Assembly (NCBI GenBank): GCA_030737835.1
Contig: CM060852.1
Coordinates: forward strand, 10,919,343 to 10,983,342
Reading direction: 5' to 3'
Length of the DNA stretch: 64,000 nucleotides
DNA from: Acorus gramineus
Lineage: Eukaryota > Streptophyta > Magnoliopsida > Acorales > Acoraceae
The notes below the pieces were generated by a model that did not search any database, was not told the DNA's origin, and saw only the letters and a list, made by a program, of their open reading frames with translations. The first letter of the stretch is position 1. Every line of letters begins with the position of its first letter. This document shows positions 1 to 64,000 of this stretch, one piece after another. The translations under genes and the position numbers were made by a program.

Positions 1-3000
1 CTCTAAAGCCATCCCCGTAGGCCGATGATGTATCATGTTCAATCTGGTGTTTGAAGAAGTCACCTAGTTTCCTCTCGAATTGAGATCTTGTGCCCTTCTT
101 CGATGAAGTGGAGGTTGAGGACGATGATGATGTTGACGGTATGTTACTGCCCGACCCAGAAATGATCTCTGAATCAAGCCACATGTGTGCTAGGACCTGG
201 CAAATGCCTTCTTCCACTTCTTGGCTTAGACCACGAAACCCTATATTGGCATGAAACAAATTTCAGTGACACTAATGGACAGTTTGGTAACTCTGGTCCA
301 GAGTAAGAATTTCTCCTTTCACAAGAATAAAGTTTTGATAGATTCCGAGGGAATGATAAATCAAAAAAATTGTACAACCTGGCCATCCAAGAATGACCTT
401 AGGAATGAAATATTACAAACACAATTTAATTGGGTAATCCAATAGAAGGCAAAGGGTTACAAAACTGGCCTTAAGTGTGTTTTGTTATATTATTGTTAAT
501 AATAAAAATATATGATCGATATGAAAAAAAAATAAAAAATAAAGTACCATTAAGCCGAAGCCATGCATGCATCATCTCATGGGCTAGAATCGATCCGGTG
601 AGTAATCTGTAGGTAAAAAGATTCAGCACAAAAACAACTTAATTTAGATAATACCAATATGAAGGCAGGGAAATACTTGCAAGGTATGGAAGTATATGAC
701 AAAAAATGGGTTTTCGCTGATTAAGATAAAAATAAATTTTCAGGTTGTTCTGATAAAGATTGGTTTGTATCAACATCGTTTTACAGAAGAATGAATACCT
801 TGGGAGACCATATAGAATGAGTATAGCGGTCACTTCACAACGGCGGGTGAGCCTATATGGCCCTGTTATCATGTCCATGATTCGATTTCCGGCCCCAATC
901 ATTGGCCGTTTCAGTATCTGAGATGGATGGGAATTTAATATTGTCAAAGACGGTAAACAAGATCTATTGATTCAAAATTAGCATAGTAAAAAAAAATGCC
1001 TTACTGTGCTGACAGTCTGTTCTTCAGACAGGCAGAGACCTCTAGTTTCAGGCAAGTGATGATGCCCCTGCTCCATAAAATAGAGTTAATAAAGGGAGAT
1101 AAAATGTTTTATATGACAGGAAAAAAGGAGGAAAAAACGGAAAATAAAGTTTTTCATAAAACTGCCCCACGTTCTTCTCTCCTTCCATGGCTTCATTTAG
1201 AGCCTGCCTCTCCACCAAAAGTAGCGGAACCTGCTGCTCCACCTTCATGTTTAAACCTTCATAAAATTCTTGAATATCAAAATAGAGAGGCTGACACTCG
1301 CTAGTATCCATGATTGCTGAATCCAGACACTCGAGACACAGCTTCCTGCCGTCGTCCAGGGAAACATATTTTGTGTCTATTGGCTGGTAGTTCAGCAAAA
1401 ATTAGGGGATCAGTGAATTGTAACATATTAGATAGTCTAGAAAACCAAAGAACAGAGAGAGTAGAAAGGAATGATTCAGATACTTCATGTTGAGTAATGA
1501 AGTCAGTTCAAGAAGTTTGACAGAAGGACAAACTTGTAGGACTTGATCCTGCAGCTTACGCTGAATTAACAGCAAGAAGGGATGTCTTGATGGATCCATT
1601 AATTGAATTTTTATCACTCTTACATGCAATGTTTCTCTCAAATATTTTCATTTTAATTGATAACAAGATTTTTTTATATAAAACATACTACAGAACTGCC
1701 ATCTATTATTATAGAATTTCATCATGACATCCAATTCTTTTCATTTCCTTCATTTTTTATGCCGCTATTTGGGTAGAAGAATAAACATGCGGAATAAGTT
1801 GAAATGGGGGTAAGCATAAAAAAAATTGTTTGTTTACAAGGAATACGTGGGTGTAGCTCTGCTAGAATAGCTGGTATTGATATTGATATGCAAATACAAC
1901 TCATTGTGACAGTTTGCATGGTGATGAAAGGCAATTTCCTAATCATTGTGCCTAGCTTTCCCAGCCATTCGATTCTTTAACAGTTCGATCTTTTCTATGT
2001 CCATTTTACAATGGACATATATTTAACTTACTGGTTAACTTTTCTTTGAATTTTTTTTTACAAAAAGTTGAATAAGGATGAGAAACCACAATGCCGCCTA
2101 GGCGACTAGGTGGTCTAGATGGACCTAGGCGACCACCCGCCTAATAGCATGTTAATTAAGCGAGCGCTTGGGCCCGCCTACCCCCCTAAATCACACCTAG
2201 CCCGCCTTAATCACGCCTAGCCCGCCCAAACCCTTGCCTAACCTAAAAAATAAAAGAAAAAAAAAACACAATCGAAGGATTGAAACATCACCTACCCTGC
2301 CGGCTAACCGTGCAGCGAATTCTCCCAGTCCCAAGTGAGTCTCTATTGATTTTTTTGTCTCTCTCTCCTATCTCTCATCAAAGTTTCTGAACTCTTATCT
2401 CGTTCTCCCTCAATCTCTTCCCCATTTTCTCCTTCTTTAATGCCACTAGGGTTAAATTATATTAATTTTGTTGAAATGGACATGCACCAATAAATTACAT
2501 TCATGTGTTCTTTATTTATAAATAACTTTGTTCATTTTAAGTAATATTCTTGGAAAAATTAAAAAATGGATAAACAGATAAATAACTTTAATATAATTAC
2601 CAATTTAAATAATAAAATCTTAATTAAGCGCCGCCTAGGCACGCCTAGGCCGTTAAGTGGTTGGCCACCGCCTAAGCTCGCCTAGCCACCCAGACAACTA
2701 TGGAAACCGCATTTGAGCACCACTCATTTCCTGGCCATTCAGCCACAACTGAGGTTTTGCCCCTCATGGATTTTGAACCATAATGGATAGTCATACTCAG
2801 GACTCGAAAATTTGAATTTAAATGAAATACCTCCATTCGCTCACAACTGCAGCAGCGGGGAGTATTATCAAGCTCATGGGATGGACAATACTTTTGGAAC
2901 CAAAAAGGATGAGCCCTGTATTCAATTAGCCCATTAAAATTTGTTGGAATCTGCAACAGATGCACACAATAGTAAGATAGTAGAATAAGTTACACATAAT

Positions 3001-5697
3001 ATTCCACTATACTCAAATCAAAAAGTGAAAACTTACAAAGAAAAGCATATTACTTTGTTTATGACAACACAAATTCTTACTATATGATTCAGTAACAGAT
3101 TAGAAAACAAAACAGTTGGAATGGGGATGAGAAACCACATTGGAACCAGTGATAAAGGTGAAACAAATTCAGGCTCTTTTAACTAATTGCATGAGTAATT
3201 CTACAAGAGCATGTTCTCTTATGTGTTGACAAACATATATAAGAGAACTAATATTTCTTGTTTGGTGCTAAAAAAATATATACATCCAGTGTTCTTTTCT
3301 CATCCTTAGAAGATGTCTAATGATAAGCAGTAGAAAGTCATCCATTCTACATAAAAAATGGAACTAGAGAAAGTAGACATCTAGTTAAGATAGAGAAATT
3401 CACTTACTAAAGAATAAAAATTACTTACAAATCGCTTGCAGACATCACATTTTGGGTGATATAGATCCTTGTAACAAGCCTTGTGATATGGGTGATTCCC
3501 GGACATGGAATACTGGACATGAAAGGATGATGTAGAATAAGCAAATGTACAAGTGAATGAGCAGTTCTTATGTAAAGAAAGAAAATGTTGTACACAAAAG
3601 TTTATGCAACAATATACCAGCCAGATTTGTGAAAGATTCATTACCTCATAATCAGATATTGGTAGGTTACAAGCATGGCAGCGGAAACATTCTGGATGCC
3701 ATAAAGCCCCCATACAACTAAGGAAGCGCCCATGGCCAATTTCAGTATTGCAACCAGCACAAATCCTGCATGAAATTTCCTTCAGTTGACACTGTTGTCC
3801 ATTCACACTTAGTGTGCAGGGATGAGCAACACATAATTTAAAACAAAAAACTGGATTCAAGATGAATTGCAAGGATATCCAAAACAAATGAATGTTTTAC
3901 TTCCAGTTTGAGGTACATATAATAAACAACACAACGAGATCCTTATTTTCATTTACAGAACAGTTTGACCTTCAAGGGATATATGAAATATACCGAGCAA
4001 TGTTGCATTTCCATAATACATAGAAAAAGCTTATAAATCTATGGGATGCATATGCAGGTACAAATGATTTATATGATACAAATACCTTAATGTACATTAC
4101 TAAAGTAAACATATAGTTTTTATGCATAAATAAGGATGTTTGCACCCAGTTTCTAAGACATATTGATACTCTCCCTAGCTATATACAGATTCAAGAATGC
4201 AGAGAATTATTCAAGTTGCCTTGCTTCTGGAATTTGGCTAGGGTCATGATCTCCATAGACATTTGACAACACAAACAACCCCCCAGGATATCTTCTTTAT
4301 TCATTTATTCATTTCATATCATGAAATCTAAACCATGATTGGGATCAACAAGTCAACCCCAAAATCTTAAGATGATGTTCGTTCATAACAAAACCTCCTT
4401 TCCAGTTATTCCAATGCAGAACTACTACCTCACAGAAATTTTACTTTCAGAAAAAAATTTGTCACCAGGTAAACCTGCTGATTTCTAATATGCTGCACAT
4501 ACTTTTTAAGGGCTGAAAGAAAAAAATTGTTACTAAATCTTTCCACACCAAAGAAGGGTTTGTAAGGTCTGAGAGATTCATACCATGAATGAGCCTCTTG
4601 AAAACCTCCATTGACACTTTGATTGAAAGAAACTTTTAATCCATAAGCAGGAATAATATATTGTTTCTTTTACGTGAGTGGGTGATGCACTTATGTGCCT
4701 CTTCACCCACCTATCAGTCCACTGAAATCTATATCAATTAAAGAAGCTTTTTATATGAAAAATTGCAATTTTAATTGCTAAAGACTGATGCCACAATACA
4801 AGAAATCTTATATAGGGGTATATGGTTTCTGAATTGTGATGATAGCATACTTGATTTACACTGTTAAAGAAAGAAACTGAAGAGACTAAAGCAAATATAT
4901 AATTACAACCCAATATATACTAACCTAGATCCTGAAGTAAAAAAGAAGGGTATAGGCTGGTAACCATGTCCATTTTCCCGTGGAGGAGATTCAACATTCA
5001 AACTTTCTTGGAGAGCTCTGGCAAGTTGTTCATCTTCTTCTAGGTGAGAATCAATTTCTAGAAATGCATTAAAAATGAATTCATAACAAAGTAAAACACA
5101 TGGTTGTCAATAAAATTTACACTACTATAGCAATAGAAAATTTACAACCTAAAGAAGTTGGCAGAAAACTCACCAGGTGCCTTTCTTTTTCTCTCTTCTT
5201 CTTCTGAAAGTGAAAGTGCAATAGCATGATCAATATCTTCATCCTCATTTTCTGTCAGCTTATCCTTTTGTTCAAGTGTATCCTTTTGTTCAAGTTCCCA
5301 ACAAAACAAAATTAGCACAATCAGCAATGCAGAACCAACCATAAAAATCCCACTATTCTGCATTGAAATTTGAAGTTCATCAAAGAAAGATCAAGAAGAA
5401 AAGAAACAAGACTAAAAATAAAGATGATCACAATTTTACCAGCAAAACAAAATCAGACGAAAAATATTTATACAACCAAAGAAAAATGCAGGAGTCTTCT
5501 TCATTAACTTTAAAATATTGAGTTCTCAAAACATATAAACATTTGTACATAAAGGAATATTGTCAAGAAACAACTATTTCAATTACCACAGAATTAGAGG
5601 GTCCACTCCAGATCCCATCATCTCCATACTTCCCATTATATCGCCCCTCTGAAACTTTATGGCTTGAACCTTTAAAAATTTTGTTCAGCCAACCCAT
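1..5697 (-). CDS. DAR1: DA1-related (DAR1-like) LIM/UIM ubiquitin-activated peptidase, C-terminus cut by window edge
   Basis: Eleven coding exons are readable on the minus strand with GT-AG borders and consistent phases: 5697-5587, 5282 (or 5264)-5174, 5057-4925, 3765-3645, 3512-3429, 2950-2831, 1383-1171, 1067-1005, 917-799, 606-548 and 240-1, giving about 457 residues up to the edge. The protein begins [18 protein letters not shown], as in DAR1. Two ubiquitin-interacting motifs follow ([13 protein letters not shown] and [15 protein letters not shown]), then a LIM domain ([18 protein letters not shown]) and a second Cys-rich LIM-like block ([24 protein letters not shown]). The conserved DA1 peptidase region contains HEMMH, the zinc-metallopeptidase signature, encoded on the 59-nt exon 606-548. 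Family knowledge: DA1/DAR1 are ubiquitin-activated peptidases that limit cell proliferation and organ size. About 25 conserved C-terminal residues, normally following YGDGFR, lie outside the window. The [16 protein letters not shown] block favours DAR1 over DA1. Confidence 0.95.
2090..2702. mobile_element. Non-autonomous hAT-like element in a DAR1 intron
   Basis: Both ends of this 0.6-kb stretch carry many copies of the motif GCCTAGGCG/CGCCTAGGC, an arrangement typical of subterminal repeats in plant hAT elements, around an AT-rich core with no ORF. The flanks GAAACCAC (2082-2089) and GAAACCGC (2703-2710) match at 7 of 8 positions and fit an 8-bp target duplication. It lies in the intron between the exons at 2950-2831 and 1383-1171. 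The exact termini are uncertain. Confidence 0.5.
5259..5294 (-). repeat. Two-copy 18-bp tandem repeat at a splice acceptor
   Basis: The minus strand reads CTTGAACAAAAGGATA twice in tandem with an 18-bp period. Each copy offers an AAAAG acceptor in the same frame, so exon 2 of the DAR1-like gene could start at 5282 or 5264. That adds or omits six residues (DTLEQK) ahead of the first UIM. Confidence 0.7.
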
Positions 5698-8460
5698 AAT
5701 GCTAGATTATATATGAACGTTGCTGTACCAACTTTTTCCTGCATATACAAAACAAAAAAAAAAATGAAAAGCCCAACCTGCCAATGAGATCACCAGAATC
5801 CAAACTCTTGATACATTGTATAGTGTGATGCTCATTGTTCAATAAAATAAAAGTATTTCAATTAATAAAATGTGATAAAGTTTATAGTTAAAGTTTCAAA
5901 GACCAAATTCCTGAAAGTTGATGCAGAGTTGCCATGGGGCATATCTCGGAAAATCAAGAAAAAATAAAGAAAAGTTTATGACTAACAGTGAACCTGATGT
6001 TGATGCACACAAAGAACTATGTCACTGTTCCTGGTTAGAGCCAGTAACAGGAAAGCATTGGGACTACCAGATATTGATATAAAAATATGCTTGAATTATA
6101 AAACCTATACATGAATGACAAACAAGAAAAGAAACAAACACACAAGATCTACATATACAAACAACAAATACAGCTAATCATCCATGAACTAAATACAAGG
6201 AGGGTTAAACACAAACTTGAATACAAACAATCAGGAATCATTGCTTCTTCAAAACACCAATGATAGAATCTGATATATGGAAATGGAGCAGTTCGCATTT
6301 CAGTAGAAGATTATCAGGATATACCACATAATTATGAGTAATGACAAAAGAAAATATCAAATGAGAACAGCCATAGCATGAGTGATGGAAAGAAATGCAA
6401 CGCTATTATAACATTCTTAAGGTCAGTTAAATGCGGTTATAACTCAGGTATAAGAGAGCTTAAAATGATGAGAACTGTAAATATTGTACAATGACAGGAG
6501 AAAATAATTCAGTGACAACAATCCTTATAAAAAGATCCAAAAACAGGTCACCTTCAAATGAAACTGTTCTTAAAAAATTTTAAAAAAAATAAGAAACTAC
6601 AAATGACAGAATCTAATTGGATTAATTTGGCCACCCTCCAAGAAATTTCTCCAATTCTCAGCCTATTTTTAGACAGTCTTGATGGCAAAATCTTTGTGGT
6701 GGCATCAGTAGTCCAAGGTAGATGAATCACCCCCTGTTATAGTAACAAAAGCTATACAGGTAAATCGGGATGTCCACTTGGAGAATATATTCAGTCCTTT
6801 CTAGAATTTTTTAAGGTTAATACAACAACTAAACCATTGTGCCAGTGTTTAATGAGCAAGAAAAGAAAAAATGTGATGACAATTTGCAGAAGACTCAAAC
6901 TGGAAGGACTTAACTTAAAATATACAAGGTGCTGTCGAGACCAGACAAACTCAATGGAAATACTTAGCATAACTAGTAGCAAAGAGAATCTATATAAACA
7001 AGTTTAAGAAAAACAAACTGTAACCTAAAAAACTATGTAGAATGGCCCCCCACTAATCAATATACTAGGACTGCTATTGCACACAGACTATTCAATCAAC
7101 AAAACCTAGTCGCACGAGAAAATCCACCTACATGTCAAGCGGATGACCTACTTCATTTTCAAATTTAGGACATCCACACTACATATCCAAATGGGAAAGG
7201 TTACATGCTTATAAGAAAAGATGAACAGCACATGTGTTAATTATTTTTCAACTTATGAATTCAAATCTTCTTCAACTAACCACCTTATATGGAAAGAAAG
7301 GGAAGGCCAGGCACGTTATTGAATGTGAGGACCAAAACGGAAATAAACGGCGCACAACAAGCAATCCTATACATAAGAATATTTCCTGTATATCTAAAAT
7401 TAGGGTGAAGGAAACATAGAAATCCATATCCAATCATATGTTCAAAACCCCGTTTCAGTGATCAACACAATACAAAAACCACAATTAAAAGAATGAAAGA
7501 ACTTAAATACATCAACCAAACTGTGAAACACCCACTGAAGATGGCAATCATCAAATTCTCACCACAAGGCAATGCAGCACAAACCAGGAACAAGAACAGA
7601 TGAGGTAGAAAGACAAAATCATCGGCTCCACACGTCGGTTAACCATTAATACACCATGAACAGGACAAAATAAATACATCCAAACAAAAAAAAAACAGAG
7701 CCCACCTCAATTAATCAGTGCACCATGAACAAATGGAATAAAATTTCTTCCAACCCAGATAAAGAGCAAGAACTCGCGCCAATCATCGATGGAACCGCTG
7801 ACCCATATCTTCTTTTATCTTCCTTTCTGATCAAATTTGTGAAACAATCAAAACCCAGATCAAGAAGGAAAGGAAAAGAATGAATTTTCTTACGTGGGCT
7901 ACCATTCCACCTTTCTCTATCTCCGCCACCAACTCCATCAAAGAAGCAAAACCCATTAAAAAAATAGCCTTATTTCAGATCAGCCAACCAAACCCATAAT
8001 GGAATTATTGAAATCGTCTTGGGTTTTACTTCTTGAACCCTCTCCAACCTTTCCTTGCAAGTGGGTCCTGATTGGCTTTTGCACCACAAAAATAACCCAC
8101 AAAAAAAAAAAAAAAAAGAACCCTCTACAATGATGAAAGGGTGTTTCGAAAAGAAAGCCGCAATGTGTGACTCATGTATGTGAAAAGCTTCTATTCTTTG
8201 GATGTCCTGCAGGAGTAACAAAAACTGGTGAGAACAAAAGATCATCATGAGAGATTTTGTAGACCCGAAAAGGAAACTCTAACAACCAATGAAAACTAAA
8301 AAGTGACATTGAAGGATCAAAGAGAGGAGAATAGTAGTTACAGCTAGTTGAGTTTGTGTGTGTGTTTTTTTAAGGATCCACCAACCTCACAAAATAAGGG
8401 ATTGCAAAGAAAAAGGTGGTGAATTTTTTTTTTTTTTTGGGAGTTCTTGAGAAAAGAAAG
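5698..8460 (-). promoter_or_regulatory. DAR1-like 5' UTR with leader intron, and promoter
   Basis: Upstream of the ATG at 5697 a short UTR exon runs to a TGCAG acceptor at about 5739. A GTAAG donor at 7893 (exon sequence before it reads GCCCAC) would make a leader intron of about 2.15 kb with a first non-coding exon near 7894-8250. No other coding sequence was seen in the intron. The distal part holds poly-A and poly-T runs (8101-8116 and 8426-8438). The UTR structure is inferred from splice signals only. Confidence 0.45.
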
Positions 8461-8480
8461 TCTGACATTTACAACGGAAG

Positions 8481-11130
8481 GAAATATGTGTAGGATCTGC
8501 TCACCACATGGTGAGAATAACCGGTTTGTGTTCCGTGGTTTTCATCTGAGCCGGTCGTAATACAAAGGAGAATAATGTTTCTAGATATTTAATTTTTTAA
8601 ACATATTTTAGGAAACTTAATTTCCATATTTTTTTCTATTTTTTATAGGCCGTTAGATTTTTTTAAACATATATAAAAATATTCCGATATTAGCGTGAAA
8701 TTGTGTAAATCATTATGCATTTTTCATAAGAAATTAAATCATACACATGTTATCCGTCCAAGTACATTGGTATATCAATTTTTTACATTATTATGCATCT
8801 AACACATATTGATTATATTTGAATGTATAATGATATATATAATCCTGTGTTGAGCTCTCGTTGATTTTTTTTAAAACAAATATATATTTATCTATTGAAT
8901 TATATACTATTATACACATTGATTTATATATTTAGATATATTAATATTTTTTTTCTTTAAAAAAAAGTCAACTATCAATTATGTTTTTGGATAGAAAGGT
9001 CAAAGGCTAGAAAAAATACTTGAAATCAATTTGTTCTAATAATTTTTTAAGTCCATCAATTATCTTAGGGCTATTTGAAAAATGAGCTTTCATTTTTGTA
9101 AAAAAAAAAAAATGAAAAGCATATTCAAATAGTTGTGAAAATATAGATTTAATTAAAAAAATTATTTTATTTTTAATTAAAAAATATATTTATTAGAAAT
9201 TAAAGAAAATGATTTTTTTTTTTAATCAAATTTTATTAAATTAAATTTTACACCAATCATATTTTTCAAACTTTGAACCTCCAGGAACAAAATTCTTGGA
9301 TCATGTGAAGGGGGTGGCAAAATATTCTTTTCACGGGGACCAACTTCTTTCTTTGGATTGAAAGGCAATCCACACAAGATCCGAAATTGCAAACCCAATG
9401 AAAGTAAGAAAAAGTGATCGACTTTGTCAGTTATTAATATTAGTCAATAAAGGCATATGAAAAGATGACATGGACAAAACAATGTAACGCAATTTGTTTA
9501 ATTCATTTCCAACGTGTTTTTATTAGATTTTGGATCTATAATTCAATGTTTCACCGTAAAAATTTTATTGATTCATTTTTATTTATCTATCATAAATTCA
9601 TTTCCATTTCTGTTGCTGCGTTAGAGACTGGGGATGCTTCATGGTCAGAATGAGGGAGGTGAATTTCGAAAACGAGCGCATAACGATCACGGAGTAGCAG
9701 GATGACGATGACGGCCTATGATCTGGGTTAGATTCCTCTTTAACCAGGATTCGACCGTCAAGATCTCCGCTTTATATTTTTTTTCTTTCTTTCTGTATGT
9801 CTTCTCACTCCATCAGAATTATACTTTGAAATCAGAAATGAAATTGTGGTAGCTATTTCTACCTTTTTTTTATAAAAAAAATCATAAATTAAATTATCCA
9901 TCAAACATACCATTTGTATGTTCAGACAAAAGTGAGTCATTAATGTTGCTAATGTCATCTAACTTTAGGTGACGATATTTTGAAGTAGGATGACTGGCAA
10001 AGTTGATGAAACAAACAAAGTGGTCAGTGTTGATTGAAAATGAAGGTTGGACAACTGGTTTTCTCTTCATCTCATGTTCATTATCATCAAAACACTTGTT
10101 ATATATTCTGTCATTGTCTCACATTAAAAAAACAAAACAAAAAAAAAACACATGACATCTACTGTCCGTCTGAGATTCAAATTTTAAGTGAAACCGAGAA
10201 ATCCAAATTGGTTTAAAAAGAGAATCAATTCGAATCACAATGAATTTGCCATGTATGCATGCTTGAAAGGATAAAAAAAGAAAAAGAATGAAAGGTAGAG
10301 TTGGATAAGTTTCAAGTCCAAAGTTGATGGTCGGAAAGGATGTGTGAGACACAAATTCAAAAATATCCTTTTCAAAAAGGCTCAGGAGTTTGTATTATTT
10401 GTGGATTTGGCTCATCACATTAATACGGATCTATTCACCACCGTTCCTTGAAAAAAGAAAAGCTATTGAGATAACTGTTGAAGTATGTGAATATGTGATA
10501 TAATACTCTACGGTGTTCCGCAGGTTTCTCTGATATATATATATAAAAAAAAAAAGTCTATACTTTCATATTATATATATTATTTTTATTTAAGAGAATA
10601 GACTATCCTAATTAAATTTAATATATAATTTTTCTGATTGAGTATATATTTGATTAAAAGTGTATGTACTTTATTAAGAAAAATATAAAAGGGTACGCAT
10701 TCAATTTAATCGAATATATAATTTATCTTTTATATATATTTTATTAGACAATTACATGTATTTTAAAAAAAATTCAAAACATGTTGAAATTACATGAATT
10801 AAACAGTTCCTCACATTATCATGAACTTAAGTTTTTTGATCACCAAGGAATCATTCTAAATTCTAATAGCCACCCCAACGGATATACATATGTGACTCAC
10901 ATAAGCTAAAAAAATAGGGTTTTATACAAAATAAATAATTAGGAACTGTTCTATAACAATGGTTTGTTGTTTTTTTATAAAAATATTTACTACCATATTT
11001 AAAATTTATTTGAATAACGACTACTTAAAAAAAGAAATCTCGTGTCTTAGCATGACCTAGTGACCCAAAACTTGAACATGAATATAGGTCATGTAAGATC
11101 TGATCATCTAATGTGTTTGTCTCTCTATCT
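8481..11130. other. AT-rich intergenic spacer
   Basis: No gene was seen. The stretch is AT-rich with homopolymer runs and TA-rich patches. One short fold-back (about 9069-9145, CTATTTGAAAAATGA pairing with a diverged copy ending ATTCAAATAG) looks like a small MITE relic. Small ORFs here have no recognisable content. Confidence 0.5.
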
Positions 11131-12156
11131 AGGGGTGATAAACAAGTTGAGTTTTGACATGTTTAAACTTGACTTGTTTATAATTAATAAGTTCAGCTCG
11201 GGTTCAGAATTGAGTTTAATTTTGTGTTTAAACTCGACTCGTTGTGTTATAAAAATCTCGATTGAAGCTCGGATCGACTCGTTTATAAAATCATAACATA
11301 ACACTAATCAATACAAGGTTATTCTCGTTTAGGCTCATGAGCTTGGTTCATTTAGGCTAAAATTTTGTGTTCAACCCCTAAAAACATAAGACCTCGTTTG
11401 GTTCGTGTCATTATTTTATATGGATCTACTTTACTAGGAATCACTCTACCAATAATCATTTTATTAGGAATATAGATTCCATATTGTTTGGCTAGCTAAT
11501 TAATTTATGCAAAGAATAATTTTTCAGTCTTTGGTTCACACATGAAAAATAATAAAATGATTTGATTTAAATATCTAAAATACCCTTACTAATAGTATCA
11601 TACATATACTTGTAAAATTTATTTCTTTACTCATATCATAATTATAAAAAATAAGTAATATTTTTATAAATATTTAACAAATGCAATTAAATAAAATTGG
11701 TGGGATTCAAATTTCACCCTATTTTTATTAAGATATAATTAATTTATTAAGAGTATAATGGTCATTAAAAAAATCAATTGCATAATCTACCAGGATTTTC
11801 AGAATCCTACCAAATGGGTGGGATTCAAATTCCGTCTTATTTTTCTTCCCACATGGATTTTAAATCATGTATGACCCATATTTTCTTTCATGATAATCAC
11901 CAATCAAATGATAAATTTTAACACTTTTTCAGTAATATCAAGGTGGAATTAGAATCCGCCCTAAAATGACATGAACCAAACGGGGTCTAAACTGAAAAAT
12001 ATTACTAAGTTCATTTATGCTTGTGAGCTCGACCTAACGAGTTTTAAAAATTGTTCAAACTCGACTCATTTGTTTAATTAAATGAGTTTGAACGAGCTCC
12101 AATTGAGTTAAGTTCAAGCAGAGCCCCGAGCCGTTTGGTTGATTTACTACCCACCT
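11131..12156. mobile_element. hAT-like MITE of the ACGAGCC family, split by a nested MITE
   Basis: The ends AGGGGTGATAAAC and a diverged inverse (TTTACTACCCACCT) flank many copies of the subterminal words CTCGACTCG, GAGCTCG and ACGAGCT. The same family recurs at 17908-18412, 28282-28786 and 61346-61753 with termini TAGGG(C/A)TGGTAAA and TTTACCA(C/G)CCCTA. This copy is diverged and interrupted at 11390-11987. The flanks CTCTATCT and CTCAATTT match at 6 of 8 positions. Confidence 0.6.
11390..11987. mobile_element. Tourist-like (PIF/Harbinger) MITE nested in the hAT-like MITE
   Basis: The terminal inverted repeats GACCTCGTTTGGTTCGTGTC and GACATGAACCAAACGGGGTC are flanked on both sides by TAA (11387-11389 and 11988-11990), the 3-bp target duplication of PIF/Harbinger elements. 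It is about 600 bp, AT-rich inside and has no transposase ORF. Its insertion post-dates the surrounding hAT-like element. Confidence 0.8.
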
Positions 12157-12311
12157 CTCAATTTTAACTGCGCGAAGATATTTGCTTTTATTTGCATACC
12201 CCCATTATCAAGATCTAATTAAAACACCCCCATAGATTTATTAAATATAATTTTGACTTTATTTGCGCACCCCAATCTAAGAAAACAAATCCCCTTGTTC
12301 GTTCACTCGTG

Positions 12312-12320
12312 AAACCCTAA
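12312..12320 (+). promoter_or_regulatory. Telo-box AAACCCTAA
   Basis: AAACCCTAA lies about 120 bp upstream of the start codon of the small basic-protein gene, followed by a C/T-rich leader. Telo-boxes are common in promoters of plant translation and ribosome-related genes; a role here is inference. Confidence 0.4.
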
Positions 12321-12429
12321 AAAACCTCCACAACCTCTCCTCGTCAGCGACTCATCCTTGCATCGAGTAACCGCTTCCACCGTCCTAACAAATCCCAGAG
12401 CGAGAGAGGGAAACATTTCAACAACGGGG

Positions 12430-12447
12430 ATGAATAATAATGAATAA
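12430..12447 (+). promoter_or_regulatory. Minimal upstream ORF overlapping the main start
   Basis: ATG at 12430 opens a five-codon reading frame (MNNNE) that ends at TAA 12445-12447, overlapping the ATG at 12440 used for the main ORF in another frame. Ribosomes starting at the first ATG would stop just past the main start, so this could reduce or tune initiation there. Confidence 0.45.
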
Positions 12448-13580
12448 TGATCCGAAGAGGTCCCGATTTCACGAAACCCTCATTAGCATCCTCTATCCCC
12501 CTCAATCACCCCCTCCTCAGGTAAATCAATCCTTCTCTCTTCCCTTTTTTTATATTTTTTTTTATTTTTTTTTAAATTTTTGGGTGATTCAATCTTGAAA
12601 TTAGAGATTATGATTAAAAGCCAATCACACATTTATACTATTTTATTATTTAAAATTCATTCTATCTATCTGTCTGAGTGGTATCACTGTATTCCGTGGA
12701 TTGTTCCATGTTGTTTGAATCATATTCCGACTAAAGGTAGATTCCATTGCTAAAATCAAATTACCATATCCCGACTGTTGAGCTTAAAATGTATGTTTTA
12801 ATGTCGCAACGAGTCTTTACTCTTTATTTGACAGCCACAACCAGCCAAGGATGAACCTGCGGAAGACACCCTTGGAGCTCTAGTTCCGGAATTCCATGTG
12901 GGTATGTATTTCTCTATAAATTATGTCGTTATAATTCAACTTTGTTGTTGTTCTAACTTCTAACATGGATGTGAAGCTGCATTTTAAATTAGTTTTTCCA
13001 AGAAACATATTTTTGTTAGATTGCTGAAAAGCTTCTTTTTCAATTGCTTTTGTTAGATAACTAAAAGTCTTTTCTTGCTTTCTGTAAATTCTTTAAAAGG
13101 TGGACCCACTGGGGTGATTTGTCTCCACGTTTGGGTTAAGTATGATTTCTGCAATAATATAATCTCCAAAATGCGACCTTGGTAGCGATATCTACAGTTA
13201 AATCATTCACATATGAATATCCGAATTTAGAGCTTCTCACATTTGGAGTGTGTGTATATATGTGTATGTATGTATGAGGAATGTAGAACTAATTTAAGAA
13301 ACATCAGTTTAATTGCACTTCAAGAGATACTTAGTACTTGCTCATACTTGCATTTCAACCAGCAGTTGATGCAGAGGAGCCAGAAAAGGAGAAGTCATCC
13401 AGCGAAGGAAGCGAATGTGGGCTTCTGAAGCTCACGAGGGCGCAGAGGAAGAGGATACGGAAGAGGAAGTTGAAGGAATCTGCTTCAGTCCGTAGGAAGG
13501 TAATCGGTCCTCTGTTGCCATCTGGATATGAAGACGTCGGTGAAGCCAAGCAGACTGACCAACAAAACAAGAATGCCTGA
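12440..13580 (+). CDS. Small basic conserved plant protein of unknown function (three exons, 121 aa)
   Basis: Exons 12440-12520, 12835-12901 and 13363-13580 join in phase across GT-AG introns and end at TGA. The start MNNDPKRSRFHETLISILYP was chosen because it is the first ATG in frame with all three exons. The N-terminal half is rich in Pro and Gln (PPQSPPPQPQP), the middle is acidic (DAEEPEKEKSSSEGSE), and residues of exon 3 form a strongly basic stretch, TRAQRKRIRKRKLKE, followed by RRKVIGPLLP. That basic block plus IGPLLP recalls a small conserved plant nuclear or nucleolar-type protein, but no function can be named. The third intron acceptor is a tandem CAGCAG (13360-13365), so one-residue splice variants are possible. 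There is no signal peptide or membrane segment. The 5' leader is CT-rich and carries a telo-box. Confidence 0.8.
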
Positions 13581-14443
13581 TGGGATCCTCGTATTGGTGT
13601 TGTGTGAAAGACAATTGGACAAGTGAAGGAGACACTGGTTTTAGTGAAAGCTTAGGAAGTAAGTGTAATCATACTATAATTGCGTTCCTTTCAATCAATA
13701 TAATTGCTTATTTTGATGATTCTGTAGTGCTACCATGAAGAAAAAATCATCTACTCAAGATAAATTTCCATCGTATCTTGCTAACCATTATAAAAAATAT
13801 GTACATGCACAAAGTTCTCTGAATTTAAAAATGAAGTATATATATACTATAATGAATTATATATGTACTTCTCTAACTTCTCTATGCAAAAAAAAAAACA
13901 TATTTCATCTGACATAACATATGCCTCTTCAGAAGAAATTGTAACACACTGGCTATACACAGTCACAAAGTTCTCTGAATGTAGAAGAGTTCTCCGATTG
14001 AATACCTGAACATAGGGTTTTCTTTATACATTATATTCCAAATAGTGTGCATAATTACCATGGTTGGACATATAATATAGGCATTGGAAAATGCTAGGGA
14101 GAGTCACTTCTATAGTTCCTAACACATTTTATTTTTTTTTGGAGGTATATACTTGTTTAATGAATTACATGACTTCACAAAAAAATGAAGTATATATTTG
14201 AAATTTTGAATGAATTGAATTCATACCTCCTTGAATTTTTATTAATAGACTATATACTTGCCTAACCAAATATATATTATATTAGAGATCTCACATACTG
14301 GATTAGAATTACAGGGATGAGGATGATCGAGTGTACCAGTGCCCTACACGCCTTTGTAATACCCATAACCATGCACTACACTCACCGTAAGCATAGACCT
14401 AAAGATCATGAATTTCAACACCTCATCAACTACAGAATCTCTA
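13581..14443. other. Spacer between the small gene and the GULLO array
   Basis: It contains the presumed 3' UTR of the small gene (to roughly 13700) and then AT-rich sequence without recognisable genes or TIR structures. Confidence 0.5.
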
Positions 14444-16149
14444 ACCCTTTTTTTTAATAACAAGTGGTGTGAAAAAAACAGCTAGTTAGTCTCAAGTTTC
14501 AACATTCCCAGTTTTTAAATAGTTTTGGCCTGTACTTCATAGAATATAACTAAGCTTTATTTTGCAAAGCACATGATCTCTCTTGTGAAACTGATGGTTT
14601 TCTTTCCTTCTACACCGTGAAACACTGATATGAATTTATTGATGCTATGACACCCCATTTGGATACAAGTCCCAGCAAGTTCTACTGCAGTTCTATCTAC
14701 AACAGCCCGTCGTCCTCTCTACGACACACCCTCGCTTCAGTGTAAACCATCCCAGGCCGACAGAGGTACCCCTTCTCTGGCGCACAGTGCTCATCCCTCG
14801 AGCAAATGCAGAGCCCCTCAAGAGCACACCCCTTCTTGTCAACAGTCAGGGCCTTCCCGCGCAACCCCAACACCGCATCGCTCCAGTCGGAAGAGAACAA
14901 TCCTTCCGGGTCGTACTTCTCCATTGCCTTGACGAACAGGTCACCCTTCACCCCTAGCTTCTCCCTCATCCCTACAAATCCAACGTTCCGGTTCTTCCCC
15001 AGGTGAGGCATGCCTTTATATTTGAACAGCGCCATCTGCTCGATCTCCTCCAGTACGTCCTCGTCCAGCCGTGGATCAAGCGGGTCGTTGGACCGGTAGT
15101 ACGTGATGTCAATGTCCACCGAGTCGGCCGTCTTCCCCAAATAAGCGGTTGAGGCCTTGATGAACCTCATTAGAAAGCCAGAGTAGAGTTCGACACCGCA
15201 GAGGGAGTCATGGTTGATGTCTCTCAGTTTCTTTACATCGGAAATGAAGCTCGTGATGTTGGGCAATGGTATGCTCACGCTGGTCTGGTGGTAGAGCAAC
15301 CCATGAATCCGCCTGTCCCATTCGCATGCGGTGAGGAGGAGGTCATCCTTCCCATTCAGACATGACCCTGTGCACAAAATCATGATCAAACTAACTGATG
15401 TGATGTTGATGTGATATTATCATGCGGGTATACCTGAAGTTTGCATGTCACTTTGGTTACCGATCACCGGATATTCGGTGAAATCCAGTAGTCTTCCATC
15501 CCTGTTCTTGAGCCCGAAACCTGATGCAAGCAGAACAGTCACTTGCCCTTTCGACAACACGCATTTGCCGGATGGATTATGAGTCGCTTCCAACAACTCC
15601 TCTGTCACACCATATCAAACATTTGGTAATTCATTCATTAGAGCACATTATATGTAGTTAGTGATTCACAGTGAGTACCAGTGGTCCGGATGCCCTCAAT
15701 TATGAGGCGGGGCTGTGCCCGGAATCCGGTGAAATCGTTTAGGCCATTCCCTGTGGTGGTGATGGGAACTCTGAAGTCGTCGCGGAAGATGACCCTGCCT
15801 TGTGAAGGGTACCATGTGATGTCGCCGAATTCGGTCATTGATCCGAAGGCTGCAATTTGATTCTCGAAACCGTCGTCCCCCTCAACACGGTTTGTAATGG
15901 AGCGCTTGAACATTGGCTCTAGTTGCAGTGTCACCTGAAAGAGCAGTAAGTTTTATCTGTTAGCAAGCATTGTCTTCCAATCCTAATAACAAATTTGGGA
16001 TTCGGTGTGAATTTTATTCAGTACAGTTTCAATAGAGCAGGGTAAGTTTTTTTTTTCTTTTCTTTTGATGGGTAGCAAGGCAAAGTTAGTGCAGTTAGCA
16101 TTATGTTTATCCTTAGCATTAATGTTTATCCATGAACCATCCCCGGACT

Positions 16150-16381
16150 CATGGCGCATTGGCGCGGCGGTTGGGACACCTTTCCCCTTTAGGGGAGGAG
16201 TGAGGTTGGGTCCTCCTGTGAACGCAGGAAGAGAAAACATGTTGTTAGTCCCTTTAGGTACTGATGTATCTATGGACTCGCATGCCTAAGTTTCTGCAGC
16301 CATGTAGGGTGGGTTATTCAGAGGAGTCTTATGACTTGCACCCTCTGCTTGGATACATTGCTTTTCTATATATAAAAAAAA
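16150..16381 (+). mobile_element. tRNA-derived SINE-like element in intron 1 of copy A
   Basis: A box-A-like TGGCGCGGCGGTTGGG (16160-16175) and a box-B-like GGTTGGGTCC (16204-16213) stand at pol III promoter spacing. About 170 bp further on the sequence ends in TATAAAAAAAA. It lies 215 bp from exon 2. Orthologous copies lie in genes B and C, so the insertion predates the duplications. Target duplications were not found. Confidence 0.55.
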
Positions 16382-17024
16382 GATTATCCGTCAACCTGTG
16401 GATAGGTATTCAGATGCAGTCAGGCTGTGTCATCATCATTATAATCATAACACTTTGCAGATCTACTATGTAGTAAAAGCATTTAAATTTAGGATTACAG
16501 GCATACCTATCCCTGTAAACATAGGTAATTCTATACAAGTCCATTTGAAAGTTGTGGCGGATACACGAGTCCCTTAAAACTAACAAAAACCTAATTATCG
16601 TTATTGGGTTAAAATTTTATTCAAATTTAAAAGAATATTTTATCATCATGTAATTGTGCAAACACTATAATCTCCATAAATAATCATAAAAATAAATTAG
16701 TCTATGTAAATATTAAATTATTCTTATAAGACTTTTTATGTTTCTTTCATTTCTATTGAGGTATTGATTGAAAATGATTAAAAATTTGAGGATAAATTAA
16801 TCATTTCATGGTTATAAGTTAAATAGGATAGGCTGGATTATGATTAATTTTTGTTAAAACTAGAGATGTATATAGGTATTTATGAGTTTTTAAAGATTTG
16901 TGTGTTTGTCCTAACTTTGATAAGGATTTATATGAGATTACTCATGTAATGTTTTTAAACTCTTAAATTTATTGATAAATTTCCTATGTGAATGTTCATT
17001 TATTCAACATGGCCGAAATTTGTC

Positions 17025-17095
17025 CAACCCACGCATGGCGTGATTGTTAGGACACCCCCATCACAGGGGGGGTGCATGGTGGAAAGGACGAAAAG
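17025..17095 (+). mobile_element. Possible relic of the same SINE family
   Basis: CATGGCGTGATTGTTAGGAC followed by a C-rich/G-rich hairpin resembles the head of the SINE-like elements (CATGGCGCGGCGGTTGGGAC). Identical relics sit at about 27403-27473 and 38151-38221. It is weak evidence, based on one shared block. Confidence 0.3.
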
Positions 17096-17907
17096 GGCAA
17101 AAAAACATGGCTGAAATTTAAACCATGTTTTTATCAAAAGCTTAATCATTTCATGCCAGATCGGCCATGTGTATGGATTCATTATTTATATCTCTAACAA
17201 ACTGATGATGATGATAATGATAGTAAGAATTAAAGACCAACTTTATTTATTTATACATATAAATATTTGGATAATGCATAATTGAAATCCAACTATTTCT
17301 CATTAAATGCAGGTAGACAGGTAAGAAAACATCAACCAAGATATTCATTTATTTCTATTTTTTGTATGGTCCGTTGGTGGTTGCATCTTCCATGAACATT
17401 TAAAAACATAAAATCATTCATTGCATACAAGACCTAAACCTTCGGTTAATCAATTCCGTAAGAAAATTATCTCCAAGTACAACCTAACACCATTTAACAC
17501 CTTTGTCGATTACTTATTAATGTAAGGACTTGTTGTGAACCGATCTTACTTGTTATGCCAACCAAAAAGCAGAAGAGCTGATAGAATTAGTTACAAATAT
17601 ATACACCAATATTACACCTTATAAATTTACATAGGCATACAAGCTGCCTTCTTAATTATATTCACCAACTACTTAACAATTCTTCATATATATTTATACA
17701 ATACAATATATATATACACAAAGGGAAAACAAACCATATATGTGAATAATCTATAGATTCCGTGTATACATGTGATCTTATTTTTGTGTCTTCGGAGAGT
17801 TCTAACCACCGTTCAATCGCACCACAATCAAACAAAGCAGTTATCTGTATCAAAAAAGCTTATGTCATATCCAAATGAGAACAACGGTAGTGTTGATTGG
17901 ATGTGGC

Positions 17908-18412
17908 TAGGGCTGGTAAATGAATTGAGTAGCTCGGGCTCGGGTTCTGCTCCAGTTCGACTCGGTTAAAGCTCGCTCAGGCTCGTTCGATTAGACAAAC
18001 GAGTCGATCTTCAACAATTTTTAAAGTTCGGTTTGTAAACGAGCCGAGTCCGAGTCGAGCCGAATCCGAGTCTAGACGAGCTCATTTACTTAACAGAAAA
18101 AATGAGCCCGAACTTATGTTACTTTCACATGTATAAAGTATTGGGATTTGTGAAATGTAACTTTTCAAATATTAAACAAGATTTTTTTTTAGCTAAACGA
18201 GCCCGAACAAAGCCTTGATTCAAGCTTTGGCTTGACTTGTTTAACAAACGAGCCGAGACGAGCATCAACCGAACTTTTCACGAGCCCAATGAGCCGAGCT
18301 TGAATACAAAATGAAACTCATTCTCGAATAGAGCTCAAGCGGAGCCTGATATTAAACGAGCCGAGCCTGAGCAGATCAGAGCTCGGCTTGTTCGACTCGT
18401 TTACCACCCCTA
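17908..18412. mobile_element. hAT-like MITE in intron 1 of copy A
   Basis: Termini are TAGGGCTGGTAAA and TTTACCACCCCTA, with repeated GAGCCGAG/CTCGGCTC words inside. The flanks GATGTGGC (17900-17907) and GATGTGAC (18413-18420) form an 8-bp target duplication with one mismatch, which supports the hAT superfamily. There is no ORF. Confidence 0.8.
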
Positions 18413-18694
18413 GATGTGACCATAGCCTCACCCAATGTTTACATATAGTTTTCATTATTACATAATATATATTACAATATTTGTATTTTTTTTATTATAC
18501 AAATTTAAATTCATATTTATGTCGATTTTGTGTTACAAAATTAAAAAAAAAAAACTAAACTAAAAAAATTATAACAACATTTTTCAAAACCTAAGTTATA
18601 AAAACTATTATCACTCTCATGTCCAAACGAAGTCACAATATTTATCAATCTAGAGTAAATATTTTTTTTTTCTAAAAACAAATTAAAAATAAAA

Positions 18695-19542
18695 GGGAAA
18701 AATCGATCTAGCTCTATGAAAACTTATGAAAATTAGAAAAAGTCTCTGTAAAATTGACAAATCCCCTCAGGTCCTTATCTTATTAGATAATATTTATTTG
18801 ACCAGATATGTGGTTAACCCTAACCATGCATGGTAAATTATTGTTATACCCTTTTAAAATTTATTTTCTTTATTAGAAAAAATTTATATAACTCCCTGAA
18901 AACTTATGAAAATCGAAAAAAGTCCTTGTGAAATTAAAAAATCGTCTTAACTCCCTGAAATCTTCTAAAAATCGTAAAAAATCCATGTGATTATCTAAAA
19001 ATATATACTGATTTATTTAAATTTTATGAAACAAATTATAGTTTTATAGTCAAGGTGTTATATTTTTTATTGCTAGTAATTTTGAGTTAAGAATGTATTA
19101 TAGAATTTTGATTTGATTTTTAAATTGTTTTCTCTACTGATTTTGTAATGGAGTTAATGAAACTATAATTTTTTTTTGTTCAATCTCTATAATGAGATTG
19201 AGGAGGGAAAAATGTTGAAAAATGATTCAATTTTGTAGATCAAATTAAGGTTTGACGGATTTTTTTTTTTTTACAGATGAAGATGATATTTCAAGATATG
19301 AGGATATTGAAAATGACGAGGGTATTTTTGTCTTACAAAAGAACTAAATCTGATTTAATAAAGTTTGTAGGGAGTGAATCCAATTTTAATAAGTTTCTGA
19401 GGACTTATTTCAATATACTCTTGATCAGGGGATTAAATTCGTTAACCATATACACTTTGTGAGGATCTATGATGATTTTCTAATTTTAGAGAGACTTTTT
19501 ATGATTTGCAAAAGATTTGATAGAGTTAAAAAGATTTTTTCC
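18695..19542. mobile_element. Mutator-like TIR element next to exon 1 of copy A
   Basis: Inverted ends built on GGGAAAAATCGAT and GATTTTTTCC are flanked by AAAATAAAA on both sides (18686-18694 and 19543-19551), a 9-bp target duplication typical of Mutator-like elements. The right end lies 37 bp from the exon 1 donor. Internal lines repeat the theme AACTTATGAAAATCGAAAAA. There is no transposase ORF. The matching place in copy C (about 48735-48770) has no insertion. Confidence 0.75.
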
Positions 19543-20326
19543 AAAATAAAAACAAAACAAATTAAAAATAAAAACTTACTTGAGAGATAACCCCCAAGAC
19601 ACCAAGAGAAACCTTAGCCGCCAAGAGCTCCTCATCCCCCTCCACCAACCCCACCACCCTCGCATACTTACCATCACCACCAGCACTTGTACTCGGAACC
19701 ACTAACCTCACCCCGACGACGTACTCATGCACCGCCGGTCCCTTCCCACTCAACGAGCTCCCATGGGACCCAGTCCCGATCAACCCACCCAAAGTCATCC
19801 CCTCCCAAACGGCGAGTGAGGCAGAGCCAACCCGTTCTCCGCCGCCGCATCGATGAGCCCTCGAAGGGTAATCCCACCCCCTACAGTCATCCGAACCCTC
19901 AAAGGGTCCACGTCCATGACACTGTTTAGGTTTTCTGTGCTTATCACGAGCCCTTCCCCGTCCGGTCCGCCTGGGCACGACAGTTTGGGTATGCTGTGTG
20001 AGTACACGGTGACCACCTTCATGTGTTGCTTCTTTTGGGAGGCGTCGGAGATCACGGAGAGAAGCTCGGACTCGTCGGATGGGCGGGCGACGGAGGCGGC
20101 TTTACAGGTGGTTCTGTCTGGGTAGATGCCGTAGCCGTTGGTGACGATGCAGTTGACGTCGCCGGCGCTGCATGTCACGGTTGGGGGGGGAGGGCTCGCG
20201 TGGACAAGTGCTGATAGGGTTGTAAGTGTGAGGAGGAGATGAGACAAGTTGGTTTTCATGGTTAGGGTTTGTTGAGGTTTTGTATTGATATTGGTGTATA
20301 ATCTGTGTTTTTTTTTGAAAATTAGG

Positions 20327-20327
<1 letters not shown>

Positions 20328-20371
<44 letters not shown>
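20328..20371. repeat. (TA)n(GA)n microsatellite in the 5' region of copy A
   Basis: A TA run grades into a GA run 70-110 bp upstream of the ATG. Copies B (about 30703-30735) and C share it, with different lengths. Confidence 0.9.
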
Positions 20372-20375
<4 letters not shown>

Positions 20376-21408
20376 TTAGTGAGAAGGATTGGCTTCCATG
20401 GAAGTAAGCTGGGAAGTGGTGGAAGGGGTCTGTCTTTTTATATATCATTGACCAACATATATCTATACTGTATATAATTATTATATTATGTTAGAAAATT
20501 ATTTTATTTTAGTTTTTATATGTGTTTTTTTATGTAAACTGTTGAAACAGTTTTTTTTTTCATTTGAATTTGTGTCAGTGATTTGAATATCATTTCATCT
20601 TTTCAAAGTGATTTGTAGCTTTGTTTTAAACTGTTTTTGGTTATTAAACGGTTGTGAACTGTTTTGTTTCTCTGGGAGTGCTTTGGCACCTCTTGTAATA
20701 AAATATATGGGGCAGGGATGTTGGACAGAGAAGATATTATATTATACAAACCAGTCCGTCTAACACACAGAAAAAAGAAAAAAGAAATCAGGGAGCACCT
20801 ACAGTGAGTCCGTCCGAGACAAACATTGAAATTAAAAGAAGAGAAAGCGGTCTCCTATTCTTAAAGATTTACAGGTGTTCGCTAAAACCTCTTGTCACTT
20901 AGAATGCACCTTAAGAAGGATCAGAACTAAAATCACTTCAGAGTGGACCGTCATTGAACCATTGCATCAAAGTAGGACGGAATCTGCTTTTCAAAAGTGT
21001 TTTTACGTGCTCTGATTCACTAAATTTTTTAAATTTTTTTAACTCTATATTTAATTCTAATTTTGTTGTGATTTTCAAAATTAAAAAATTTAGTGTTTTT
21101 CCGACATATTACATTCTAATGCACCACGGTACGTCCAAAAATCACCCCACCACCGAACTAAAAATTACACACTGTACATTACAATGCGTCCAAATTTCTC
21201 CTTCGGATGGTATTTCTGTCATTGTAGTCAGAACTGTTCCTCTGCTGTGATTCACGAAATCCTGTCTGTTCTTTCGCTCTTCATCAATTTTTTTTGTAAA
21301 TTTTTTTAGGTATGGTTTGTTGGTTGGAAAGTGAAGAGAAAATACTGGCCTCGTTTTCACCACGGCTCGTTGATTGGAAGGTGCAGAGAAGGTATCATTT
21401 TCTTTTAT

Positions 21409-21686
21409 GGATTTTTTATTTTTAAATTTTCATAATAAATTATATGATTTAGTAATCGATTTCTCATTTCTTCGTATATTAATTTGAGTCTTCATTTTAA
21501 AAGATATGTTTTTTATAGTCTCTTAAAATGATTAAAAAAGAAAATCAAATAATTTAGGGATAGGTCTCTCCCAGGAACTAATGAGAAACATACCCTTTGA
21601 GTTTAAAAACTTAAATTGAAATATGAAAAAATGAGAGATCGATCACTAAATTATATAGTTTACAAGGACTAAAAAATAAAAAACCC
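21409..21686. mobile_element. Mutator-like MITE, TTTTTAAGTCC family, upstream of copy A
   Basis: GGATTTTTTATTTTTAAA at the left pairs with an end reading TAAAAAATAAAAAACCC. Inside are the family words TATATGATTTAGTAATCGAT and its inverse. Target duplication is unclear. The unit B counterpart (about 31557-31804) lacks the left end. Confidence 0.6.
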
Positions 21687-22189
21687 TTTCTTTCTTTCTT
21701 TTTTTTTTTTTGGTTGTCTCTTTGATACTGGAATTTTTTGTTGGGGGCGTTCTCGCTTGGACGTGTTTTTGGTGCAGAAATTTTTTGGGTCTGGGTGTTC
21801 TTGGTTGGAGGTATTTTTGGTGCAAGAATTTTTTTTAATGCATATCTTTTGCCGGCATTGTTGATGAAACACACGGATTCTTTGCCTGGCTTTTAAGTTC
21901 TATTGAGCTTTGTTGTTCTTCATGTTTTTACTTGAAATTCATAAGATGATCCAATTCATTAAATAATTACTCAATATAATTTATTAAATATGACTCATAT
22001 CATCACTTTATAAGAAATTTGTAAGTCTTTTTTTATAATTACAAAAGCTGGGTGGATATAATTTTTATCTTAGTAGGTGTTATGCCATTCATGTGTTTCA
22101 TTTGACCAGGAAACAATGATAAACGAGTTATTGGAATTTAGCTTCTTATTTTTATAATTCCAAAAGCTGAGTGAATAGAATTTTTATAA

Positions 22190-22464
22190 GAGTTTTTTTA
22201 TTTTTAAGTCCTCGTAAACTATATGATTTAGTGATCGATCCCTCACTTCTTCTTATTTCGGTTTGAGTCCCCAGATTTATTGATATGTTCATTTTAGTCT
22301 TTCTTAGGGACTAAAAAAAAAATTAAATAATTTAAGGATAAGTCCTTTCCAAGGATTAATAAGAAACAAATCCTTTAAATCTAGGAACTCAAATTGAAAT
22401 ATGAAAAAGTGGGGGATCAATCACTAAATCATATAGTTTACAGGGGTGAAAAAATAAAAAACCC
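22190..22464. mobile_element. Mutator-like MITE, TTTTTAAGTCC family, with 9-bp target duplication
   Basis: The element is flanked by TTTTTATAA at 22181-22189 and 22465-22473. The ends GAGTTTTTTTATTTTTAAG and a matching inverse enclose CTATATGATTTAGTGATCGA and its inverse, making a near-complete hairpin of 275 bp. The unit B counterpart is 32299-32574. Confidence 0.75.
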
Positions 22465-24194
22465 TTTTTATAATTGCACCTGAAAATGAACCCTCTTGAT
22501 TTCCTTAGTGTACAGAGATAGGTTTTAATTGTCATACCATTCTTGCTAAAGATTTTTAATATATCTTGATTCGTTAGTTTACAGGATACAACTTGTAATT
22601 GTTCTTCCATTCTTGCTAAAGGTTAATAATATATTCCGAAATGGAACCTACATCCAGCCTATATAGAATACTTTTATACGATAATCTATATTATGCATAT
22701 GTTTAATTTTTAGTTCATACGATATGCTATACGGTGCTATATTTTGTCTTTCTATATTTTATTATGAAATATAACAGTTTCATGTGATCAATTTTTTCAT
22801 TTGTTTCTATTTATTTCATAAAAAAATTGTGCTTGTTTATGAATTAAATGTATTTCTGATCATACATGATTCATTACACCTTAGACCCATTTGAGATATT
22901 TCATATCACATGGTATAATGAAATTTCTTCATCTGTCCATGTCTTGGAGACTTTGACGATTTAGGAGATTTCATATGACATAGCATTATGAAATATCTTG
23001 AATTGTTCATATTAAACAGTTTGAGAATGCAAAATTTATGTATACACATGTATAGTCGGAGTTCAAAACACAAAAACCTTTCTAGGCATTTCAACAATCA
23101 AATTCCTCTTTCAATTCACAATATTTTTTTATTATTTTCATTATCTCCTTATGAATATATTTCGAATAAGTTCAAATATAAGAAATTACATACGTTTATT
23201 CATAACTCAATTCTACTCATCAAACATGTTTTCCAACAGAAAGAATTTATGACCTGTTCATATTATGATTCATTGAAAATTCCCACATTTCATTCTATGT
23301 CAGTTGAGACTTGAGACCTCATCATGCTTGCAAAGCGCATAGCCTATTACTAGGAATAACGCATTAGACTATATGTTGTGCATAATTTTTGTTTATAAAG
23401 AATTTTAAACATGTCACTTCGCTTTGTATATTAGGCAGACGTACATACTTTAAATAACATCATGTGTATATATACTTTGAAGAACTTCGGCTAATCTTCT
23501 TGTATTCTGCAGTTCAAAGTACCACTTTTGCAGGTACACTTAAAAGAAGATTTGACCTTTTTTTTATCACAATTAACATTTATTCAAAAATTAAAGCATA
23601 ATTATACTGCTCTTCAAACATGTATTCTTCTCTCAGACTCAACAATGGAGGAAAGAACACAAAAATGAAGAACAAGAATGTATCGTGACTCCCACGGGCA
23701 AAAGGCTTATGTGTAATAGCACCGGCCTATACATTTTCATTGTAAAAGACATTATATTTTCATTGTAACATATTGCACATTCTTCTCTCTTTTCTATGAC
23801 AGTGCAGGAAGTCATTCATTCATTTGTATATTTCATTGTAAAAGACTGTGAATTTTCATTGTAACATTATGTAAGTTTTAGGAGCCACTGTCTCCTCTAC
23901 TCTAGAACAGTCTCAACTTACAGTTGGTTAACTTTTGTTTATTAATCATGAGGCCCAAAATATATGTTTATTTATTTTTCTCTAGAAGATGTACTTACTA
24001 CAATGATATTATGACACATTTTATGGCAGATTATATTTACTGCAATACATTAGTACGCGCAAATGACCAACATATATGTTGCATGATCTAACGTGTTCAA
24101 AGAAGGGTTAAAATGGATATGTTTGATTTAAATTGGGAACTATTGAAAAAGGAACATATGTATTTGCGGCATCCATTCCAACATTGGATATTTA

Positions 24195-24413
24195 GGGTGC
24201 GTTTGGTTGTGCGATGCACAGCGTTTGCGATTGCAAGAAGCTGCGTTTGCAATTGCACAACCAAACAGTTTTACTGTAGCAGATTCTTACACACAGATTT
24301 CAGGCACAAAGCTGCGATTTCAAAAAGCTGAGAAAGTGAGCTTTCTACAGAATCAGTTTTAAAACACAGATTCCTACATAATCAATTTTATAATTGCGTA
24401 ACCAAACGCACCC
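24195..24413. mobile_element. Tourist-like (PIF/Harbinger) MITE upstream of copy A
   Basis: TIRs GGGTGCGTTTGGTTGTGCGA and a diverged inverse ending AACCAAACGCACCC are flanked by TTA on both sides (24192-24194 and 24414-24416). The paralogous site upstream of copy C (about 50909-50915) reads ACATTTAGTTTTAT with no insertion, a natural empty site. Confidence 0.85.
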
Positions 24414-25064
24414 TTAGTTTTATCTTTTCTTTCATTTCAAAGTTCTATCTTTGCGGGTAAATATAAATTAGTTTATGAATATATACCAATTTTTTCCATT
24501 CCCATATTGGACTTTTAGTTTAATCTTTTTTTCCACATCAAAGTTCTATCTTTGAAGGTAAATATTCTATTTTATAAATTGGAAAATTAAATTAGTTTAT
24601 GGATGTTACCAATTTTCTCATGATGTTTAATTTGTTTAATAGTACATTATCTATTACTTACTTATTAAAGGGAAAGTGACCCAGCTGCTTTTTCATTTTT
24701 ATTTTTTACTCTATTATAAATTTAGTAATTCCTTATATCCTATTTATTCAAAATTTAAGATTTCAAATTAGATTTATATAAATCATAAATATATATTTTA
24801 GATTTCAAAATCAGATTTAAGAAAAATCATATCAATATATTGAAATTTTATTAATAAAAAATTACATATATTATTAAATCTATCTCAATGAATTTTAAAA
24901 AAGTTTGTTATGTTATTTTTATTATAATTTGAAATAATATTACATGGTATTCAAAATTACTATATATGTTAAAATCATGAAATGAGATTTTTTGAATAGT
25001 TTAATATTCTATAAACATTTTATTGATGCTATGACACCCCATTTGTATACAAGTCCAGCAAGGG

Positions 25065-28000
25065 CTACAGCACTTCCATCTTCAACAGCCCGTCATCCTC
25101 TCTACGACACACCCTCGATTCAGTGTAAACCATCCCGGGCCGACAGAGGTACCCCTTCTCCGGCGCGCAGTGCTCGTCCCTCGAGCAAATACAGAGCCCC
25201 TCAAGAGCGCACCCCTTCTTCTCAACAGTCAGGGCCTTCCCGCGCAACCCCAACACCGCATCCGTCCAGTCGGAAGAGAACAATCCCTCCGGGTCGTACT
25301 TCTCCATCGCCTTGACGAACAGGTCCCCCTTCGCCCCGAGTTTCTCCCTCATCCCTACAAATCCAACGTTCCGGTTCTTCCCCAGGTGAGGCATGCCTTT
25401 ATATTTGAACAGCGCCATCTGCTCGATCTCCTCCAGTACGTCCTCGTCCAGCCGTGGATCAAGCGGGTCGTTGGACCGGTAGTACGTGATGTCAATGTCC
25501 ACCGAGTCGGCCGTCTTCCCCAAATAAGCGGTTGAGGCCTTGATGAACCTCATCAGGAAGCCAGAGTAGAGTTCGACGCCGCACAGGGAGTCACGGTTGA
25601 TGTCCCTCAGTTTCTTTACGTCGGAGATGAAGCTCGTGATGTTGGTTAATGGTATGCTCACGGTGGTCTGGTGGTAGCGCAACCCGTGGATCCGTCTGTC
25701 CCACCCGCACGCGGTGAGGAGGAGGTCATCCTTCCCGTTTAGACATGACCCTGTGCACAAAATCATGATCAAACTAACTGATGTGATGTTCATGTGATAT
25801 TATCATTCTGGCATACCTGAAGTTTGCATGTCGCTCTGGTTACCGATCACCGGATATCCGGTGAACTCCAATAAACTTCCATCCCTGTTCTTGAGCCCAA
25901 GACCTGATTCGAGCAGAACAGTCACTTGCCCTTTCGACAACACGCATTTGCCGGATGGATTATGAGTCGCTTCCAACAACTCCTCTGTCACACCATATCA
26001 AACATTTGGTAATTCATTCATTAGAGCACATTATATGTAGTTAGTGATTCACAGTGAGTACCAGTGGTTCGGATGCCCTCTATTATGAGGCGGGGCTGTG
26101 CCCGGAATCCGGTGAAGTCGTTCAGGCCAATCCCTTTGGTGGTGATGGGGACTCTGAAGTCGTCGCGGAAGACGACCCTGCCTTGTGAAGGGTACCATGT
26201 GATGTCGCCGAATTCGGTCATTGATCCGAAGGCTGCAATTTGATTCTCGAAACCGTCGTCCCCCTCAACGCGGTTTGTGATGGAGCGCTTGAACATCGGC
26301 TCTAGTTGCAGTGTCACCTGAAAGAGCAGTAAATTTTCTCTGTTAGCAAGCATTGTCTTCCAATCCTAATAACAAATTTGGGATTCGGTGTGGATTTTAT
26401 TCAGTACAGTTTCAATAGAGAAAGGTAAGTTTTTTTTTTCTTTTCTTTTGATGGGTAGCAAGGCAAAGTTAGTGCAGTTAGCATTATGTTTATCCTTAGC
26501 ATTAATGTTTATCCATGAACCATCCCCGGACTCATGGCGCGGCGATTGGGACACCTTCCCCCTTTAGGGGAGGAGTGAGGTTGAGTCCTGCTGTGAACGC
26601 AGGAAGAGAAAACATGTTGTTAGTCCCTTTAGGTACTGATGTATCTATGGACTCGCATGCCTAAGTTTCTGCAGCCATGTAGGGTGAGTTATTCAGAGGA
26701 GTCTTATGACTTGCACCCTATGCTCGGATACATTGCTTTTCTGTATATAAAAAAAAAGATTATCCGTCAACCTGTGGATAGGTATTCAGATGCAGTCAGG
26801 CTGTGTCATCATCGTTATAATCACAACACTTTGCAGATCTATGTAGTAAAAGCATTTAAATTTAGGGTTAAAAATATCTGCATCCTGTAAACATAGGTAA
26901 TTCTATACAAGTCCATTTGAAAGTTGTGGCGGATACACGAGTCCCTTAAAACTAACAAAAACCTAATTATCGTTATTGGGTTAAAATTTTATTCAAATTT
27001 AAAAGAATATTTTATCATCATGTAATTGTGCAAACACTATAATCTCCATAAATAATCATAAAAATAAATTAGTCTATGTAAATATTAAATTATTCTTATA
27101 AGACCTTTTATGTTTCTTTTATTTCCATTAAGGTATTGATTGAAAATGGTAAAAAATTTGAGCATAATTTAATAATTTCATGGTTATAGATTAAAGTTAA
27201 ATAGGATAGGCTGGATTATGATTAATTTTTGTTAAAACTAGAGATGTATATATGTATTTATGAGTTTTCAAAGATTTGTGTGTTTGTCTTAACTTTGATA
27301 AGGATTTATATGAGATTACTCATGTAATGTTTTTAAACTCTTAAATTTATTGATAAATTTCCTATGTGAATGTTCATTTATTCAACATGGCCGAAATTTG
27401 TCCAACCCACGCATGGCGTGATTGTTAGGACACCCCCATCACAGGGGGGGTGCATGGTGGAAAGGACGAAAAGGGCAAAAAAACATGGCTGAAATTTAAA
27501 CCATGTTTTTATCAAAAGCTTAATCATTTCATGCCAGATCGGCCATGTGTATGGATTCATTATTTATATCTCTAACAAACTGATGATGATGATAATGATA
27601 GTAAGAATTAAAGACCAACTTTATTTATTTATACATATAAATATTTGGATAATGCATAATTGAAATCCAACTATTTCTCATTAAATGCAGGTAGACAGGT
27701 AAGAAAACATCAACCAAGATATTCATTTATTTCTATTTTTTGTATGGTACGTTGGTCCATCTTCCATGAACATTTAAAAACATAAAATCATTCATTGCAT
27801 ACAAGACCTAAACCTTCGGTTAATCAATTCCGTAAGAAAATTATCTCCAAGTACAACCTAACACCATTTAACACCTTTGTCGATTACTTATTAATGTAAG
27901 GACTTGTTGTGAACCGATCTTACTTGTTATGCCAACCAAAAAGCAGAAGAGCTGATAGAATTAGTTACAAATATATACACCAATATTACACCTTATAAAT

Positions 28001-30651
28001 TTACATAGGCATACAAGCTGCCTTCTTAATTATATTCACCAACTACTTAACAATTCTTCATATATATTTATACAATACAATATATATATACACAAAGGGA
28101 AAACAAACCATATATGTGAATAATCTATAGATTCCGTGTATACATGTGATCTTATTTTTGTGTCTTCGGAGAGTTCTAACCACCGTTCAATCGCACCACA
28201 ATCAAACAAAGCAGTTATCTGTATCAAAAAAGCTTATGTCATATCCAAATGAGAACAACGGTAGTGTTGATTGGATGTGGCTAGGGCTGGTAAATGAATT
28301 GAGTAGCTCGGGCTCGGGTTCTGCTCCAGTTCGGTTCTGTTAAAGCTCGCTCAGACTCGTTCGATTAAACAAACGAGTCGAGCTTGAATAATTTTTAAAG
28401 CTCGGTTTGTAAACGAGCCGAGTCCGAGTCGAGCCGAATCCGAGTCTAGACGAGCTCATTTACTTAACAGAAAAAATGAGCCCGAACTTATGTTACTTTC
28501 ACATGTATAAAGTATTGGGATTTGTGAAATGTAACTTTTCAAATATTAAACAAGATTTTTTTTTAGCTAAACGAGCCCGAACAAAGCCTTGATTCAAGCT
28601 TTGGCTTGACTTGTTTAACAAACGAGCCGAGACGAGCATCAACCAAGCTTTTTACGAGTCCAACGAGCCGAGTTTCAACACAAAATGAAGCTCGTTCTCG
28701 AATAGAGCTCAAGCGGAGCCTGATATTAAACGAGCCGAGCCTGAGCAGATCAGAGCTCGGCTTGTTCGACTCGTTTACCACCCCTAGATGTGACCATAGC
28801 CTCACCCAATGTTTACATATAGTTTTCATTATTACATAATATATATTACAATATTTGTATTTTTTTTATTATACAAATTTAAATTCATATTTATGTCGAT
28901 TTTGTGTTACAAAATTAAAAAAAAAAAACTAAACTAAAAAAATTATAACAACAACATTTTTCAAAACCTAAGTTATAAAAACTATTATCACTCTCATGTC
29001 CAAACGAAGTCACAATATTTATCAATCTAGAGTAAATATTTTTTTTTTCTAAAAACAAATTAAAAATAAAAGGGAAAAATCGATCTAGCTCTATGAAAAC
29101 TTATGAAAATTAGAAAAAGTCTCTGTAAAATTGACAAATCCCCTCAGGTCCTTATCTTATTAGATAATATTTATTTTAGTCCATATAACTAACCAGATAT
29201 GTGGTTAACCCTAACCATGCATGGTAAATTATTGTTATACCCTTTTAAAATTTATTTTCTTTATTAGAAAAAATTTATATAACTCCCTGAAAACTTATGA
29301 AAATCGAAAAAAGTCCTTGTGAAATTAAAAAATCGTCTTAACTCCCTGAAATCTTCTAAAAATCGTAAAAAATCCATGTGAATATCTAAAAATATATACT
29401 GATTTATTTAAATTTTATGAAACAAATTATAGTTTTATAGTCAACGTGTTATGCTTTTTATTGGTAGTAATTGAGTTAAGAATGTATTATAGAATTTTGA
29501 TTTGATTTTTAAATTGTTTTCTCTACTGATTTTGTAATGGAGTTAATGAAACTATAATTTTTTTTTGTTCAATCTCTATAATGAGATTGAGGAGGGAAAA
29601 ATGTTGAAAAATGATTCAATTTTGTAGATCAAATTAAGGTTTGACGGATTTTTTTTTTTTTTTACAGATGAAGATGATATTTCAAGATATGAGGATATTG
29701 AAAATGACGAGGGTATTTTTGTCTTACAAAAGAACTAAATCTGATTTTATAAAGTTTGTAAGGACTGAATCCAATTCTAGTAAGTTTCTGAGGACTTATT
29801 TCAATATACTCTTGATCAGGGGATTAAATTCGTTAACCATATACACTTTGTGAGGATCTATGATGATTTTCTAATTTTAGAGAGACTTTTTATGATTTGC
29901 AAAAGATTTGATAGAGTTAAAAAGATTTTTTCCAAAATAAAAACAAAACAAATTAAAAATAAAAACTTACTTGAGAGATAACCCCCAAGACACCAAGAGA
30001 AACCTTAGCCGCCAAGAGCTCCTCATCCCCCTCCACCAACCCCACCACCCTCGCATACTTACCATCACCACCAGCACTTGTACTCGGAACCACTAACCTC
30101 ACCCCGACGACGTACTCATGCACCGCCGGTCCCTTCCCACTCAACGAGCTCCCATGGGACCCAGTCCCGATCAACCCACCCAAAGTCATCCCCTCCCAAT
30201 ACGGCGAGTGAGGCAGAGCCAACCCGTTCTCCGCCGCCGCATCGATGAGCCCTCGAAGGGTAATCCCACCCCCTACAGTCATCCGAACCCTCAAAGGGTC
30301 CACGTCCATGACACTGTTTAGGTTTTCTGTGCTTATCACGAGCCCTTCCCCGTCCGGTCCGCCTGGGCACGACAGTTTGGGTATGCTGTGTGAGTACACG
30401 GTGACCACCTTCATGTGTTGCTTCTTTTGGGAGGCGTCGGAGACCACGGAGAGGAGCTCGGACTCGTCGGCCGGGCGGGCGACGGAGGCGGCTTTACAGG
30501 TGGTTCTGTCTGGGTAGATGCCGTAGCCGTTGGTGACGATGCAGTTGACGTCGCCGGCGCTGCATGTCACGGTTGGGGGGGGAGGGCTCGCGTGGACAAG
30601 TGCTGATAGGGTTGTAAGTGTGAGGAGGAGATGAGACAAGTTGGTTTTCAT
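25065..30651 (-). CDS. GULLO: L-gulonolactone oxidase-like secreted FAD oxidase, copy B
   Basis: Four exons, 30651-29971, 26317-26062, 25984-25817 and 25750-25065, give an uninterrupted 596-aa protein, close to the usual GulLO length. Order: signal peptide (MKTNLSHLLLTLTTLSALVHA), FAD-binding domain with [14 protein letters not shown] (its His aligns with the flavin-linking His region of animal GULO) and [15 protein letters not shown], then the ALO domain (exons 2-4) and a Cys-rich tail (GCALEGLCICSRDEHCAPEK). Family role: oxidation of L-gulono-1,4-lactone toward ascorbate in the secretory or apoplastic route; activity of plant members is low and specific. The C-terminal motif reads PHLGKNRN where Arabidopsis GulLOs have PHWGKNRN. 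Exons 2-4 are nearly identical to copy C and exon 1 to copy A, so the gene is a recombinant. It is the best candidate for an expressed member of the array. Confidence 0.93.
26531..26758 (+). mobile_element. SINE-like element in intron 1 of copy B
   Basis: Counterpart of 16150-16381, with box-A-like TGGCGCGGCGATTGGG, box-B-like GGTTGAGTCC and an A-rich 3' end at 26750-26758. Confidence 0.55.
28282..28786. mobile_element. hAT-like MITE in intron 1 of copy B
   Basis: Counterpart of the copy A element at the same intron position, with the same termini and flanks GATGTGGC and GATGTGAC. It is the same length (505 bp) with scattered substitutions. Confidence 0.8.
29072..29933. mobile_element. Mutator-like TIR element in intron 1 of copy B
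   Basis: Counterpart of 18695-19542, with AAAATAAAA on both sides. It carries a short insertion (about 29174-29190) relative to copy A. Confidence 0.75.
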
Positions 30652-30702
30652 GGTTAGGGTTTGTTGAGGTTTTGTATTGATATTGGTGTATAATCTGTGT
30701 TC

Positions 30703-30735
<33 letters not shown>

Positions 30736-32298
30736 GGGTTTAGTGAGAAGGATTGGCTTCCATGGAAGTAAGCTGGGAAGTGGTGGAAGGGGTCTGTCTT
30801 TTTATATGTCATTGACCAACATATATCTATACTGTATATAATTATTATATTATGTTAGAAAGTTATTTTATTTTAGTTTTTATATGTGTTTTTTTATGGT
30901 AACTGTTGAAACAGTTTTTTTTTTCATTTGAATTTGTGTCAGTGATTTGAATATCATTTCATCTTTTCAAAGTGATTTGTAGCTTTGTTTTAAACTGTTT
31001 TTGGTTATTAAACGGTTGTGAACTGTTTTGTTTCTCTGGGAGTGCTTTGGCACCTCTTGTAATAAAATATATGGGGCAGGGATGTTGGACAGAGAAGATA
31101 TTATATTATACAAACCAGTCCGTCTAACACACAGAAAAAAGAAATCAGAGAGCACCTACAGTGAGTCCGTCCTAGACAACATTGAAATTAAAATCATAGA
31201 AAGATGTCTCCTATTCTTAAAGACTTACAGTTGTTCACTAAAACATCTTTTCAGTTAGAATGCACCTTAAGAAGGATCAGAGACTAAAATCACTTCAGAA
31301 TGGACCGTCATTGAACCATTGCATCAAAGTAGGACGGAATCTGTTTTTCAGAAAGATTTTTGCGTGCTTCAATCCATTAAATTTTTTAAATTTTTTTAAC
31401 TCTATATTTAATTCTAATTTTGTTGTGATTTTCAAAATTAAAAAATTTAGTGTTTTTCCGACATATTACATTCTAATGCACCACGGTACGTCCAAAAATC
31501 ACCCCACCACCGAACTAAAAATTACACACTGTACATTACAATGCGTCCAAATTTCTCTTATATGATTTAGTAATCGATTTCTCATTTCTTCGTATATCGG
31601 TTTTAGTTTCAGATTTAAAGGATATGTTCTTTGTAGTCTTGCACAATGATTAAAAAAGAAAATCAAATAATTTAGGGATAGGTCTCTCCCAGGAACTAAT
31701 GAGAAACATACCCTTCGAGTTTAAAAACTAAAATTGAAATATGAAAAAATGAGAGATCGATCACTAAATTATATAGTTTACAAGGACTAAAAAATAAAAA
31801 ACCCTTTCTTTCTTTCTTTTTTTTTTTTTTTTGATACTGGAATTTTTTGTTGGGGGCGTTCTCGCTTGGACGTGTTTTTGGTGCAGAAATTTTTTGGGTC
31901 TGGGTGTTCTTGGTTGGAGGTATTTTTGGTGCAAGAATTTTTTTTAATGCATATCTTTTGCCGGCATTGTTGATGAAACACACGGATTCTTTGCCTGGCT
32001 TTTAAGTTCTATTGAGCTTTGTTGTTCTTCATGTTTTTACTTGAAATTCATAAGATGATCCAATTCATTAAATAATTACTCAATATAATTTATTAAATAT
32101 GACTCATATCATCACTTTATAAGAAACGTGTAAGTCTTTTTTATAATGACAAAAGCTGGGTGGATATAATTTTTATCTTAGTAGGTCTTATGCCATTCAT
32201 GTGTTTCATTTGACCAGGAAACAATGATAAATCGATTTATTGGAATTTAGCTTCTTATTTTTATAATTCCAAAAGCTGGGTGAATAGAATTTTTATAA

Positions 32299-32574
32299 GG
32301 GTTTTTTATTTTTAAGTCCCCGTAAACTATATGATTTAGTGATCGATTCCTCATTTCTTCATATTTCGGTTTAAGTTTCCGGATTTATTAAATATGTTCA
32401 TTTTAGTCCTTTCAGGGGACTAAAAAGAAAATCAAATAATTTAGTGATAGGTTCCTCCCAGGGATTAATAAGAAACATACCCTTTAAATCTAGGGACTTA
32501 AATTGAAATATGAAGAAGTGAGGGATCGATCACTAAATCATATAGTTTAGAGGGGTTAAAAAAATAAAAAACCC
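32299..32574. mobile_element. Mutator-like MITE, TTTTTAAGTCC family, unit B
   Basis: Counterpart of 22190-22464. The left flank TTTTTATAA (32290-32298) is kept. The right flank has drifted into a T-run. Confidence 0.7.
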
Positions 32575-33723
32575 TTTTTTTTAATTGCACCTGAAAATGA
32601 ACCCTCTTGATTTCCTTAGTGTACATGAGATAGGTTTTGATTGTCATACCATTCTTGCTAAAGATTTTTAATATATCTTGATTCGTTAGTTTACAGGATA
32701 CAACTTGTAATTGTTATTCCATTCTTCCTTTTATAATATATTCCAAAAGGGAACCTAAACATCAACCCTATATAAATACTTTTATGTGATACTGTATATT
32801 ATGCATATGTTGCATTATTAGTTCGTAGGATCTGCTATAAGGTGTTCTATTATGTCTTTCTATCTTTTATTTTATTATGAAATATAACAGTTTCATGTGA
32901 TCAATTTTTTCATTCATTTCTATTTATTTTTTTTAAAACATTGTGCTTGTTTTTGAATTAAATGTATTTCCGATCATACATGATTCATTACACCTTAGAC
33001 CCATTTGAGATATTTCATAACACATGGTATGATGAAATTTCTTTAATTGTCCATATATTGGACAATTTAAGAGTTTTCATATGACATAGTGTTATAAAAT
33101 ATCTTGAATTGTCCATATTGGACAGTTTGAGAATGCAGAATTTCTGTATACACATGTATAGTCGGAGTTCAAAACACAAAAACCTTTCTAGGCATTTCAA
33201 CAATCAAATTCCTCTTTCAATTCACAATATTTTTTTATTATTTTCATTATCTCCTTATGAATATATTTCGAACAAGTTCAAATATAAGAAATTACATACG
33301 TTCATTCATAACTCAATTCTACTCATCAAACATGTTTTCCAACAGAAAGAATTTATGACCTGTTCATATTATGATTCATTGAAAATTCCCACATTTCATT
33401 CTATGTCAGTTGAGACTTGAGACCTCATCATGCTTGCAAAGCGCATAGCCTATTACTAGGAATAACGCATTAGACTATATGTTGTGCATAATTTTTGTTT
33501 ATAAAGAATTTTAAACATGTCACTTCACTTTGTATATTAGGCAGACGTACATACTTTAAATAGCATCATGTGTATATATACTTTGAAGAACTTCAGCTAA
33601 TCTTCTTGTATTATGCAGTTCAAAGTACCACTTTTGCATGTAAACTTAAAAGAAGATTTGATCTTTTTTTTTTATCAAAATTAACATTTATTCAAAAATT
33701 AAAGCATAATTATACTGCTCTTC

Positions 33724-33957
33724 CACTACAAGAAATCAGGGTTTTAGCGACGCTTATTACCGACGGCTGTAATAAAACCGTCGCTAATATGAATGCAGAA
33801 GATGGATTCTTTATCTACGCGGAGCATTACCGACGGTCAACGTCGCTAATACAGTTTTAGCGACGGCTAGAATCTGGCCGTCGCTAATAGTGTGGTTTAA
33901 CAAACCACTTACCACGAATTTTTTTTTTTTTTTACACAAACCTAAGCCGAAAGCCGA
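33724..33957. mobile_element. CACTA transposon end fragment
   Basis: It starts with CACTACAAGAAATCAGGG, the classic plant CACTA terminus, followed by repeats of TTAGCGACGG and ACCGACGG in both orientations, as in CACTA subterminal regions. No TTTCTTGTAGTG right end is present, so this is a fragment. Unit A lacks it at the matching place (about 23606-23637), so it arrived after the A/B duplication or was lost from A. Confidence 0.75.
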
Positions 33958-34522
33958 CTCTCAGACTCAACAATGGAGGAAAGAACACAAAAATGAAGAA
34001 CAAGAATGTATCGTGACTCCCACGGGCAAAAGGCTTATGTGTAATAGCACCGGCCTATACATTTTCATTGTAACAGACATTATATTTTCATTGTAACATA
34101 TTGCACATTCTTCTCTCTTTTCTATGACAGTGCAGGAAGTCATTCATTCATTTGTATATTTCATTGTAACAGATTGTGAATTTTCATGGTAACAAACTGT
34201 AAATTTTAGGAGCTACTGTCTCCTCTACTCTAGAATAGTCTCAACTTACAGTTGGTTAACTTTTGTTCATTAATCATGAGCCCCAAAATATATGTTTATT
34301 TTTTTTTCTTTAGAAGATGTACTTACTACAATGATATTATGACACATTTTATGGCAGATTATATTTACTGCAATACATTAGTACGCGCAAATGACCAACA
34401 TATATGTTACATGTTCTAACGTGTTCAAAGAAGGGTTAAAATGGATATGTTTGATTTAAATTGGGAACTATTGAAAAAGGAACATATGTAATGGCGGCAT
34501 CCATTCCAACATTGGACATTTA

Positions 34523-34745
34523 GGGTGCGTTTGATTGTGCGATTGTGCAGCGTTTGTGATTGCAGGAAGCTGCGTTTGTAATTGTGCAACCAAACAGTTT
34601 TACTGTAATAGCTTCTTGCACACAGATTTTAGACAAATAGTATCCAAAAACTACGATTTCAAAAAGCTGAGAAAGTGAGCATAATCAGTTTTGAAACTCA
34701 GATTCCTAAAGAATCAGTTTTGAAATCGCGCAACCAAACACACCC
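34523..34745. mobile_element. Tourist-like MITE upstream of copy B
   Basis: Counterpart of 24195-24413 in unit B, with TTA on both sides and TIRs GGGTGCGTTTG and CAAACACACCC. Confidence 0.85.
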
Positions 34746-35847
34746 TTAGTTTTATCTTTTCTTTCATTTCAAAGTTCTATCTTTGCGGGTAAATATAAAT
34801 TAGTTTATGAATATATACCAATTTTTTCCATTCCCATATTGGACTTTTAGTTTAATCTTTTTTTCCACATCAAAGTTCTATCTTTGAAGGTAAATATTCT
34901 ATTTTATAAATTGGAAAATTAAATTAGTTTATGGATGTTACCAATTTTCTCATGATGTTTAATTTGTTTAATAGTACATTATCTATTACTTATTTATTAA
35001 AGGGAAAGTGACCCAGCTGCTTTTTCATTTTTAGTTTTTACTCTATTATAAATTTAGTAATTCCTTATATCCTATTTATTCAAAATTTAAGATTTCAAAT
35101 TAGATTTATATAAATCATAAATATATATTTTAGATTTCAAAATCAGATTTAAGAAAAATCATATCACTATATTGAAATTTTATTAATAAAAAATTACATA
35201 TATTATTAAATCTATCTCAATGAATTTTAAAAAAGTTTGTTATGTTATTTTTATTATAATTTGAAATAATATTACATGGTATTCAAAATTACTATATATG
35301 TTAAAATCATGAAATGAGATTTTTCAATAGTTTAATATTCTATAAACATTTCATATAGTTACGAATAATATAATATAGAAGCACATAGAAATATGTATTT
35401 ATTATTTTATTTAATCATTATTAAATTTTAACATTTTTTGTTATATTATTTACATATACCACGAATCTCAACCCTTTTTTTTAATAACAAGTGGTGTGAA
35501 AAAAACAGCTAGTTAGTCTCAAGTTTCAACATTCCCAGTTTTTAAATAGTTCTGGCCAGTACTTCATATATATATATATGTGTGTGTGTGTTAAAGAGTC
35601 ATTATTAGGATAATATTATATTTTTATTGTCATTATTGTGATATTATTAGTTTTATATAATATAAGTAAGCTTTATTTTGCAAAGCACATGATCTCTCTT
35701 GTGACTGCAAAGTTTTGAGAATCAAATAAAATCCCAGCAATTCTCACTTGTACAAAACTGACGGTTTTCTTTCTTTCTACACCTTGAAACACTGATACGA
35801 ATTTATTGATGCTATGACACCCCATTTATATACAAGTCCAGCAAGGG

Positions 35848-38800
35848 CTACAGCACTTCCATCTTCAACAGCCCGTCATCCTCTCTACGACACACCCTCG
35901 ATTCAGTGTAAACCATCCCGGGCCGACAGAGGTACCCCTTCTCCGGCGCGCAGTGCTCGTCCCTCGAGCAAATACAGAGCCCCTCAAGAGCGCACCCCTT
36001 CTTCTCAACAGTCAGGGCCTTCCCGCGCAACCCCAACACCGCATCCGTCCAGTCGGAAGAGAACAATCCCTCCGGGTCGTACTTCTCCATCGCCTTGACG
36101 AACAGGTCCCCCTTCGCCCCGAGTTTCTCCCTCATCCCTACAAATCCAACGTTCCGGTTCTTCCCCAGGTGAGGCATGCCTTTATATTTGAACAGCGCCA
36201 TCTGCTCGATCTCCTCCAGTACGTCCTCGTCCAGCCGTGGATCAAGCGGGTCGTTGGACCGGTAGTACGTGATGTCAATGTCCACCGAGTCGGCCGTCTT
36301 CCCCAAATAAGCGGTTGAGGCCTTGATGAACCTCATCAGGAAGCCAGAGTAGAGTTCGACGCCGCACAGGGAGTCACGGTTGATGTCCCTCAGTTTCTTT
36401 ACGTCGGAGATGAAGCTCGTGATGTTGGTTAATGGTATGCTCACGGTGGTCTGGTGGTAGCGCAACCCGTGGATCCGTCTGTCCCACCCGCACACGGTGA
36501 GGAGGAGGTCATCCTTCCCGTTTAGACATGACCCTGTGCACAAAATCATGATCAAACTAACTAATGTGATGTTCATGTGATATTATCATTCTGGCATACC
36601 TGAAGTTTGCATGTCGCTCTGGTTACCGATCACCGGATATCCGGTGAACTCCAATAAACTTCCATCCCTGTTCTTGAGCCCAAGACCTGATTCGAGCAGA
36701 ATAGTCACTTGCCCTGTCGACAACACGCATTTGCCGGACGGATTATGAGTTGCCTCCAACAACTCCTCTGTCACACCATATCAAACATTTGTTATTTCAT
36801 TCATTAGAGCACATTATATATAGTTAGTGATTCACAGTGAGTACCAGTGGTTCGGATGCCCTCTATTATGAGGCGGGGCTGTGCCCGGAATCCGGTGAAG
36901 TCGTTCAGGCCAATCCCTTTGGTGGTGATGGGGACTCTGAAGTCGTCGCGGAAGACGACCCTGCCTTGTGAAGGGTACCATGTGATGTCGCCGAATTCGG
37001 TCATTGATCCGAAGGCTGCAATTTGATTCTCGAAACCGTCGTCCCCCTCAACGCGGTTTGTGATGGAGCGCTTGAACATCGGCTCTAGTTGAAGTGTCAC
37101 CTGAAAGAGCAGTAAATTTTATCTGTTAGCAAGCATTGTCTTCCAATCCTAATAACAAATTTGGGATTCGGTGTGGATTTTATTCAGTACAGTTTCAATA
37201 GAGCAGGGTAAGTTTTTTTTTTCTTTTCTTTTGATGGGTAGCAAGGCAAAGTTAGTGCAGTTAGCATTATGTTTATCCATGAACCATCCCCGGACTCATG
37301 GCGCGGCGGTTGGGACACCTTCCCTTAAAACTAAGTTGGGTACTGAGTGAGGTTGAGTCCTGCTGTGAACGCAGGAAGAGAAAACATGTTGTTAGTCCCT
37401 TTAGGTACTGATGTATTTATGGACTCGCATGCCTAAGTTTCTGCAGCCATGTAGGGTGAGTTATTCAGGTGACTTGCACCCTATGCTCGGATACATTGCT
37501 TTTCTGTATATAAAAAAAAAGATTATCCGTCAACCTGTGGATAGGTATTCAGATGCAGTCAGGCTGTGTCATCATCGTTATAATCACAACACTTTGCAGA
37601 TCTATGTAGTAAAAGCATTTAAATTTAGGATTAAAGTCACCTGTATCCCAGTAAACATAGGTAACCTATACAAATTTATTTAAAGGTGTGGCGGATACAC
37701 GAGTCCTTTAAAACTAACAAAAATCTAATTATCGTTATTGGATTAGAATTTTATTCAAATTTAAAAGAATATTTTATCACCATGTAATTGTGCAAACACT
37801 ATAATCTCCATAAATAATCATAAAAATAAATTAGTCCATACAAAAATTAAATTATTCTTGTAAGACTTTTTATGTTTCTTTCATTTCCATTGAGGTATTG
37901 ATTGAAAATGGTAAAAAATTTGAGCATAATTTAATAATTTCATGGTTATAGGTTAAAGTTAAATAGGATAAGTTGGGTTATGATTAATTTTTGTTAAAAC
38001 TAAGGATGTATATAGGTATTTATGAGTTTTTAAAAATTTGTACGTTTGTTCAAACTTTAATAAGGAATACTTGGATGTTTTTAAACTCTTAAATTTATTG
38101 ATAAATTTCCTATGTGAATGTTCATTTATTCAACATGGCCGAAATTTGTCCAACCCACGCATGGCGTGATTGTTAGGACACCCCCATCACAGGGGGGGTG
38201 CATGGTGGAAAGGACGAAAAGGGCAAAAAAACATGGCTGAAATTTAAACCATGTTTTTATCAAAAGCTTAATCATTTCATGCCAGATCGGCCATGTGTAT
38301 GGATTCATTATTTATATCTCTAACAAACTGATGATGATGATAATGATAGTAAGAATTAAAGACCAACTTTATTTATTTATACATATCTATTCTATACTAC
38401 TTATAAAAGCACCAATCCTAGAAAAACTTTCATTTGACAATCTTACCCTTCACATTTTGTGAAACCCCATCATTGTCCCGAATGCATTCTTTACCCTCAC
38501 TCCATCCGTCTCTTCGTCTTTGCTCCACGCCCTTTCATCTTCTCATCGTCCCCTCGCCATTCAATCAATTAATATCAATCAATTAATTATTATTTAATTT
38601 TTATTCAATGTAAAATTGTTCCCTGAGTTCTGGGCTTTCATGGATTCTGATATATTTTTTTAGGGTGTCTATGTTTGTTATAGCCATTGACAGCTGTAAG
38701 CAGAAACTCGGGACGACGGAGGTCATCACCTGTATGGGCGATCGGACCAAGAAGAGATGTAGAGCGAAGGTCTGCTTCTCAAGGTGTTCATGCCCATCAA

Positions 38801-41800
38801 GCACGGCACATCTTCCGAGACGGAGGAGGAGGAGTGATCGATTAGAAGTACCCCGAATAGGTCACCGTAAAAGTAGTATCAAAATCACCGAACGTCGTTC
38901 TCTTGTGACTAGGCTTTTTTTACGAGCTCTGTGAATTCATAATTTTTTTTTTCTTATTATTTCTTGCATATAGATTCCCCTTTCAATCTATACTACCACT
39001 GGCCCTTAGAGAATTATCGTGAAGGATGATATTGAAGAACATTTGGGTATGTTATTTTTTCTTTAATGTTTAGTTGCAAACGGAAAGAATTCATATTTTT
39101 ATGTGATGAAAAATGATTGCTTCTATTGTCTACCTCTGGTCTCATCAGTAAGTGCCAGAATGTTGAATAAGCACTCGATTATGTTTTCCTTCATTTCAGG
39201 TTACACATTGAACTATTATTGATTAGATTATTGGTGTTCTATGGCATCAACATCGTTGAACTATTATTTCATTGCCCACAATATTCTGATTTTCTAAGAT
39301 TTTAACCACAAGGTGAAACTATGAATTCAATTGTTCATTTCATGGTTTAGCCATTTGATGAATGCTTTTCACCACCACCATCATTTTTTGGGAAACCATT
39401 TTCCATACTCTTGTTGAATAAGTTTAAAAATATTTTTTTCCAGTATTTTGTTTTGGCTCTGTATTCTGCAAAGTCATTAACATCATCTTATTATGAATTA
39501 GTTTTTCCAGTTACAGACATTGATTTCTATTGACACAATCAATACAATTTCTAATCAGAAGTGGACTTTCCCTCTAACAGGCCAATTTGTTAACCTGAGT
39601 GCATGAGAACATCTACCTTAACCATGGTATTTATAGATTAATTTTTTTGACGGAGCATCTTATCTTACATGCTGAAGTGATCCCATATATTTGCTTGTGC
39701 ACTTTCATAGGCGTTGTGCATTAATAAATAATTCATTGTTGTGCTATCTGTGTAAGTGATACATATGAAGAATTAGTATATTCTTTATTTCTTATATTGA
39801 TTGTTGGGAGAGTCGATATTGTTTCATTGGCTCATTTACATCAACAACCAAGAACATTGGTCTTCATTACAATCTACAAAGTCTTTCCCTTGTAGTTCCC
39901 TTTATCTGTCGAGTTTTTCAAAGCAATATATCATGTTGTTGATGCCCCCTTGATAAAAGAAAGATTCAATCACATTAGAGGTATAAGAATATTTTAGATA
40001 AAGATTAATATTATTTATAATATAATGAAAAAATATTGATATGAGCCTGTGCTATTGTTTTTTGAATTTTTTGATGGAAGGAAGAACACTGAATTTGCAC
40101 CATGAAAGCAGTAAAAATTTGAGCTTTTTGCTTATTTACTGTCGAGTGGTCCACGTTAATCCAATATAACACATCCATCTATTATAGGTATCTATTAATG
40201 TTGAGGTAGCTTGCATATTGGTATTTGGTAGTCTTATATTATTTAGGGTTTTTTGTATGTATACCATAAAAAAATATGATATTTATTTTTATACCACCAC
40301 AAAAAATTAAATAGCATGTTTTTGAATGGTATACATGCAAAAAAACCCTATTATTTATATGGATAATGTTATGTACAACCCCTTTTTCAGCTCTAATTCA
40401 GTTCACGGATGTTTTGATTGTTTAAAAAATTATTTTTTTGTGGGGGCTCACAAGACTTAAACAGAAAACTTAAAATGTTCATTTTTTTAATTAAATAATA
40501 GATTTTATGTTTTCTAATAGATGTTATGGTTGCTTTGGAAGCTTTAATAGCTTGAGAAGTTTTGACACTTATATCCTTCACAATTTCTTAAATTACTTCG
40601 TTGTCCCGGTGAATCCCCTCAACTTCTTCATTCATAGATTGCGTCGTTTCACTCCAACAAAACCCTAACCGCACATGGCACTTACATAAGCGATCATTCC
40701 CTAAAAAAACATCATTAAATCACATGCAAATGAATTAGAGAAGGCCAATCGTTTTATGTTTTCATTATTGTCCACCACACAAGCATTCAAAGATAGAGAG
40801 AAAGAGATGTCAATGGGTTTCTTGAGCAACCCATCCATCTGCCCAAACCACCTTCAAAATCAAAACCTCACCAACAAGCACTCCCACATCAAGACAAAAC
40901 CTTGTCAATAAGTAGAGCTTCCTCTCTTTGCCACCAATTCGAGCCTTTGAATCCTGACGGCAGCGGCGGTGAAACGGACGGTGGCACTTACATAAGTGAT
41001 AGCCCTCGTGGGTTGGCAACCAAGTCCATATGTTCATTATTGAAATAAAGTCACTGTAAGGAATTAAAAGATGGGCATCTACAATTGAGATTCATTTTTT
41101 TCCTTTTTGTGGTGTTTGTTATGCTTGTTTATAGGTGTATGAGTGGGGTTCATGTGCTTTCTATTGATGAACTATTTTGAATGTCAGAATCATACATTTT
41201 GTCTTTTTTTTTTGTTGACTAGATCAATATCACAACATTTCAGTAGTGCCTCAAAAGGAGACATGACTGAGTATTTTGAATTGAAGGTAAAAAAAATTTG
41301 GTTTGTAATTGTTGAATTCGGTTCCTATTTTTTGTAGGTTTGGTTAACTGATGCTTTATAGTGATTGTGGCGGTGAGTGGTGGATCCACTTTGCAATTCT
41401 AAGTTGGATATGGATTAGATTTAGATTATTATGCATATGTGATCATAAAAATAAGAAGCTTTATATATGTCATTATCTAATATGTAACACTTAAAAATCT
41501 GGTTTAAAAGATAGATATGAACAAAATTATTTAGTTTTAAATTTTATTTATTAATGCATGACTGGTTGTTTAAGATGATTTTGGTCATTTCTTATTGGTG
41601 ATATTGGGTTCCGTAAGCCAAATCAATTAGAGAGTATAAATAGCAAAAAAGAAAGGACTTTGAAAGACTTAACATTTATTTGTTTATTTTTTTCTATCAT
41701 TGGAATCAGATTCATGCGATCCTGAGATCTTGATCGATCTAGGCAACGAGGAGGAGAGGTATAGCAACTGAGTCAGAAGCCGGTCGATGTTTTAGTGTTG

Positions 41801-44800
41801 CTTCAAGTACAGCGTATGGTTTACTTTCATCTGTTTTTTTTTTTAAAAAAAACATATCATAGTCAGCTTTAAATCTCACATGGGTCTATTGATTTTAAGG
41901 ATCTCTTCTTTTCTGCATGTGGGTTTATACATAATGTGAGGAGGATGAGAGTTGAGTAACCAAAAACTTTGGTTTTGGCAACGATGCAGAGCAGTACAAT
42001 GTCAACTTCAAGCTGATGGTGAATTTTTTGATCGACTTGTGAAATGCCCGATGCAAGTCTCTTCTGTTGATTGTAAGCTTTTTAATGATCTCTTTTGGTC
42101 CTATTCCTGTTTGTTGACGGAACTGTTGTTTTTGTTTTGATTGGGGTGTAAAATGCTGACATAAAAGTTTCATATTCTGAATTTTTATAAGCACATTTTT
42201 AAGTAAGGAACCAATCTGGCGATCTAGATTTAGTGACAGTAGAATGGGTAGAGACTTTGTTAAGAATCACCTCCAAGAGATGCTTATCACATACTACTTA
42301 TTATCACTTCTCGTTCCCCTGGTTGGTTGGTTCATAGCTTGTTCAGACTTAGAATATTCAGAAGAGAATTAAATGATTGTTAGGTTGATTGTTATTCTTT
42401 TCTTTGTCTGGATATATTTTCTCTTCTACATTTCAATATAATTATAGTTTTGGATATATATCAATGTCACGTAGACATCCATTAGAGTTTATTTTAATCT
42501 ATTAGGGCGCACTATTCTAATTCTTTGAACATAACTATTACAATTTGGTTGTCATTTTTTAGTGTTTTGAGCTTTCTTGTGATGAATTGGGTCATTGTGA
42601 ATTGTATTAGGTATCGTAGAGGCAGTGGAGCAGGATCAATGAGAAGATGAAAATGTTGGAGAAACTTATCTCGAATTTAATGGAGGCAGACTACGGTGAA
42701 AATTTGATTTTGAAGAGATTCTTTTGTATTTTTTTTTTTTTTTTTTGGCTACTGAACTTCTTTTTTGAATGCTATGTGTGGCAGACAGGCAAGGGATTGA
42801 TGGTGAGGCGATTGAGTATCATAAGCAGTTTCATCTCCAAGTTCAAGTAACATCTCATGTACAGTTGTTCATGCTTTCATCTTTGTGCCAGGTTTTTCAA
42901 TGTTTTGTCTCAAATGTGTATACTCCAACCCACTTTGACGTTCAGTGTGTCAATGGATCTATTGAAACTTAGAAGGTTTTGGGCTTGCTATGTTTGAAAA
43001 TTTAGAACTTTCAAAAGAATTTTTTTCATCTATCTGTGTTTTGGCTTATCTTTTGTTTTTTACGTGGGTTATTTTACATTGACTACTTTCAAAAATTCAA
43101 AATTTTCTGTTTATCTATTATCCCTAATGAATAATCAATAGTCTTCGTGTTGCACCCCCAAAACTTTACCAAGAAAAAAAAAATTCTCTCCTTTTGAAAT
43201 GATGTGTCATTTGACATGAAATCTGTCTTTTCCAATTGATGAACTGTTTATTTGTTTTATCTTCTCCCTTCATTTTGATTATTTTCATAGTCTTGTTCTT
43301 TGAAATCATCAGTCATTGCTCTGATTTCATAGTTACATACTTACATCCGAAGTTGACTTTTCTCCAAATTTTATTAAGTGTGTCTATGTCCTACCCTCCT
43401 TTAATAGTTTGCCATTAAAAAAAAAACACCCAACATCGTTTTTACCATAAAAGATCTAGAGTTATCTATCTTGAGAAAAAAAAATTCAGGTTTTTTAAAT
43501 AGATAACTTAGTGTTCCTTTGCAGGAATAAAAATTTATGTTAAGAAGAAAATAAACAATATTTCAATAATCAACTAAAAGGCCAAACAGTCAGATAATTA
43601 AAAGTAAATTCGGATACATTGGTTTTGCTGGAGGGTCAGGAACCTCATCGACTTCCATAATGCTTGTTGATCCTTTTTATTCTTCAAAAGTCGTGCTCTC
43701 TTACTTTTCTTATTCGAGGCTATATTGAATAGTTTGAATTTTTACTTGAGTTTCATGCTTATACATGTTCAAAAGTTTTAAACTCTTTTCAGTCGTTTTC
43801 GGGATTGAAATTGGCTAAATTTTGAACCAAATCAGGTTTTAATTTGGATATCACATTGTTGCAATGAAACTGGATTGTTTCTTGAAACTTCAGTTGATGT
43901 ATTTTTTGAAAGGTTACTTAAATTTTAAGTCCTATCCTTCATGCAAAACATGAAGAGTGGATATTTAGCACTAGGTTGCTTGGATTTGACCTTTAAACCT
44001 TGCTAGAATAACATTCTGGCTATTGATAAATGATAATTGAGTCAATTTAAAATTGGTCTAACATGGTTGAGGACTAGATTGTATGGGTTTATATTTTATC
44101 ATGCTTTTCGTGTTCCAACATCACATGTTTATGTGTTTCTGTCTTTACTTTACATGTTTCTTTATCACTATCTGCATTGATATTTCAAAGAATCCCATTG
44201 GTTGTTGTTTTGATTTTGTTTTACATAGAAATGTATGTGATTCATTTGATTTAAAGTGGTAGAGTTCCTACAGCTTTTTAAAAAATAAGGTTCATTGAAC
44301 TTTTGATTGACTAATAAGTTCCACTCATCTCAATTGTTTCAATGATGTTAGGTGTCAGCATATCAACTATTAAAGTTTTGTTTTTGTTTTTCCTTTTGTA
44401 TTTTAGAAAAGAACAAGGGGCAACGAGCAACATTGCTGCGTACTCCATAGTTTTCTGTTCTGTAAATGAAATATATACCTATAAGTTGAAGAAGTTTTCT
44501 TTAATGTTTTTGAGTAGTAATTTGTGGGTTTTAATACAATTGGGCATATATGAATTCTGATGGTTATTTTATATTTTTGCAATCTCAAATTGTTCTATTA
44601 TAGTCTTATAGATTCTGCTTTGTTTTCACCAACCTTTCTTGAAAATTTTACTGTATTCAAGTATTCATAAAGACCTTTTCAAAAACTTTTTTCATGTTTA
44701 ACGTTTTTCATTGATCTACAATCATCTTTGTAATGAATTGGTTTTATGCTTTTGTTTATGAAATAGATGTTTATTATCACTTCTTTTGAGTAATGGATGT

Positions 44801-47800
44801 GTATTGGTGTTGAGGCTATTACATTACATGTTTCTATATGAACATCAACTTGACTATCTACTATTATGTTATAATTGCTCTGATAAACAAACATTAATCG
44901 CAAATGCAATGCATTTGATTTGTCTGTCTATTATTATGTTATAATTGCTGGGATAAACGAACATTAATCGTAGATGCAATGCATTTAATTTGTCTAAATT
45001 TTTAAATGCTTTTAGCTACTTTACATGTTATTGCGAAGTTTTCGGTGCTCTAAATGAAACAAAAATATACACCTTAAATTGTCTTATTTTTAACACATTT
45101 CAGATGTTTGTTTATAAAGTATTATTGTTACCCATATATTTAAAGCTACATTGTTAGAAGATCTTTTGGATGTGGTATGGGCGCATGGCTTTTTAAGAGA
45201 ACAGAAGAAGAAAGGAAATAATATTTTAGATTATTAACAAATTACAGTATCAAACAGTTCTTTTAAGTATCCAATACACAATATGAATAATTAGGATGTG
45301 TTTGGAAATCTCTTCATGAGAGGATTAAGACTTGTTTTAGGTTTAGGGAATTATATAATTAAATTCTTATGTAGATGTCTAGGGAACTACATGATTAAAT
45401 TCTCACGTAGATGTCCATTAATATGAGGGTCAATTGTTTATGAGATATATATAATTGGAGTTTGATCATAATTCATCGAAAAGTGTATACAACATATTCA
45501 TACTAGCGTGTCTTCTACATGATGGGTTATATATAATTTTAGTGCATGAAGAAATATACTGCAAATTTTTATTCTGTATTTCATGGGCCTTTACGTATGT
45601 TAATTTAATTTTTATAAATTTACTTACTTTGCTTATGTTGTTATTGTAGTCCAAAAGTATTCTTTAAAATCACTATCATGTTCCTATTGTTTGGACTCGG
45701 TTGCCATAATTTTTTTTCTGTCTTTTTAGAAGAGAGGCCATCTTACTTACTTTGCTTATGTTGTTATTGAAGTCCAAAAGTATTCTTCAAAATCACCATC
45801 ATGTTTCTATTGTTTGGACTCTGTTGCCATAATTTTTTTCTGTCTTTTTAGAAGAGAGGTCATCTTTTTAAAATCAATATTAGTATGGTTAATCGGTAGT
45901 ATTTTTTTATTAACTTTGAAATAATATTCATTTTGATTAAACAAAGTAATTCATGTGCAACGCACGTGTGCTTCAACTAGTACATATAAATATTTGGATA
46001 ATGCATAATTGAAATACAACTCTTTCTCATTAAATGCAGGTAGACAGGTAAGAAAACATCAATCAAGATATTCATTTATTTCTATTTTTTGTATGGTACG
46101 TTGGTGGTTGCATCTTCCATGAACATTTAAAAACATAAAATCATTCATTGCTTATAAGACCTAAACTTTCGGTTAATCAATTCCGTAAGAAAATTGTCTC
46201 CAAGTACAACCTAACACCATTTAACACCTTTGCCGATTACAAATATATACACCAATATGATGTCGCCGAATTAGGTCACCGATCCAAAAGCTGTGATTCG
46301 ATTCTCGAAACCGTCGTCCCTCTCGACCCGGTTCGTGATCGAGCGCTTGAACATGGGCTCTAGTTGCAGAGTCACTTGAGAGAGCAGTAATTTTTTTTTT
46401 TCTTTTTTTCTGTTAGAAAAGCATTGGCTTTTGGCTTCTAATAACTAGTGTAGCTAGTAACTAGTAACTGTAGTTAGCATTATTGTTTATCCATGAATGG
46501 GAATGCAATTCAAGTTGGACCTGGATACGTATTCACATGCAGTCAACCAGTGTCACCGTCCCTAAAATTATAACACTACAAATAGTGATGAGGGTTAACT
46601 ATAGTAGGTTGGGTTATTAACTTATTGTTAAACTTTGTTGATAGCACAGGTGTATATGGACTTTTGTGAGTTCTAAAATATTTGTATGTCTGTCCGTACG
46701 TCTCAACTTTGATTAAAATTTATATGGGATTATCCTTTTTTATAAGAACGTGAATGTTTTTAAATCTTAAATTTATTGATATTTTTTCTTGTATAGATAC
46801 ATTGATTCAAGGTGATTGAAATATAAAGCATGTTATCCATCAAAAGCTGAATAATCATTTCAAGACGAAGATGATGATTATGATGCTGATAGTAAGAATT
46901 AAAGACTAACTTTTTTTTATATACGTATTTGGATAGGAAAAAATCGATATAACTCTCAAAAAGTTAGTTAAATCAGTTTTAGTCTATGTAAAATTAAAAA
47001 ATAGTCACAAGTTCATATGTCATTAGAAAAATATCGTTCCAATCCCTATCATCACCCCAACTAATCTTGTACATGTTAACCCTAACTACACAATAAAAGT
47101 TACTAGAATACTCTCACTCTTATTTTCAAAAAATCGATATAGCTTCCTAAAAACTTATAAAAATTGAAAAATGTCCCCAAAAAATTGGCAAATCTCCTTA
47201 AGTCTCTATTTCATTAGATAATATTTATTTTAGTCTCTACCATAACCAAAACTAACCATATCTTAGTTAATTGTAATTATACATGATAAATTATTGTAAT
47301 ACCCTTTCAAAATGTACTTGATAAATTACTATAATACACTAACTAGATTTGTGGTTGACTTTAAGGGGATTTACTGATTTCACTGAGACCTTTTTTATTT
47401 TCATAAGTTTCTAGAGAGTTATATTGATTTTTTCCTTTTTTTTATTGTTGGTGAGTAGAAGATAACTAGAGAATTTTCAGGAAAAAAAAAACAGTGACAT
47501 TGTTGTCATCAAAAGGACTAAATCGGATTTTTCGTATTTGTAGGGGCTTATTTGAATGTATTAATTAGAGCAATTTAACTCATAGACTAAATGCGTTAAT
47601 CATACGTACTTTCTAGAGACCTATGATGATTTTTCAATTTTACAGGGGCTAAAAAAGATTTAACTAATTTTTCATAGAGTTATATCAATTTTTTCCATTT
47701 GGATAATGATAAATCAAATCCAACTCTTTCTCATCATATACAGGTAGACGGGTAAGAAAACATCAACTAAAATATCTATTTATATACATTTTTTTGTATA

Positions 47801-49466
47801 GTTGGTGGTTGCGTCTTCCATGAACGTTTGTTTTTTTAAATATATCATTCATGCATACGGTGTATGTAAAGATACTCAATAATATTTTATATGGACTCTT
47901 AAGATCTAAACCTTCATTTAATCAATTCCGTGTCAAAATTGTCACCAACTACAACCTAATTAACCTTTGTCGATGATTACTTACTTGGTTCTTCCATCAA
48001 AAAAAGCATTTAGCCAACTTAAAAGCGGTAGAGCTTTTCAAAAAAAAAAAACTTAAAAGCAGCAGAGCTAATAGAAATAGCTAAAAATATATACACCAAT
48101 ATTACACACCTTATAAATTTACATAAGCATACAAGCATTCTTCTTAATCATTCACCAACCACCTAACAATTCTTTCAATGTATATATATACATATATCAA
48201 GGGAAAACAAACCATATATATGTAAATAATCTATAGATTGTGTATATACATGTGATCATATTTATATGATTCTAGACCGTTCTAATCACCACTCAATCAG
48301 ATCACAACCAAACAGAAAATGACATATTTCTTTTCTATATTAAAATAGCTGTTTATCTTAAAATAACTTATATCATCATATCCAAACAAGGGTAGTCTTG
48401 GCTGGATGGGCCTACAGCCTGACCAATGTTAATTTTATATATAATTTTTATTATTACAATATTTTTTTATTTATACATAGAAAATCTTAAATCCATCATA
48501 TTATTTATTTTAATGAAAGCACGTAATTTTATCTAAGGATTTATTTGGATTCACATATGGGCATTTCAAAATTCCTAAAAAACTAAACTAAAAAAGAAAA
48601 ATTTAAAAAACCATAAAAACTACGTTTTTAAAAGCTAAATTTTAAACATGATATCATAAGAACTACTATTTAGCAAAGCCTTATTTATCATATCTAGAGT
48701 AAATATTTTATTTCTAATAAAAAAAAATTAGCCTATCCAAAAAAAAATTAAATTAAAAATAAAAACTTACTTGAGAGATAACCCCCAAGACACCAAGAGA
48801 AACCTTAGCCGCCAAGAGCTCTTCATTTCCCTCCACCAACTCCACCACCCTCGCATACTTACCATCACCACCAGCACTTGTACTTGGAACCACTAACCTC
48901 ACCCCAACGACGTACTCATGCACCGCCGGTCCCTTCCCACTCAACGAGCTCCCATGGGACCCAGTCCCGATCAACCCACCCAAAGTCATCCCCTCCCAAT
49001 AGGGTGAGTGAGGCAAAGCCAACCCGTTCTCCGCCGCCGCATCGATGAGCCCTCGAAGGGTAATCCCACCCCCTACAGTCATCCGACCCCTCAAAGGGTC
49101 CACGTTCATGACACTGTTTAGGTTTTCTGTGCTTATCACGAGCCCTTCCCCGTCCAGTCCGCCTGGGCACGACAGTTTGGGTATGCTGTGTGAGTACACG
49201 GTGACCACCTTCATGTGTTGCTTCTTTTGGGAGGCGTCGGAGACCACGGAGAGGAGCTCGGACTCGTCGGCCGGGCGGGCGACGGAGGCGGCTTTACAGG
49301 TGGTTCTGTCTGGGTAGATGCCGTAGCCGTTGGTGACGATGCAGTTGACGTCGCCGGCGCTGCATGTCACGGTGGGGGGGGGAGGGGTTGCATGGATTAA
49401 CGTACTGAGAAGTGTTGATAGGGTTAGTGTGAGGAGGAGATGATGATGAGACAAGTTGGTTTTCAT
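35848..49466 (-). CDS. GULLO: L-gulonolactone oxidase-like secreted FAD oxidase, copy C, 11.7-kb first intron
   Basis: Exons 49466-48771, 37100-36845, 36767-36600 and 36533-35848 give an open 601-aa protein. The longer signal region (MKTNLSHHHLLLTLTLSTLL) and changes such as VMNVDPLRGR and VVELVEGNEE set exon 1 apart from A and B. Exons 2-4 are near-identical to B (T/A and K/T changes in exons 3-4). The same FAD and ALO domains and PHLGKNRN motif are present. Intron 1 holds a 7.6-kb Helitron, a decayed extra piece of exon 2 (46258-46375) and a Mutator-like element. A 1.1-kb TIR element lies about 70 bp upstream of the ATG. The coding sequence looks sound, but long-intron splicing and promoter function are open questions. 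Confidence 0.88.
37293..37520 (+). mobile_element. SINE-like element in intron 1 of copy C
   Basis: Counterpart of the A and B elements with the same box-A-like and box-B-like words. The segment between the boxes has diverged (CCCTTAAAACTAAGTTGGG). Confidence 0.5.
40246..40348. mobile_element. 103-bp Mutator-like MITE nested in the Helitron
   Basis: The ends GGGTTTTTTGTATGTATACC and an inverse (GGTATACATGCAAAAAAACC) enclose an AT core. The 9-bp sequence TATTATTTA is repeated exactly at 40237-40245 and 40349-40357. Confidence 0.85.
41735..42846 (+). pseudogene. Captured, degenerate PIF-type bHLH gene fragment inside the Helitron
   Basis: Three pieces line up in order with the bHLH region of phytochrome-interacting-factor-type proteins. 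At 41735-41790 a block reads RSRQRGGEV, stop, QLSQK, against family RSRAAEVHNLSEK. At 42620-42690 it reads RQWSRINEKMKMLEKLISN, against RRRDRINEKMKALQELIPN. At 42785-42846 it reads DRQGIDGEAIEYHKQFHLQ, then VQ, against DKASMLDEAIEYLKxLQLQVQ. The third piece is bounded by GCAG and GTAACA exactly where PIF exons have their splice sites, so introns were captured too. Stops and lost basic residues (ERRRRDR) mean no functional DNA-binding domain. No other PIF domain (APB) was recognised. Confidence 0.75.
44857..44996. repeat. 70-bp tandem duplication in the Helitron
   Basis: Two copies of a unit beginning CTATTATGTTATAATTGCT and ending near TTTGTCT, with a few substitutions between them. Confidence 0.8.
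45345..45416. repeat. 36-bp tandem duplication in the Helitron
   Basis: AGGGAA, a variable segment, ATTAAATTCT and GTAGATGTC occur twice with a 36-bp period. Confidence 0.75.
45621..45865. repeat. 123-bp tandem duplication near the Helitron 3' end
   Basis: The unit TACTTACTTTGCTTATG to GAAGAGAGG(C/T)CATCT occurs twice with about five differences, so the duplication is not recent. Confidence 0.85.
46258..46375 (-). pseudogene. Orphan partial GULLO exon 2 in intron 1 of copy C
   Basis: The minus strand encodes VTLQLEPMFKRSITNRVE, followed by the rest of the first 39 residues of exon 2 with several changes and one in-frame stop. The acceptor that reads CAG in the working exon reads CAA here, so normal splicing is lost. 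To its left the sequence jumps straight back to the intron shared with A and B. It is a relic of a fourth GULLO gene whose exons 3-4 and most of exon 2 were lost when its 5' half was joined to copy C. Confidence 0.85.
46936..47696. mobile_element. Mutator-like TIR element in intron 1 of copy C
   Basis: The ends GGAAAAAATCGATATAACTC and its near inverse (GTTATATCAATTTTTTCC) are flanked by ATTTGGATA exactly on both sides (46927-46935 and 47697-47705). It belongs to the same family as 18695-19542 but sits at a different site. Confidence 0.85.
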
Positions 49467-49537
49467 GGTTAGGGTTTGTTGAGGTTTTGTATTGATATTA
49501 GTGTATAAACTGTGTTATATATATATATATATATATA

Positions 49538-50660
49538 CAGAAATTCTCTCCAACGGACGCCCGCGTTTTCACATTTTACGGACATATTAAATTCCATCAA
49601 ATGGGTGGTTGAGATGATCTGTAGATAAAACAAAAGGTCCACTTATCACTAATCTTAACCACACCCCCAACCAACCCCCGACCCAACCCAAACCATAATC
49701 TAACCATTACCCACCCATCCTCTCCCCCCCCCCCCCCCCCCCCCCCCAAAGAAACGAAAAACCCACCCTCCCCGATTTGTCTACCCATTATCATAAAACT
49801 CTTATTTATATATATATATATATAAATCATCCATTGAGCAAGGAAATCTATTGAGACAAATAATGAATAATCATTCATTAAAACATCTGGATTTATCAAT
49901 TCATCAACACATAATCACATAAATAGATGTTGATTTATTATTCATCAACATAATGTAATACCTCATATCACATAATGTGCATCTTTTGAGAAAAACTATA
50001 CAAATCATAAATGAAAAAAACATTTGAGCAACAATTTCGTACAAAGCCTAGATAAAAAAAGAGATCGTGGATCGGATCCGGCTCAACGTCGTTGTCTATG
50101 GTGTCGGATCTAGGGTAGCGCCTTGTCTCCGCCGAGTCGAGAAGAAACAGGGAGAGTTAGAGGGGGGGGGGGGGTGAGAGAGATCAATGAGCAAGAGAGT
50201 GTCTGGTGGTTGGGGGGTTTGTGAGACAGAGCGTAAGAGAGAGAGTGAGAGGGAACAAAGAGGGCCGAGTGGGGGTTTGAGCGAGACCGGTGCCGCCGCA
50301 ACTGCCGCCGCCTCTCACCGCCGCCGAAGCCCCTCAACAGCTTGACGCCAATGCCGCCGTTGCCGATGACTCTTGCTCCGTGTCTTCTTCTCTTTCATTT
50401 CTTTGAGGGGGAAGACAGAGAGGATGGGTGGGTTATGGTTGGGTTGTGGTTTTGGTTGGGTTAGATAATGGGTTATGGTTTGGGTTAGGTTAGATAATGG
50501 GTTATGATTTGGGTTGGGTTGGGGGTTCGTTGGGGGTGTGGTTAAGATCAGTGGTCGGTAGACCTTTTGTGTTTTCTATAGATCATCTACCACCCATTTG
50601 ATGGGATTTAATGTGTCCGCAACATGTGAAAATACGGGCGTCCGTCGGAGAGAATTTCTG
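49538..50660. mobile_element. 1.1-kb long-TIR element in the promoter/5' UTR of copy C
   Basis: The ends CAGAAATTCTCTCCAACGGA and the inverse of CAGAAATTCTCTCCGACGGA begin TIRs of roughly 200 bp. It sits inside the (TA)n tract that lies upstream of the ATG in all three copies, so target duplication length cannot be read. Long TIRs suggest a Mutator-like element. The left arm contains a run of 24 C (49724-49747). The right half is GC-rich (50080-50390), with a run of 13 G and CCGCCG repeats unlike the rest of the region. No transposase was seen. Confidence 0.8.
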
Positions 50661-50711
<51 letters not shown>

Positions 50712-51436
50712 TTAGTGAGAAGGATTGGCTTCCATGGAAGTAAGTTGGGAAGTGGTGGAAGGTGTTTATCTTTTTATATATCATTGACCAACATATATGT
50801 TGCTCTAATGTGTTCAAAGAAGGGTTAAATTATATTGGATATGTTTGATTTAAATGGGGAACTATTGAAAAAGGAAGATATGTGTTGGGGGCATCCATTC
50901 CAACATTGGACATTTAGTTTTATCTTTTCTTTCATTTCAAAGTCCTATCTTTGAGGGTACATATTAAATTAGTTTATGAATATATTAATTACCAATTTTT
51001 TCCATTCCCATATCGGACTTTTAGTTTAATCTTTTTTTCCACATCAAAGTTTTATCTTTGACGGAAAATATTCTATTTTATAAATTAAAAAATTAAATTA
51101 GTTTATGGATGTTACCAATTTTCTCATGATGTTTACTTTAGTTAATAATGCATTATCTATTACTTACTTATTAAAAGAAAAGTGACACTGTTTTTTTTGT
51201 TTTCATTTTTATTCTATCATAAATTTAGCAATTACTTATATCTATTTATTCAAATTTTAAGATTTCAAATTAGATTTACATAAATCATAAATATATTTTT
51301 AGATTTGAAAATCAGATTTAAGAAAATCATATCAATATAATAAAATTTTATTAATTAAAAATTAAAGATATTATTAAATCTATCTCAATGAATTTTTAAA
51401 AAGTTTGTCATGTTATTTTTATTATAATATAAAATA

Positions 51437-51686
51437 GGGATTTTTAGTTTTAAGTCCCTATAACTATATGATTTAGTGATCGATCCCTCACTTCTTTATA
51501 TTTCGGTTTAAGTCCCTAGATTTAAAGGGTATGTTTCTTTTTAGTCCCTCCCAGGGACTTATCCCTAAATTATTTGATTTTCTTTTTAGTCACCCTTGAA
51601 ATCTGGGGACTTAAACCAAAATATGAAGAAGGGAGGGATCGATCACTAAATTATATAGTTTACAGGGACTTAAAACTAAAAATCCC
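51437..51686. mobile_element. Mutator-like MITE upstream of copy C, TTTTTAAGTCC family
   Basis: A 250-bp near-perfect hairpin starts GGGATTTTTAGTTTTAAGTC, with TATAAAATA on both sides (51428-51436 and 51687-51695). Units A and B have the uninterrupted site (around 24925 and 35255). It is the best-preserved member of the family in the window. Confidence 0.88.
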
Positions 51687-52527
51687 TATAAAATAATATT
51701 ACATGCATGGTATACAAAATTACCATATATGTTGAATGCATGAAATGAGTTTTTTAAATAGTTCAATATTCTTTCGTCTATATTGTGTAATTCATATCAA
51801 TATTATAGTTACAAATAATATAATATAGAAGCACATAGGAATATGTATCTATTAATTTATTTAATAATTATTAATTTTTTGCATCTTTTTGTTATATTAT
51901 TTACATATAAAACTATCATCAATATTATAACGCATGCTTTTAGCACATGTATATATAACTAATATATAAATAACAAGAAAATTGTGATCCCCTTTTATCT
52001 CTTCATGATCCTCACCATCCCATTATGTAAATTTTAATTAGATATTGTTGAGATGAAGAACGGGTTAGCTCTAACAAGCGTTGGGATAATTTGATTGTCC
52101 AACGCATTCGTAACTATTCAATCTTATAATTTTGAGATATAGAAATTGATTGAATCCTAAAAATAAATATTTTAAAATTTAATTGCATTCTAACTTTAAT
52201 TTTCAAATCTTACAAAGTATTTCAGGCATAATAAACTGAGAAGATCGGACGGTCACGAATGCATTGGACAATCAAATTGTCTAACACCTGTTAGACCTAA
52301 TCTGATTCTGTTGAGATGATGACTCCTATGAATTGATTTATCATATTTTATCCGGTATTTTTAATATTTTATATTCTTGAGTAGAATAGTAAATCCGATT
52401 CAAATGAAAGTTTGATGCAATTTAATAATTAATTTAAACAAAAACCAATATAAGATTAGTTTACAGAATCAAATGAGCACAACTCCCCTCGTATTGCATA
52501 TCTCTAAAATACATATAATTAAATATA

Positions 52528-53296
52528 GGGAAAATGATAAAAAAAAATCTCCTAAGAGTTTGAAATATCCAAATCAGCCATTTTTAAAATTATACCTAAA
52601 AAAGTCTCATTTCACAGTTTTGAAAACACAAAAGACTAATCTGCCCTTATGTAATTAAATCTTTAATATCTCTCTTTATTCCACATTAAAAACCTATTTT
52701 TCCTACAAAACAACAATCGCTTTGTACATGATAAAAATCAATCCTCTCAGAGGTTTTGTTATTATATATCATATTATGTGTTTCTTATATATCTTACATG
52801 ATATTGTTTATCATTTTTCATTGTGTATAATTATAATATGTAATTTAAATTTGTGTTGTGTCCCAATACAGCAGATGATATTTAGTATTCTAAATCTTTA
52901 TTCACATTTTAAATTTTTTGGCTATTTACATATTTTTATGATATCATTATTACATATCCATTTTTTAAAAAAAGCATCAACATTTAATGGAGTACATCAT
53001 CAAAAACTCAAATTATATTGGTATATATTTCACAAAATCCACCTGATCACAAAGAATTTACAATAAAAAAAAAATTGATCTACATGAAAATGTCTGAAAT
53101 ATATTAATAAAATTAAGAGAGTGAAATAATTTAACAAAGTTAAGAGATATAGAATGCATTAAGGATCTAATTACATAAAGGTAGATTGGTCTTTTATGTT
53201 TCCAAAATTGTAAATTGAGATTTTTTTAGGTATAATTTTAAAAAGTGATTGATTTGAGTATTTCTAACTTTTGAGAGACTTTTTTAATCATTTTCC
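52528..53296. mobile_element. TIR element (Mutator-like) between GULLO C and SCPL
   Basis: Inverted ends of about 135 bp start GGAAAATGAT and continue through TTTTTAAAATTATACCTAAA. ATTAAATATA is repeated exactly at 52518-52527 and 53297-53306. The core is AT-rich; a 114-aa ORF in it has no recognisable domain. Confidence 0.8.
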
Positions 53297-53571
53297 ATTA
53301 AATATATAGTATGAGAGTTATAAAATGGACAATTCATAATTAAATTATATATCAAATGTTACAAAAGTGGAATCAGTCAAATCTTGTGAGTGCAAAACGT
53401 TGGACGACTTATAGAACTATTTAATTTTTTTTTCACTGTTTCAAAGAAACAGAGATTTCTTCATGCATTCACCCACTCATACAACCATTAGATAATCTAA
53501 AATTGAACTACACAACCTGAAAAATCATGTAAATATGATCAAATGAAAGATTCACCAACACAGTGTGTCAT

Positions 53572-56500
53572 TTATAAAGGATTTTCAGAGATCCACCGTC
53601 GAAACATCGCCGAGCATTCTTTAGGCCTATACTCTGGAGCAGTGTGACCTCCACCCTAAAGTAGCAATCACCACTATGTATCATTTTTGTGTTTGTCTTC
53701 AATGTAATTTCTACCATACAAGATAGTCATAGAGCACATTTATCTTACCTTAATTGTTGCAAATGTTAAGTTGTTTGAATACATCCTTGTGAATCTGAAA
53801 AAGCCAACACCATCAATCATATAGCAAGTGCTTAATATTTTGAGATTGGATTGTTTATGAACTGATTCAAGTTCATTCTGATACTCACCCTGCAACTTGG
53901 CCATCCACAGACCATGGTCGCCAATCATCGACAATGGAAAACCCCAACGATTTTATCCATGACTGTGTGCTTATATGTGGCACAATCATGTCATGATCAC
54001 CACTGCGACGAGAGAGTGTTACAAAGAGAGTATTATTTATGAACAAACAAGTTTGGATAAGAGACTAAATGTAACTTCAAAACACCTGTACACTAGAGCT
54101 CGATAGCCTTTACTAGTGAGATTATGATGATAATTCACCACGCTGTTTATAACCCTGACATAAGGTAAACTTTGATCGCACCTCTTCCATTGCCTAACTG
54201 TATCCTGTATTCAGCAACCAAATCTTGATCTAAATCGATTTAATTTGAATAGGTATAGCCAAAAAAAAAAGAATCTAAATTGATCACACCTCATGGACAT
54301 GTAAAGCTCGTCTTACAGTCTCATCTTCTTGCCAGTAGTAAGAAAGCAAATAACCATAAGTCTGCATAAGCATAAGTAAAAACACATTAAACTAAAAAAA
54401 CTGTTAGTTTTCAATCATGTCATGCGATGGCAGAGAGAGAGAGAGAGAGAGAGAGTTACTCTGCATCCCACATTGAGAGGTAACTCCTCTCTCATATGCT
54501 CTGCAAGAGATCTTCTACCCACTAGGTCTCCTCTTGGCTTTGGGGCTATATAAAAGCATACTGGCTCCAAGATTTGGGCATCATTGATTCCTGAAACACA
54601 CTGCATGGCAAGAATTTTATGAACTGGATCTTTCATCCACATTGAAGTACAATCACATTTGGTGCACAGAAGGCCAACCTCATTCACCAAGTCGATGCAC
54701 TTTGCACATTGTTCATTAGAAGGATTCACATATTTCCCATTGCAGCTTCTCTTTGTCAACTGTTCAGGGCAACAAACATGATTGAAAGTTGAAGGGAAAT
54801 GAATAGAATTGGAATTCAAGTTTTTATTCTATTAATTGGCCATGTGTGGCCCATTAAAGGGTGAGATGAGAGAAAATGCAATGCGTTGTGTGCTTCTATG
54901 TGAGTATAATTCTTACATACCATGACTTGTTTTAATTAAAATTTCGTATGACTGGAGAGGGACAAAACACACAATATATAAAAAATGATTAAGAAATGAA
55001 ATCACCTCATAAAATTCGTCAGGTATGAGACCCATCCCATGACAATATGGAATTTTTGCCTGGTCATCAAAGTCTCTATCTGTTACTGGATTCCCAAGCA
55101 AATAACCCTGAATGCATTGGCAGAGTATATGAACAACAAATAAGGACTTTCCACAGCATGACCTTTTCTTTTATGTATAAGTCAAATGCAATACACATGA
55201 TTGAAGAAATTTTAGACAAGAGCAACAGCATAAGGGCAACACCATGCCTGCTATCAATCAATGGTGTAGACTAATCCCCACAATAATAGAATAATTGATC
55301 ATGTGATAACACAAATTTGAGTTGCTAAGAGATCTTGTATCTTATTTGTTTTCTATAATGAATTATTCACCTTCTCCTCCGTGGATGTAGACAAGCCACC
55401 CAACCTCATACAGATTTGTGTTATGTTGTGTGCTTTGTTTGGTTTTCATAGGAGACATTATCAACTTCTACAAATCCTTTGGCATCGGATTTGATTGTCA
55501 CATGAAATCACACTCTATAGGGAAAAAAGAGGATGAAAGATGAGGGCTATAAAAAGAATCACATACCTTGAGATTGAACCGTGGTTCATCTCCCACTTCA
55601 ATACCTAAAAGAAAGAACAAAAAATTAATCTCATGAAATCATCCTGGTGACTTACACAAGAAGCAGAGAATGACAGAATTTTAATTATTAATTTGATCAA
55701 CGCCATCATAAATGAAATCCTGCTGTTTTTGGTACGAAAAAAAGATGGATTAAACATGATAATCAAAGATTACCATTTGATATCTCTTGAGTGAGAACTG
55801 GGACTGTGATGCCAGAATATGAATCACCACCAATGTATAGAGAATTTGAGAGGAACTCAGGATGATCAGCAAACCACTGGAACAAGAACAATCAAACATT
55901 GTTGTTAGACCAACTATTCAATTAATGATATTCTTCTTTCGCATTTTTAAGTATATAATCAATTTTACCTTTATCAAAAACTGGTAGACTTCCTTAGATG
56001 ATCTAAGATCATTGGTTGCATAACTTTTCAAGCGTTTCGAATACGAGTATCCGGTCCCAATCGGGGCGTCGATGTAAATGATATTAGCAACCTAAGCAGT
56101 GATATTAGTTTAGAGAAACACTATATTCATAGGAATTAAGGGAGAGAGAAAAAAAGTCAGGGACAATGATTTGGCACCTTTGTCCATGAATTTGGGTTGT
56201 TCACTAAATTGGGCAAGCTCCCATTGTACTCCTCAACATTAAAAATTACAGGACCTACAAAATTGAAATAATAAGCTCACAAGTAAGTCATCAACTTGCC
56301 ACAAAATTTGAGTTTCATCATCTGGCCATGAAAGTACTAAGCTTTCAATACTATAACATTGAGACCCATATGGTTCAGGTGATGACATGCATTATTCATA
56401 TTCAAGGCTAAACCTAGAGTACATATTGTTAAAAATTATCGAAACTTAAATGGTAAGACTCAATAGTTGAAAGTGGCATTAGAGCTTACAATGTAATTCA

Positions 56501-59500
56501 TAATTAAAAATAGAGCATTGATACACAATCTTTTTTCTAAGCCTGATTTAAGTCACATATATTTTATTAACGTCATATACTCATATTAATGAGGTATAAA
56601 TCTCGTTAGAAATTTTTCACAATTCTAAAAATGAATCCATCAATATTTACTTTTTTTTTTTTTTTTTATAAAAGCATATACCTCATTAGATGTGATATAC
56701 TATTTTAAAACAAATCAAATGAGATTGTACGTAACATTTTCCTTAATAATATTATTACATCTTCAATGCATGTTTTCTATGCAATGAAAAATATGCCTTT
56801 ACAAAGATAGATAATATATAATATAAGATAATTAATTGAATATACAAAAAATCACAAAGTATGTAATTTGTTAGAAAAATAAAAGTAGATTTGTGACAAC
56901 TTTCATTCGTTGGCGCTAATTTATCCACCTGTTTGTTGGCGATTATTCGAAAGCATTTTTCATGGGACCGCGGGGTAAACAGGTGGAGGTAACCTTCCTA
57001 GCTCAACCGTAAGGTCAATTACGGAAGTCCTCCGATATAAAAAAAAAAAAAAAAAAGCCCAAAAAAACTTTCCTTTGTTATTGGGTCAGCCAACTACGAG
57101 GATGGTTCATGGTCCAAGTCAGACCCCAGATAGAGAGCCCATTGGACTTTCATCTCTCCCGGGAAATGTGATGTTTGACGAATGGCCCACATTGACATTA
57201 ATGATAGATCCAGTTTTGGACTATAGACATTAATAATGAAAAAATGTTAGACTCAATTATTTTTACTAATTAAAACTCAGATCACACATGTTATTTTTTT
57301 AAAAAAATAATAAACATTACCTAATAAGGTATATATTTTAATTAAAAGTGTATATTGATACATTCTGAGTTGAATGAACTCATTTTCAGTAAGTGTATGA
57401 AAAAATTGAACGAGATATACACATCGTCTAACAAAATATATATTTTATTAAATTTGAACGAGAAAAATAAAATTATATTTTGATTGGTAAAAAAAATTGA
57501 GTATAACAAAACTTTTAAACAGATGAATACATCAAAAGTGGAAAGTGACACCCACTCCCATTTTGATGGGGTTTGGGGACAAAAGTGGAAGCAACCTTTT
57601 GGCTGGTATGTAATGATAGGCTTTTTAATTGCCCTACTTACCTATGTAACAAAAAAAAAAAAAAATGTTGATACGCGCAGTCTGTTTTTACAGTTCGTAT
57701 GTTATGATAATGTAGTATATACTACACCACTATCATAGTGTATACTACACTATCATAATATATATTACAGTCCATTTTTTTTATTTTTCATAATGAAAAA
57801 ATATGCACTAATGCATCTCAGTATATACTTTATTTCATATAAAAGCATGCACTTCAAAGGGTGAGTGTTAATTTTATTTAAAAAAAAATGGAATGAACTA
57901 CAATTGAGACGGTAATAGAGGCTACGTGTATTTTTTTCAAAAAAAAAAATCTCATGTACTTCAGTTTCATGTTAAATGAATACTGAACAGGGATAATATA
58001 TGTTTTTTTCTTTGGATTCTTATGGCGATAGGTAAATGAATAAATGTTATTATTTTAATTTATATTTATTATAAAAAATTCATATTTGTGAAAAAATTAA
58101 TTTTGAGACCATATTTATTCCAATCGTGCTCTACGTTCGGAACTTAGCCCTCATTTGAATATCCAGAAATAAAGCGGAACATGAGATTTTGGTTGTTTGA
58201 ATACTCGTCACGGATGACCTAAGCCTGGATAATCTTGCGTAACCTTGCATTGACATTCCATGTATCAGCTTCAGAGCATGTAATATACATGTCGGTGGGC
58301 TTAAGTGGGCCCCACGATTAAAACACAAAATCGAGAAGCTTTTTTTGCTTTTGCAGTGATTTTCATAGTACTCCCTCTCTCACCAGTCCCATCTCTTCCT
58401 CGCTTTTCGTCCACATGATTTCATGGTACACATGTTAAATAGTATTAATATTTTTAAATATGATAAAATTATTTAATTATTTTTAAAATTTAAAAATAGA
58501 TAAAAGTAAAATATATCTCATTAAAAAATAGTAAAAAGACAAAAGCGTGGACCCCACTATTTTAAGAGTTGGGGCCATTGTCTAGGAACTCCTCCTTTGA
58601 TCAAGCCAGACCAATTCCAGTCCTTGTTTAATTCCTCGTTTTGAAAAGCCCACTAATGTTTAGCTAAAAGCAGTCCTTATCATTGGAGATGCTAAGGTCA
58701 GTTGCGTATTTGTGGTCACTTACTCCAAGTACAAAAGTCCTCGGATTGAAAAGACTATTTTATAGTCAACAACAAAAACCTAACTTATTAGATTATTATA
58801 ATTGGTTCCCAAATCTTTCGTAATCATCAAATCAGTGAAAAGGAGATAGAAAAGGTAAAGGTTACGGACGGCCCTTTTTTTTCCGTTCAATTTCAATGTA
58901 TATGTTTTGGTTTTATTAAAATAATATTAACGATTTAATATTATCTTCAATTCTTATTAAAACCTATACTCAAATCTCATTAATAATTTGAGTAAAAGTT
59001 TCGTTTGTTATAATGTGTGTCTAACAATTTATTCAAATTTTTTAAAAAAATTCTAATCTTCCCTCAATCATTCATTAATTAGGCTTAAAATAGAGATCTG
59101 CAATGGTAAAATTAGAGTCTCTTCTGATTTTGGATAAATTTTTTAGTCTCTCTTCATTTGATATGAGTTTGGGTCAAGGGTTGGAAATGATTTTGTGGGA
59201 TTTTTATTCGAATTTAAATTTATATGTGCATCGACGTAGAATTAGAGATGCTCTAATTAAGTATTTATTTTTTATAATGATAAAAGTATATATACTCCAA
59301 TACATTATATAGAACATTTTTAGAAAATATAAAAAATTTCTAACAATGTATATATCTTGTTAATTTGAGTGTATCTATCGATATATATGAGATTTAAATT
59401 GAGGCTTAAAAAAAGACGGTGCATAACAAAGCTCGAACAAAAAAAAATCACATAGTTGATCAAAATTCATCCTACCACCACACTTCACCAAAAAGAGAAA

Positions 59501-60014
59501 TTAAACATTCATCAATCAGAAAAGAAGATGAAATAAATTTTGAATTGTAAGCTCTATGAGTTATCATGATATATATGTATAATCATATCTAAGGATTAGC
59601 CAGGAGAAAAATGAGGGAATTAATTAATACCATTCTCGAAAGCAAAACCCATGAAAGAAGAGCAACCAGGGCCTCCGGTGAGCCAGACAATGAGAGGGTC
59701 TTCTCTTGGGCTTCTCTCTGACTTCACAAAGTAATAAAACATGTATGACTCGTTCAACTCGTCTACCTCTATGTACCTGTTATTAACATACATGTATATC
59801 TGTCAGTGATAATAACAAAAGTACTTCTAGCTATGTGAGTTTTAGTTCATGAGAATCAGTTGGGGGAAGCTGACCCAGTTTCCAGATTGAAGGGTAGAGG
59901 ACCAGAAAGACCAGGTAGATCAGTCACTTTGAATGAGTGTGGCACTGAAGAAGCCATCACTAACTGTAGCAAGAGACCAATCACCCACCATGGGAGCTTC
60001 TTCTTTATCTCCAT
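53572..60014 (-). CDS. SCPL: Serine carboxypeptidase-like protein (SCPL, subfamily IA type)
   Basis: Fourteen exons in consistent phase: 60014-59875, 59776-59631, 56254-56178, 56091-55969, 55876-55774, 55604-55567, 55107-55006, 54759-54679, 54600-54460, 54361-54290, 54204-54086, 54002-53889, 53794-53749 and 53655-53572. They encode 461 residues, the usual SCPL length. A signal peptide ([15 protein letters not shown]) is followed by [13 protein letters not shown], the oxyanion-hole motif [19 protein letters not shown], the nucleophile motif GDSYSG, the Asp motif [10 protein letters not shown] and the His motif GGGHTAPEY, so the Ser-Asp-His triad is complete. The many Cys in the middle fit the disulfide-linked insertion of the family. 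Subfamily members include peptidases and glucose-ester acyltransferases, and the sequence alone does not decide which. The exon 1 donor is GTCAGC, weak but in phase. Intron 2 is 3.4 kb. The start was chosen for the signal peptide, although the frame stays open upstream to 60149. Confidence 0.94.
54433..54455. repeat. (GA)n microsatellite just inside SCPL intron 9
   Basis: On the coding strand a CT run begins four bases after the GTAA of the exon 9 donor. Length variation here could affect donor use. Confidence 0.8.
56905..57058 (+). other. GC-richer patch with A-tail in SCPL intron 2 (possible SINE)
   Basis: A short GC-rich stretch (GGGACCGCGGGGTAAACAGG, later AGCTCAACCGTAAGGTCAAT) ends in TATA followed by about 18 A. 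It resembles the layout of a tRNA-derived SINE but no clear box A/B pair or target duplication was found. Confidence 0.3.
57701..57775. repeat. Palindromic TGTAGTATATACTACA cluster in SCPL intron 2
   Basis: A perfect 16-bp palindrome at 57711-57726 is followed by imperfect repeats (AGTGTATACTACACT). The following 130 bp resemble 61195-61345, so this is probably a piece of a shared repeat family. Confidence 0.5.
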
Positions 60015-60016
60015 GG

Positions 60017-60018
<2 letters not shown>

Positions 60019-60047
<29 letters not shown>
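60019..60047. repeat. (CT)n microsatellite directly upstream of the SCPL start
   Basis: On the coding strand this is a GA run ending five bases before the ATG at 60014, in the 5' UTR. GA/CT tracts are common in plant leaders and can bind BPC factors; function is inference. Confidence 0.85.
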
Positions 60048-60052
<5 letters not shown>

Positions 60053-60108
60053 CCCCTCCCCCTTTTGTATGTTTATTCAACCAAGGTGGCAAGGAAATAA
60101 TATTTTTT

Positions 60109-60166
60109 ACAAGTGGCCACGGTGAGAGACGTATGTTACAAGTGGCCACGGTGAGAGACGTATGTG
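60109..60166. repeat. Two 29-bp direct repeats upstream of SCPL
   Basis: The unit ACAAGTGGCCACGGTGAGAG plus ACGTATGT(T/G) is present twice head to tail, 95-152 bp upstream of the ATG. Each unit contains the palindrome GTGGCCAC. Confidence 0.85.
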
Positions 60167-60169
60167 TCC

Positions 60170-60758
60170 AAAATTTGTTAAGGTTATTTTCATTGTTACG
60201 TGCAAATTATCTCCTCATCTTATTTTAATTTATGAGAGTTTTATTCCGGTTATAAAAAAAAAAAAAATCAATCAATTCCATGACGTGGAACAATATTTTT
60301 TTTATTCATTCATACTAGTTTGAGTCACTAAATTGATAGTTTTTTTTTTTTTTTTAATATCGTTGGATCATTTTTTTATTTTATTATTATTATTATTATT
60401 ATTATAACATGAGTTGGCATAATAAGGTTGATGAGCTTTTAAAATTAGAAAATTTTCATATCTGGAAGTATTTCATCAATACTTGTCCATATGAGTGACA
60501 CGTATCCATCATAATGTATTAATAAAATTTCTATTAATGATTTTTAATTAATAAAAAAATTTAATTTTTTGATGGACATGTGTCATCCATCTAAGCAAAT
60601 ACATATGAAAATCTCATCAGTACGTATGGATATGAATTTTTTTTTTACTTTGGATGTATTTTAGGAGTTTGATGAAATTATTCTTGTAATTGTTGTACCA
60701 TGACTTTGCATTTGAATTTATTATTTAAAATGTATTACTATTTCACATTTTGTCCAAT
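60170..60758. other. Distal SCPL promoter, AT-rich
   Basis: It holds long T runs (60341-60356), a (TTA)n tract at about 60377-60407 and no gene. A short imperfect inverted pair (CATATCTGGAAGTATTTCAT near 60459 and ATATGAAAATCTCATCAGTA near 60603) may be a MITE remnant. Confidence 0.4.
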
Positions 60759-60998
60759 GGATTTTTGTTTTTAAGTCCCTATAAATATGCATATTTAGGG
60801 ATCGATCTCTCCCTTATTCATATTTCTTTTTAAGTTCTCATATTCAACCGCTTATTTGGTTTTTAGTCTATTCGTCAAACGTCCGTCTAGACACCGTTAA
60901 TTTGTAAAATGTGATATTATTTTTAAGTCCTTGTAAACTATATTATTGAGTGATTAGTCCCTCCCTTCTTCATATTTCATTTTAAGTTCCTAATTTCA

Positions 60999-61193
60999 AA
61001 CGCAGTTTTTGATATATCTATATGATTCTTAAATAGATTTTGATTATAAATTTGAATTATTAAGAATTATCCGAATACATTTTTTATATTTAAATAGTCA
61101 TCCAATAAAATTGTATGATTATATTCATTAAATAATTCAAATTTATAATCAAGATCTATTTAATAATCACATAGATATATCAAAATCTGCGTT
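60999..61193. mobile_element. 195-bp fold-back inside the TIR element
   Basis: AACGCAGTTTTTGATATATC begins an arm of about 65 bp that pairs with its inverse, which ends AGATATATCAAAATCTGCGT. No target duplication could be defined. Confidence 0.65.
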
Positions 61194-61345
61194 ATCATAG
61201 TGTATATGGTTTATTATAGTGTATGGTGCAAAAATATACTTGTGTATCTCAATATATATTTCAATTCATATAACAGCATGAACTTCAATGGAAAAGTGCA
61301 TGATTTAAAAAAACAAATGGTATGCACTGCAATTGGTGCGGTACA

Positions 61346-61753
61346 TAGGGATGGTAAACGAGCCAAGCTTTGACATGTTCAAGCTCGGCTCGTTTATAAA
61401 CGAGCAGAGCCGAGCTCACGAGCCTCAACGAGCTTAGTGTTCTTCTTTATTTTAGGATTTTTGGGGGTTGAAAACAAAATTTTAGCCTAAATGAGTCAAG
61501 TTTATGAGCTTAAATGAGCATAACTTTGTATTGGTTTAATGTTTTAATTTTACAAAGTAGTTTAGCTAAGCTTCAACGAAGTGTTTTATAACACAAACGA
61601 GTCAAGTTTGAACACAAAATGAAACTCGATCCAGGTCCCGAGCCTAACCGAGTTTTAAAAATTATTCAAGCTCGCTCGTTTATCTAATTGAACGAGTTTG
61701 AATGAGCTCAAACCGAGCCGAGCCCGAGCCGCTTGGTTCGTTTACCAGCCCTA
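61346..61753. mobile_element. hAT-like MITE nested in the TIR element
   Basis: Termini are TAGGGATGGTAAACGAGCC and TTTACCAGCCCTA, with GAGCCGAGC-type words inside. It is the same family as the GULLO intron copies. The flanks GCGGTACA and GCTTTATA match at only 5 of 8 positions. Confidence 0.75.
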
Positions 61754-62396
61754 GCTTTATAAGGGGCTGGACATACCATTTTCCTTAGAAAAATGTTAGA
61801 TTCGGTCATTTTTACAATTCAAAACTCATAATACACATGTTTTCATTTTTGTCTATGGACTAATAAGAAAAAAAAACGTTTGAAATTAGGGACGTAAAGT
61901 GAAATAATATAAAGAATGGAATGGCTAATAACTAAATAACATGGTTTACATGGATTTAAAAACAAAATCACATTTCACAAATTAATGGTGTATGGACGAA
62001 CGTTTGACGGATGGACTAAAAATCAAATAAGCGGTTGAATATAGGGACTTAAAAAAAATATAAAGAAAAGAGTGATCGATCCTTAAATAGTCATATTTCC
62101 AGGAACTTAAAATTAAAAATGCCTTTTGTCCGAATGTTAATTTTTATTTTCTATTGAAGCATTTATTTAGCAATGAACGGTTAACCACGTTCAATCACGT
62201 GCGCTATCCGTGCTAGTTTGGAACAAATTGAAAATTAGTAGTCGCACTTTCACTCACTCCTTTTTAGAAATTTTGAGGAAGGACAGTGTTCCCCTCATTG
62301 ATTTGGTTCTGGACCCACGACTACAAAGTGTAACAGATCTGTAACAGATCTCGAGAGTGTGACCCAGACACACCAAAATGTAGCAGATCTGCTAGA

Positions 62397-62426
62397 ACAC
62401 ATACATACATACATACATACATACAA
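62397..62426. repeat. (CATA)n microsatellite
   Basis: About seven ACATACAT-type repeats. Just before it, at 62333-62352, AACAGATCTGT is tandemly duplicated. Confidence 0.85.
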
Positions 62427-62471
62427 CTCGGTTAGAGCTCTGACTCTTATCTTTCATAAGAGTGTAAGCTA

Positions 62472-62895
62472 GCCCCAGTTTGGATGGAGAATAAGATCTA
62501 AAATATATGGGAATTAGCCAGAATAACTTAAAAATAGGGGTTTAAAAGGCTAAAATAAATAAAAATATGTATTACAGAATTAACTAATATAAAGTAGTAT
62601 ATGAATTCCAGTCAACCCTTAGAATTAAGTTATTTCAGGTTATTCAACTCAAAAACATATGTGGACCCACTTTCAAATAGTTATTTCATCACCTCTTATA
62701 AATCAATTGTCATCATTTTTTTACATTTAATAAATCTTTATCGACACCTTATTTGTATTTTATCCAAACAACAAAAATTTTATTAATGCGTTTCCTAATG
62801 AAAAAAATTTAAAACATACCAAAAACAAAAAATCACTATATCATTATTTTTATTAAAATAGTTATAAACTTCAAAATAACTTAATTCTTTTAATT
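62472..62895. mobile_element. Old, diverged relative of the 63280-63732 MITE
   Basis: CCCCAGTTTGGATGGAGAATAAG and the inner blocks GTATATGAATTCCAGTCAAC and CACCTCTTATAAATCAATTG match the next element in order. The right terminus is not recognisable. Confidence 0.5.
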
Positions 62896-63279
62896 AAAAA
62901 AAAAAAGAGGATTACAGTCCTCTCACGGCGTCAGGTTTGGCCTCTTGTTGGCGCTAAGAGCATCTCCAATGGACATATTAGTTAACCAAGATATTAAAGT
63001 GTCATGTCAGCACTTTATCACTCAACTAGGCACTCATTTACTATATTATTATTTAGTTGGTTGTTGTTACTCTAATGGACTAGCTAAATAACTAGCGAAA
63101 ATAATAGTGGACCCACCTCTCCACCCATTCAAACCTCTTCACTCACCTAAAATAATATTTTTTTGAATCTTTTAAATGGTGGGGCCCACATTTGGTTGGT
63201 AAAAGTAATAGCCACATTTAACACTTCCCTTAACATATGACAGGCGGGGCCCACATTTACCTTACCCTTAACTGCTTAA

Positions 63280-63732
63280 GCCCCGTTTGTTTTGAGAATA
63301 AGCCCCTGGATAACCCCGAATAACATCATATAAGGGATAAAGGGTATTTGGAAACCCCGGATAACCCTTGATAAAGTATACTAGAATAAACTGGTATAAA
63401 GTGGTATATGGATTCCAACCAACCCCTGAAATTAAAGTTATCCGAGGTTATTCCGCTCAAAGAATATGTAGGCCCACTGTCAAATCAATTATCATCACCT
63501 CTTATAAATCAACTGTCAAATCAACTATCATTATTTTTTCACTTTTTATAAATCCTTATTCATATTTTATTCATATTTTACCAAAACAACAAAATATTTA
63601 TTCTTACGTTTACCAACGAAAATAATTCAAAACACAACCAAACACAAAATCACTTTATCCTTATTTATACTCACTTATGCTTAGATAAATATGTATCTAA
63701 AAATAAATCCTATTTTCGTTCCAAACGGGAGC
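63280..63732. mobile_element. Tourist-like (PIF/Harbinger) MITE
   Basis: The ends GCCCCGTTTGTTTTGAGAAT and the inverse of GCTCCCGTTTGGAACGAAAA are flanked by TAA on both sides (63277-63279 and 63733-63735). It is 453 bp and has no ORF of note. Confidence 0.75.
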
Positions 63733-64000
63733 TAACATTTTCATTGGGACACCATTTTTATATGTTTTTTAAAAATCTGATATTACCTAGTGAGTTAACA
63801 TGTTCTAAGGGTAAATAATATCTGAGATCCGCACATTCAACCATAGACAAAATAACCACCAGTCAAATTTTTAACCCACAATCTTTCTGTTAAAAAAACA
63901 GTTAATCCCACCACCTCCCTTTCCCACTCCTTTCCACGGAGACGACGACGGCGGCGCTAACGGCGGAGGGAGTCGAGGGCGGTGCAGTAGGGGAGGAAGA
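63733..64000. other. Right edge, turning GC-rich
   Basis: The last 100 bases (GGAGACGACGACGGCGGCG onward) are far richer in GC than the spacer and contain GGCGG-type codon-like repeats. This is probably the 5' end of a neighbouring gene, but no start or frame can be fixed. Confidence 0.35.

What the first reader, a model, noticed from the sequence alone, without database searches (positions are those of the whole stretch)
25065..30651. GULLO copy B is a mosaic made by unequal crossing-over between A-type and C-type genes
Exons 2-4 of B carry the C-type states (CGWDRRIHGLRYHQTT, TKGIGLNDF, SGLGLKNRDGSLLEF), against A's CEWDRRIHGLLYHQTS, TTGNGLNDF and SGFGLKNRDGRLLDF. Exon 1 of B differs from A by only two residues before the frameshift. 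Within intron 1 the affinity switches from C-like (to about 26850) to A-like (about 26885-27100), back to C-like (about 27110-27200), then A-like. In genome order the middle gene has the C-type left part and A-type right part, exactly what misaligned exchange between the two outer genes gives. The patchwork adds gene conversion.
Basis: partly seen in the sequence, partly recalled or inferred. Interest (0 to 1): 0.75.

Follow-up and report, generated by a model that had tools for sequence, protein, structure and literature searches.

The report
Hybrid gene born from misaligned crossover
In a tandem cluster of plant GULLO (sugar-lactone oxidase) genes, the middle gene is an intact hybrid with one neighbour's front half and the other neighbour's back half, and a second copy of the region, probably the other parental chromosome, has only the two outer genes; this is a clear case of a well-known process.

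Summary
The mosaic is real. The window's own genome holds a second copy of this region 107 kb to the left, probably the other haplotype. It has two genes (A1, C1); the window has three (A2, B, C2). At 103 scored sites where A1=A2 differs from C1=C2, B is C-type at 64 and A-type at 39. One switch between 26743 and 26877, in intron 1, explains all but four, and BIC prefers one breakpoint. Left of it B differs from C by 0.75-1.5%, like C1 from C2; in 27987-30651 B differs from A by 1.3-2.8%, like A1 from A2. This is what unequal crossing-over predicts.

Corrections: the "C-like patch" at 27110-27200 and B's two exon-1 differences from A are states that A1 shares, so no conversion from C is needed. 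B lacks about 450 bp of 3' flank that A and C keep, so a later deletion, or a duplication-plus-conversion history, must be considered. C's exon 1 appears to come from an older, fused gene. B, C1 and C2 are open; A carries a frameshift on both copies. A misassembled contig is unlikely but not excluded without reads.

The parts
29971..30651 (-). B exon 1 (A-type, without A's frameshift)
   Evidence: 24 of 24 scored fixed A/C sites from 29971 on are A-type
26062..26317 (-). B exon 2 (C-type)
25817..25984 (-). B exon 3 (C-type)
25065..25750 (-). B exon 4 (C-type)
26743..26877 (.). Breakpoint interval in intron 1: last C-type fixed site 26743, first A-type fixed site 26877
   Evidence: one-breakpoint model has the lowest BIC (44.3; none 141.3; two 47.0)
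25020..25021 (.). Junction of the A2-B spacer with B's 3' end; about 450 bp of 3' flank present at C is missing; B is C-type from the first scored fixed site (25046) on
35352..35801 (.). 3' flank of C2; parts of it (35463-35576 and 35742-35801) are shared with A2's flank (14435-14548, 14577-14637), and C1 has it too; absent at B
14682..20259 (-). A2: exons 20259-19580, 15934-15679, 15601-15434, 15367-14682; 1-bp deletion after 19808 shared with A1
35848..49466 (-). C2: exons 49466-48771, 37100-36845, 36767-36600, 36533-35848; open, 601 aa
46255..46375 (-). Decoy exon-2 fragment in intron 1 of C (also in C1), 86.8% to B exon 2, with a stop codon and AA in place of the acceptor AG
38387..45986 (.). 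About 7.6-kb insertion in intron 1 of C2, absent from C1
30652..35351 (.). Spacer between B and C2 (with B's 5' region), a homologue of the A2-B spacer

Best explanation
B arose by unequal (non-allelic homologous) crossing-over in an array that held only A and C. C on one chromosome paired with A on another, and a single exchange fell in intron 1, between the positions now at 26743 and 26877. The product reads A - spacer - [C left half / A right half = B] - spacer - C. B therefore has an A-type upstream region and FAD-binding exon 1, and C-type exons 2-4 (ALO part and C-terminal domain). Because A and C share exon layout and splice phase, the hybrid is open. A deletion of about 450 bp removed B's 3' flank at some time. 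Shown: the single switch, the near-allelic distance of each half of the gene to its parent, and a two-gene copy of the region. Inferred: that the two copies of the region are alleles, that the event was a crossover and not a long conversion, and that the two-gene state came first.
For: A second copy of the region (C6:10812732-10865064) carries A1 and C1 and no B. It meets the window's contig as a dovetail: its right end and the window's left end both lie exactly at N gaps of 10,000 bases (3 of 3 gaps in the 300 kb examined have that length), and 24.8 kb of the 34-kb contig placed between them is a 98% inverted copy of sequence further right. That is what unpurged alleles look like. Fixed A/C sites: one breakpoint is the best model. 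Distances in 25021-26743: B-C1 0.75%, B-C2 1.53%, C1-C2 1.47%, A1-A2 1.51%, A-C 4.9-6.0%. In 27987-30651: A2-B 1.29%, A1-B 2.79%, A1-A2 2.63%. dS is similar for the two halves: 0.016 (B to C1 and to C2, exons 2-4) and 0.012-0.030 (B to A2 and A1, exon 1). B is C-type from the first scored fixed site, 25 bp from the end of homology. Polarised by two C3 paralogues: 11 sites derived in B+C1+C2 and 0 in A1+A2+B for exons 2-4; 0 and 8 for exon 1.
Against: B lacks the 450-bp 3' flank, which the crossover alone does not explain. The B-C2 spacer differs from the other two spacers by 4.6-4.8%, against 2.6% between those two, and 122 sites set B apart against 64 and 39 for the other two patterns, so it is deeper than the A1-A2 difference, and patchy. 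In 26877-27986 A and C are barely differentiated (9 fixed sites in 1010 columns, against 68 in 1694 to the left), and there B-C1 (3.6%) is smaller than C1-C2 (6.2%), so the right side of the switch rests on 8 scored sites there and on exon 1, where C seems to carry a fused gene's exon. AU tests on exons alone do not reject other placements. A1 and C2 are identical over 224 bp (27019-27242), so exchange among copies has probably happened more than once.
Confidence: 0.62

Rival explanations
1. Tandem duplication by end-joining made B as a whole copy of A (junction 25020|25021, without the flank); later a long conversion from C rewrote B from the junction to about 26.8 kb.
For: It explains the missing 3' flank with one event: the junction joins the spacer end to the start of A's homology with only a few shared T/A bases. 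A2-B homology covers most of the 10.3-kb unit.
Against: The conversion tract would have to be at least 1.7 kb long and end within 25 bp of the end of homology (first scored fixed C site 25046). The two halves of B show similar dS to their parents, which would be coincidence.
Confidence: 0.18
2. B is old; conversion from both neighbours homogenised its left half with C and its right half with A, and the haplotype with A1 and C1 lost B.
For: The B-C2 spacer is nearly as divergent from the other spacers (4.6-4.8%) as A is from C in the 3' half (4.9-6.0%); A2-B divergence is patchy.
Against: It needs two long tracts meeting at one point plus a loss of B that leaves C1's flank and an A2-like spacer in place.
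Confidence: 0.08
3. B is not the recombinant: A's left half was replaced by an unsampled divergent copy, and C's right half was replaced through fusion with an older gene, leaving B as the unaltered type.
For: C's right part does look like a fusion. A and C are hardly differentiated in 26877-27986. More changes in exons 2-4 polarise to A1+A2 (28) than to B+C1+C2 (11).
Against: It needs an unsampled donor, while both parents of a hybrid B are present on both copies of the region. A is a pseudogene, which can explain an excess of changes.
Confidence: 0.07
4. Assembly artefact: the contig joins C of one haplotype to A of another.
For: The assembly keeps overlapping contigs, and in one place three copies of a stretch are present, so more than two haplotypes, or mosaic contigs, are possible.
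Against: B's halves differ from every sampled copy (B-C1 13/1723, B-C2 26/1695; A2-B 34/2645, A1-B 73/2621), which in a diploid with an accurate assembly leaves no haplotype to be joined. B has its own flank deletion. The longest exact A-C match that overlaps the breakpoint interval is 61-74 bp, depending on the pair, short for a long-read overlap (the sequencing method is not known to me).
Confidence: 0.05

Closest known systems
Unequal crossing-over (non-allelic homologous recombination) between neighbouring paralogues, as reviewed in PMC3449122 (passages seen)
   Same: Direct repeats close together, one more copy, a hybrid in the middle; the review says that such exchange gives a duplication and a deletion product
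   Different: Here the two-gene and three-gene arrays seem to be held in one assembly, and the hybrid lacks part of its 3' flank
Haemoglobin Lepore/anti-Lepore and red-green opsin hybrid genes (recalled, no call)
   Same: Hybrid gene from misaligned neighbours; the duplication product keeps both parents with the hybrid between them, as in anti-Lepore
   Different: Plant GULLO genes; no phenotype known; the exchange was not observed
Plant GULLO / L-gulonolactone oxidase-like family (Pfam FAD_binding_4, ALO, GULLO2-like_3rd)
   Same: All three domains are found in B's exon-1 and exon-4 reading frames; four-exon gene, 596 aa
   Different: Nothing unusual seen in the protein; the gene's origin is what stands out

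Membership tests
GULLO-type oxidase | FAD_binding_4, ALO and GULLO2-like_3rd domains | tested here: met
   61.4, 34.0 and 83.1 bits in B's exon-1 and exon-4 reading frames; cut-offs 26.4, 23.1 and 27
GULLO-type oxidase | Open reading frame across all exons with GT-AG introns | tested here: met
   B, C1 and C2 are open; A1 and A2 fail by frameshift
GULLO-type oxidase | Oxidation of L-gulono-1,4-lactone | not testable with these tools
   needs an enzyme assay
Hybrid gene from unequal crossing-over | A single switch of parental type along the hybrid | tested here: met
   one breakpoint best by BIC, 4 exceptional sites; at 25933 and 26309 both outgroups carry the A=B state, 25919 is ambiguous, 25780 is intronic
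Hybrid gene from unequal crossing-over | Type order as expected from array order (right parent's left part, left parent's right part) | tested here: met
Hybrid gene from unequal crossing-over | Each half, with its outer flank, at allelic distance from its parent | tested here: inconclusive
   Met within the gene; not met for the 3' flank (450 bp missing), and the right spacer is deeper than the A1-A2 difference
Hybrid gene from unequal crossing-over | A two-gene array without the hybrid exists | tested here: met
   that it is allelic is inferred from the contig dovetail
Gene-conversion patchwork from C in intron 1 | The patch at 27110-27200 matches C and no A copy | tested here: not met
   6 of 6 B=C substitutions at 27126-27174 are shared by A1

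The most novel reading that the evidence does not exclude
A single plant is heterozygous for the product of a recent unequal crossover. One chromosome has a dead A and one working gene (C); the other has a dead A, the working hybrid B and C. B keeps an A-type upstream region and first exon in working order while A itself has decayed on both chromosomes, so the crossover has kept an A-type front half alive in a new gene.
Probability: 0.4. Interest if true: 0.5.

Novelty: new member of a known kind. Interest (0 to 1): 0.38.

Why it matters
Hybrids made by unequal crossing-over are often inferred from one haplotype. Here what look like the two-gene and three-gene arrays lie in one assembly, so parental types can be told from allelic variation site by site and the exchange narrowed to about 133 bp. 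It also shows a trap: a window-only reading takes allelic variation in one parent for gene conversion. For GULLO biology it gives a copy-number difference, one or two open genes per chromosome, that could be tested.

Tried and rejected
Gene conversion from C as the source of the patch at 27110-27200: rejected, A1 carries the same states. Exon 1 of B as a partly C-type patch at 30444-30472: rejected, A1 has the same states and A2 alone differs. Rooting by the C3 paralogues to force a verdict from trees: too distant (dS to one of them, Oa, 0.6-1.1); AU tests on exons do not decide. The ends of the two C3 paralogues' first and last exons were extended by coordinates, not by evidence of their true ends. 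A true segmental duplication instead of two haplotypes: not excluded, but the ends lie at contig gaps and neighbouring contigs overlap in the same manner. An attempt to count copies of a flank in the whole genome did not complete. The one whole-genome search for the gene itself scores best candidates only, so further copies could exist. Papers: in what searches (12 of 17 papers listed; 4 of 4; 10 of 379) listed, by title and start of abstract, I saw no report of this locus; one search returned no paper. I saw passages only of PMC3449122 and PMC6191929, the latter without use for the argument.
Full report
What is there. Three GULLO-type genes lie in tandem on the minus strand of the window: A (20259-14682), B (30651-25065) and C (49466-35848), each with four coding exons. 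Pfam finds the FAD-binding domain in B's exon-1 frame, and the ALO domain and the GULLO2-like C-terminal domain in its exon-4 frame. B codes for 596 aa and C for 601 aa without an internal stop; A has a 1-bp deletion in exon 1. The A-B repeat unit is about 10.3 kb and includes the spacer.

The observation.

New evidence: a second copy of the region. The window's genome (398.6 Mb, 137 contigs) holds another copy of the region at C6:10812732-10865064, 98.2-99.3% identical to C6:10919343-10992296 in the long matches outside the array. It has two of these genes, which I call A1 and C1; the window's are A2, B and C2. The second copy ends, and the window begins, exactly at gaps of 10,000 N; 3 of 3 gaps in the 300 kb examined have that length, and 24.8 kb of the 34-kb contig between the two copies is 98% identical, inverted, to sequence further right. 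I read this as overlapping contigs of two haplotypes that were not purged. That is inference; I could not count the flanks in the whole genome because the tool did not complete. In one stretch three contigs overlap, so the sample may hold more than two haplotypes or mosaic contigs.

Parental states. At 105 ungapped sites in the compared blocks (B 25015-27990 and 29939-30715) A1=A2 differs from C1=C2. B has a third state at 2; of the other 103, 64 are C-type and 39 A-type in 8 runs, and none of 200,000 shuffles had so few (minimum 28). In the span of exons 2-4 there are 60 C and 4 A; from 29971 on, 0 C and 24 A. A segmentation by likelihood with BIC prefers one breakpoint, between 26743 and 26877 (BIC 44.3; none 141.3; two 47.0). 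Of the four exceptional A-type sites on the left, two (25933, 26309) carry the state of both outgroup paralogues, which suggests that C1 and C2 changed there after B split off; 25919 is ambiguous, and 25780 lies in an intron without outgroup. The other B=A sites seen on the left in the window-only comparison are not fixed between the A and C copies.

The alleged patchwork. At the B=C block 27126-27174, A1 has B's state at 6 of 6 substitutions. The two exon-1 residues by which B differs from A are A2's own (A1 agrees with B and C). No conversion from C to B is needed. Exchange among copies is probably not absent, though: A1 and C2 are identical over 27019-27242, and A2-B divergence is patchy along the unit.

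Distances. In 25021-26743: B-C1 0.75%, B-C2 1.53%, C1-C2 1.47%, A1-A2 1.51%, A-C 4.9-6.0%. In 26877-27986: A2-B 1.7%, A1-B 2.7%, A1-A2 2.9%, B-C1 3.6%, B-C2 6.2%, C1-C2 6.2%. In 27987-30651: A2-B 1.29%, A1-B 2.79%, A1-A2 2.63%. In the spacer 30652-35351: A1-A2 2.61%, A1-B 4.81%, A2-B 4.63%. So within the gene B behaves as a third allele of C on the left and of A on the right, while the spacer is deeper. dS agrees: B-C 0.016 in exons 2-4, and B-A 0.012 (A2) and 0.030 (A1) in exon 1.

Trees. With two paralogues from C3 as outgroup (about 80% identical), the best trees put B with C1/C2 for exons 2-4 and with A for exon 1, at modest support; AU tests on three fixed topologies do not reject the alternatives in either part (P 0.10-0.19). 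The outgroup is far away, and the two splits are compatible on an unrooted tree of the five copies; the conflict lies in where B joins the path from A to C. Polarised sites do conflict: 11 derived in B+C1+C2 and 0 in A1+A2+B for exons 2-4, against 0 and 8 for exon 1.

The missing flank. C has a 3' flank of which parts are shared by A; B does not have it: the spacer joins B 44 bp beyond its stop codon. Either B lost about 450 bp, or B began as an end-joined copy of A whose left half was later converted by C. In the second case the conversion tract must be at least 1.7 kb and must end within 25 bp of the end of homology. I think this less likely; that such tracts are mostly shorter in plants is recalled knowledge, not tested here.

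C looks like a hybrid itself. Right of about 46240 (C2) and 10840560 (C1), C's intron 1 carries a decoy fragment of exon 2 (121 bp, 86.8% to B, with a stop codon and AA in place of the acceptor AG) and then intron sequence of which 0.6 kb aligns to A and B at only 68%. I infer that C's exon 1 comes from an older neighbouring gene fused to C's 3' half; against a simple form of this, exon 1 of C is only 4-7% different from A and B (dS 0.08-0.10), less than the intron would suggest. Exon 1 of C is therefore a doubtful stand-in for the original 5' half of the C-type gene; the switch inside 26743-27986 is free of this problem, but there only 8 scored sites carry the signal, and A and C are little differentiated (9 fixed in 1010 columns).

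Conclusion. B is a C-left/A-right hybrid; a single unequal crossover is the best account (0.62). The kind of event is well known. What is unusual is to see what appear to be the two-gene and three-gene arrays side by side in one assembly.

Noticed in passing
C6:10812732-10865064, a copy of C6:10919343-10992296 (window 1 to beyond its right end): A second copy of the whole region without B, ending at 10,000-N gaps; probably an unpurged haplotype.
   Followed up: partly
46255-46375, and its C1 counterpart at C6:10840560-10840680 (L012): Decoy exon-2 fragment in C's intron 1, broken, on both copies; C seems to be a fusion of two older genes.
   Followed up: partly
19808 (A2) and the same place in A1: A is a pseudogene on both copies by a shared 1-bp deletion in exon 1; A1 has a second 1-bp deletion in exon 4.
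   Followed up: yes
38387-45986: About 7.6-kb insertion in C2, absent from C1, with ends that resemble a Helitron (recalled motif); the short sequence TACATAT stands on both sides.
   Followed up: partly
49530-50685: About 1.15-kb insertion upstream of C2 with inverted repeats of about 175 bp (49522-49698, 50502-50676), seemingly absent from C1.
   Followed up: no
C6:10875065-10909342: A 34-kb contig placed between the two copies; 24.8 kb of it is an inverted 98% copy of C6:11046889-11071602; likely a misplaced haplotype contig.
   Followed up: partly
C3:18114510-18137208: A second GULLO cluster, about 80% identical to these genes: two copies in which all four exons match and one that matched only in part.
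   Followed up: partly
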